From: Eubacteriales bacterium
Lineage (GTDB): Bacteria > Bacillota > Clostridia > Oscillospirales > Butyricicoccaceae
NCBI GenBank assembly: GCA_030524205.1
Contig: JAUNGZ010000004.1
Location: 1-42,745 of the forward strand
Reading direction: 5' to 3'
DNA: 42,745 bases
Shown: one piece after another, positions 1-42,745 of the stretch
How positions within the stretch are numbered: the first letter of the stretch is position 1
Layout: every line of letters starts with the position of its first letter
The notes under the pieces: model-generated
Told to the model about the DNA's origin: nothing
Database searches by the model: none
Seen by the model: the letters and a program-made list of their open reading frames with translations, nothing else
Translations under genes and position numbers: made by a program

Positions 1-60
1 AAAAGCCCTGTCCCCGCGCTGTGCGCGGACGCTCTCGTACAAAAACAGCGGAAAAACCGC

Positions 61-90
61 ATAAAAAAGCCCTCTCCCATCGGAGAGGGC
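61..90 (-). terminator. Intrinsic terminator of the small membrane protein gene
   Basis: A perfect 9-bp stem (69-77 with 82-90, loop CATC) is followed on the minus strand by a run of six T. It lies just past the stop codon at 97 and closes the minus-strand gene at 97-420. Bases 1-60 before it show no recognisable gene. Confidence 0.9.
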
Positions 91-96
91 CGAATT

Positions 97-420
97 TCAT
101 TCCTCGCTTTTTTGATCAAGCCGGTGCATGCCGGCCGCGAGCAGGTTAAAAAGCACCGTAACGCCCAGCAGCGCGGCGCAGATTTTAGCGGACGCCGCGC
201 TCGTGTCTATCAGCGCGGACCAGTCCTCGATATCCACCAGATGGCTGGTGTAAAAAGGCTGCAAACAGATCGCAAGCGCGCACGAGCCGAGGCTGCACAG
301 CGACATCGCCGCCCATCTGCCCTGTATCCGCCGGCTCTTGGCCGAAAAGCTGACGACCGGCAGAATCACCGCGACCAAGCCGAAAAACAGGCTCGCCAAA
401 TTCAGCAATCCGTAATCCAT
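97..420 (-). CDS. Small three-helix membrane protein, unknown function
   Basis: A 107-residue protein I do not recognise. Three hydrophobic segments are visible, near residues 5-27, 36-58 and 78-98, separated by short charged loops, and the C-terminus is acidic. The start is supported by GGAGG nine bases upstream of ATG. It has its own minus-strand promoter candidate (TTGCCT, 17-bp spacer, TACAAT) and its own terminator, so it is probably a single-gene unit rather than a tail of recA-recX. It is likely a cytoplasmic-membrane protein. No catalytic motif is visible, so no function is proposed. Confidence 0.75.
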   Translation of the reverse strand: MDYGLLNLASLFFGLVAVILPVVSFSAKSRRIQGRWAAMSLCSLGSCALAICLQPFYTSHLVDIEDWSALIDTSAASAKICAALLGVTVLFNLLAAGMHRLDQKSEE

Positions 421-467
421 CGTGAAAAACCTCCTCCGTACTCATCTATCCCACTGCTTTCGGGAGG

Positions 468-496
468 ATTGTATCACAGGCCGCGCGAAAAGGCAA
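468..496 (-). promoter_or_regulatory. Promoter candidate for the small membrane protein
   Basis: Minus-strand -35 TTGCCT (496-491) and -10 TACAAT (473-468) are separated by 17 bp. They lie between the recX stop codon at 505 and the ATG at 420. Confidence 0.55.
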
Positions 497-504
497 GCCG
501 CCGC

Positions 505-975
505 TCACGCAAATTCATCCGGCAGGCTTTCGCCGTAGGCGGCGAGCGCTTCGCGGATGTCTGCCCACGAAAAACCGCGCCGCTGCAGGGCCGCGACCGC
601 CTTGTCGACCTCTTTCCGGTCGGAAACGTCGCCGTGCAGGCGCTTGTCCAGCAGCGCGAGCATACGCGCCCGGTCGGGCGAAAACGTCCGCAGCGCGGCC
701 TCCGCATCCTCGCGGCCGACGCCCCGGCGCGTCAGCTCCTGCCGGATACGCATTTCGCCGTAGCCCTTGCGCGCGCAGCCGCGCACGACGCTTTCGGCAA
801 ACGCCGCGTCGTTGAGCAGCTTGCGCTCGGCCAGCCACGCGAGGGCGTAACCGACGGCCTCCTCGTCGTGCCCTTTTTCGAGCAGCTTGTCCCGCAGCAG
901 CTTGGCGCTCAGCGCGCGGTAGGAAAGCTGCCTCGCAGCGGCGTCCAGCGCGGCCTGATACTTATCCCCGCTCAT
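505..975 (-). CDS. recX: Regulatory protein RecX
   Basis: A 156-residue protein of the RecX family, which modulates RecA filament formation and recombinase activity. The length and the tandem three-helix pattern fit the family; recognisable pieces are [10 protein letters not shown] and [15 protein letters not shown], followed by a third helical repeat ending in [11 protein letters not shown]. Its ATG overlaps the recA stop codon (ATGA at 972-975), so the two genes are translationally coupled and share the recA promoter and LexA-like box. This is the standard recA-recX arrangement. No truncation is seen. Confidence 0.93.
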
Positions 976-2123
976 TCTTCCAGATCGTCAAAATCATCCG
1001 CGTCGATCGACACGGCCTTGGACGAGGACGCCTTGGGCGCGGCTGGCTTGGCCGCCGGCTCGGCGGCGGGCCTCACGGCGGCCGCCTGATGCGCCTTTTC
1101 ACGCTCGGCCTCGACCGCCTCCATAATCTGCTTCTGCACGGCGTCGGCCTGCTCGGGATGCTCCTTGAAATACTGCTTGGCGGCGTCGCGGCCCTGCCCG
1201 AGGCGCATGTCGCCCATCGAGAACCACGCGCCCGCCTTCTGCACGACGCCGTATTTGACGCCCAGATCGACCAGCTCGCTGGTGCGCGAGATGCCCTCGC
1301 CGTACATGATATCGAACTCGGCCTCCTTAAACGGGGGCGCGACCTTATTTTTGACCACCTTGACGCGGGTGTGGCTGCCGATATTCTCAGTGCCGGATTT
1401 GATATGCTCGGTACGGCGCACATCCAGCCGGACGGAGGCGTAAAACTTGAGCGCGCGCCCGCCGGTCGTGACCTCGGGGCTGCCGTAAATCACGCCGACC
1501 TTTTCGCGCAGCTGGTTGATAAACACGGCCACGCACTGGCTTTTGGCGATCGAGCCGGCGAGCTTGCGCATCGCCTGACTCATCATGCGGGCGTGCAGGC
1601 CGACGAACGAGTCTCCCATTTCGCCCTCGATCTCGGCGCGCGGGGTGAGCGCGGCGACCGAGTCGATCACGACGATGTCGATCGCGCCCGAGCGCACGAG
1701 GGCTTCGGCGATGTCGAGACCCTGCTCGCCCGTGTCCGGCTGGGAGACGAGCAGGCTGTCGATATCGACGCCCAGCGCCTTGGCGTAAATGGGGTCGAGC
1801 GCGTGCTCCGCGTCGATAAAGGCGGCGGTGCCGCCCATTTTCTGCGCCTCCGCGACACAGTGCAGGGCGACCGTGGTCTTACCCGAGGATTCCGGCCCAT
1901 AAATCTCGACGATACGGCCGCGCGGCAGACCGCCGATGCCGAGCGCAAGGTCGATGCCGATCGACCCGGTCGGGATATGGTCGACGCTCATACCGGCGTT
2001 TTCGCCCAGACACATGACCGCGCCCTTGCCGAAGTTTTTTTCAATATCCCCGAGCGCTTTTGCCAGCGCTTTCTTCTTATCGGTCGCGGGCGCGACCGGT
2101 TCGAGCTGTTTCTTGGTAGCCAT
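972..2123 (-). CDS. recA: Recombinase RecA
   Basis: A 383-residue RecA, the ATP-dependent strand-exchange protein of homologous recombination and the co-protease that triggers LexA cleavage. Walker A GPESSGKT is at residues 76-83; the Walker B region ([12 protein letters not shown]) and the loop containing [15 protein letters not shown] are intact, and the C-terminal tail is Ala/Lys rich with acidic residues at the end. I chose the ATG at 2123 (protein start MATKKQ) because AGGAGG lies six bases upstream; an in-frame start six codons earlier has no such site and overlaps it. It has its own promoter and a LexA-like box, and is followed directly by recX. Confidence 0.97.
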
Positions 2124-2158
2124 AAGCAGCCTCCTGCACAATGTAAATTCTTGCTCTT

Positions 2159-2187
2159 ATTATAGCAGTGTCCAAAAATAAAAGCAA
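2159..2187 (-). promoter_or_regulatory. recA promoter
   Basis: Minus-strand -35 TTGCTT (2187-2182) and -10 TATAAT (2164-2159) have a 17-bp spacer. They lie 36 bp upstream of the recA ATG. Confidence 0.8.
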
Positions 2188-2192
2188 GAAAA

Positions 2193-2210
2193 ATCGAAAA
2201 TTTGTTCGAT
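2193..2210 (-). promoter_or_regulatory. LexA (DinR)-like SOS box upstream of recA
   Basis: The minus-strand sequence CGAACAAATTTTCG (2208-2195) matches the Gram-positive CGAAC-N4-GTTCG box except for T instead of G at the tenth position, and it sits inside a longer dyad ATCGAA...TTCGAT. It ends eight bases upstream of the -35 element. SOS control of recA-recX is the expected role. Confidence 0.7.
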
Positions 2211-2231
2211 GTTTTCCTGCTTTATCTTTTT

Positions 2232-2501
2232 TCATTTTTGCGTGGAGGGCGGCTGCTCCTCCGGCGGCTCCTCAAATACCCGCTCGCTCAACGGCGGCAG
2301 GGTGTCGTCCGGCTCCGGCGGCTCGCCGCGTATTTCCCGGCGCAGGGCTTCGATTTCCTGCATGATCAGCGTCGTACAGGCCGCAATCAGGCCGACCAGC
2401 AGCAGCGGGGCGATGATCAGCATAGCCTCCTGCAAAAAGAGGCCGCCGACGAAAATAAACAGAAAAAAGGCGATCATAGTGATAATGGCGTTGCGAATCA
2501 T
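2232..2501 (-). CDS. Small two-helix membrane protein with proline/glutamate-rich tail
   Basis: An 89-residue protein, not recognised. Two hydrophobic segments (about residues 4-22 and 27-48) are followed by a charged stretch EIEALRREIRG and a disordered tail rich in Pro and Glu. The start at ATG 2501 is set by GGGAGGGGG a few bases upstream; an alternative TTG seven codons earlier would overlap the prmC stop. It lies directly downstream of prmC and probably shares its transcript. It is likely a membrane protein with a cytoplasmic tail. Confidence 0.7.
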   Translation of the reverse strand: MIRNAIITMIAFFLFIFVGGLFLQEAMLIIAPLLLVGLIAACTTLIMQEIEALRREIRGEPPEPDDTLPPLSERVFEEPPEEQPPSTQK

Positions 2502-2518
2502 ACGATTCCCCCTCCCCG

Positions 2519-3391
2519 TCAAGCGTCGTCAAACGCCGTGTTATAGCCGAACACAATGCGCGGCACGCCGGACAGGTCCTCGGTGATGCCGATGCCGGCA
2601 AAGCGGTTGTCCTCCAGAATCGAGGCGACCTGCGTGGACTGGCGGTAGCCGCATTCAAACAAAAGCAGGCCGCCGGGCGCGAGCAGCTCGCCCCATTTGG
2701 CGCAGATCGAACGGTAGAAATCCAGCCCGTCCGTTCCGCCGTACAGCGCCTCGTGCGGCTCGTAGTTGTAAACGCTTTTGTCAAGCGTGTGCATTTCCGC
2801 GCGCGTGACGTAAGGCGGATTGGACACGAGCACGTCGAACTGGCCCATGTTGTTCGGCGGGCGGAAGCGCACGTCGGCCTTCATGGCGACATAGCGGCTC
2901 TGCACGCCCAGCCGCCGGGCGTTTTCGCGCGCGACGCGCAGCGCGCCGTCCGAAATATCGGCGGCGGCGACGCGGGCGTCCGGCACCTCATGCGCCACCG
3001 CGATGCCGATGCAGCCCGAGCCGCAGCACAGGTCGAGCACGCGGGGCGAGACCTTTTCCCGCGCCCGCTCGATCGCCAGCTCGGCCAAGCGCTCGGTATC
3101 CGAGCGCGGGATGAGCACCGAACGGTCGACCAGAAAGGTCAGGCCGTAAAAATCCCATTCGCCCAAAATATACGCCAGCGGCTCGCCGTCCAGACAGCGG
3201 TCGCACAAAAGGTTGGCGAAGTCGACCGTCGCGTCGTCCAGATAGACATGGCCCCAGTCGGCGGTCCTGTTCTTATCCGCCTTGCAGGCGTAGGCCGTCA
3301 CCTCGCGCGCGGCGAGCGACGGCTGCGGGTCGTCCGCCTCCTTAAAGCGCTTGAACAGCTCCATATACACGTCGTTGATCGTCTTGGTCAA
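2519..3391 (-). CDS. prmC: Peptide chain release factor N5-glutamine methyltransferase PrmC
   Basis: The protein methylates the glutamine of the GGQ motif in release factors, using S-adenosylmethionine. A helical N-terminal domain is followed by PRSDTE (95-100), the SAM-binding motif DLCCGSGCIGIA (120-131) and the catalytic NPPY (191-194). With the start used here it has 290 residues, close to the usual 280-290. I chose TTG at 3391 because AGAGGTGA lies five bases upstream; a GTG four codons earlier is the alternative, and the long upstream in-frame extension runs into the hairpin array and is not credible. It follows the DUF1385 gene in the same direction but is separated from it by the hairpin array. 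Confidence 0.92.
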   Translation of the reverse strand: MTKTINDVYMELFKRFKEADDPQPSLAAREVTAYACKADKNRTADWGHVYLDDATVDFANLLCDRCLDGEPLAYILGEWDFYGLTFLVDRSVLIPRSDTERLAELAIERAREKVSPRVLDLCCGSGCIGIAVAHEVPDARVAAADISDGALRVARENARRLGVQSRYVAMKADVRFRPPNNMGQFDVLVSNPPYVTRAEMHTLDKSVYNYEPHEALYGGTDGLDFYRSICAKWGELLAPGGLLLFECGYRQSTQVASILEDNRFAGIGITEDLSGVPRIVFGYNTAFDDA

Positions 3392-3431
3392 TGGGGTCAC
3401 CTCTTTCCCTTTCAAATCGCGCTTTCGCGCG

Positions 3432-3629
3432 TCTATCCCCCGCGCGGCACGCGCGCATCGGATAGAAAATTGCGGCAAGCCGCAATTTTCATGAAATGGC
3501 CGGGCTCTGCCCGGTCATTTCATACCGGACGGAGCAAAAGTTTCGCTTGTCGGAACTTTTGTCCCGCCGGGACGCATCCGAACCGCGGTTCGGTGCGTCC
3601 TCCTCGTTTGAAAGCGTGCTTTCAAACGA
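3432..3629. repeat. Array of at least six back-to-back hairpins between the DUF1385 gene and prmC
   Basis: Consecutive dyads: 3432-3466 (arms TCTATCC/GGATAGA); 3466-3489 (perfect 11-bp arms AAAATTGCGGC, 2-base loop); 3491-3523 (15-bp arms with one G-T pair, loop TCT); 3535-3561 (8-bp arms CAAAAGTT); 3561-3573 (GTCCC/GGGAC); 3571-3599 (14-bp arms with one bulge); 3604-3629 (perfect 12-bp arms, loop GT). The arms differ in sequence and no hairpin is followed by a T-tract on either strand, so these are not ordinary terminators. The last one begins four bases past the DUF1385 stop codon. There is no open frame of its own here. Confidence 0.85.
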
Positions 3630-3633
3630 AGCT

Positions 3634-4569
3634 TTACCATTTGTCCGAATCGTCCTCCGGGATAACGGCCTGCATGCCGGTGATGGCGACCTCGATCATC
3701 GAGTCGTCCGGCTCGAACACGGTCAGGCGCTGGATCATCAGGCCGGGCCAGCGCAGCGCGCGGGAAACCACGCTCTCCGACCGGCCGGCGTAGCGGTTGA
3801 ACTCATAGCTGATGCCGACCACGAGCGGCAGCAGGACCAGATGCGCGAGCATGCGCAGAAAGGGATTGGTGATCTCAATCAGCGAAAATACGATGGACGA
3901 GACGATCGTCGCCACGATGATGAGCACGAACATAAAGCTGGTGCCGCAGCGCGGGTGGAACCGCCCGTGCCGGCGGACGTTTTCGACGGTCAGCTCGTCC
4001 CCCGCCTCATAACAGAAGATCGTCTTGTGCTCGGCGCCGTGGTATTCGAACGTGCGGCGTATGTCCTTCATATGGGACACCGACCACATGAACAGCAGGA
4101 AAATCAGGATGCGCACCACACCCTCAAGCACGTTGCGCGCGAGCACGCCCCATGTTTTGGGCACCGCGCCGCCCAAAAAGCTGGGCAGCAGCAGGAACAG
4201 CGCCACCGGCAGCGCGATGCCGATGACGGTCGACAGGCCGAGGATGAATTTATCCACGCCCGCCGAGCCGAATTTGTTTTCCAGCCAGATTTCAAACTTG
4301 GTCGGCGGCGTGTCGACCTCCTCGTCCTCAAAAAACGAGGCTGAGTAATTGATGGCGACAATGCCGTCCTTCATCGCGGTGAACAGGCCGTAGGCCCCGC
4401 GCAGGATGGGCAGGCGCCACAGCGGGCCGGGCTGGTGCGACGCTTCCTCTTTTACGACCAGCTCGCCGTCGGCCTTGCGCACGACCGTACAGGTCTTTTT
4501 CGGGCCTTTCATGACGATGCCCTCAATGATGGCCTGACCGCCGATCGTGGTTTTTTTCTCAGTTGGCAT
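3634..4569 (-). CDS. DUF1385 family membrane protein (YqhQ-like)
   Basis: A 311-residue protein of the DUF1385/YqhQ family, whose biochemical role is unknown. The family signature is at the N-terminus (IGGQAIIEGIVMKGP), and the conserved EYHGAEHKTIFCYE and HPRCGTSFMFVL motifs are present near residues 175-215. Hydrophobic segments occur around 115-135, 145-165, 210-230 and 235-255, so it is a polytopic membrane protein. Its ATG directly abuts the TAA of the sensor kinase gene with GGAGATAACTAA as ribosome site inside that gene, so the two are co-translated. The family often sits next to prmC/prfA in Clostridia, as here. Confidence 0.88.
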   Translation of the reverse strand: MPTEKKTTIGGQAIIEGIVMKGPKKTCTVVRKADGELVVKEEASHQPGPLWRLPILRGAYGLFTAMKDGIVAINYSASFFEDEEVDTPPTKFEIWLENKFGSAGVDKFILGLSTVIGIALPVALFLLLPSFLGGAVPKTWGVLARNVLEGVVRILIFLLFMWSVSHMKDIRRTFEYHGAEHKTIFCYEAGDELTVENVRRHGRFHPRCGTSFMFVLIIVATIVSSIVFSLIEITNPFLRMLAHLVLLPLVVGISYEFNRYAGRSESVVSRALRWPGLMIQRLTVFEPDDSMIEVAITGMQAVIPEDDSDKW

Positions 4570-6126
4570 TTAGTTATCTCCTTCGGGTTCGGGGCTGTAC
4601 GGGGTTTCCGGGATTTTGGGGATCGCGCCGGTGATGCCGAGCGCCTCCTCGGCCTCGGCGGCGGGCAGGGTGATCGTGACCGTCGTGCCCGCGCCCAGCG
4701 CCGACGCGATATCGAGCGTGCCGCTGTGCAGGGTGACGATCTCGTCCGTCACGGCAAGGCCGATGCCGCTGCCGCGCTGCTTGGACGACCCCTTATAAAA
4801 TTTCTCTTTGACGAACGGCAGCTCGGCCTCGGGGATGCCCGCGCCGTAGTCGCGCACCTTGGCGACGATCTTGCCGCCCTCGCGGCGCAGGGTGATGTCG
4901 ATTCTTTTGCCGTCCGCGCCGTACTTGGCGGCGTTGTCCAAAATGTTCAGGAACACCTGCTTGAGGCGGTGGCGGTCGCCGTTGATGTAGTAATTGGCGT
5001 CCGTGTCCTCGTCATAGGAGAGCTGCATGCCGCTTTTCCGCAGCAGGTTTTCATACATGTACACGGCCTCGTACAGCTCGATGGACAGGTCGAACAGCTC
5101 GACCTCGAGCTTCATGCGGCCGGATTCGATGCGCGCGAAGTCCAAAAGCTCCTCTACCATGCGGGTCAGGCGGTTCGACTCCTTCTGGATGATGGTCAGG
5201 CCCTGCATGACCTCCTCCGGGTCCTCGCCGCCGCCGGCGAGCAGCGTTTCGCTCCAGCCGCCGATCGCGGTCAGGGGCGTGCGCAGCTCGTGCGAAACGG
5301 ACGAGATAAAATCGTTTTTCATGCGCTCGGCGCGGGAAATCTCGTCCGACATGTAGTTGATCGTATCGCAAAGCTCGCCGATTTCGTCGTCATAGGTCTT
5401 TTGCAGGCGCACGCCGTAGCGCCCGGCGGCGATTTCCTTGGCAATGGTGTTGATTTTGAGCACCGGGTCGACGATCGACCGGACAAAATAGCTGTTCGAC
5501 GCGACGACCAGCATCAAAAACACCAGACAGGCCAGCACGGCCACGCCGATGATGATCCAGATCTGCCGCTCGGCCACGCGCAGCGAGGTGATGAACCGCA
5601 CGCCGCCGATCAGGTCGCCGCGCGAGGATAAAAGCGGCGCGGTCACGCTCATGACGCGCTCGTCCGAGAGCGGGTCGCGGCCGGTGAAGGTGCCGGTTTT
5701 CTGATTCGACAGCGCCTGCGCGGCCTCCTCGGTCGAGGCCATGCCGCCGCCCGTCAGCCCCGAGGTCGAGAGCAGGATGCGGCCCGACCGGTCGAGGAAC
5801 TGCAGCTCCACCTTGTCCTGCTCGCTGAAGGTCGCCACGTCCGATTCGGCCTGCGTGTAGAACTGGTCGTAGGTTTCGGTGAAGTATTTGCGGTAGGTGT
5901 CGGACTTCTGGGTGGCGCGGGAGACGAGGTTGTCGCGCACCGAAGCATAATAATAGCCCGAAACGCCGACCGAAACCAAAATGACCACGGCTGCCAAAAT
6001 CACGAGCACGAACGACAGCGAGTTCATCATCCAGCGCCCCTTGATGCCGCCCGGAGAATGCAGCACCTTGGGCGCTGCCGGCTGGGGCGGCGCTTCGGAC
6101 GCTCTGTTTTGCTTGCGATAGTTCAT
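4570..6126 (-). CDS. Membrane sensor histidine kinase with HAMP domain
   Basis: A 518-residue sensor kinase. Layout: cytoplasmic lead of about 33 residues, first membrane helix about 36-58, extracytoplasmic sensor domain about 60-187, second helix about 189-210, HAMP about 212-264, H-box SHELRTPL with the phosphorylated His at 279, N-box NILDNAAKYG (394-403), G1 DYGAG (426-430) and G2 GSGIGLA (452-458). All ATPase motifs are intact. The start at ATG 6126 is preceded by AAAGAAAGG. It is the expected partner of the regulator at 6858-7547, from which it is separated by a hairpin-rich 731-bp stretch instead of the usual few bases. Stimulus unknown; it resembles the PhoR/WalK class. Confidence 0.92.
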   Translation of the reverse strand: MNYRKQNRASEAPPQPAAPKVLHSPGGIKGRWMMNSLSFVLVILAAVVILVSVGVSGYYYASVRDNLVSRATQKSDTYRKYFTETYDQFYTQAESDVATFSEQDKVELQFLDRSGRILLSTSGLTGGGMASTEEAAQALSNQKTGTFTGRDPLSDERVMSVTAPLLSSRGDLIGGVRFITSLRVAERQIWIIIGVAVLACLVFLMLVVASNSYFVRSIVDPVLKINTIAKEIAAGRYGVRLQKTYDDEIGELCDTINYMSDEISRAERMKNDFISSVSHELRTPLTAIGGWSETLLAGGGEDPEEVMQGLTIIQKESNRLTRMVEELLDFARIESGRMKLEVELFDLSIELYEAVYMYENLLRKSGMQLSYDEDTDANYYINGDRHRLKQVFLNILDNAAKYGADGKRIDITLRREGGKIVAKVRDYGAGIPEAELPFVKEKFYKGSSKQRGSGIGLAVTDEIVTLHSGTLDIASALGAGTTVTITLPAAEAEEALGITGAIPKIPETPYSPEPEGDN

Positions 6127-6857
6127 AGAAAAAGGCCTTTCTTTTTCAGGCTGGTTGGAGGGTTTCGCGCGCTGCGGCGCGCAGGGACTTTCGCCGCTTG
6201 CGAGCGGCGGGACGATTGCCGCGCGCGCGGCGGGCGCCAAAGTATAATGGGGTGCTCCGCCCCCCGCGATACTTTGGAATCGCGCTCCCCCCGGTGTTTA
6301 TTGGGGCGCGTTAGCCGCCGTTCTGTTCTCTACGACAAGGCGGGCTGCCTGCCATTCGGGGAATGGGCGGCTGTGGAACTTGACACAGCTGCCCATGGCG
6401 CGACGCGCCTTGCGCACCTTTCGGAGGGTAAGCGCGGCACCATCCTCCCGCGCGCTGTTACGCGCGCATAGAGCGGTAGCTCCGTCGGCCTTGTCTGGCA
6501 CGCATTTTCCGGTGCCGAGCGCGGCGCTATCTTCTGCGCGGCGGCATTTTCCGCTTCGGCCCCCGTCGTCCTTTTCGGAGCGGTGTGCCGTGCGAGAGGG
6601 CCGATACAATCGGCCCGGGATTCCCACTAAGAATAAGGGAAGATCGGGAGTCCCAAGAGGGGTGAGTACTCATTTTATACGCGCACGGCGCGGAATAAAG
6701 ATAGTGGCCTACGGGCAAACCGTAGGTGTCTTGCCCCTTTTGGCCCCGCGCGGGCAGCGCGACGTTCCTCGCCGCTCTCAAGCGGCGAAACTCCCGCGCG
6801 GCGCGTAGCCGCGAACGTCCCGCCGCCCTCAGGCGGCGAAACCCCGCGCGGAAGCGC
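6127..6857. repeat. 731-bp hairpin-rich intergenic insertion between regulator and kinase genes
   Basis: No credible gene. Dyads include 6192-6209 (CGCCGCT/AGCGGCG), 6237-6277 (CCAAAGTAT/ATACTTTGG), 6363-6396 (13-bp arms with one G-T pair), 6598-6616 (GGGCCGAT/ATCGGCCC), 6708-6726 (CCTACGG/CCGTAGG), 6770-6787 and 6821-6838. A unit of about 38 bases centred on a CGCCGCT-CTCA-AGCGGCG hairpin occurs twice in tandem at the right end (about 6761-6801 and 6813-6850) and once in inverted orientation at the left end (about 6178-6213). The region is therefore bracketed by inverted copies, as in a non-autonomous mobile element. No T-tract terminator or promoter for the kinase was found. Confidence 0.7.
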
Positions 6858-7547
6858 TTACCCCTCCCACATATACCCGTAGCCGCGCACGGTCACGATA
6901 TGGCTCGGCTCGGCCGGGTCGTCCTCGATCTTGATGCGCAGGCGGCGGATGTTGACGTCGACGATCTTGAGCTCGCCCACATAGTGGTGGCCCCAGACCA
7001 TTTCGAGCAGCTCGTCCCGCGAGAGCGCCTTGCCGATGTTTTCCATAAACGCCTTCAAAAGGCCGTACTCGATCTGCGTCAGCTCGATCTTGATGCCGTT
7101 TTTCAGCACCTCGCGCGCGCGCAGGTTGAGCTTGAACGGACCGGATTTGATCACGTCCTCCTCCGAGAAGGGCGAGCCGGACACGCGGCGGTAAAGCGCG
7201 TCGACGCGCGCGGCCAGCTCGATCACCGAGAAGGGCTTGGTCACGTAATCGTCCGCGCCGTTCATCAGGCCGGTCACCTTGTCGGTTTCCTGCGTGCGCG
7301 CGGTCAGCATAATCACGCCCGCGGCGTAGCCCGCCGCACGCATCGAACGGCAGACCTCGTACCCGTCGATGCCGGGCAGCATCACGTCGAGCACCGCGAC
7401 CGCGATATCCTGATTGTCGTGATACTTCTCCAGCGCCTGCTCGCCGGTTTCGGCCTCGATCACCTCGTAGCCGCTGCGCTTTAGGTTGAGAACCAGAAAG
7501 GAGCGGATATTTTCTTCATCTTCCAAAACCAATATTTTGCGTTTCAT
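6858..7547 (-). CDS. OmpR/PhoB-family response regulator
   Basis: A 229-residue regulator. The receiver domain has the acidic cluster E9-D10-E11, phosphoacceptor D54 (AVLDVMLPG), T82 and K104 (YVTKPFS). A winged-helix DNA-binding domain follows (about 130-228), ending in the typical HIVTVRGYGYMWEG. AGGAGG lies seven bases before the ATG. It is 25 bp downstream of the lipoprotein gene and upstream of the sensor kinase, so it is presumably the output half of that pair. All phosphorylation residues are present, so it should be phosphorylation-competent. It resembles PhoP/WalR-type regulators of envelope functions; the actual targets are unknown. Confidence 0.94.
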   Translation of the reverse strand: MKRKILVLEDEENIRSFLVLNLKRSGYEVIEAETGEQALEKYHDNQDIAVAVLDVMLPGIDGYEVCRSMRAAGYAAGVIMLTARTQETDKVTGLMNGADDYVTKPFSVIELAARVDALYRRVSGSPFSEEDVIKSGPFKLNLRAREVLKNGIKIELTQIEYGLLKAFMENIGKALSRDELLEMVWGHHYVGELKIVDVNIRRLRIKIEDDPAEPSHIVTVRGYGYMWEG

Positions 7548-7572
7548 GGACGTTCCTCCTTATGCACTCACT

Positions 7573-8916
7573 TTAATTCTTCCAGTCCGGGGTGACCAGC
7601 GAGAAGTTCTGGTGATCGGTCAGGTAATCCTCCCCGATCTGGATGGAGCCCTGTCCGGCCTCTTGCTCAAGCCGCGCGAAGTAAACCGCTTTGGACGTTT
7701 GCCCGAGCTGGACCAGATCGGTCCGGCTGGCGTAAAAATCACGCAGCGTGCCGGTCGCACAGAATATGGTGAACAGCGGCAGCCGCTGTCCCTCGCCGGT
7801 GTATTCGCTGAACTGCACGGAGCTCAGCCCACTGTCGCTTGTCTTGACCGCGGTGATGCGGTCATGCCACTCGTCTGCCAAATGAAGCGTCCAGCCGTCG
7901 GATACGTTTTGATAGGTCGTGTCGACCAAAACCGGCGCGTCCTTCACGCTGTACGCGTACCAGTCGATCATAAAGATCGCGTCCGCGGCAGCCGCGTCGG
8001 TATAGCCTGCCATCAGCACGGCGCGCGGCAGCTCGGTCATTCCGTCGCCGTTGATGTCGGAAGCATAGATAGAAACCGGGCGGTAGGTCCCGCGGGAGGC
8101 CGAATCCTCTCCGTCAAGCGCGATATTGTGCAGCGCGCCGTCGGAAAAGACGAAGATATCGGTCGTCAATCCCACGCCGCCGGCTGTTTTTTCCTCCGCG
8201 AACACGGCGGGCAGATTGTCCGCCACGCGGCCGCTCGTCATCCGCTCGACCGACACGGTGTCCGGACTGGTGGCCGCCTCGCCCGAAAGCTCGAGCTTGC
8301 TATCCCGGTAGCTGTACAGCCGCGCCACGCGCTTGCCAGCCGGATCGCTGGCCAGAAGCAGCAGATCCTTCGCGCCGTTTCCGGTCAGGTCGGTCAGCTC
8401 CATGGCGGAGTACTCGGTTTCGAGCAGCACGCCGGGCGCGCACTCGCTGTTGAAGTCGCATACCGTCAGCGCGCCCACGCCGTCGCCGGGCAGCTTCCAC
8501 GCGATGACCATGCCGCGCCGCCCGTCGGGCGTGATGGCGGGATAATCGACCGACAGGATCGCCGTGCCCTTGCCCTCGATCGAGCCGGTACAGACGTACT
8601 GATCGTTCTGTTTTTTGTATATATATACCTTGAACGCATTGCTCGAAGCAGAGTTTGCGCCGCGGAAGAACGAAATCGCTTCATCCGCGCCGTCGCCGTC
8701 CAAATCGACAAGCTGGACGGTCGAGCGGTTTTCGCCCTGCGTCGGCGCGGTGTAGGTCACGCCGGAGGCGAGCAGCTTTTCCAGCTCGGCTTGCAGGGTC
8801 TGGTAATTTGTCGAGGGCTTGGGCGCGGCCAGCAGCTCGTCGCCCGAGGGAATCGTGCAGCCCGTCAACGCCAGCAGCAGGACAAGCAGCACGGGTATGG
8901 TTCGCATCGGTTTCAT
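7573..8916 (-). CDS. Lipoprotein with FG-GAP/VCBS-like calcium loops, first gene of the two-component operon
   Basis: A 447-residue exported lipoprotein: short basic start, hydrophobic stretch and lipobox LTGC with the modified Cys at residue 20. Three DxDxDG-type loops are visible, DLDGDGADEA (71-80), DLTGNGAKDL (176-185) and DINGDGMTEL (287-296), typical of FG-GAP/VCBS beta-propeller repeats that bind calcium. GGGAGA precedes the ATG at 8916; longer in-frame extensions lack a ribosome site and run over the promoter. It is the promoter-proximal gene of the chain leading to the regulator and kinase, so it may act as an accessory sensor at the membrane surface. That role is inference; the fold call is moderate. 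Confidence 0.8.
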   Translation of the reverse strand: MKPMRTIPVLLVLLLALTGCTIPSGDELLAAPKPSTNYQTLQAELEKLLASGVTYTAPTQGENRSTVQLVDLDGDGADEAISFFRGANSASSNAFKVYIYKKQNDQYVCTGSIEGKGTAILSVDYPAITPDGRRGMVIAWKLPGDGVGALTVCDFNSECAPGVLLETEYSAMELTDLTGNGAKDLLLLASDPAGKRVARLYSYRDSKLELSGEAATSPDTVSVERMTSGRVADNLPAVFAEEKTAGGVGLTTDIFVFSDGALHNIALDGEDSASRGTYRPVSIYASDINGDGMTELPRAVLMAGYTDAAAADAIFMIDWYAYSVKDAPVLVDTTYQNVSDGWTLHLADEWHDRITAVKTSDSGLSSVQFSEYTGEGQRLPLFTIFCATGTLRDFYASRTDLVQLGQTSKAVYFARLEQEAGQGSIQIGEDYLTDHQNFSLVTPDWKN

Positions 8917-8959
8917 GGATTTCTCCCGTTCGTAATAAAGCAGACACTTATACAGATTT

Positions 8960-8968
8960 AGTATAGCA
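8960..8968 (-). promoter_or_regulatory. Extended -10 promoter candidate for the lipoprotein/two-component operon
   Basis: The minus strand has TGCTATACT, that is a TGn extension plus -10 TATACT (8965-8960), 43 bp before the ATG at 8916. No convincing -35 at normal spacing is seen, as allowed for extended -10 promoters. Confidence 0.5.
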
Positions 8969-9043
8969 CAAAGCAGCCGCGTTTGGTACAGGAATTTACA
9001 GAATTTTAAAGCGGCGGCGGCCGAGGCGGAACGCGGAGCAGAA

Positions 9044-9072
9044 TTGACAAATTGGGCTGCGTCGGGTATACT
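9044..9072 (+). promoter_or_regulatory. tRNA-Leu promoter
   Basis: A consensus -35 TTGACA (9044-9049), a 17-bp spacer and -10 TATACT (9067-9072), with the tRNA starting 11 bases further on. Confidence 0.9.
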
Positions 9073-9082
9073 AATTTTATAT

Positions 9083-9168
9083 GCGGATATGGCGGAATTG
9101 GCAGACGCGCCAGATTTAGGTTCTGGTGGGCAACCCCCGTGCAGGTTCAAGTCCTGTTATCCGCACCA
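9083..9168 (+). tRNA. tRNA-Leu (anticodon UAG)
   Basis: 86 bases including the encoded CCA. The acceptor stem GCGGATA pairs with TATCCGC (9158-9164), followed by discriminator A and CCA (9166-9168). The anticodon stem is CCAGA/TCTGG with the 7-base loop TTTAGGT, giving anticodon TAG at 9117-9119. A long variable arm (GTGGGCAACCCCC region) marks a class II tRNA, consistent with leucine. Its 3' 53 bases (9116-9168) are repeated exactly at 29024-29076, marking it as an integration target. Confidence 0.97.
9116..9168 (+). repeat. Direct repeat copy 1 (attachment site within tRNA-Leu)
   Basis: It starts TTAGGTTCTGG and ends TTATCCGCACCA; identical over 53 bases to 29024-29076. The identity stops at the base after CCA (A here, G in the other copy) and at the base before the anticodon loop TTAGG (T here, C there). 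Confidence 0.9.
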
Positions 9169-9178
9169 AACGAACAAG

Positions 9179-9230
9179 GGTCGGAGTATTAAACAGTTTT
9201 ATGAGACTGTCTGATACTCCGACCTTTCAT
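9179..9230 (+). terminator. Hairpin after tRNA-Leu, possible bidirectional terminator
   Basis: A perfect 11-bp stem (9179-9189, GGTCGGAGTAT, with 9214-9224) encloses a smaller ACAGT/ACTGT dyad. Only a short T-run (TTTCATT) follows. It lies between the tRNA and the convergent MATE gene and, by the island model, came with the island. Confidence 0.6.
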
Positions 9231-9280
9231 TACACTTCATCCGATTCAATTTTATACGCAACTTTACCAGATCTGCTGCA

Positions 9281-10696
9281 TCAAATCTGATTCGCAGTAC
9301 CAGCCTTTTCAAGCGGCCTTTTGTCCGTTGCCATGTTACTTGACGCAATCCGTTTCATCGGTTTTATTAAAAAAACGCAAATAAGAATCGTCAACATATC
9401 TGCGGCGGGCTGCGAAAAGTAGATACCTGACACGCCAAATACACCCGGCAGCATTACAATAAAGGGAACATAAAGCAATCCTTGTCGAATCAAGGAGAGA
9501 AACAAACCCATTTTTGACGAACCGATCGTTTGAAATGTAATCGTCATCATATAGCATAAACCGAAAGCCGGATACAACGCGACTTGTGAAATCAGCAGCC
9601 ATCTGCCGAACTCCACCACCGCTGGATTGCGGTTGAACAGTAGAATCAGTGGCTGGGCTAACACAATATAAACCGCCGCCACCGTCACGGTGAGCAGCAG
9701 CGCTCCTCGCAGCGCAAAATGAACTGACTCATGAAACCGCGCCTCATTTTTTGCGCCAAAAGCATAAGAGGCCACTGGCTGGTATCCCTGCATAAATCCC
9801 ATAATTACATAGCAGCCGATCAGGATCAGCCGCTGCACCACCCCGTAGGCCGCAATTATCAGATCCGAATCCGGCAGGGGCTTGGCGGCGATATTGGTCA
9901 GAGAGGTTGCCAGCGCGAGGCAGATTTGAATGACCGCGGTCGGAATTCCAATGGAAACGACATCCCACACCAGCTTGCCGGAGCACTTGAAATACCGGGG
10001 CTTGACTTTGATGATGGAACGTCCGCCCAGGTAGAACCACAGCAGGATTCCATATGTGACAAATTGAGAAACCGTTGTGGCGAGGGAAGCGCCCTCAACC
10101 CCCATATCAAGCCCCCACGAGAACATGAACACCGGGTCCAGCGCCACGTTCAACGCTGCGCCGGTGATGACCGCGATAGAGGATATCTTTACAGAGGATT
10201 CCGCCCGGGCTGCACAGTTAAGGCTTTGGGCGGGCAGATTAAACAGGGACGCAACGAACATCCAGAATGCGTAGTCTTTTGCCTGAGGCAAAACCGCGTC
10301 GGAAGCGCCGAACGCCCGCAGCAGGGGCTCCATAAAAAGAATGCCGAAAATACAAAGGCCGATGCCGATCAGCATGGAGATGCCAACAATGGTCGTCACG
10401 GTGCGGTTGGCGCCCTCTTTGTCATCCGCGCCTAACTGCCGCCCGGCCAGCACCGACGCCCCCGCCGCGAATATATTTTCCACCGAAACCATAATGAGCA
10501 GCAGCGGCAGGGTTACGCCCACCGCCGCAAGGGCGATATCGCTGTCCAGCATTCCAATGTATGCCGTATCCACGATGTTATAAACCGCTTTTGCAAGCAG
10601 AGCCAGCGTGGCCGGCACCGCCAATTTTATAATTGCTCTCGACGGCTTTGCTGATGACAGCAGAAATTCCTTGGACGCGCCTTTATCTGATTTCAT
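9281..10696 (-). CDS. MATE family multidrug/Na+ efflux protein
   Basis: A 471-residue MATE transporter, which exports drugs or metabolites using a cation gradient. About twelve hydrophobic segments are arranged as two related six-helix bundles. Family features include the N-terminal AIIKLAVPATLALLAKAVYNIVDTAYIG and the VLAGRQLGADDKEGA motif in the first half and GFMQGYQPVASYAFGAK in the second. The ATG at 10696 is preceded by GGTGAACGAG and overlaps the end of the TetR gene by 14 bp, so pump and repressor are translationally coupled. That pairing suggests substrate-inducible efflux with the TetR protein as sensor. Substrate unknown. The gene belongs to the island cargo. Confidence 0.93.
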   Translation of the reverse strand: MKSDKGASKEFLLSSAKPSRAIIKLAVPATLALLAKAVYNIVDTAYIGMLDSDIALAAVGVTLPLLLIMVSVENIFAAGASVLAGRQLGADDKEGANRTVTTIVGISMLIGIGLCIFGILFMEPLLRAFGASDAVLPQAKDYAFWMFVASLFNLPAQSLNCAARAESSVKISSIAVITGAALNVALDPVFMFSWGLDMGVEGASLATTVSQFVTYGILLWFYLGGRSIIKVKPRYFKCSGKLVWDVVSIGIPTAVIQICLALATSLTNIAAKPLPDSDLIIAAYGVVQRLILIGCYVIMGFMQGYQPVASYAFGAKNEARFHESVHFALRGALLLTVTVAAVYIVLAQPLILLFNRNPAVVEFGRWLLISQVALYPAFGLCYMMTITFQTIGSSKMGLFLSLIRQGLLYVPFIVMLPGVFGVSGIYFSQPAADMLTILICVFLIKPMKRIASSNMATDKRPLEKAGTANQI

Positions 10697-11318
10697 CTCG
10701 TTCACCCAATACACCATATAGCAGGATGTTCAACTGCCGATGGCATATTTCCTCATGTTTACGGAGCGTCTGTTCCGGAGAAAGAATTCCGGTAAGCGCA
10801 GATTTGAACCGCAGATTAAAATAGTCCATGTACATTCTAAAATCCTCTACTACGTCGGAAAGTGTAATGTCGTTTCGCAGCACGGCGCTTTTCAAAAGCC
10901 CGGTTAAAACAGAGATATTCAATTCGTCAAAATCCTTGCGCGCATCCGCGATTTTAGAAACCAGATGATCCGGTGTTTCAAGCGCCGCGCTGTTGAATAT
11001 TCCTAAATAAAGTGGGTTTTCCGCAAAAAAACAAAGCCTTGCGTCGAAATATCCGCGCAGCCGCTGTTCCACGGAGCCGCTGATACCGTCCAGCATTCGC
11101 CCCAGATAAGCCGTCAGCGCATCAAAGCATTCCGCGACACACAGCAGATAAAGCTCGTCCTTATCCGCGAAATAGTGATAGATAATCCCCTTAGAAATAT
11201 CATTTTCCGCACAAACCGTATTCAGTGAGGCAGCTGCATATCCCTTTGCGGAGAATTCCCGCAAGGAGGCATGCAAGATGCGCTGCCTCGACAGCGCGCT
11301 TTTTTCTTCTCGCTTCAT
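10683..11318 (-). CDS. TetR-family transcriptional repressor of the MATE pump
   Basis: A 211-residue regulator. The N-terminal helix-turn-helix (about residues 10-55, with RQRILHASLREFSAKGYAAAS and SKGIIYHYFADKDELYLL) is typical of TetR. The C-terminal ligand-binding domain is all-helical and poorly conserved. GGGAGA precedes the ATG. It is followed with overlap by the MATE gene and preceded by the broken transglutaminase lipoprotein gene in the same direction. It probably controls this unit. The 17-bp inverted repeat around the promoter at 12813-12865 is a candidate operator, but that link is inference. Confidence 0.9.
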   Translation of the reverse strand: MKREEKSALSRQRILHASLREFSAKGYAAASLNTVCAENDISKGIIYHYFADKDELYLLCVAECFDALTAYLGRMLDGISGSVEQRLRGYFDARLCFFAENPLYLGIFNSAALETPDHLVSKIADARKDFDELNISVLTGLLKSAVLRNDITLSDVVEDFRMYMDYFNLRFKSALTGILSPEQTLRKHEEICHRQLNILLYGVLGERDEIR

Positions 11319-11386
11319 GTCATCATCTCCCGATAATCAGCATTTAAACCGTTTCTGCACATTCTTTCCGCGCTCCTTGTCCACCT

Positions 11387-12659
11387 CTAAACCTCCGTCT
11401 TTAAAAGCGGTGCAATGCGTTCTTCGTTCCATTGATATTGCGAAGCATCTAAATCTTTCATGGCAAAATGGCTTAGCCCAAACCGTACGGAGCTTCCCCG
11501 TCCTGCGGTGGCGTCAAACCAGAGCTGCTCACCATCTATAAACGCTATAATCCACATATGGTTTTCCCTAAAATAACTGCCGCTTACATTGTAACAGCGA
11601 ATCCCCGCCTTTTCGAACAGCAGCTTCACCGCATTGGCGTAACCGCCGCAGATGGCCAAATGATCACGCAAAGCCCCCACCGCTGTCCGCGACGCATAGG
11701 GCATAGCTTCCTCATCTGCATAGTACCGCTGGTCGTATGTCACATTTTCAGTGACGTAGGAAAAGAGGGCTTGCGCTTTCTCGCGTTCTGCCATGTGGTC
11801 AGTTAATGTCTGCGAAATGATCAGATCTGCCAGCCGATCCGCTTCTGCTAAAAGGGACATGCACTCTTCCATGGTCATTCCCATAGCCGGGCTATAAGTA
11901 ATTTGCGTTCCATCCGTGTTCAGGGCGCACAGTACGTATCCGCCCCCTGCCTGCTGGAGCGCTTGGTTCATATCGTCGGGGGCCAGCGTTGAATCCATCA
12001 GGCGAATCGGCGTTGGCGCTGTGCCCATATGCGATTGTGCGACAGCAATCAATTCCTCCAATGTTGAAACAGGAATAAAGTAATCTTCATCCGGGTAATC
12101 GCCGCTTTTATATGGCATATAGCTGATACCGCAATTTATAATTCCGTTTTCCACCTGCACAGTTATGTCATAGGCGTATTTCAGCTCGGGGGCATTGGCT
12201 CATCAATGCATTGTAAAAATTTTTCACGTCGAGTTCAGGCGTCTCACTTAAGGTTATTTGCGACGCATCCATACGCTTAGGCTGACGCAGTTCTTTAATT
12301 GCAGCGCATAATTCATTCTTAATTTCTTCCTGATTGGAGACCGGCAAAGGCTTACCATGTTCAGGCACAGATGCGGGCCGCGGTTTCTGCGTAGGGGGTG
12401 ATTCCGGCACGGACGGCGGTTTCTCTGTAAAAGTTGATTCCGGTTAAGACGGCGGTTCCGTCGTTGTTTTCCATTCTGCCTCAAACGCAGGTTCCGATGC
12501 GTGCCTCCGCACTGGCGCGGAACCCGGTTCCGACATCGAACTGAGGTCGGCTTCTGCGGGCGGCAAAACACTCTTTTCCATTTCACAGCCTGTCATTAAA
12601 AACAAGCTTAAAACCGCGGATAATGCGGCAAATTTTCTGCTTTTTCCTGATCGGATCAT
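11387..12659 (-). pseudogene. Broken lipoprotein gene with transglutaminase-like domain (one nonsense codon, one frameshift)
   Basis: The first part (ATG at 12659) has a signal peptide and lipobox LMTGC. An in-frame TAA at 12446-12444 interrupts a Ser/Pro/Glu-rich linker that resumes in the same frame with PESTFTEKPPS. Near 12180-12190 the frame shifts by one: ...FYNALMS continues as NAPELKYAYDITVQVENG in the other frame, consistent with one extra C. The rest (to 11387) carries a transglutaminase-like core with Cys in AICGGYANAV, His in ENHMWIIAF and Asp in WFDATAG. Restored, it would be a lipoprotein of about 420 residues on the outer face of the membrane. The 257-residue 3' frame alone lacks export signals. 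A sequencing error at one site is possible, but two independent lesions favour decay. Confidence 0.82.
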
Positions 12660-12812
12660 CTTTTATGCGCACTCCTTTTTCAGCGCCGTATTTCTCAGCT
12701 TTGTGGACAATCAGCATGGAAAAGAGAGCGCTCCGAATCATGACCCGCTAAGGGAAATGTTGATGGCCAAAGCGTACTTTTCCTTTTATCTTATTCGCGT
12801 CTTTAAAAATAA

Positions 12813-12865
12813 TTGACCACATAGTCTGTTATTTGCATTATAACAAAAACAGACTATGTGGTCAA
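12813..12865 (-). promoter_or_regulatory. Promoter embedded in a perfect 17-bp inverted repeat (candidate operator)
   Basis: The arms TTGACCACATAGTCTGT (12813-12829) and its exact complement (12849-12865) flank a 19-base spacer. On the minus strand the distal arm begins with the -35 TTGACC (12865-12860) and the -10 TATAAT (12842-12837) lies in the spacer at exactly 17 bp, pointing to the pseudogene, TetR and MATE genes. The symmetry also creates a weaker plus-strand promoter (TTGACC, 17 bp, CATTAT). A repressor bound to both arms would cover -35 and transcription start. The remainder of 12660-12947 shows no gene. Confidence 0.75.
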
Positions 12866-12947
12866 TATTTAATGCTGTGTTTCCAAACTATTTGTACTCT
12901 CTGGTTTCAAGCGGTATTGCGCTAAAAAGAGCGATTGATTATATCTA

Positions 12948-15900
12948 TCATTCCGTCTTTAAATAGCGCATCAGCATTGCGGAAACCTCTGCGCGGGTAG
13001 CGAGCCCCTGTGGATCGAGCGTCGCTGCCGTTTTTCCGGTGATAATCCTCTGCTGCACCGCCCAAAGCATCGCGTTTGCCGCAAAACCCGAAACACTGTC
13101 CTGATCTGAAAATCCGTTTAGCGACGCGCCGGAGACCTGCGGCGATCCGGCGTAGCGATACAGCATCGTCGCAAGCTGCTCGCGCGAGATATTGCCATTC
13201 GGATTTGTTCCATCCGAAATACCATGTTCCTTTGCCCAGCGCATTCCTTTGTCATACCAGCTTGCGCCGCCGGAGGTATCCTGCCCATCTGTACGAGCCA
13301 GTACCGTCATCAGCATGGCACGGGTCATGTTTGCGCTTGGACTGAACGAGTCGGCGCTTGTGCCGCTAAAGATTTCACGCGCGGTAACGAACGTCACGCT
13401 GTCTGCTGCCCAATTGCTTTCGGATACGTCGATAAAGGTCTTGGTGTTATCCACCAGTTTCCAGATGCAGGTTCCTTCCGCTGACAGTTTGAGTCCATCC
13501 TTTGCAGGAACCGCAGTTTTGACAATTTCTTCTGTGCCATCCGGTTTTATTGTCACGGCAACAACGCCAGGACCCACGTTTGAAACGGGAATGATGACGA
13601 TAGCCTTCTTTCCTCCGGGTGTGCTCAAATTGATAACAGGAGCTTTTTCTGCGTCTTTTTCGGCCTTGAGTTCCGGCAGGGGGAGTGCGACCGGTTTGCC
13701 GTCCTCTACGGCTTTTTTCGGAATTGTTACAGAGGCGGTCGTTTTTCCATCGGTTGTGGTAATGGCTTCGCCCCGCATGCCGTCAGCAGTGGTTGTTGTC
13801 GTGCTGATCGTACCGTCTTTCTTGGTTTCAACCACCTCGGTCGTACCGTCCGGCTTCTTCGTAGTCTCGGTCTTGGAGCCGTCCGGCTTTGTTACGATTG
13901 TAGTGGTAGAGCCGTCGGGGTTTTTCTTATTCTCCGTTTTATCTCCGGATGAACCGCCACTGCCCGATGGGGAACCGCCGCCCGACGAGGATCCGTCTGA
14001 ATAAGTCTTTACTGTAACGGTGCAGACAGCTTCGAACCCGCCGTCCTCCGTTGTGACGGTAATCGCTGCCGTACCTTCCGCGACTGCGGTAACACAGCCG
14101 TCCGATACGGTGGCGACTGTATCGTCACTGCTGCGCCAAACAACGGCTCGATTTGCAGCATTCGACGGTTCTACTGTTGCCGTCAGCCGCACCGTATTGT
14201 CTGACGTGCGGTTGTGATACAGCGTCACAGCTGTTTGATCCAGCGTTACGCCGCTGACCGGGATATCACCCGAAGAGGGCGTTCCCACTGTTACCGCAAT
14301 TGCTTTTTCCGCAGAACCATTTGTCAGTGAAACGGTGACCTCCGCCGTACCTTCCGCAACTGCGGTCAGATGACCGCTCGCATCTACGCTGACTACGCTC
14401 TCATCATTTGACGTATAGAGCAGCGTGTCCTCCGCATAATACGGAACCATTGCCGCTTCAATATCGGCTTGCTCCTGCGGGGCAAGCGTCAATTCCGACG
14501 TATTGAGACGGATATCTTCCGCTGCGCCCGTTCCAGCATAAACCGTATCGCTGAAATCATACCATAGCTGCACGCTGTCCCGTGCGAGTTTATCCGCATC
14601 GGCGGCATTGAGATCTGCCTTAGTCAGTGCCTCGCTGTAAACACGAACATATCGGAAGTCGCTCTGGGTGTTGTTTCCCTTTACGGGATCTTTACCGACA
14701 CATAGCTTTTGAATATCCGCGCTATTCACCGAGCCGACATTTTCCACGGAATTTGCCAGCGCGCCATCCAAATACAGGGATATGCTGCCGCCGTTCGTGC
14801 CATCGTAGACGGCGGCCACATGGTGCCACTGCTGTGCGGTGGCCGCGGTAAAGGCATTTTCAATATCCACATTCTTCCAATCCGTTCCGTTATGTATGAA
14901 AAAGTTGAGATTGGAATTCCAAACACGGAAAGTGGCTGTATTATCGCCCTTGCTCATGATCACATTCGCGTCAGCCACGTCGATTCTGTTGGGACGGATC
15001 ATCGCTTCTATGGTAAAGCTCTTGTCGCCGCCGATCACGTTATTGAAATGCTCTGCCGCACCGTCGTTGTCGATTTCAAAATAGCCGTGCATCACCTGTC
15101 CCTGCTCCGCGTCTTCCAATAATGCAGCCGTTTCGCTGGAGGCGTTTGCATCGAACCCGCGAGGCCCCCGATCGAAAACAGAAACCCGAGCCGACCCGTC
15201 CCCAAGCAGTTTGGCCAGTGCGATATCCTCCCGCAGCTTTACCGCGCGGTTCGCGCCTACAGCGGCTTTTTCATCCTCTGTCAGCGCTTCATACGCGGCC
15301 AGCAGATTCTGCAGCTCCGACGCCTGACCGGCGTTAATCACACGCACCGCATCCATTCGGCTAATCAAATCCTGCACTTTGTCCGCTGCTGTCACATAGG
15401 AAACCGCAGCGCTCATCCGCGTGGCGTCCGCGCTGTTTTTACCGTTGGCATTGACGATCAAGCGAATCGTATCGCCCTCCGACACGTTGGCGGTAAGCGC
15501 AATATCCTCCGGACCCGAAACGATCACCTTGCCGTCCCCGTCCGCCGGCCAGATCTGCTCCTCATTATGCAGAACTTTAACTTTGACTCCGCCGCCCTGA
15601 GAGGTGATATGAGAGGTAAGCTTAATTTCACCGCTTTTGGGAGCGGTAAAGGTTTTTACCGCGTCATACGCATTATTGTCACCCGGATGCATAAATACCG
15701 GGCCGACGCGCGACCATTCTTCACTGCCCGCCCAGTAACCGTCGCCTTGATAGTATGTAAACGCTTCGTCGCCAATCGGGACGTATGCCTGCTCGGCGGC
15801 ACTATATTCCTCATAGGTCCAATGGTTCGCGCCGTTGTGTCCGGGAACAAAGCAGGCGGCCGTATCAAAGCGGTTGGCATACGAAATGCCGAAATCGCCA

Positions 15901-18900
15901 TTGACGTGCACGGTATAAACCTTTTTGCCCGTGCCGGAGGCGGGAACCACTTCAATAACAATATTTCCGTCCTCGTCCAGCGCATCCACTGTAACCGGAG
16001 CTGCGTCAAATAAGCTGTCGGCCGCGCCGGAATCGGTAACCGGCTGTCCGTTTATAGAGACTGCCGCTTGCGCGTCCGCCGCCAGAGCGCGCACGGTAAA
16101 CGCGGTTTCATAACCTTCCAGCGCAATGGCGTATGCTGTCTGGGAGGGATCAAACACAATGTTTTTCCCTTCAACACTCAGCCCCTTAAGATTGTACTCC
16201 ATTACTGAGGAAACGCCCAAATCGGGATAGGTCTCGATTTCGCGCACCTGTGGAGCCTGACCCGTGCTGACCTTCGTGAACTCGATTTTAATATACCGCG
16301 CTTCCGCGGCAAACTCATCCATATAATTGGCTGCGTTTGTCCAACCGCTTCTGCTTGCGGCGGCCCGCTTGATCCAATCTGTCTGATTCGCCGAAGTATA
16401 GACCGTGTAATCATAAATTGTGTTATCCACGCCAAGTGCGATTTTAGTATTACGGATTTTTTTTACTTCACCCAGATCCACGGTGATGGATTGGTTGGTT
16501 CCCTCACTGTACACATCGCCCGTCCAGAGAGAGTCGCTGTTTCCATCAACCGCGTTGGCCGCGGATGCTTCGCCGTGGGTGGCGGTCGCCGGTTGATGCA
16601 AGGCGTAGTTCGTTTTGTACAGTTCACTGTTGTCCGGCAGCCCCTTGCCCTCATATACATATGGCGAGAGCCATGCGCCGTTCAGCAGGCGCTTATCCGC
16701 ACTCTCGGTCACTAGCCGCAAGGTCTGCGTGCCGGCGATATCCAAATCAATTTCCTTGGCGGCCACCTGTCCGTCCGACACCGGCTCGCTTACATAGCGC
16801 AGCGCGCCATCCGCATATACCTTGAAAACCGCCGGCACGTTGTTTTCCGCTCCTGCCGGCACGCCCACCTTTGTCGTCAGACGCTGATAGCCGCCGCCCA
16901 ATTCGTATTCCACATACGCCTGATCGGCTTGCACGCAATGTTCATAGCTGTCCGCGCCGAATGTCAGGGTGTGATTGGAAGCCACACCCTCGCCGACGTA
17001 ACTGTTTTCCTTGGAGGCCAGATACATCGACCCTTCGTCCATGCCCGCCCCCTCGCGTGGAATTTCCGTATAAGCGGCGGCGGGCTCCTGCATTGCCTGC
17101 GCGTTGATCGTCAGCGTGCCGCTTGTCAGCCCGTCCGACGCGGCGGTCACCTTGATATTGCCCGCAGTTTTGCCTGCCTGCACATAGGCGGCCGCAATGC
17201 CGGCTTCTGCGTTGACCGGATTCGCGCCAACGCGCTTGATGCCGTCGCCAACGATCGCGGCGTCGCCCGCATCGTTCTGCGCGCTGAATGCAATGCGGTT
17301 GCCCGCCTCCGGACAAACATTGTCCTGCGCGTCCACCACATACGCATAGACCAGCATCAGGTCGGAGCCATCTGCGGTCAGCTCCACGCCGTCTTTCGCA
17401 GCCTCCAGACGGATACGCGCGGGCGCGCCCGCCGTCTTCACAGACTGCTCGGCGATTTGGCTTCCGTCCGTGTCATAGCCCACCGCTTTCAGCGTGGAGC
17501 CAGTGGTATAGGGAACAGCCTTGAACTCGAAGGGAGGGTGCGGCAGCAGCTCGATATCGGCGTAATCCGCATTGGTAAGCGGTGTTTTCTTCTCACTTGT
17601 CCAAAGCGCTTTGCCGTCCTTTTCCACGGTCAGCGTGACCGTGGCGGCATTGCTGTAAACATAGATCTCGCGCGCCGCATCCGTGCCGATCGGCTGTTCG
17701 CCGTAAAGCGCCACGTCGATATCGGGCGCTTTTTCCCCCCAATAGCTGGCGATGAACAGACTGGGTCCGCTTTCCACACCCTTGCTTTCCAGATATGCGT
17801 CGGTTTTGGCCGGACGCTGGCTCTCATAGGCGTAATAGGCAAACTTGGGCAAGCGGTAGGGATCCCAAATGCCGGTCAGGCTCATTTTGCTGCCATAGCC
17901 GCGGTTATCCTGCGCTGTCCACATCGTGCCGCCGATGTACGCCTTGTTGGCATTCCGATACTGATACTGGCTCAGCAGGCTGTCGTCGTGGTCGTATATT
18001 CCTTTTTTGAAATCCCAGCTGAACAGGCGGTCGTTCGCCTGCTGAAGCATGCGGCCCTCGCCGCCGGGATAGAATGCGCCGGTCTGCTCCCGCGTACCGC
18101 GAGCCGTTCTGCGCGCTTTGAAATCGCCGTGATCCTCGGCGTAAAAGTCGCCGTATTCCCGCACAAAGCCAAGCGCCTTCGTCGCGTGCTCCATCGTGCC
18201 GTCGCCGGGCCGGCCGAACATAATGTCGGCATAATCGTCCTTGCCGTCGAGGGAATTGTCATAGAGCTGTCCCTCGGTGGCGATCAGCGCCTCCGGCTGT
18301 TCCTCCCGCGCGATGCGGGCGGACTCTCTGGTGTAGCCCTGCGGGACGTTGTAGGATTCGTTCAGCACGATCTCATACGCAAGCATGCAGGGGCGGTTTC
18401 GGTCGCGGCGGATCAGCTGGCGGATGTTATCACGCACCCGCAGATCGAATACGTCTGTTTCAGGGTACCACTGCCAGCCCGGCGTGGCTTCGTACAGCAG
18501 CAGGCCCAGCTCGTCGCAGGCTTTTACAAATTCTTCGCTCATCGGATAGTGCGCGGCGCGAACCACATTAAAGCCTGCCTGTTTAAACTCGACCGCGTCG
18601 CGGTATTGCAGTGAATCCGGCGCCGCGTTGCCGATGATCGGATAATCCTGATGACGGTTGCCGCCAGACAGCAGCGGCGCTACCTCACCGTTAATCAGCA
18701 GCCCTTTTTCGCGGTCAATGGTAAATTTGCGAATGCCGACGGTTGTCTCAACACGGTCCACCTCCGTACCGTTTACCGTAACGGTGGACACAAGCGTGTG
18801 CAGATAGGGATCGTCCAGATCCCACAGGCGAGGATTTGTTACGGAGATATCCTGATCAAAGGTATAATCCCCATTGGCGGTGATTTCCTTCGTTTCCGTG

Positions 18901-19769
18901 GCCGAGCCAACGGAGGTGCTGTCCCTGTCAAACAGTTCGCTTTTCAGCGTCACATTCTGCGCCGCATTGGTTTCATTCCGGATATGGGTTTTGGGAGAAA
19001 CCATTGCGGTTTCCGCGCTTACTGCGGGATACTCCACCAGAATACCGCCGCCTCCGGCAATGTTCTCAAAAAGCTCGTCTGTGATATGAATAGGGCTGGT
19101 GCTTTCCAGCCAAACATTACGGTAGATGCCGCCGAAATAGGTAAAATCCAGCGACGCCTGCGGTTTGCCGGGCGGTACGTCGCCGTTGTCCTGGTTATCG
19201 GCCAGCACGGTGATCACATTATCTGTTCCATCATATTTGACCGCATCCGTGATATCAATGATAAAGGGCAGATAGCCGCCGTAATTGGTATTGGCGTTAT
19301 CCGGCTCGGCCGGCGCATGATCGGCAAGGGCTGTGTTCATGTGCGTTCCGTTGATCCAAACGTCGGTCACGCCCATTACGCCTTCAAATTCGATATACAG
19401 CTTTTTACCCTGCTCCGACGCGGCGATCGGGAAATGCTTTACATACATGCATTCGCCCTGATAAGTCGCGTTTTTCGCATCGCCGTGCAGCGGCTCGAGA
19501 TTCAGGCTGTGCGGCAGATCGACATTTTCCCAGCGCTTGAGCTCGGTCAAATCATAGTCCGGCGAAATTGCCTCCGGGATGTTCTGTTTGACAAACTTCC
19601 AGCCCTGATTAAAATTCAGCCGCTCCCGCTTCGACATGGTAAGCGTCCAATCTGCATGGTTCGCGGAACCCGTATCTCCGGATTTTTTATCTCCAGCCGC
19701 CAATGCGTTTATGCAGCCGTTGCCACACAGCGCCATCGCCAAAAGCAGCGAAAGGATACGTTTTTTCAC
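12948..19769 (-). CDS. Giant secreted SLH-anchored glycoside hydrolase family 2 enzyme (A)
   Basis: About 2,273 residues from GTG 19769 (GGAG nine bases upstream; a GTG three codons earlier is the alternative). Signal peptide 1-25; GH2 sugar-binding, Ig-like and TIM-barrel domains to about 660, with acid/base E471 (VLNES) and probable nucleophile E538 (VREYGD); DUF4982/Ig-like about 665-890; NPCBM-like about 893-1045; F5/8 type C (discoidin) about 1050-1185; cadherin-like about 1186-1290; unassigned beta domain to 1460; helical linker; LamG/concanavalin-like about 1525-1740; two Big_2 Ig-like domains 1750-1920; Thr/Lys/Gly-rich linker; three SLH repeats 2111-2273. It is a cell-wall-bound exo-glycosidase (beta-galactosidase/glucuronidase type). 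Substrate not predictable; several carbohydrate-binding modules suggest complex host or plant glycans. Last gene of the LacI-GH2-GH2 chain. Confidence 0.9.
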   Translation of the reverse strand: MKKRILSLLLAMALCGNGCINALAAGDKKSGDTGSANHADWTLTMSKRERLNFNQGWKFVKQNIPEAISPDYDLTELKRWENVDLPHSLNLEPLHGDAKNATYQGECMYVKHFPIAASEQGKKLYIEFEGVMGVTDVWINGTHMNTALADHAPAEPDNANTNYGGYLPFIIDITDAVKYDGTDNVITVLADNQDNGDVPPGKPQASLDFTYFGGIYRNVWLESTSPIHITDELFENIAGGGGILVEYPAVSAETAMVSPKTHIRNETNAAQNVTLKSELFDRDSTSVGSATETKEITANGDYTFDQDISVTNPRLWDLDDPYLHTLVSTVTVNGTEVDRVETTVGIRKFTIDREKGLLINGEVAPLLSGGNRHQDYPIIGNAAPDSLQYRDAVEFKQAGFNVVRAAHYPMSEEFVKACDELGLLLYEATPGWQWYPETDVFDLRVRDNIRQLIRRDRNRPCMLAYEIVLNESYNVPQGYTRESARIAREEQPEALIATEGQLYDNSLDGKDDYADIMFGRPGDGTMEHATKALGFVREYGDFYAEDHGDFKARRTARGTREQTGAFYPGGEGRMLQQANDRLFSWDFKKGIYDHDDSLLSQYQYRNANKAYIGGTMWTAQDNRGYGSKMSLTGIWDPYRLPKFAYYAYESQRPAKTDAYLESKGVESGPSLFIASYWGEKAPDIDVALYGEQPIGTDAAREIYVYSNAATVTLTVEKDGKALWTSEKKTPLTNADYADIELLPHPPFEFKAVPYTTGSTLKAVGYDTDGSQIAEQSVKTAGAPARIRLEAAKDGVELTADGSDLMLVYAYVVDAQDNVCPEAGNRIAFSAQNDAGDAAIVGDGIKRVGANPVNAEAGIAAAYVQAGKTAGNIKVTAASDGLTSGTLTINAQAMQEPAAAYTEIPREGAGMDEGSMYLASKENSYVGEGVASNHTLTFGADSYEHCVQADQAYVEYELGGGYQRLTTKVGVPAGAENNVPAVFKVYADGALRYVSEPVSDGQVAAKEIDLDIAGTQTLRLVTESADKRLLNGAWLSPYVYEGKGLPDNSELYKTNYALHQPATATHGEASAANAVDGNSDSLWTGDVYSEGTNQSITVDLGEVKKIRNTKIALGVDNTIYDYTVYTSANQTDWIKRAAASRSGWTNAANYMDEFAAEARYIKIEFTKVSTGQAPQVREIETYPDLGVSSVMEYNLKGLSVEGKNIVFDPSQTAYAIALEGYETAFTVRALAADAQAAVSINGQPVTDSGAADSLFDAAPVTVDALDEDGNIVIEVVPASGTGKKVYTVHVNGDFGISYANRFDTAACFVPGHNGANHWTYEEYSAAEQAYVPIGDEAFTYYQGDGYWAGSEEWSRVGPVFMHPGDNNAYDAVKTFTAPKSGEIKLTSHITSQGGGVKVKVLHNEEQIWPADGDGKVIVSGPEDIALTANVSEGDTIRLIVNANGKNSADATRMSAAVSYVTAADKVQDLISRMDAVRVINAGQASELQNLLAAYEALTEDEKAAVGANRAVKLREDIALAKLLGDGSARVSVFDRGPRGFDANASSETAALLEDAEQGQVMHGYFEIDNDGAAEHFNNVIGGDKSFTIEAMIRPNRIDVADANVIMSKGDNTATFRVWNSNLNFFIHNGTDWKNVDIENAFTAATAQQWHHVAAVYDGTNGGSISLYLDGALANSVENVGSVNSADIQKLCVGKDPVKGNNTQSDFRYVRVYSEALTKADLNAADADKLARDSVQLWYDFSDTVYAGTGAAEDIRLNTSELTLAPQEQADIEAAMVPYYAEDTLLYTSNDESVVSVDASGHLTAVAEGTAEVTVSLTNGSAEKAIAVTVGTPSSGDIPVSGVTLDQTAVTLYHNRTSDNTVRLTATVEPSNAANRAVVWRSSDDTVATVSDGCVTAVAEGTAAITVTTEDGGFEAVCTVTVKTYSDGSSSGGGSPSGSGGSSGDKTENKKNPDGSTTTIVTKPDGSKTETTKKPDGTTEVVETKKDGTISTTTTTADGMRGEAITTTDGKTTASVTIPKKAVEDGKPVALPLPELKAEKDAEKAPVINLSTPGGKKAIVIIPVSNVGPGVVAVTIKPDGTEEIVKTAVPAKDGLKLSAEGTCIWKLVDNTKTFIDVSESNWAADSVTFVTAREIFSGTSADSFSPSANMTRAMLMTVLARTDGQDTSGGASWYDKGMRWAKEHGISDGTNPNGNISREQLATMLYRYAGSPQVSGASLNGFSDQDSVSGFAANAMLWAVQQRIITGKTAATLDPQGLATRAEVSAMLMRYLKTE

Positions 19770-19898
19770 ACTATCCACTTCTCCATTCTGTTTCGATTAC
19801 ATTTCCGAAGCAACCAAAAGTCGTTGCCTCTTTTTTTATGGGAGACGGGGCGCCGCGCTTCGCGCCGTTGGCGTTGCCGCACAGCGCCCCCGATGGAA
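19770..19898. other. 129-bp intergenic region between the two GH2 genes
   Basis: It contains a G+C-rich imperfect dyad on the minus strand (GGGGCGC ... GCGCCCC) without a T-tract, a small GCAAC/GTTGC dyad, and the ribosome site of GH2-A. No promoter is evident, so co-transcription with GH2-B is likely. Confidence 0.4.
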
Positions 19899-22800
19899 TC
19901 ATTTTTTCTGCATAAACCGCATCAGCATGGTTGCGACTTCGGCGCGTGTGGCCTTGCCCTGCGGATCCAGCAGATTCCCGCTCTTTCCGGTTACAATTTT
20001 ATTCTGCGCCGCCCACAACATTGCGTCCGCCGCAAATCCGGAAATGTCAGACTTGTCAACAAATTCTCCCAGCACCATACCGGGGACGTCCGGCGAGCCG
20101 GCATAACGGTACAGCATTGTCACAAGCTGCTCTCTGGTGATATTCCCATTCGGATTTGAACCGTCCGAAATGCCGTTCGCCATTGCCCAGTTCATGCCTT
20201 TTTCGTACCACGTCGATCCGCCCGCGGTATCCTGACCGTCCGCCCGCGCCAATACAGTCATCAGCATCGCGCGCGTCATTGCTTCGTCCGGCCCAAATTT
20301 TGTGGCAGATATGCCGTTGAACAGGTTATTTTCCACCACATAGTCTATCGCCAGCGCCGCCCAGTGTGTTTTGGTATCGGCAAACTCCTGAGACGGCCGG
20401 CTGACAGGCGGCTCCGGTTCCTTAGTCGGATCTTCCGGTTTAGATGGTTTTCCTCCGCCCGACGAACCGTCGTGCTCGGTTTTTTCCGCTACGGTTACCT
20501 CGAATGGCTTAACGGTGGCGCCAGCGTCATTCTTTACCAACGTCAAAGCGAACACGCCGTCGACATAAAGCACCGCGGCGGTTACATCTTTGCCGATCAG
20601 TGCCTGTGCAGCAATAGTGGCCGCTTTCGCCTTGGCTATTTCGTCAGTGTACACAGCATACGGTACCTCAACGCCGGTGCCAATGCGCTGTTTAGCCGCA
20701 GCCACAGCCTCCGCATCTGTCAGCAGACGTTCTTTATATACAGCGGCGAGAAGCACGTCTTTGCCGGGCATCTTAAATGTCATTGGATTCTGCGCGGCCT
20801 GCTCCGCGGTCAATTCCAAATCGCTCGACACCCATTTGTCAAACGCCTGAAAATCGGCCGGCTCGTCGGCCACCACAGTGACGCCTTCCCCCTCGGCGTA
20901 CTTCTCCACAATTTTACCGTCCTCTGCAAAGCTTGCAACGGCTCTATATGCGGTTCCGTTTTTCACGGAGACTTGATAGCGCGGCGTGTCGCTTACAAAC
21001 GATATATGATACGTTATCTGTTTTAAACCATCCTCAGAGGTGATCAGCACCGTGCTTTCACCGTCGATATTCGGCGCGGGCAGGACGGTTACCGCGGCAT
21101 TGCGATCGACCGCAGCCGTCAGCGCGGGAACCGCTGTTCCTGTAACCGGTACGGCATATGCCTTCGTTGCGGGGTCGAAGTCCGCGATAGCCGTTCCATC
21201 CGCCGCAATGCCGGAAACAGCAAAGTCGTTATGCGTGACGGGGCTTTTACCGTAAGCATAAAGCTCATTTAAGCAAAGATAGTAGGACGGATCGCTGCCT
21301 TTTTTCGTAAGCTTTAGCCGAAGAGCATAGGTGTTCACCATGTCGAAAGATATGATGTTGGAGCCATATGCAAATTCTGGGTTGCTCTGATTTTCCACGT
21401 CCGCCCAGTTCTCATCGTTATTCAGCGGATTGGAGGACATGCTTGCATCCAGCATATTACCCGGCTTTTTCGGCATGTCTGCCAGTGTAAACTCCGGTTT
21501 GTAATACTGCACCGTGCAGCCGTCGATACCGGTTTTATCCCATGTCGTATCTTCACGAATGCTTAGATCAACCGTATCAATATAGCGGGATTCCGGATAA
21601 TCTGCGCCGAAAACGACACCGATATTGAACGTTTGGCCGTCCGGGTTTCCCCAGCTGCACCATTTATCCTCTTTGCCGTTATTTAAGGCCTTGATGTCGT
21701 TCTCGGTAAAATCCGCAAAAGCCATCGGATAAGAGAAGCCCGTCCAAAGCTGTGCATAGTTTTTGCTTTGAATCGCGTCGTTCGTCACGCGGAGGGACAT
21801 GGTAACGGGCAGACCTTCCAGTTCCGTCACACCGTTGATGGTGATCGTACCCTCCTGCTTCAGCCCGTTAGGATCGTATTCATCCCAAGCAACGGCACTG
21901 ACAGTGGAGGTGCCGTCGCTGGCGTAAACCGGCACTGTCTTCGGCAGGATAGGCGCCATGCCAATCGGCGTCGCCATAGACTGATTCTGAGCGGCCACCG
22001 CATCGCGCACCAAAACGGTTGCGGTGGGACGCAGCGCCTGTCCGGGCACCGTACCGCTTACGGTAAATTTGCCGTAACGGGCGTACTGCGACGGATCGAT
22101 CTCATCCCAAATTACCGCCACATCCTGTGCCAAACCAAGATCAAACTTGGCTTTGACAACTGCCGGAAGAACTGGCGCTACCCCCTTTGACGTAGTCACA
22201 TTCACCGCGGCATAGGAAAGGATACTCTTTTTATCGCCGCTGGGCTGTATCGTAACCGTAAGCGGCGCGGCGTTAACGCGTGCATTGCTCAGGTAGCCGA
22301 TGGAAGCCTGCACGGTAACTTCGCCTGCTTGATAGGCATAAAGCCGGCCCGCCTTGATTTCGGCCTTGGCAGGTATACCTGCGCCGGACAGGCTGTACTT
22401 CACGTTCAGCAGTTCCTCATCGGCCAACGTGCCATCTTCCAGTGTAGCGTCTGCGCGAATCGTAACGACGTCATTCTCCGTTACGCTCTCTTGCTCAAGC
22501 CGCAGCACGGCGGACGCAATTGCGGCTGGCGTTTCCGTAAACTGTACGGTATACGTCTTAGTCCTGCTGCCGTCCTCCGAAGTCACTTGAATGCTGGCCG
22601 CGGAGTTGCCGGAAATGGCGGGCAGCACCAGCACGGTGGCGTGATCGGCACCCGCGGCCGCAACAACGGGGATCTCTCCGCCGAATGGCAGGGTCACCGT
22701 GTACGCGGTCTTATCCGGGCTAAAGCCCTCCAGTGGTTCACCGTTCACCGTCACGCTCGACAATGCCGCGGTGCTGCTGCCCGTGTCGGGCATTTTTTCA

Positions 22801-25800
22801 AAAATTTGAAATTCCGTGATGACAACGCAGTCCTTCTTGCCCACACTGGTGTCTTGTTCACCGCGGGTAAAGGTCGCGCGGATTTTGTTTGTCGTTATGG
22901 GGTCGAAGGTGATTTCCGAGCCTACGCCCCCTCTGAAACCGTTGCGCGCGCTCTGGTTCGATACATCTGCCCACGCTTCGCCATTCCAGTATTGAATCAG
23001 CGTGTCGCTGGGAATGTAGATTCCGCCGTCCTCCCGGAAGTGGAGGGTAACGCTGCTTACCGTATGCGTCGCGCTCATGGTACAGGTCACTGTTTCGGTT
23101 TCATGAGGCGTAACGCCAACGCCACACCAGTTGCCCCAACCGTTTTTCGGATCGGTATTATAGGAAATGATACCGTCGTTGATATGCTGAAGGGGGTCGT
23201 AATTCGCCTCGTTCACATAGGCTTCAAACGTACCGCCATTGCTCGCAAGCGCCTGATTTACGCTGCTTGTCTTATTGCTCACGCGGATATGAGCGGAGGC
23301 GGTGCAGCCGCTCATTCCGGTAAGGGTTCCATTTACAATGAAAGCGGCATTCTCAACCAGCTTGTCTTTATCAATTACATCCCAAGTAACGGGATAGGCG
23401 GCCTCCGTGCCGTCGCTGTTGACCAGCTGTACCGTTTCAGGCAGCACGGGCTGTGTACCCGGCTGGGTAACGGCGCTTACCGGCCGTACGCCTACCGGCG
23501 CGACGACCTCCACGGTCGCCTTGACCGCCGCTCCGGTTTCTGTAACGGTTCCGTTTACAATGATATACCCGGCCTTGGTCAGATTTTCACCGGAAACGGT
23601 TTCCCATATTACGGCTTTTTCCGTTTTCGAGCCGTCCGCATAGCAGGCGGCGACCGTTTGGGGCAGTTCCGGCTGTACGCCTGACAGAGTTTTAATAAGA
23701 ACGGGATCGTATCCGAGAATCTCGCCGTCCGCACCGCCTGCCGCAGGCTCGGTATACACCGTTGTGCTGCTCAAAGGCAGGCCCGCAGAAGAGGCTGTTA
23801 ACGTGAAAGCCCCACTCTGGTTGGTAGACTGTACAATTACCAGAGCTTTTCCGTTGAACGCGGAACGGTTTTTGCTTTTCATGTTTGTCCAGTCAAGCGG
23901 ATTGCCGTTATCCGTGCCCACGATGCGGCCGTTACCACTTATGGAGAACTGAATATTGTTGTTTGCGCGCGGGTTCACCACGCCGTTTTCGTCCACAACG
24001 TCCACGGCAATATAGCTGAGATCCTCGCCGTCCGCGGTAATAACCGGCGCTTCGGGAGTCATCCGAATCGCGGCGGGTGCGCCGGCGGTCGCTTTCACAT
24101 CTCGGGCGACCTCACGGCCGTTGGCATCATATGCAACTGCCTCTACCGTGCCCGGCGCATAATCAACCAGCCATTGCAGATAAAGGTTCTCCTGTTCGCC
24201 GTCCGTCTGGTAGGCGAGGCTGGTTGCAGTTTCAGGATGCTGTGTAAAGCTCTGCTTACCAAGGCTTGTTCCATTGAGGAATACCTCCACCGTGGGAGCA
24301 TTGCTGTAAATACGAATGGGCATTTTGCCGTTTATTTCAATGCTTTCGTCGCTTTCCCAGTTCCAGTGCGGTAAAATGTGCACCATTGGATCGGTTTTCA
24401 CATCCAGCCACTGGCTTTGCAGCAAATAAAAGCTGTCCTTCGGGAAACCGCAGGTATCAATCGCGCCAAAGTAAGAACTTTTGGCCTGATTTGCGCCGGC
24501 AAAGGGGGCGGGCTCTCCCGTATAGTCAAAGCCGGTCCAGAAGAACACACCGCCCAAATATTTGCGCTTGGCGTCCTCTTTCAGCGCGTAGTGCAGCGTC
24601 GTACCCCATGCCACACGGTCGTTATCAAACTCCGAACACTGGTTTTTACCGCCGTGCGATGCATCGCCCGCATGGGAATCATCGTCGATCCATGGATGGT
24701 AATACTCCCCACGCGTGGCGACGGCAGATGCAGTCTCCGAGCTGTAAACAAACCAGTCAGGGTTTAGATTGTGAGCAATATCATAATCGGTATACGCGCC
24801 GTAGTTAAAGCCGGTAGCGTCGTTGTTGTCGATGAGCTGCCAGTGATCGCTGTTTTCCTTCGGGTCAAAATAATAAGAATCCAGCGGTCCAAAGAGTGGA
24901 TCTGCCTGCGTTACGGCGCGGCCGCTGTCATCGATTTCACGCACCCACTCCGCCAACTTCATACCGGTTTCCCGGCCCTTGGCGTCCCATGCCTCGCTGA
25001 TCTCATTGCCGATAGACCACATGATGACGGCGGGATCGTTTTTTGCGTCCTCCACCATATTTTTGATGTCGAACTCCTGCCATGTCTGTCCGGGCTTAGC
25101 ATCCGGATGGGTGCAGGGCTTGTCAAAAAACAGATGGAAGTCATAGTCGTTTTTGCCGCTGAACCACGTGTCGAACGCCTCGTTCATCACCATGATCCCC
25201 TGTTCGTTGCAGGAGTTGAGCAGCGCGCGCGAGGCCGGGTTATGAGAAGAACGGATGGAGTTCACACCCATTTCACGCAGAATACGCATTTGACGGTCCA
25301 GAGCGGCCTGATTATTGACCGCACCCAACGCGCCTTGGTCGTGGTGCTGGCACACGCCGCGCATTTTGGTATACTTGCCGTTCAGGAAGAATCCGTCGTG
25401 CGAAAAATCCATCCAGCGAAGTCCAAAATCGGTATCATAGGTGTCCTTGACGACCCCGTCTATCAGAATTTCTGTCTGCAGGGCGTACATACCGCCCACG
25501 CCGACCTCCCACAGATGTGGAGCGGAAACAGACAGCTTTGCGTCAACCTTCTCAGTTGCACCTGCGGCTACGCTTACCGGCTCTGAGGTGACAACGGCGA
25601 CCGGTTCGTCGCTCCCCATTTCTTTTAAGCTGCCTTTATAATAGGCATTGTGGCGGACAGTCACGGACGCCGCCGCGCCGCTCTCATTTTCCACCTTGGT
25701 CTCCACGTGGACCGTGGCGGGTTTGCCGCCGGTATATTCCTGTTCCAGATCAGGCGTAGTAACATAAGTACCGTAGCGGGCAATATGCACCGGCTCGGTA

Positions 25801-26411
25801 ACCGTCATGGTCACGTCGCGGTAGATGCCGCTGCCCGAATACCAGCGGCTGGATGGTTGCTCATTGTTGGTATAGACCGCTATCACGTTTTCCGTCATGC
25901 CGTCGGCTACCACATGGTCGGTAATATCGTAGCTGAATGGGCTGTAACCATACGGGTAGTTGCCGATCAGCGTACCGTTAACATAAACGCTGCTGTTCAT
26001 ATACACGCCTTCGAAGTCCACGCTGATACGCTTTCCCGCCATTTCCGCGGGGACAACCCAGGTCTTGCGATACCACGCGGGACCGCCGTCCAGATACCCG
26101 CCGCCGGACTTGCCGGAGGAAGCCGGATCGAAGTCATTTTCAATGCTGTAATCGTGCGGCAAGTTCAGCATGCGCCAATCGCTGTCATCAAACTCTTTTT
26201 GACCTGCGTCTTTAACCTCGCCTTTTTGAAAGCGCCAGTCCTTGTTAAAATTCAACACCTGGCGTTCCGCCTGCTTATCAGCCGCGGAGAACGGCTCTAC
26301 CGCAGCAGACGCGCCCTCTTTCTCCCGCAACGCCGCCGCTGCCGTTGCGGGAAAACATGCTGTGCTGCACATTGCTGCAAGCAGCAGTGCGGCCAAAATA
26401 CGCTTTTTCAC
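19899..26411 (-). CDS. Giant secreted SLH-anchored beta-galactosidase-like GH2 enzyme (B)
   Basis: 2,170 residues from GTG 26411, with AGGAGG upstream. Signal peptide 1-26; GH2 sugar-binding domain about 52-215 (WRMLNLPHDYSIENDF); Ig-like about 215-330; TIM barrel about 335-680 with acid/base E470 in MWSIGNE and nucleophile E559 in YSSETAS; DUF4982 and Ig-like domains to 890; Big_4-type domains about 897-1050; F5/8 type C about 1052-1210; cadherin-like about 1215-1290; further Ig/Big_4 domains to 1545; second discoidin-like domain about 1547-1725; cadherin-like; InlB-type repeat about 1809-1890; Pro/Lys linker; SLH repeats about 2009-2170. It is probably a wall-bound beta-galactosidase acting on host or dietary glycans. 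It sits 38 bp after the EbgR-like repressor, the arrangement expected for a sugar-induced operon. Confidence 0.92.
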   Translation of the reverse strand: MKKRILAALLLAAMCSTACFPATAAAALREKEGASAAVEPFSAADKQAERQVLNFNKDWRFQKGEVKDAGQKEFDDSDWRMLNLPHDYSIENDFDPASSGKSGGGYLDGGPAWYRKTWVVPAEMAGKRISVDFEGVYMNSSVYVNGTLIGNYPYGYSPFSYDITDHVVADGMTENVIAVYTNNEQPSSRWYSGSGIYRDVTMTVTEPVHIARYGTYVTTPDLEQEYTGGKPATVHVETKVENESGAAASVTVRHNAYYKGSLKEMGSDEPVAVVTSEPVSVAAGATEKVDAKLSVSAPHLWEVGVGGMYALQTEILIDGVVKDTYDTDFGLRWMDFSHDGFFLNGKYTKMRGVCQHHDQGALGAVNNQAALDRQMRILREMGVNSIRSSHNPASRALLNSCNEQGIMVMNEAFDTWFSGKNDYDFHLFFDKPCTHPDAKPGQTWQEFDIKNMVEDAKNDPAVIMWSIGNEISEAWDAKGRETGMKLAEWVREIDDSGRAVTQADPLFGPLDSYYFDPKENSDHWQLIDNNDATGFNYGAYTDYDIAHNLNPDWFVYSSETASAVATRGEYYHPWIDDDSHAGDASHGGKNQCSEFDNDRVAWGTTLHYALKEDAKRKYLGGVFFWTGFDYTGEPAPFAGANQAKSSYFGAIDTCGFPKDSFYLLQSQWLDVKTDPMVHILPHWNWESDESIEINGKMPIRIYSNAPTVEVFLNGTSLGKQSFTQHPETATSLAYQTDGEQENLYLQWLVDYAPGTVEAVAYDANGREVARDVKATAGAPAAIRMTPEAPVITADGEDLSYIAVDVVDENGVVNPRANNNIQFSISGNGRIVGTDNGNPLDWTNMKSKNRSAFNGKALVIVQSTNQSGAFTLTASSAGLPLSSTTVYTEPAAGGADGEILGYDPVLIKTLSGVQPELPQTVAACYADGSKTEKAVIWETVSGENLTKAGYIIVNGTVTETGAAVKATVEVVAPVGVRPVSAVTQPGTQPVLPETVQLVNSDGTEAAYPVTWDVIDKDKLVENAAFIVNGTLTGMSGCTASAHIRVSNKTSSVNQALASNGGTFEAYVNEANYDPLQHINDGIISYNTDPKNGWGNWCGVGVTPHETETVTCTMSATHTVSSVTLHFREDGGIYIPSDTLIQYWNGEAWADVSNQSARNGFRGGVGSEITFDPITTNKIRATFTRGEQDTSVGKKDCVVITEFQIFEKMPDTGSSTAALSSVTVNGEPLEGFSPDKTAYTVTLPFGGEIPVVAAAGADHATVLVLPAISGNSAASIQVTSEDGSRTKTYTVQFTETPAAIASAVLRLEQESVTENDVVTIRADATLEDGTLADEELLNVKYSLSGAGIPAKAEIKAGRLYAYQAGEVTVQASIGYLSNARVNAAPLTVTIQPSGDKKSILSYAAVNVTTSKGVAPVLPAVVKAKFDLGLAQDVAVIWDEIDPSQYARYGKFTVSGTVPGQALRPTATVLVRDAVAAQNQSMATPIGMAPILPKTVPVYASDGTSTVSAVAWDEYDPNGLKQEGTITINGVTELEGLPVTMSLRVTNDAIQSKNYAQLWTGFSYPMAFADFTENDIKALNNGKEDKWCSWGNPDGQTFNIGVVFGADYPESRYIDTVDLSIREDTTWDKTGIDGCTVQYYKPEFTLADMPKKPGNMLDASMSSNPLNNDENWADVENQSNPEFAYGSNIISFDMVNTYALRLKLTKKGSDPSYYLCLNELYAYGKSPVTHNDFAVSGIAADGTAIADFDPATKAYAVPVTGTAVPALTAAVDRNAAVTVLPAPNIDGESTVLITSEDGLKQITYHISFVSDTPRYQVSVKNGTAYRAVASFAEDGKIVEKYAEGEGVTVVADEPADFQAFDKWVSSDLELTAEQAAQNPMTFKMPGKDVLLAAVYKERLLTDAEAVAAAKQRIGTGVEVPYAVYTDEIAKAKAATIAAQALIGKDVTAAVLYVDGVFALTLVKNDAGATVKPFEVTVAEKTEHDGSSGGGKPSKPEDPTKEPEPPVSRPSQEFADTKTHWAALAIDYVVENNLFNGISATKFGPDEAMTRAMLMTVLARADGQDTAGGSTWYEKGMNWAMANGISDGSNPNGNITREQLVTMLYRYAGSPDVPGMVLGEFVDKSDISGFAADAMLWAAQNKIVTGKSGNLLDPQGKATRAEVATMLMRFMQKK

Positions 26412-26442
26412 TTTCTCTTCCTCCTAACTATTATCGCATCTG

Positions 26443-26454
26443 GGTAAATTTACC
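26443..26454. promoter_or_regulatory. 12-bp palindrome at the lacI-type/GH2 junction
   Basis: GGTAAATTTACC is a perfect dyad that overlaps the stop codon of the repressor gene and precedes the GH2-B ribosome site. The TTTACC half recurs upstream of the repressor (27570-27577, 27801-27812, 27836-27843). It could be an internal operator; this is speculative. Confidence 0.3.
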
Positions 26455-27481
26455 GCATTGGTCCTGCAACGCTTTGCTGTTCGTTCAATGTGGGTGCAAT
26501 AACAATCTGCAAAGGCAAAAAACCGGCTGTTTCGTTCGCAGCCTCTATCCGCTCAAGCAGCATATGAATTGCGGCCGCACTCATTACCTCCGCATGTGTG
26601 CGGATGCTGGTCAATGGGGGTACGATGGGCGGCGGATTATCCATATCACTGAATCCAAGAACCGATATATCGTGCGGCACGGACAGTCCAGCTATCTGAA
26701 TTGTCCTCACCGCGCTGATTGCCGCCGCTTCATCCGCCGCAACCAGAGCCGTCGGCAGCACTTTGCCCGCGCGAATTTGCGCAAGCAGTGCCTCGCATTC
26801 CTCTTCGGAGTTCGGCAGCGTCTCAAACATATATTGCTCGTGAAATTCTCCGCGTTCCTGCATGTATCTAATAAAGCATTGCTTACGCAGATCGAGCACC
26901 GGATAAGCCGAGCCGTCTATTTCGCCATTCGGACCAATGTACCCAATCGCTCTGTGCTTTCGCGCACCCAAATAATCAAGCGCCTGCTGAATCCCCAGTT
27001 CAGCATTCAGTACGACGGAATCAAATCTTGTCTCATCGGGTGATGCATCCACAAAAACAAGGTTTCTGCTCATACGCGTCAGCCTCTCTATCTGCTTGTC
27101 CGAAAACATACCGAGCGCAATTACGCCGTCTGCGGCAGTGGCCGGCAGCAGTTGACTTTGTTGTCCGTCCGCATATGCATGACTTAATTTGACGCCATAC
27201 CCATTACAAATTTGTTTTATGTATATTTTCATTTGCAAATAGTATGGATTATCCCGCCGTCGGTATGGCGTCAGCGCTTCTGCTATTGTGATTTGCAGAC
27301 TGCCTCTTTTCCGATATCTGCGCGGCTGCGCTTTGGTTTGATAATGCAGTTCTTTCGCTGCATAAATAATTTCATGACGTGTCACATCAGTCACTCTGAT
27401 CTTGGGATCGCTGTGAAGCACACGGGAAATAGTCGCCTGCGAATATCCGGTATATTCCGCGATATCTTTAAGAGTAGCCAT
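26450..27481 (-). CDS. LacI-family repressor, EbgR-like
   Basis: A 343-residue LacI/GalR regulator. The N-terminal helix-turn-helix ATLKDIAEYTGYSQATISRV and the following hinge region resemble EbgR, the repressor of the evolved beta-galactosidase operon. A periplasmic-binding-type effector domain follows (about 65-343), which should bind a sugar released by the GH2 enzymes. The start at ATG 27481 (MATLKD) is preceded by GGAAGGAAGC; an in-frame start 12 codons earlier lacks a site. It is the first gene of the chain with both GH2 genes and therefore probably autoregulated. The EbgR label is based on the DNA-binding region only; the effector is unknown. Confidence 0.9.
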   Translation of the reverse strand: MATLKDIAEYTGYSQATISRVLHSDPKIRVTDVTRHEIIYAAKELHYQTKAQPRRYRKRGSLQITIAEALTPYRRRDNPYYLQMKIYIKQICNGYGVKLSHAYADGQQSQLLPATAADGVIALGMFSDKQIERLTRMSRNLVFVDASPDETRFDSVVLNAELGIQQALDYLGARKHRAIGYIGPNGEIDGSAYPVLDLRKQCFIRYMQERGEFHEQYMFETLPNSEEECEALLAQIRAGKVLPTALVAADEAAAISAVRTIQIAGLSVPHDISVLGFSDMDNPPPIVPPLTSIRTHAEVMSAAAIHMLLERIEAANETAGFLPLQIVIAPTLNEQQSVAGPMR

Positions 27482-27517
27482 GCTTCCTTCCCCCATTCGG
27501 CAGCTGGCATTTTTCAA

Positions 27518-27885
27518 TTCAACGTAAGCTGAGCTGCCATTTTCAGTAAAACATCCGTATGTTTATCTATTTTACCGATACCCAAAGTCTATGGTTTTCT
27601 TCTGTTTTTGTAAAACAACTTTTTTATCGAATTGCCACAACTTTTTTTATTTCGACGAGAAAATTTTTTGTTTTATGTACATGTCACACAATTTCCCTTT
27701 GTTACTTAACCTGTATCATAAATATCACAGGGCATAATCACCAAATTTCGCTGTGAAAATTCTGCTTAGTGTTTGTGCATGCTTGCAGGAATTGTAGCTG
27801 TTTTACCGCGGTTTTACTTTTTTGTCCTCTGTGCATTTTACCTAATTTTTCTGCCCGAATTTTTACGCATAATGCTCTTTGAAGA
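27518..27885. promoter_or_regulatory. A+T-rich divergent regulatory region between LacI- and LysR-type genes
   Basis: About 370 bp without a gene. It has three TTTTACC motifs on the plus strand, one within TTTTACCGCGGTTTTA (27801-27816), whose ACCGCGGT core has the central CG typical of LacI-family operators. Both divergent genes must be expressed from here. No repressor-gene promoter stands out among the many A/T tracts. Confidence 0.45.
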
Positions 27886-27914
27886 TTGTCGTTTCCCTTT
27901 AAATTTGGTATGAT
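27886..27914 (+). promoter_or_regulatory. Promoter candidate for the LysR-type gene
   Basis: -35 TTGTCG (27886-27891), a 17-bp spacer and -10 TATGAT (27909-27914), 21 bp before the ATG at 27936. Confidence 0.6.
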
Positions 27915-27935
27915 TAAATAAAAAGTAAAGGCTGA

Positions 27936-28856
27936 ATGGGCATGACATTGAAATCACTTCAGTATTTTTGTGAAATTTGCAAAGATCTTAATATTTCCCG
28001 TGCCTCGGCGCGCATTTTTGTAACACAGCAATGTTTAAGCAAGGCAATTACCAATCTCGAAACGGAGTTTGGGTGCGCTCTGTTTTATCGCAGTCGTTCC
28101 GGTTTGCAGCTTACGCCAAAAGGCCAGTATTTATTGGCGCGCAGCCAAAAAATATTAGAGTACGTTCATGAGACAAGCGAAGTTCTAACCGGCGGTAAGC
28201 CGCTGCATGGTCTTCGGATCGGTTTGCTGATCGGTACAAGCACGGTGCTATCCAGTATACTGCCAACAGCCTTTGCCGGGGAATCTGTCACATATAAAGA
28301 ATTGCCCTCCGGCACTTTAGAAGCGCAAGTCACTTCCGGCTTGTTAGATGCGGCGATTAGTTTAAACCCTATGCGCGCAAGCTGTCTTCACGCTCGCCCG
28401 TTCTGCCGTATTCGTCTTTGCGCGGTCGTGCCTTCACAGCATTTATTGAGCGACTCACAGCAAATCTCGTTTCGTCAGTTACAAGGCGAGACTTTGATCG
28501 TCTGCAGCTCGCACCTTGATTCCTATGAAGCCATCCTGCGCTATTGTACGGAACAAGGCGTTACATTCAAGCAAACCGTGTCGGTAGCTACTCCGTTTGA
28601 CGCATTGCGGTTGTGCAGACAAAATCAGGGTATTGGTATTTTTTCTAAACAAGCGATTTCCTATTTCCAAGTTCATCATCCGAATACTTGTATTTTGGGC
28701 ATATGCGATCTTTTCTGGGATACGTTTTTTACATTGCCAGCCGCAGCTGCCAGCGGGCTGGAACAGAGGGAAAGCTCTGTAAAAGATGATTTTTTCGAGT
28801 ATCTTCTTAACCAATTGACCGAGCTGCCGCGCACAGCGATTGCGCCCTTTTATTAA
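27936..28856 (+). CDS. LysR-family transcriptional regulator
   Basis: A 306-residue LysR-type regulator. The winged helix-turn-helix (about residues 4-62) has the family pattern LKSLQYFCEICKDLNISRAS, QQCLSKAITNLE and LFYRSRSGLQLTPKG; an effector domain follows (about 95-290). AAAGG lies four bases before the first ATG; a second ATG two codons on is possible. It is divergent from the EbgR-like repressor and is the only plus-strand cargo gene of the island, next to the right attachment repeat. The target is unknown: LysR proteins usually control divergent genes, so the glycosidase operon is a reasonable guess. Confidence 0.9.
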   Translation: MGMTLKSLQYFCEICKDLNISRASARIFVTQQCLSKAITNLETEFGCALFYRSRSGLQLTPKGQYLLARSQKILEYVHETSEVLTGGKPLHGLRIGLLIGTSTVLSSILPTAFAGESVTYKELPSGTLEAQVTSGLLDAAISLNPMRASCLHARPFCRIRLCAVVPSQHLLSDSQQISFRQLQGETLIVCSSHLDSYEAILRYCTEQGVTFKQTVSVATPFDALRLCRQNQGIGIFSKQAISYFQVHHPNTCILGICDLFWDTFFTLPAAAASGLEQRESSVKDDFFEYLLNQLTELPRTAIAPFY

Positions 28857-28980
28857 ACGACAGTTTCGTGCGCACTTACTGATGAGGCAGACAAAAATGA
28901 TTTGCTCTATGTCAGTCTGTTGGATAAGTATCTGCCTAATGCGGTAAAATATTTTCTGCGGGGAGCGGGGCGCAAACGAT
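28857..28980 (+). pseudogene. Possible gene remnant next to the right island border
   Basis: After the LysR stop codon a short open frame without a start reads ...TDEADKNDLLYVSLLDKY LPNAVKYFLRGAGRKR and ends at TAA (28980-28982). The composition looks protein-like, but I cannot assign a family. It may be the end of a deleted island gene, or chance. Confidence 0.25.
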
Positions 28981-29023
28981 AAAGTTTGCCGTGTACAAAT
29001 CGGTCACTATGGGGACGAAGCCC

Positions 29024-29076
29024 TTAGGTTCTGGTGGGCAACCCCCGTGCAGGTTCAAGTCCTGTTATCCGCACCA
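29024..29076 (+). repeat. Direct repeat copy 2: truncated tRNA-Leu 3' end (right attachment site)
   Basis: 53 bases identical to 9116-9168, from the anticodon loop to CCA. The preceding 40 bases do not resemble the 5' half of the tRNA, so it is not a functional tRNA gene. Confidence 0.9.
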
Positions 29077-29079
29077 GAA

Positions 29080-29120
29080 AGACAGACCTGTCTTTTTAAC
29101 AGACGGGGCTGTCTTTTTTT
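29080..29120 (+). terminator. Strong intrinsic terminator directly after the tRNA-Leu fragment
   Basis: A 14-bp stem with one mismatch and one G-T pair (29080-29093 with 29101-29114) is followed by six T (29115-29120). Its position three bases after CCA suggests it is the native terminator of the original tRNA-Leu gene, displaced by the island. Confidence 0.85.
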
Positions 29121-29327
29121 ATACTCCAAAGTGGCTTTTTACTACAATACCAGCTTGTTATCCAGCGTAAACCTATTTATGCTCAGGGTTTGTGTTCAGC
29201 GGTCAATATAAACTTGACTATAAATGAGTTTAACGAAAGGATGGAACAACGTATGTTGATACATTATAGATTTAAAAAATGTTCGATGGCATTGCAAGGA
29301 TAAGCCTTAATCTCTTTCTATGGCCCC

Positions 29328-29356
29328 TTTACAGATTGTGCTAAATATAATACAAT
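29328..29356 (+). promoter_or_regulatory. Promoter candidate of the helicase/DUF2290 operon
   Basis: -35 TTTACA (29328-29333), a 17-bp spacer and -10 TACAAT (29351-29356). A small dyad ATAAC-GTT-GTTAT (29373-29385) follows near the expected transcription start and could be an operator. Bases 29121-29327 hold no gene that I can support. Confidence 0.6.
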
Positions 29357-29398
29357 ATAGACCAACATATCAATAACGTTGTTATGAGAGGTATTTTG

Positions 29399-29638
29399 AT
29401 GGATGTTAATATGCTTTTGGATAAGGCAATTTTAGAAACAGCTCAACTCATGGAAAATGAAATATTTTTAGTTAAAGATTTGTTTAAAGGTTATGAATGG
29501 AACCGAATTCCACGAAGCGATAGATTGCTGCTTGGTACGTTATTTCTTAACTATGTCAATAAGACGAATGGTCATATTCAAGCTGCACAAAAAACAGCAT
29601 CCGGCCAACAAAAATATATTGTCGGAAAAACAGCTTAG
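29399..29638 (+). CDS. Small DUF1413-like protein, first gene of the helicase operon
   Basis: A 79-residue protein. The pattern EIFLVKDLFKGYEWNRI, then RSDRLLLGTLFLNYV and a C-terminal GQQKY, matches what I know of the DUF1413 family, small proteins of unknown function. The start at ATG 29399 is chosen for GAGAGG seven bases upstream; an ATG five codons earlier has no site. It lies 60 bp before the helicase in the same direction, in strongly A+T-rich sequence. It has no membrane segment or signal. In context it may be a regulatory or partner subunit of the downstream proteins; that is inference. Confidence 0.65.
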   Translation: MDVNMLLDKAILETAQLMENEIFLVKDLFKGYEWNRIPRSDRLLLGTLFLNYVNKTNGHIQAAQKTASGQQKYIVGKTA

Positions 29639-29698
29639 TTTTATGAGGTCAACTAAATTTTATTGAACATCATTAATGTTTTAGAAAGGCGATAGAGT

Positions 29699-31849
29699 AT
29701 GGTTACAATTATCACTGGTACAACAAATAAACCAATGTCAAGCGACCAGTTGAAAAACTACTTTCAGACGCGTAATGAGTTGACCGGCTATTTATATATT
29801 GGCTATCCTATTATTGGAACTGTTAACGGTGCATATCCGATTGATGCTTTGTGGATTTCCCCGGAAAAGGGGCTCGTTGTTTTCAATTTAGTGGAAGGAC
29901 GAGATGTTGAAGGATATGAAGATGCACAGGACGATTGTGCAAACAAGATGGAAGCCAAATTAAAGGGCTATAAACAGCTAACGCAAAGACGAAAGTTATG
30001 TGTAGAAATACATGTTATTACCTTTGCCCCTACCTTGACCCGCCTTCCAAAATTTGATGAGTACTATCCGCTTTGCAACGAAAACACGCTTGATGCTACA
30101 ATTGAAAACTTGTCTTGGGATGATAGCCATTTTTACGAAGATTTGGTGTCTGTGCTACAAGCCATATCAACTATTCGTAAGGGCAAAAAAAAGCGTGAAA
30201 TCATAAATCCAGAATCAAAAGGTGCAAAACTTCGATTCTTGGAAGATTCTATTGCAAATTTAGATAATAGGCAAAGTCGCGCTGTCATCGAAACAGTGGA
30301 TGGTGTTCAGCGAATTAGAGGCTTAGCAGGATCAGGAAAAACTATTGTGTTGGCGCTAAAAGCAGCTTATTTACATGCACAACACCCTGAGTGGAAAATT
30401 GCCATTACTTTTAACACTCGATCTTTAAAAGGCCAGCTGCATCAATTAATAAATACATTTTATATCGAGCAAACCAGCGAAGAGCCTGATTGGGATAACA
30501 TGCAAATAATTCATGCATGGGGAGCCGCTGGTGGTGGCGAGAGAAATGGTATGTATTACACCTTTTGTGCAACTAACAATGTAGAATACAATGATTATAT
30601 GACTGCTCGAAATAAGTACGGAATGAGCGACCCATTTGGTGAGGTTTGTAATAAGGCACTGCATGAAGCCTCTTCTGCAAAAGCGCTCTTTGATGTTATA
30701 TTGATTGATGAAGCACAGGACTTTTCGCCAAGTTTTTTACGCTTATGTTATGAGATGTTAAATGAGCCCAAAAGATTAGTTTATGCATATGATGAGTTGC
30801 AAAATTTGCGTTCGCAGTCGCTACCTTCTCCTGAAATCATTTTTGGCAATTTGCCTAATGGTACACCTCGTGTGAAATTTAGCGCAGTAGAAGATGGTGC
30901 GGCACAACAAGATATAATTCTTGAAAAATGCTACCGGAACTCTCGCCCTGCGCTGGTTACTGCACATGCATTAGGATTTGGCATATACAGAAAGCCCTCG
31001 GAGCCTAAGGGATCAGGATTAGTCCAAATGTTTGACCAAAATTCACTATGGCATGACATTGGTTATGAGGTAGCAGAGGGCGCTTTGGAAGATGGAAAAC
31101 ATGTTGTTTTACAAAGGACTATGCAAAGTAGTCCAGAGTTCTTGGAGAAACATTCGAGTATTGACGATTTAATTGTATTTCAGTGCTTTGATACGCCAGA
31201 ACAGCAAAACGAGTGGGTTGCACAGCAAATAAAAATGAACCTCGAAAACGACGAGTTAAGACCAGATGACATTATTGTTATTAACCCCGACCCACTGACT
31301 ACCAAAAGAGCAGTCGCACCCATCCGCTCAACACTTTATCAACTTGGTATTGATTCGCATACCGCAGGTGTTGACACCGCTCCTGATGTGTTTTTTGCAA
31401 ATAACAATGATTCGGTTGCATTTACAGGTATTTATCGAGCAAAAGGCAATGAGGCTGCGATGGTTTATATTATCAATGCACAAGATTGTTATGATTCGTT
31501 TTTCGATATGGCTAAGATTAGAAATCAACTGTTTACTGCAATAACACGAAGCAAAGCATGGGTTCGTGTACTTGGTGTTGGAAAAAATATGAGGGGGCTT
31601 ATTGGTGAGTACAAAAAAGTAAAGGAGCACCAATTTACTTTAGACTTTATTTATCCGACTCAAGCTCAGCGTAATCACATGAACGTGGTAAATAGAGATA
31701 TGAGTGAAGCTGAAAAAAGCAAAGTTCGTAAAAACAAAGGTAATCTCGCAAACTTGATATCTGAATTGGAAAACGGACAAATTTATCTTGAGGATTTAGG
31801 AGAAGATCAAATAGCACGTCTTAGATCTCTTTTGCAAAAGGAGGACTAG
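29699..31849 (+). CDS. Superfamily 1 (UvrD-like) helicase with nuclease-like N-terminal domain
   Basis: 716 residues; AGAAAGGCG precedes the ATG. Residues 1-165 resemble a NERD-type PD-(D/E)xK domain (IDALWISPEKGLVVFN around 48-63, D49), but the expected ExK is replaced by FNL, so cleavage activity is doubtful. The helicase core follows: Q-motif LDNRQ (188-192), Walker A GLAGSGKT (208-215), Walker B IDEAQDF (336-342), motif III-like AYDELQNLR, motif IV KCYRNSRP, motif V FTGIYRAKGNEA and motif VI FTAITRSKAWVRV. It therefore should hydrolyse ATP and translocate on nucleic acid. It is coupled to the DUF2290 gene five bases downstream. Its composition (low G+C) differs from all neighbours, and a defence role is the most likely reading. 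Confidence 0.88.
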   Translation: MVTIITGTTNKPMSSDQLKNYFQTRNELTGYLYIGYPIIGTVNGAYPIDALWISPEKGLVVFNLVEGRDVEGYEDAQDDCANKMEAKLKGYKQLTQRRKLCVEIHVITFAPTLTRLPKFDEYYPLCNENTLDATIENLSWDDSHFYEDLVSVLQAISTIRKGKKKREIINPESKGAKLRFLEDSIANLDNRQSRAVIETVDGVQRIRGLAGSGKTIVLALKAAYLHAQHPEWKIAITFNTRSLKGQLHQLINTFYIEQTSEEPDWDNMQIIHAWGAAGGGERNGMYYTFCATNNVEYNDYMTARNKYGMSDPFGEVCNKALHEASSAKALFDVILIDEAQDFSPSFLRLCYEMLNEPKRLVYAYDELQNLRSQSLPSPEIIFGNLPNGTPRVKFSAVEDGAAQQDIILEKCYRNSRPALVTAHALGFGIYRKPSEPKGSGLVQMFDQNSLWHDIGYEVAEGALEDGKHVVLQRTMQSSPEFLEKHSSIDDLIVFQCFDTPEQQNEWVAQQIKMNLENDELRPDDIIVINPDPLTTKRAVAPIRSTLYQLGIDSHTAGVDTAPDVFFANNNDSVAFTGIYRAKGNEAAMVYIINAQDCYDSFFDMAKIRNQLFTAITRSKAWVRVLGVGKNMRGLIGEYKKVKEHQFTLDFIYPTQAQRNHMNVVNRDMSEAEKSKVRKNKGNLANLISELENGQIYLEDLGEDQIARLRSLLQKED

Positions 31850-31854
31850 AAGAT

Positions 31855-32532
31855 ATGCTAACGGCTAAAAAAATCCATGAGCAGATTAATCGATTAACAA
31901 TTAATCTGATAGAAACAGGGCTGTGTGATGCGCAAAACTTCCCATCAATAAATCAGTATTCTGGTGGCATTGAAGAAGTTGGAATTAGTGATTCAAACAA
32001 TTCAATTTTCCTAAAAAGCATTCCATATTCTGAAATGTACACTCAACTTATGGAACAAAAAAACTATAATTTTAGGATGATTGATGGAGCATTAATTTCA
32101 ATGCTTTATCGCTTCAAGAACAACAATTTAGTGTCACATCGACTTTCCTTCTTCCCTTCTCCTGACTTAGAGACATTTCAAAATGAACCAGAACTCTATT
32201 GGAATGATGCGTTGTATGGGGATATTATTGACAAGAGAATTGTAACGGTTCCTATTAGGTTCGATTTCGACAATGACGAAAACACGGTAAAACCAATTAC
32301 TCACCCAATCTCGCACTTTACTTTAGGGCAATATGAGCATTGTAGGATTCCTGTAGTTGCAGCACTAACACCATACCAGTTTTTAATGTTTATAACTATA
32401 AACTTTTATCACACAGGACATCAAAAGTTTAGCAATCAATTTACAGTCTTTCATGATTGCTTTGAGGCTACCATTTTTGATGAAGAAAGAGAAATAATTC
32501 ACATTCATACCCCAAGGTATAGCGGGCATTAA
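31855..32532 (+). CDS. DUF2290 family protein, partner of the helicase
   Basis: A 225-residue protein with the features of DUF2290: HRLSFFPSPDLETF near 98-111, VPIRFDFDNDEN near 140-151, HPISHFTLGQYEHCRIPV near 156-175 and TPYQFLMFITINFYHT. The family has no known activity; the many conserved His, Asp and Arg suggest a catalytic or nucleic-acid-binding role. AAAGGAGG lies in the end of the helicase gene, ten bases before this ATG, so the two are translated together. It is a cytoplasmic protein without signal or membrane segments. DUF2290 proteins occurring beside helicases fits a defence-type pair, but I know of no named system with this exact set. Confidence 0.82.
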   Translation: MLTAKKIHEQINRLTINLIETGLCDAQNFPSINQYSGGIEEVGISDSNNSIFLKSIPYSEMYTQLMEQKNYNFRMIDGALISMLYRFKNNNLVSHRLSFFPSPDLETFQNEPELYWNDALYGDIIDKRIVTVPIRFDFDNDENTVKPITHPISHFTLGQYEHCRIPVVAALTPYQFLMFITINFYHTGHQKFSNQFTVFHDCFEATIFDEEREIIHIHTPRYSGH

Positions 32533-32940
32533 CAGTCTGTTGGTTTTTAATGAATTTAGCTTGCATCTATTTTGTACTAATAAAAATATGTACAGAGTAA
32601 GCATCAAGAGAATTGTAAAAACAAAAAGGTGATCAATTGAACTGCTCTAATAGCTTTTCAAGTCTTGCGGTTCTAGTAGCTTAGGCCACCTCAGCTGACA
32701 GGTTTGACTTTAAACAACTCTTTGCTTTCGAAGCGGACACGGTTTTCGAACGTCAGGTTAAACCGTCAATTGTTCCTTGTCTTGCAAGAGACGCGATATG
32801 TGGAACGCAAAAAACACCGTGTGGATTGGCGATCAGCTCTATAAGCCCACTCTACCGGATTTTCGACATCGTATCGCGAAAGACAGGCTGTTGGGTAAGC
32901 TGTGTAATTATCTTAACCCTGCTAAGCTAACGCAAAATAT
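32533..32940. other. Unassigned intergenic stretch after the helicase operon
   Basis: About 400 bp. Short open frames on both strands read like protein (plus strand RRDMWNAKNTVWIGDQLY at about 32790; minus strand NLTFENRVRFESKELF at about 32700-32760), but none has a start, ribosome site or recognisable family. It may hold remnants of genes at the edge of the A+T-rich insertion. Confidence 0.35.
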
Positions 32941-32941
32941 T

Positions 32942-32988
32942 AAAAAAAATCCGTACCGGCAGCCAATGGCTGCCGGTACGGATTTTTT
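32942..32988. terminator. Bidirectional terminator between the defence-like region and the SLH protein gene
   Basis: Perfect 17-bp arms (32949-32965 and 32967-32983) with a one-base centre, flanked by eight A on the left and a T6 run on the right, so a T-tract follows the stem on both strands. It ends the minus-strand SLH gene (stop at 33039) and stops plus-strand readthrough. Confidence 0.9.
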
Positions 32989-33038
32989 ATTGGCTATTTT
33001 TGCTCGAACATTACAAGCCATTCTAAACGATTTGCGTA

Positions 33039-36000
33039 TTATTCCTGCCAAGTTTCTGTGCCATTCTCAGCCGCATCAAATTTGTGTGCGTTGGCGGCCT
33101 CTTCAATGTCGTAGTAAGCCCAATGATTTCCTGTCACATCGGAGAAGGACTTGAGCGTACCGATATGAGCCTGAATGTACTCTTGATCAGGCCGGCGAGC
33201 CAGCATCCGGTTGACAATCGTCGTGACCTCGGCGCGCGTCACGGGATTTTCGGGGCGGAACGTGCCGTCCGCGTATCCGCCGATCCAGCCGTAATAGGCC
33301 GCGCCTGTGATATAATTGTGCGCCCAATGGTTCTTGGGTACATCGGTAAAGGTTTTTGTGCCGGTCACGTTTGTGGCAAAACGCATGGCGATCGTCGTAA
33401 ACTCAGCGCGGGTGATGTTCCGGTCGGGCTCATACTTGTTCTCTCCGACGCCGGAAACGATGCCCAAATCGGCGAGTGTGCGCACGGCCTCCGCGTACCA
33501 TGCGCCGTTTTGCACATCGGTAAACTGCCTGCTGCCGGAAGCCTTCTTTTCCTTAAGCAGGTTGAAGAACATCTGTGCGGCTTCCGCGCGGGTCATGTTA
33601 TGCTCAGGGCCGAAGCTGCCGTCCGTGTAACCGTTCATATACGCGCCGTGCTCTTCCACATTGAGCAGCTTGTCCACGCCGTTGGTATGCGGGTCGCCGG
33701 TCGCCGTCGTCGCAGCAAAGACGGCCGTGACGCTCACCGGCTGGTTGGATGCGGCGGGCTGCGTGTAACTGTATTTCCCGTTCCCTTCGTCCGTGAGCTT
33801 GATTTCGCTGCCCTTCTTATCCGTTACCGTCAGCTTGTCAAGCTGATAGCCCGGGTCGGGAACGACCGTGATCGTCACCTTGGCATTCGCGGCAGGATTT
33901 TTGGGAGACACCGTTACCGTGCCGTGGCTGGGCTTGTTTACATTGACGCTGCCCGAGGAGCCGGAAGAACCGGAGGAGCCGCTGCCGCTGTGGGTGCCGG
34001 AATTGCCCGGATTCTCATTCTCGGCGGGAACGTCGCCCGCGAAAACCGGATCGTCAGACCAGACGATGGCATACGTCGAATAGAGATGGGATTCAAAGGT
34101 GATTTTGGTGCCGGAAGCCTTGGAGGGAATGCGCTGCGCCGTGCCCTCGTGCACCCGGATCACATTGTAATACTTATGGTTTTGGATCGCGCTCGGGATG
34201 GGCAGGGTGATCGTGATGGGCTGCGGCACCTCCTTCACCTTGCTGGTGTCGGTCGATACCAGCTGGCTGCCCTCGGTCACCTTGACCTCCTTTTCAATGG
34301 ATACATCGAAATACGCGCCGACCTCGGCGCCCTTGGCCGCCGCCTCCGCGTTGCGCACATCCAGAACCGGCGCGGCGTCGGTGACGTCCTCAGCCTTCAG
34401 CGAAAGGGTAACAGCCACATTCTTGCTGCTGGCCGCGTCCACCTCTTCGCTGTCAAGCAGCAGGCCGCGCTGCGCGCTGAGCTGCTCCCTGGCTTCGGCG
34501 GTGTTCTGAATGCCGTTTGCGTTTGCAGCAACCGCCAGCTTGCCCGCCAGCAGGCTTTCCAGCTTGCCGGAAAGCTTGCCGACCTCCGTTGAGGAAACCT
34601 GCTTTTTCTGCTCGGTGGTCAGGCTGCCGAACGCCGCGACAGCGTTCTTTACGTTCTCCAACGTGCCGCTTGCGCCGTTTGCGGATTCGATGTTCTGAAT
34701 AACTGTCTGAAGCGCAGCGGCGGGACTCATCGTCAGCCTGCCGCCTTCGCCGGTGATGGCCGCGCTAGTGCTGGTTCCGGTTTCCGACCATGTGCCGTAA
34801 GTCACCTTACCGTCCTTGTCCACGGTGACAGCGGCGGTCAGTGTGGCTTTCTTCTCCGCGTTTTCCGGGTCGTTTACGGTGACGGTGGCGATGTAGCTGC
34901 CCTCGGGAATGCCGGTGACGGAGAACGTACCGTCGCTCGGGCTGATCGCGGAGGCGCCCCAAGTCTTATTGGGATTTGTGCCGGTGAGCTTGATCTCCGC
35001 GTCGGAGGGGAACGTGCCGGCCGCGTATTTCAGCTCGCCCTCCACCTTATGGGCGGGGATCGTGAGCACCTTGTCTCCGGTGAGCGCGCCGCTTGCGACG
35101 GTGATCTCCTTTTCGGTTTTCATGCCGCCCTGCTCGACTGTGACGATGTAGGCGCCGTCGGGCAAATCGGATACGTCCAGCTTGCCGTCCGCAACCTTCA
35201 CCTTATCGGATTCAGGGTCTTTAGTCGGCGCTTTGCCTGCGACGGTGATCTTGGCGGCGGTCGCGGTCGCGTCGCTCGTATCCACAGGCAGCAGGCCGCC
35301 GTCCGGGCCAATCACGGTCAGCTTGCTGTTTTCCGCCTGCAGCAACATATCGGCTGTTTTATGTCCGTCAGACTCACTGATCGTGCCCTCGGCGGTCTCG
35401 CCGTTTGCAGATGCGGACACGGTTGCTCCATCGGGTACGTTGGGAATGACATAGCGGCCGTTTTTATCTGCCGTCGCGGCGGCAAGCACGTTGCCGTCCT
35501 TATCCTTTACGACCACGGCCGCGCCCGCGGCGGGCTGTCCCTCGCTGTTTGTGACCGCGCCGGTCAGCAGCTTGCCCTTGGTATTCTCCTTCAGGGCGTT
35601 CGAGCCGTCCGAGACGCCGTCCAGCGTGATATTGGTGCTGCCGGTGACCTTGCCGTTCTGATCGACGTTAAACGGGCCGGCCGCGCCGTTTGTGCCGCTC
35701 ACGTCGACGCTGGCGTGATAGGGGCCGTTCGCGGGGTCGAGCCCCTCTACGGCCCAGCCGCCGCCCTCGCCGGTGGTGATCGTCGCGGGCGTGGTGGGAG
35801 CCACCTTGTTGCCGTCTTTATCCAGAATAGTGACCGCGGCGCCCGTGACAGGCTTGCCGTCCTTATCCATGACAATGCCGGAAATCACGTTGGAATGCGT
35901 GGGCTTGGTCTCGGGCAGAGAAATATTTGCATCCGTCTTATCGGTATTGCCGACGGTTACGTTCGCCTGCGCCGTCTTGCCGCCGGGCGCGGCAACGGCA

Positions 36001-39000
36001 ACCGGATAGTCGCCGGCGGGCACGCCCGCAATATAATACTTACCGTCTGCGTCCGTGGTTACGGTGACCTTTCTTGTGCCTGCGGTGGTGAGGCCGCCGT
36101 CCTTGTCCACATTCTGCACCGGAACCGTGACGGTGACGCTCGCGCCCGAAACGGGCGTGCCGCCATCCCTTACCGTGCCCGAAACCACATGGCCGGGAAC
36201 GGGAACGATATCCATGCTCTTATACGGCGCGAGGGGTCTTGCGGCATGGTTTGCGTCCACACGGATCTCTGTAATGCCCGTGACCGCGGTACTGACCACC
36301 GTGCCGGCGGCCTTGACGACATAGTCGCCCGCCGGAAGAGCGCTGGTATCCAGCACATACGCGCCCGCGTCGTCGGTGATAACCACACTGCTGCCAGTGG
36401 GGAGGGTGACCGCTGCGCCGGTGGCCTTGTTGAGAACGGTGATTGCCGCGCCCTTCATCGGCTCGCCCGTGGCGGGATTGGTAACAAGGCCGACAGCGAG
36501 GTTCGTTTCCTCTTTCTTTACTTCGATATCCGCAAGCGTCTGCGGCTGTGTTTTCGCAAACGTCACGGTGCTGGCCGCGCCGCCCTTGGCGGACTCGACC
36601 ACAAGCGTATACGCGCCGGGAAGGAGCACGCCGGACTCAGCCTCGATTGTGTACTTGCCGTCCTTGTCCGTTTTGGCGGTCAGCTTCTTGGTTCCGCCGT
36701 CGGTGGTGGCGACCACGACGCTTACCGCAGCGCCCTCCACGGGAGTATTGCTTTCGTCCTTCACAATGCCGCTCGCCTGCATCGCGCCGACCTTGGCGAC
36801 CGGCGTGCCGGGCAGCGTGGGAACGCCGATTGCGCCGTCCTCCGTGTGCGGACGCAGCACAACCTCATATTCCTTATTGGGGTCCAGACCGTCGAAAACG
36901 AGATCAGCGGAGCCCGTGCCCTGCTGCCAGCCATCGGCGGCGCTGCCGGCCGCCGTGTCCACGGGGGCAACGACCTTGCCGGTGGCCTTTTCCACCACGG
37001 CGTAGTCGTACTTTGCATTCGTGCCGTCCCCCTTGACGGTGATCTTGTCTTTGCCGGGGTTTTTCGCCGCGTCGGCGGCGTTGGTATCGCGCTCCAGCTT
37101 GTCCGCCGCAACCGCCGCGTCCGCCGGGGTTACGATTGCCGCGCCGGCGTCCTTCTTGCTTTCCGTGGTAACCTCGTTGCCGCTGCCTGCTCCCTTCACG
37201 GGCTTTGCCACAACGGTGTACTTGGTTTCGGGATCCAGTCCGGTAAAGCTGACCGCGCCGTTGACCGGAGCGGTCCAAGCGCCCTGATCAACCGCTTTTC
37301 CATCCTTATCCACCAAGCCGTACACCATATCCTGATCGGCGGGCTTGACCGTGATGGTGGCTGTCGACGAGTCGTCCGCCCCCTTCACGATGGAGCCGGA
37401 AAGCTGCTCTTCGGCCACAGCCGGGATCGCCTTGGACGGGCCGACGGGGTTCTCGACCTTCGCCGGGGCCTCCGCGTCCTTCGGCAGCGTGACGACGGTG
37501 TATTCCTCGCCCACGTTCAGCGGTGCGAAGGTCAGTGCGCCGCCTGTTCCGGTCTGCCAACCGGCCGCGCCGCCGACCACGTTGCCGTCTTTATCCACTA
37601 CGGCGTACTTGGTATCCGTTTTGGTGTCCTGCACCGTGACAGCGCCCTTGCCCGCGTCGGTAACGCCCGCGCTCACGTCGCCGGGCTTCACGGTGGAACC
37701 GGGCACCGGCACGCCCGCGCCAGGCAGGGAGGCGGGAGTACCGTTCGTGCGGGTCACAACCGTGTAATCCTCGCCGGGGGTGAGGCCGTCAAACGTCAAT
37801 GCGCCGCCATTACCAGCTTTCCAGTCGCCGACCACGTTGCCGTTCTTATCCAAAACGGCATAGTCCTGTCCGTTCTTAGCCGGATTCACAACAATTTTAT
37901 CCTTGCCGTCGACATCGCCGTCCAGACGGCTTACGTCCTTGCCCATTACATCGGTAAAGTCACTGGCGGGCGTTTTCACGTCAACGCCCTGCTCCTTTTT
38001 ATCGCTGGGCTTGCCGGTGTCTTCGCCTCCGGCGGGCTTGGGACGCGCCACGACCTTGTATTCCGCACCTGCGTCCAAGCCGGGGAACTCCACCTTGCCG
38101 CCGTCAACGTCTTTCCAGCCGCCGTCCTTGCCGTCGAGCAAGTCGTTGCCGTCCTTATCCACCAGCCCATACTGCATATCCGGATCAGCGGGGCTGACGG
38201 TAATGGTAGCGCTTGCGCCGCCGGTCTCGTCCGTTTGAATCGATGCGGAGAGCTGGCTGTCCGTCGCGGCGGGAATCCGCACGCTCGGTCCGGCCAGCGC
38301 GCCCGGCTCGCTGGGATAGGGGCTGTCGCCGTCGGGCTTGGCAGTGTTGCCGCCCTCGACAGTGCCGTCTTTATCCGCCGCATTGTCCTTGGGCAGGGTT
38401 ACCACGGTGTATTCGCCGCCCACGGGCAGGCCGGAAATATCCAAAGCGCCGCCGCTGCCGGTGATCCAGCCGTCCTTATCGGTCTCGCCGCCCCCGGTAA
38501 CGGGAGCGACCACCTTGCCCGTGGCTGTGTCCACCACGGCGTACTTCGTGTTTTCATTGGTCTTCGCAATGGTGAGCTTGCCCTTGCCTTTTTCGTCCGC
38601 GCCCAGCGTTACGTCGCCGGGCTTCACGGTGGCGGCGGAAACCGTCACGCCGGGCGTGTGCAGGGACGCGTCCTTGCCGTCTCCCGCCGGGGTGCGGGTC
38701 ACGACCTCGTAATCCTTTTTCGGGTCGAGATTATCAAAGGTCAGAGCGGTTTCGCCCGCGCCCGTTTGCCAGCTCCCGACGACCGCTCCGGTCTCCTTGT
38801 CGATCACGGCGTATTCCTGCGAGGTTACGGTGGGTTTCAGGACGATCTTGTCCTTGTCGCCGCTGCCGTCCTCGCGGGTGATGCTGCCGCCTACTTCCTT
38901 GATATCCCCGGCGGGCGTGGTGACGGCGGTGCCGTCCTCTTTTTTTGCGGTGGTTGCAGTCGTTTCGTCTGTAGCGGGCTTTGCGACCACAGTGTATTTT

Positions 39001-40616
39001 ACGCCGGGATCGAGATTGTCAAAAACGACCTTGCCGTTCTCCGGGTCTGTCCAGCCCTTGACCTCACTGCCGCTCGCGTCCATCAGGCCGTACTGCAAGC
39101 CGTTCGCCGCCGGAGAAACGGTGATTATCGTTTTCCCGGGATGGCTCTCGTCCACGTCAGCCTTGGCGGTCACGTTTTTGTCCACGGCGGGCACCTTGAC
39201 GTCCTTGCCCGCGTCTTTTTTGTCAGCAGGGTCGGCCGTCGAGCTGTCATCGTGCAGCTGGGTCACAACCTGATAGCCGCTGCCCGCGGGAACGGGGCTA
39301 AAGGTGAGCGGGCCGTTTTCTGTGTGAAACCAGCCTTTTTCGTCGGCGGTTACCGGAGCGCCGTTCTTGTCAGTGGCGGTAAGCCCGGTCACGGCGCTCC
39401 CGTCCTTATCCAGCAGGGCGTAGTCGGTGTTTGACAGGCCCGGGACTTCAATATAGCCCTTGCCGGTGTCAAACTCGATACCAGCCGTGCCGCTCGCCGC
39501 GCCGTAAGCCTTGGTCTCGTCCACGGAAATTACGATCGGGCCGGTGACCTTGTCAGCCGCGACCGTGACCGCGCCGGTTTTGGGATTATAAGTAAAATCA
39601 GTGCCCGCGTTCAGCGCCGTACCGCCCACCGTGACGGTAAAAGCGTCAGCGCTTTCGGGCAGCGTATAGCCGTTTTTCGCCGTAAAAGTGGCGGTGTAGG
39701 CCGTGTTATCCGTAGCGCTGTTATTGCCGCTCACTGTCAGCTTGGTAAGACTGCTGGGCAGCATTACGTTGTAGCCTTTTCTCTCGGCATTGGGCACAGT
39801 CGCAGTTACATTGTTTTGCAGTGTGCCAGAAATCGAGGCGGACTCTTTGTTGGTGGCTCTCGAATAGGTAAGCCCCGTGCCGGCCAAAGCCGGCATGCTG
39901 GCGGGCATCTCATAGCCGGTATTTGCTTTCAGTACAATCGTAGTGATAGCGGTGCTGCCGCTCACCTTTTCTTGTTTCAAAGCGCCGCCCATGGAGGTCA
40001 TATTTGCGCCGAGCGTAAGATTCAGCGTCCAATTGGCAAATTTACCACCTAAAATAATATCGTTGCCATTCATTTTATCTATGGCTGCCCCTGCAACGAA
40101 ACCGTTTTCTCGTGCTATTTCAATCTCAACCGTTACGGGTTTTGTCGGGTCGTAGTCCGACCATGTTCCCTTATTCTGCACGCTCGCGCCCGTAAACGAC
40201 ATATCAGTGAAATCACTTCCCATTTGATAGAGCGATGCTACGTCAATTGATGTCGCGTCTATTCCCAATTTCTTTCCGGCAATCGTGATATTTTTACCGT
40301 CCTTCTTCTGAATAAGATAAACCTCGAACCCGGTTAATACTGCACCGCTTTCATACTTATCAGCCGCGCTTTCTATGCTGCTCCAAGATAGAACCGAGGT
40401 ATTTGCATTCCAAGCGAGCGTATCCGTCAGATAAACTTTTAGTTCTATGGATGAAGCTTTGCCATCTCCTTTACGAGCCTCATCGACCGTTCCATCATTA
40501 TTTATGCCCGTATCCCACGGATATGTAGACGCCGCAAACGCCACGGTAGGCAGCATGGACGCGACCATGCACACCGCCAGCAGCAGAGAGAGCGCCCTTC
40601 GTTTTAATCGTTTCAT
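33039..40616 (-). CDS. Giant SLH-anchored surface protein with higher-order repeats
   Basis: 2,525 residues; GAGGAG precedes the ATG. Signal peptide 1-29 (cleavage near VAFAAS); N-terminal beta region to about 370; nine related repeats of about 95-105 residues (about 375-1275), each built around 'YAVVDKDG...GW...G.ALTFDGLDPG.EYTVVT'; five to seven carboxypeptidase-regulatory/CnaB-like beta domains (about 1275-1950) with motifs such as SGTVRDGGTPVSGA and TDADGKYYIAGVPAG; a helical region to about 2200; Gly/Ser linker; an InlB-like beta repeat; three SLH repeats (about 2310-2490) and a trailing GNHWAYYDIEEAANAH segment. It is a wall-bound fibrous protein with no enzymatic motif, probably an adhesin, stalk or S-layer-associated protein. 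It is a single-gene unit ending at the bidirectional terminator. Confidence 0.88.
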   Translation of the reverse strand: MKRLKRRALSLLLAVCMVASMLPTVAFAASTYPWDTGINNDGTVDEARKGDGKASSIELKVYLTDTLAWNANTSVLSWSSIESAADKYESGAVLTGFEVYLIQKKDGKNITIAGKKLGIDATSIDVASLYQMGSDFTDMSFTGASVQNKGTWSDYDPTKPVTVEIEIARENGFVAGAAIDKMNGNDIILGGKFANWTLNLTLGANMTSMGGALKQEKVSGSTAITTIVLKANTGYEMPASMPALAGTGLTYSRATNKESASISGTLQNNVTATVPNAERKGYNVMLPSSLTKLTVSGNNSATDNTAYTATFTAKNGYTLPESADAFTVTVGGTALNAGTDFTYNPKTGAVTVAADKVTGPIVISVDETKAYGAASGTAGIEFDTGKGYIEVPGLSNTDYALLDKDGSAVTGLTATDKNGAPVTADEKGWFHTENGPLTFSPVPAGSGYQVVTQLHDDSSTADPADKKDAGKDVKVPAVDKNVTAKADVDESHPGKTIITVSPAANGLQYGLMDASGSEVKGWTDPENGKVVFDNLDPGVKYTVVAKPATDETTATTAKKEDGTAVTTPAGDIKEVGGSITREDGSGDKDKIVLKPTVTSQEYAVIDKETGAVVGSWQTGAGETALTFDNLDPKKDYEVVTRTPAGDGKDASLHTPGVTVSAATVKPGDVTLGADEKGKGKLTIAKTNENTKYAVVDTATGKVVAPVTGGGETDKDGWITGSGGALDISGLPVGGEYTVVTLPKDNAADKDGTVEGGNTAKPDGDSPYPSEPGALAGPSVRIPAATDSQLSASIQTDETGGASATITVSPADPDMQYGLVDKDGNDLLDGKDGGWKDVDGGKVEFPGLDAGAEYKVVARPKPAGGEDTGKPSDKKEQGVDVKTPASDFTDVMGKDVSRLDGDVDGKDKIVVNPAKNGQDYAVLDKNGNVVGDWKAGNGGALTFDGLTPGEDYTVVTRTNGTPASLPGAGVPVPGSTVKPGDVSAGVTDAGKGAVTVQDTKTDTKYAVVDKDGNVVGGAAGWQTGTGGALTFAPLNVGEEYTVVTLPKDAEAPAKVENPVGPSKAIPAVAEEQLSGSIVKGADDSSTATITVKPADQDMVYGLVDKDGKAVDQGAWTAPVNGAVSFTGLDPETKYTVVAKPVKGAGSGNEVTTESKKDAGAAIVTPADAAVAADKLERDTNAADAAKNPGKDKITVKGDGTNAKYDYAVVEKATGKVVAPVDTAAGSAADGWQQGTGSADLVFDGLDPNKEYEVVLRPHTEDGAIGVPTLPGTPVAKVGAMQASGIVKDESNTPVEGAAVSVVVATTDGGTKKLTAKTDKDGKYTIEAESGVLLPGAYTLVVESAKGGAASTVTFAKTQPQTLADIEVKKEETNLAVGLVTNPATGEPMKGAAITVLNKATGAAVTLPTGSSVVITDDAGAYVLDTSALPAGDYVVKAAGTVVSTAVTGITEIRVDANHAARPLAPYKSMDIVPVPGHVVSGTVRDGGTPVSGASVTVTVPVQNVDKDGGLTTAGTRKVTVTTDADGKYYIAGVPAGDYPVAVAAPGGKTAQANVTVGNTDKTDANISLPETKPTHSNVISGIVMDKDGKPVTGAAVTILDKDGNKVAPTTPATITTGEGGGWAVEGLDPANGPYHASVDVSGTNGAAGPFNVDQNGKVTGSTNITLDGVSDGSNALKENTKGKLLTGAVTNSEGQPAAGAAVVVKDKDGNVLAAATADKNGRYVIPNVPDGATVSASANGETAEGTISESDGHKTADMLLQAENSKLTVIGPDGGLLPVDTSDATATAAKITVAGKAPTKDPESDKVKVADGKLDVSDLPDGAYIVTVEQGGMKTEKEITVASGALTGDKVLTIPAHKVEGELKYAAGTFPSDAEIKLTGTNPNKTWGASAISPSDGTFSVTGIPEGSYIATVTVNDPENAEKKATLTAAVTVDKDGKVTYGTWSETGTSTSAAITGEGGRLTMSPAAALQTVIQNIESANGASGTLENVKNAVAAFGSLTTEQKKQVSSTEVGKLSGKLESLLAGKLAVAANANGIQNTAEAREQLSAQRGLLLDSEEVDAASSKNVAVTLSLKAEDVTDAAPVLDVRNAEAAAKGAEVGAYFDVSIEKEVKVTEGSQLVSTDTSKVKEVPQPITITLPIPSAIQNHKYYNVIRVHEGTAQRIPSKASGTKITFESHLYSTYAIVWSDDPVFAGDVPAENENPGNSGTHSGSGSSGSSGSSGSVNVNKPSHGTVTVSPKNPAANAKVTITVVPDPGYQLDKLTVTDKKGSEIKLTDEGNGKYSYTQPAASNQPVSVTAVFAATTATGDPHTNGVDKLLNVEEHGAYMNGYTDGSFGPEHNMTRAEAAQMFFNLLKEKKASGSRQFTDVQNGAWYAEAVRTLADLGIVSGVGENKYEPDRNITRAEFTTIAMRFATNVTGTKTFTDVPKNHWAHNYITGAAYYGWIGGYADGTFRPENPVTRAEVTTIVNRMLARRPDQEYIQAHIGTLKSFSDVTGNHWAYYDIEEAANAHKFDAAENGTETWQE

Positions 40617-40653
40617 CCCAACATCTCCTCAATTCATATATGATATATGGTAA

Positions 40654-40740
40654 AGGCCGTGAAGGCCTATTGTCTTTAGGTTCGCCCTTATGCCCCAGCC
40701 CTGCTGGGGCATAAGGGTACCCCCCTAGGGGGGTACCCTT
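40654..40740. repeat. Cluster of perfect hairpins upstream of the giant surface protein gene
   Basis: Three dyads in a row: AGGCC/GGCCT (40654-40668); perfect 14-bp arms starting CCCTTATGCC (40685-40698 with 40704-40717, 5-base loop); and a perfect 28-bp palindrome (40713-40740) centred on CCTAGG, sharing AAGGG with the previous arm. No T-tract follows on either strand, so these do not look like standard terminators, although they lie downstream of the mscS stop codon. Confidence 0.85.
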
Positions 40741-40755
40741 CCTTTTTCCTCCAAT

Positions 40756-41715
40756 TTACTCGCCTTGGTGAACGACCACCTGCGGGAACGGTATTTCGAC
40801 GCCCGCCTCGTCCAGACAGAGCTTCAGCTCCCGGTTCAGCAGCCGCCGCGCGCGGTAAAGCTGGCTTTCCTCCACCTTTGCGACAATCCTGAGATCGACC
40901 GACGAGGCCGACAAGCTCTCCACGCCGCTGTATTCGGGCTTGGCCTTGAACACGTCGGGGTACATGGAGGGCAGCTTGTCCAGCAGCGCGCGCACCGCCG
41001 CCTCGGCGTCCGGAATGCTCGCGCCGTAGGAAATGCCGACCGTCGTAACGGCGTAGGATTCGACCTCGGACAGGTTTGTCAGCGTGCGGATATCGGAATT
41101 GTTGATGATTTTGATATTGCCGCCCACGTCCATCAGCCGCGTGGTGCGGATGCCGATGGAGACCACCGTGCCGCGAAAGCCGTCTATGGTGATGATGTCG
41201 CCGACGTGGAACTGTCCCTCAAAGATGATGAACAGGCCGGTTATCACATCCTCGATCAGCGTTTGCGCGCCGAAGCCCACGACCAGCCCCAAAATGCCAA
41301 GGCTGGCGATAACGGCCACCATGTTCACGCCCAAGATCGAAAGGCCGAAAATCAGCCCCAAGATCACCACCGCGTATTTCACGCAGTTGCACGCGAGACC
41401 CTTGAGCGTTTCCGCGTGGCGGGACTTCAGCTTCACTTTTTTGTGAAACGCGTTCACCAGCGTGCAGACCGCCCAGCAGAACGCCGCCAGCACCGCCAGC
41501 GCCAGCAAGCGGAGCCAGTCGAACCCGCCCTTCGGCCCGGAAAGGGGCAGCACGCCGGTGAGATAGGTGCGCCGGAACACGGTAACGACGCTTTGCTGCG
41601 CCGGGGTCAGGAAAAACAGAAGCCGGGGGTTCGCCACTGCCGCCGCCACCCCGGCAATCAGCGCGATGGCGATCAGCTTGCCGATGGGAAACCGCTTTTT
41701 CTTATTCTCTTGCAC
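40756..41715 (-). CDS. Small-conductance mechanosensitive channel, MscS family
   Basis: A 319-residue MscS-type channel that opens on membrane tension and releases solutes during hypo-osmotic shock. Hydrophobic segments lie near residues 12-30, 68-90 and 113-135; the pore helix region is GVNMVAVIASLGILGLVVGFGAQTLIEDVITGLFIIFEGQFHVGD, with the typical Gly/Ala packing, followed by the beta domain (ITIDGFRGTVVSIGIRTTRL) and the alpha/beta vestibule. It starts at GTG 41715 with AAGGAG upstream. It lies 33 bp after the partial surface-protein gene in the same direction. Confidence 0.93.
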   Translation of the reverse strand: MQENKKKRFPIGKLIAIALIAGVAAAVANPRLLFFLTPAQQSVVTVFRRTYLTGVLPLSGPKGGFDWLRLLALAVLAAFCWAVCTLVNAFHKKVKLKSRHAETLKGLACNCVKYAVVILGLIFGLSILGVNMVAVIASLGILGLVVGFGAQTLIEDVITGLFIIFEGQFHVGDIITIDGFRGTVVSIGIRTTRLMDVGGNIKIINNSDIRTLTNLSEVESYAVTTVGISYGASIPDAEAAVRALLDKLPSMYPDVFKAKPEYSGVESLSASSVDLRIVAKVEESQLYRARRLLNRELKLCLDEAGVEIPFPQVVVHQGE

Positions 41716-41748
41716 GTGTTTTCGCTCCTTATTTGGCTTTTTGGGACG

Positions 41749-42745
41749 CTACGAGGCTGAACGGTAAATGAAGTCGACCGACTGGTTCACCTCTTCAATC
41801 GAATCCGCATTTACTGTGGGGTCGCCTTGATACACCCGCACAAAGGTTGCGGTGTAAGCCGCGCCGTCGGTCAGCACTGCGACAGCGGCGGTGCTTTGTG
41901 TCGTCCAAACGCCGTCCGCCCCTTTGGAGAGGGTGACCACGACAGGCGACGTAATCTCATCGTACGGAATGGTAATCAGCGCCCGGACGGGAACCGACGG
42001 GTCAAGCGCAACGCCGGGGCCGGGCGCCCAGCGCACATTGAATACCGTGCCGGAGCCGCTGTACTCGAATGCAGCAACCGGGTCTGGTGCGGGCGCGGGC
42101 GCGCCGCAGACGCAGGCCGCACCGCCGCTCCAGTCATGCGGCAGTGCGGCGCTCTCGCCGCCCAAAATGCAGGTCTTGGTGTGGGTCGCGCCGTCCCCGT
42201 TATCCGTATACGTATAGCTGTGCAGGGCGGTTTCCTCTTTCCCGCAAATATCGCAGAGACGCAAATGCCCCGTCACGTCCGCGCGTTCTGACCACGCGCC
42301 CCAGACATGCGCCGCCGTCTCCCATTCGCCGCCGCAGACGTCGCAGCTTTGCCAGTGGTTGGCCTCGTCCGACTGCCACGCGCCGTCCGAGCGGACGTGC
42401 GCCGCGTTTTCCGACCGCGCGTCGCCGCGCACACACTCGCGCCAATGCTCCGCCCCGTCCGATTGCCAGGAGGCGGAAAATTCATGCCCCAGCGCGGGGA
42501 TCGGCTCGGTTTTGGTATGGGCTGCGTCGGCGGTGCAGTGATATGTACGCTCGCCATCCGTTTCGCAGGCGGCCTCCCGCGTCACCTCGCCGTCGTCCCA
42601 GATGTGCGTATGGCCCCCCGAGCCGCCGCCGTGGCTGGGACGGGAGGGAGCGGTTGGCTCGTCGTCAGCCGCCGGTTCGTCGGGCGGCACGGGCGGCGGC
42701 GGCTCCGGCGTGTTGGGCGGTTCTGGTTCGTCGGGCGGTTCTGGT
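41749..42745 (-). CDS. C-terminal part of a Pro-rich, Cys-motif surface protein (runs off the window)
   Basis: The frame stays open to the window edge, so the N-terminus is missing and at least 331 residues are present. A repetitive Pro/Glu/Asp linker (PEPPDEPEPP and similar) and a Gly/Ser/His stretch lead into repeats common in clostridial surface proteins: HTHIWDDGEVTREAACETDG, ...TKTEPIPALGHEF, and CxxC pairs CDVCGGEW, CDICGKEE and CVCGAP. A beta domain without cysteines forms the C-terminus. A GTG within the frame at 42690 has no ribosome site and is not the start. It is probably secreted and wall-associated; function unknown. Confidence 0.75.
   Translation of the reverse strand, partial: PEPPDEPEPPNTPEPPPPVPPDEPAADDEPTAPSRPSHGGGSGGHTHIWDDGEVTREAACETDGERTYHCTADAAHTKTEPIPALGHEFSASWQSDGAEHWRECVRGDARSENAAHVRSDGAWQSDEANHWQSCDVCGGEWETAAHVWGAWSERADVTGHLRLCDICGKEETALHSYTYTDNGDGATHTKTCILGGESAALPHDWSGGAACVCGAPAPAPDPVAAFEYSGSGTVFNVRWAPGPGVALDPSVPVRALITIPYDEITSPVVVTLSKGADGVWTTQSTAAVAVLTDGAAYTATFVRVYQGDPTVNADSIEEVNQSVDFIYRSAS

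Follow-up and report, generated by a model that had tools for sequence, protein, structure and literature searches.

A DUF1413 gene with an operator-like palindrome heads a probable Helicase+DUF2290 anti-phage locus beside a tRNA-Leu repeat

In the window analysed here, a stretch of 42,745 nucleotides from a Eubacteriales bacterium, three same-strand open reading frames (ORFs) encode in order a DUF1413 protein, an SF1 helicase and a DUF2290 protein (all +), which raises the question of whether they form an undescribed three-gene defence system, as the original prediction proposed, or a known system with an additional gene at its head. GC content is 0.374–0.402 in the four 1-kb bins of 29001–33000, compared with 0.458–0.602 in 9001–27000 and 0.515–0.644 in 33001–42000; values of 0.401 and 0.476 in 27001–29000 show that the drop begins ahead of the operon. 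The run had been placed in a low-GC patch right after a tRNA border, and base composition (37–40% GC), ORFs and Pfam matches agree with this. The border is an exact 53-bp copy of the 3' part of a tRNA-Leu gene (9083–9168, +; ARAGORN, Rfam): positions 9116–9168 form the first copy of a direct repeat, the second, att-like copy lies at 29024–29076 (+, 100% identical), and a third identical copy is found at contig positions 77890–77942, outside the window. As a tRNA border it stands in this restricted form, but a second complete tRNA gene was not detected by ARAGORN and Rfam, which report a sole tRNA at 9083. Of the two segments bounded by these repeats, the operon occupies the left end of the second, immediately beyond the border of the first, and the segment that contains it also has conjugation genes. 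The last gene ahead of the repeat encodes a LysR regulator, and no serine recombinase lies immediately upstream of the DUF1413 gene. On the other side, a strong terminator-like stem (32944–32988, no strand assigned) with fully complementary 22-nt arms separates the operon from a convergent gene for an SLH protein.

The core of this locus (29699–32532) probably represents Helicase+DUF2290, an anti-phage system already known, and is headed by the DUF1413 gene as an exchangeable leader, equipped with a promoter-like sequence and an operator-like palindrome of its own. The helicase (29699–31849, +; 716 aa) matches the PADLOC model PDLC03002 (Helicase) with 1179.9 bits over residues 1–714, and shows Pfam matches to UvrD-helicase (1.7e-08) and UvrD_C_2 (2.1e-08). 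The DUF2290 protein (31855–32532, +; 225 aa), the second core component, matches PDLC02999 (DUF2290) with 311.6 bits and PF10053 (DUF2290) with 162.2 bits (cut-off 25; 1.4e-47). According to the cited passages of Rousset et al. 2022 (PMC9122126), Helicase+DUF2290 inhibits phage T7 and originates from a P4-like satellite hotspot; two later papers use the name Rst_HelicaseDUF2290, and according to the relevant passage of a review, what its UvrD domains do has not been explored (PMC10952713). As in the published system, the two proteins of the window match both models near full length and are encoded adjacently on the same strand, helicase first, whereas the window locus is headed by DUF1413 and a palindrome and lies on a tRNA-Leu-bounded segment instead of a P4-like satellite hotspot. 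The PADLOC run that had been suggested as a check thus assigned both core proteins to Helicase+DUF2290 models (1180 and 312 bits), and because the pair matches a described system (PMC9122126), the claim of an undescribed one falls on the original prediction's own terms. Its expectation that defence cargo lies at an integration border is, however, supported.

The pairing of the two genes also recurs, as had been asked of it: among the best 80 of 510 genome loci, as selected by the search tool, a long helicase ORF was present in 77, and in 74 of the 77 a DUF2290 ORF adjoins it. On plasmids, the adjacent pair was present in all seven loci examined (7/7, from 12 matching records). Single contexts include a BREX locus, a position between specificity-like and hsdR-like genes (our own gene reading) and a place beside Hachiman. 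As a coarse gauge of enrichment in defence islands, 122 neighbouring ORFs (at most the two nearest per locus, 200–900 aa, L017–L096 except L019 and L020, which nearly duplicate L018) matched 185 PADLOC families, compared with 60 in 76 control ORFs (E<=1e-20), a count of families and not of proteins, with redundant models and a control that had CRISPR genes. The control ORFs came from 13 of 18 chosen stretches (four were non-existent, and the 2-kb L131 was left out). That the operon serves housekeeping repair and has no defence role, as its SF1/UvrD-type core might suggest, is very improbable given the pairs on plasmids and in the BREX locus, the anti-T7 activity of the relative in the cited part of PMC9122126, and the distribution of DUF2290, which was found in only 1/60 related genomes, its own, and in 0/59 of the others (45 of the 60 being at least 90% complete). 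DUF2290 is likewise rare in a sample of the phylum (5/398). Gabija (GajA/GajB) likewise pairs a UvrD-like SF1 helicase with a second, separate protein, and one Gabija locus (L190) has a DUF1413 gene upstream; in the window, however, the partner matches DUF2290 models only and is not the OLD/TOPRIM nuclease GajA, and GajB models match the helicase weakly (best 26 bits).

In the helicase, Walker A GLAGSGKT (residues 208–215, about 30320–30343, +) and DEAQ (residues 337–340, about 30707–30718, +) were located by alignment, and G208–T215 and D337–Q340 are invariant in nine aligned helicases, the window included. The N-terminal domain (residues about 1–160; 29699–30178, +) had been described as nuclease-like, which holds for its predicted PD-(D/E)XK-like fold but not for the catalytic E-x-K, which is not conserved. 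At the motif positions as we place them in the alignment, D49 is kept in 96 of 101 sequences. Where the catalytic Lys would stand, V (49) and I (38) are the commonest residues, followed by S (3), A (2) and T (2); where the Glu would stand, D (38), N (29) and H (13) lead, followed by S (8) and R (3). We therefore rejected an active nuclease N-terminus, as D49 is kept but E-x-K is lost across the 101 sequences. The fold and D49 would be its supports; with V/I and D/N/H prevailing at the two other positions and the NERD domain (PF08378) unmatched in 9/9 members at E<=10 within the HMMER filters, a helicase with an active N-terminal nuclease and DUF2290 as its accessory protein is improbable. The closest structural resemblance of the domain, at a borderline Z in structure comparison, is to Schlafen linker domains, namely those of group III (SLFN5, SLFN11, SLFN14). 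In contrast to these Schlafens, the window helicase begins with the linker-like domain: its Pfam matches include no Schlafen core nuclease family, and the sequence of the N-terminal domain has no match to Schlafen entries in the PDB. The cited portions of work on Schlafen linkers and prokaryotic Schlafens (PMC12839542, PMC8789055, PMC9482658) do not describe this pattern.

The DUF2290 protein is judged from sequence to be the likelier effector, since it has invariant D, R and H residues: D77, R135, H150, H154, R164 and F176 do not vary across 64 aligned sequences. Its predicted fold gave nothing at E<=0.001 against the PDB and viral models (best viral model Gp492 of Bacillus phage G, 9.6e-3), DUF2290 was found in none of the phage records, and single-protein queries with the window's DUF2290 and helicase had no match among viral contigs. 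Its start follows the helicase stop by 5 bp, with AGGAGG within the helicase end; the proposed translational coupling is plausible on account of this gap and motif, although the genes do not overlap. In the mechanism that we propose, the ATP-driven helicase would recognise an abnormal DNA structure arising from replicating phage, as its fold and other SF1 defence helicases such as GajB suggest. The catalytically dead PD-(D/E)XK-like module may serve binding or gating, and the helicase would then activate DUF2290 as the probable catalytic effector.

The DUF1413 gene (29384–29638, +; 84 aa) is the interesting part of this locus, the pair behind it being already known. Its product matches PF07205 (DUF1413) with 70.2 bits (cut-off 25; 1.7e-19), shows strong conservation, with 31 columns invariant across 12 sequences, and is proposed to be a small DNA-binding regulator outside the core system. 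From the sequence, the ATG at 29399 is likely to be the start in preference to 29384, in view of the place of the palindrome described below, a likely ribosome site and the homologues. Could this Helicase+DUF2290 lineage instead represent a new system of three genes in which DUF1413 is indispensable, as an adaptor, antitoxin or sensor? The 60-bp gap to the helicase, in which no terminator is predicted on the + strand, and the rarity of both families in the phylum sample (DUF1413 in 12/398, DUF2290 as above) speak for such a system. However, the window's DUF1413 protein had no match (phmmer, E<=10) among the ORFs of 113 loci collected for the helicase–DUF2290 pair, a set which includes L001 (a part of the window that lacks DUF1413) and L002–L005 (short versions of L013–L016) and in which some loci end close to the helicase at a contig end. 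Moreover, only 1/12 genomes with near homologues has a DUF1413 match, on a different contig from the pair, and DUF1413 heads many other defence operons. An obligate three-gene system was rejected on the result for the 113 loci, the three-gene claim of the original prediction is not upheld, and a lineage-specific obligate role of DUF1413 is unlikely.

Ahead of the exchangeable leader, a sigma-70-like promoter (TTTACA-17-TACAAT; 29328–29356, +) was recognised by hexamer match. The claim that the operon has its own promoter thus has its hexamers, but the number of promoter-like sites in the region does not exceed that in shuffles (15 compared with 13.3, sd 3.4). The conserved palindrome is better evidence. 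The operator-like motif AATAACGTTGTT (29372–29383, +) differs by one mismatch from the consensus AACAAYRTTGTT and is its only match with at most one mismatch in the window; the palindrome itself, ATAACGTTGTTAT, spans 29373–29385. Allowing the same mismatch, AACAAYRTTGTT occurs just upstream of DUF1413 in 16 of 18 non-redundant loci, in 0/80 control ORFs and in 0.16% of shuffles. The count of 18 uses manually assigned start codons and leaves out upstream regions that share 85% identity or more with one already retained (L176–L180 and L198 included), as well as the distant L158 and L159, both of which lack the motif. Given this conservation and its position between the promoter-like sequence and the start codon, the DUF1413 protein may bind the palindrome and hold the operon low.

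The main rival to such a control head is a role in recombination, in which DUF1413 and the palindrome would serve as a site of recombination or belong to a serine-recombinase element, and defence cargo would gather at a favoured integration site. Of 30 DUF1413 loci, near-copies included, 20 have a serine recombinase ORF upstream in the same orientation, and in 13 of the 20 it is 137–147 bp away. The cited passages further place a DUF1413 ORF beside a recombinase inside an invertible segment of C. difficile R20291 (PMC5903667) and list DUF1413 as adjoining cch in an SCC element (PMC8046974). These accounts share the nearby recombinase genes, but in the parts cited they report no link of DUF1413 to defence operons or a palindrome (PMC8046974, PMC5903667), and the pattern seen here is not described in the cited portion of work on serine recombinases with defence cargo (PMC11706625). 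The recombinases are, however, concentrated in viral contigs (19/20 loci, compared with 1/10 among loci from genomes, plasmids and phage records). The palindrome is retained in L156, L196, L198 and L199, and with one mismatch in L203 and the window, where no serine recombinase was found upstream of DUF1413 in the DNA examined. Its place between promoter-like sequence and start codon and the strong conservation of the DUF1413 protein also count against recombination, which we regard as a possible but rather unlikely explanation. We also rejected an invertible segment enclosing this DUF1413 gene of the window, the sole inverted repeat of at least 12 in 29078–29800 being that at 29078–29116.

The control-head reading draws further on the cargo behind other DUF1413 genes. 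Close relatives (54–69% identical) stand in front of at least ten other cargoes assigned to defence by family models, among them IetAS (L156), Gabija (L190), MzaBC (L186), FRG, ABC-3C types, DUF262/GmrSD-like, and PIN plus methyltransferase; several cargo proteins have no Pfam match. The proteins tested, 10 with PADLOC and 9 (plus one recombinase) with Pfam, were chosen by eye as promising, so that the figure of 11 of about 20 cargo types carries a selection bias. Regulators of the CapW/BrxR type are common to different defence systems, and DUF1413 resembles them in preceding different systems; it differs in its size of about 80 aa and in belonging to another Pfam family, and its regulation is a proposal. 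We infer that DUF1413 and the palindrome may constitute a transferable, self-regulating control head. That this head, DUF1413 with AACAAYRTTGTT, has been joined on mobile elements to ten or more defence cargoes in addition to Helicase+DUF2290 is offered tentatively, at slightly less than an even chance.

For the Helicase+DUF2290 family, the conserved residues, the dead-nuclease reading and the likeness to Schlafen linkers provide concrete residues for testing the mechanism. If the control head is real, diverse immune systems would stand under one switch and could be jointly triggered or silenced by a phage or element. Defence islands would then share a regulatory logic built on one small conserved gene and one operator, and DUF1413 could serve as a marker in the search for defence systems not yet described.

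The three genes lie where the original prediction had placed them, with a DUF1413 gene (29384-29638, +), an SF1 helicase gene (29699-31849, +) and a DUF2290 gene (31855-32532, +), and the A+T-rich patch described around them is likewise present, with 37-40% GC across 29001-33000. The system had been put forward as a candidate undescribed one; this did not hold, as PADLOC matched both proteins to the published Helicase+DUF2290 system, with 1179.9 bits along almost the full model for the helicase and 311.6 bits for DUF2290. According to the excerpted text of the original study, a pair of an ATP-dependent helicase and a DUF2290 protein inhibits phage T7, and two other prophage hotspots also carry such a pair (Rousset et al. 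2022, PMC9122126). It is close to certain that the pair in the window is a member of this known system. A section of a 2023 review lists Helicase+DUF2290 and describes the role of its UvrD domains as not explored (PMC10952713), and the mechanism of the window system is one that we infer.

Recurrent pairing of both genes, proposed as a check, was borne out among the best 80 of 510 relatives in genome contigs. A helicase ORF of more than 1.8 kb was listed in 77 of these 80 loci, the other three (L040, L041, L061) lacking it because the contig ends, and DUF2290 adjoined the helicase in 74/77. The paired loci include four with a broken gene (helicase in pieces in L023 and L067, DUF2290 in L083 and L088), while the three unpaired ones showed a 57-aa DUF2290 fragment (L034), a contig end (L085) or no detected DUF2290 (L091). 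In the Pseudomonas MAG locus L083 (2394-6351), the two DUF2290 pieces are ~3.3 kb apart, a possible insertion. All seven plasmid loci opened contained the pair. It was found within a BREX locus in Thioflavicoccus, next to Hachiman in one locus (HamA 2.2e-121, HamB 5.2e-232) and, by our own reading of the genes, between specificity-like and hsdR-like genes in L013. The gut isolates Flavonifractor An92, Anaeromassilibacillus An250 and Faecalibacterium An122 share the same set of upstream ORFs at identical coordinates near the pair, which points to recent transfer; the common ORFs of these three genera (L018, L019, L020) include a C5-methyltransferase. DUF2290 is rare, occurring in 1/60 related genomes (the window's own) and in 5/398 of the phylum sample, again counting this genome.

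The integration border assumed at a tRNA is real, but it is formed by a repeat instead of a tRNA gene: 29024-29076 duplicates a 53-base stretch from within the tRNA-Leu gene (9083-9168) with zero mismatches. The contig, 123,952 bases long, has a third identical copy at 77890-77942, and the three repeats therefore delimit two segments, 9116-29076 and 29077-77942, in tandem at tRNA-Leu. The first encodes MATE, TetR, transglutaminase-like, LacI and LysR proteins and two SLH-anchored GH2 enzymes (glycosidases of 2276 and 2170 aa); no integrase was recognised among its scanned genes. The operon stands first on the left in the second segment, and genes for a relaxase, a TraG-type ATPase, a T4SS coupling protein, ArdA and two large serine recombinases follow at a distance. 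Past the window's right edge, contig positions 47581-75273 (loci L127 and L128) hold conjugation genes, ArdA and the two recombinases plus a ParB-like gene. Between the operon and the convergent gene of a 2525-aa SLH-anchored protein with carboxypeptidase-regulatory-like repeats (33039-40616, -), there is a 22-bp perfect stem. In G007, another genome of the same genus, contig C55 (2707-2942) shows a short piece of the tRNA-Leu end (query bases 942-969, 93%) ~117 bases behind the tRNA, so that the site may be used repeatedly.

DUF1413, counted as part of a three-gene system in the original prediction, is not a core part of it: phmmer with the window protein (E<=10) found no match in the ORFs of the loci fetched for the pair (L001-L113), a set that includes L001, a part of the window lacking DUF1413, L002-L005, which are shortened forms of L013-L016, and loci where a contig end falls near the helicase. 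The window's own genome has one DUF1413 copy. One of the 12 genomes in which the pair has near homologues had a match, there on a 46-kb contig with the pair on a separate 341-kb contig. Overall, DUF1413 occurs in 10/394 genomes of the order, 12/398 of the phylum, 158 plasmid records (145 from Enterococcus), 4 phage records and, in two scans with overlap, 20 and 22 loci on viral contigs.

Close DUF1413 relatives (54-69% identity with the window's DUF1413 protein, alignment A7) are followed on the same strand, mostly after 12-91 bases, by very different genes. Those supported by family matches are IetA/IetS (5.6e-73/2.4e-51), GajA/GajB in third and fourth position, with a ~290-base gap before the third gene (6.8e-173/2.9e-213), MzaB/MzaC (2.6e-89/5.3e-121), two HEC-06/Orf5/SspE group proteins in second and third position (8.3e-31, 2.5e-27), a PDC-S15/FRG protein (1.3e-46; Pfam FRG 1.1e-14), PDC-M46B in second position (9e-202), an LmuB-like ATPase in third position (1.4e-60), PIN_8 together with a C5-methyltransferase (7.7e-35, 3.4e-48), ABC-3C CTD1 (9.7e-54), and ABC-3C CTD6 with weak Mrr_cat (5.9e-33). 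By our count, 11 of ~20 distinct types, window included, have family support, and the defence link of this head-gene pattern rests on this hand-picked cargo set. Counting against the link are three putative non-defence types (response regulator, L178; DUF1538-like, L187; VanZ-like, L192/L193/L196) and, less clearly, a nucleotidyltransferase type common to Enterococcus, Staphylococcus and Streptococcus records. Five proteins at or near the head gene had no Pfam match at 0.01 (L175, 192 aa; L176, 361; L179, 480; L184, 335; L191, 332) and are thereby candidate defence genes of kinds not yet described. By eye, L179 and L191 have similar 332-aa proteins. Full-text searches on DUF1413 and on serine recombinases with defence cargo turned up no report of DUF1413 as head of defence operons.

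The start codon of these DUF1413 genes is preceded by an operator-like palindrome, AACAAYRTTGTT. Among 18 non-redundant 60-base upstream regions, it was exact in 13, present with <=1 mismatch in 16 and with <=2 in 17 (shuffled sequences: 0, 0.16% and 2.3%), the clear failure being Enterococcus plasmid L206; 80 further ORFs from these loci gave 0, 0 and 1. The window version, AATAACGTTGTT (29372-29383), is the only match with <=1 mismatch in 42,745 bases (0.32 expected). Allowing C/T at position 3, the motif was found in 0/77 helicase loci from -400 to +60 of the helicase start, where the sequence extends, and the palindrome therefore travels with DUF1413. The palindrome could also be a recombination site, a competing reading that we keep because serine recombinases lie upstream of DUF1413 in 20/30 loci (13 of them with a spacing of 137-147 bases) and because, in the portion of the report consulted, a C. 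difficile DUF1413 ORF lies inside an invertible segment with an adjoining recombinase (PMC5903667). This reading is weakened by the origin of the recombinase-bearing loci, which are mostly viral contigs (a recombinase in 19/20 viral-contig loci versus 1/10 of the others). As to the palindrome, the head-gene pattern is well supported, and the order of promoter, palindrome and gene before varying cargo suggests putative autoregulation of DUF1413 via this site. The window system is a variant of Helicase+DUF2290 with an exchangeable DUF1413 head.
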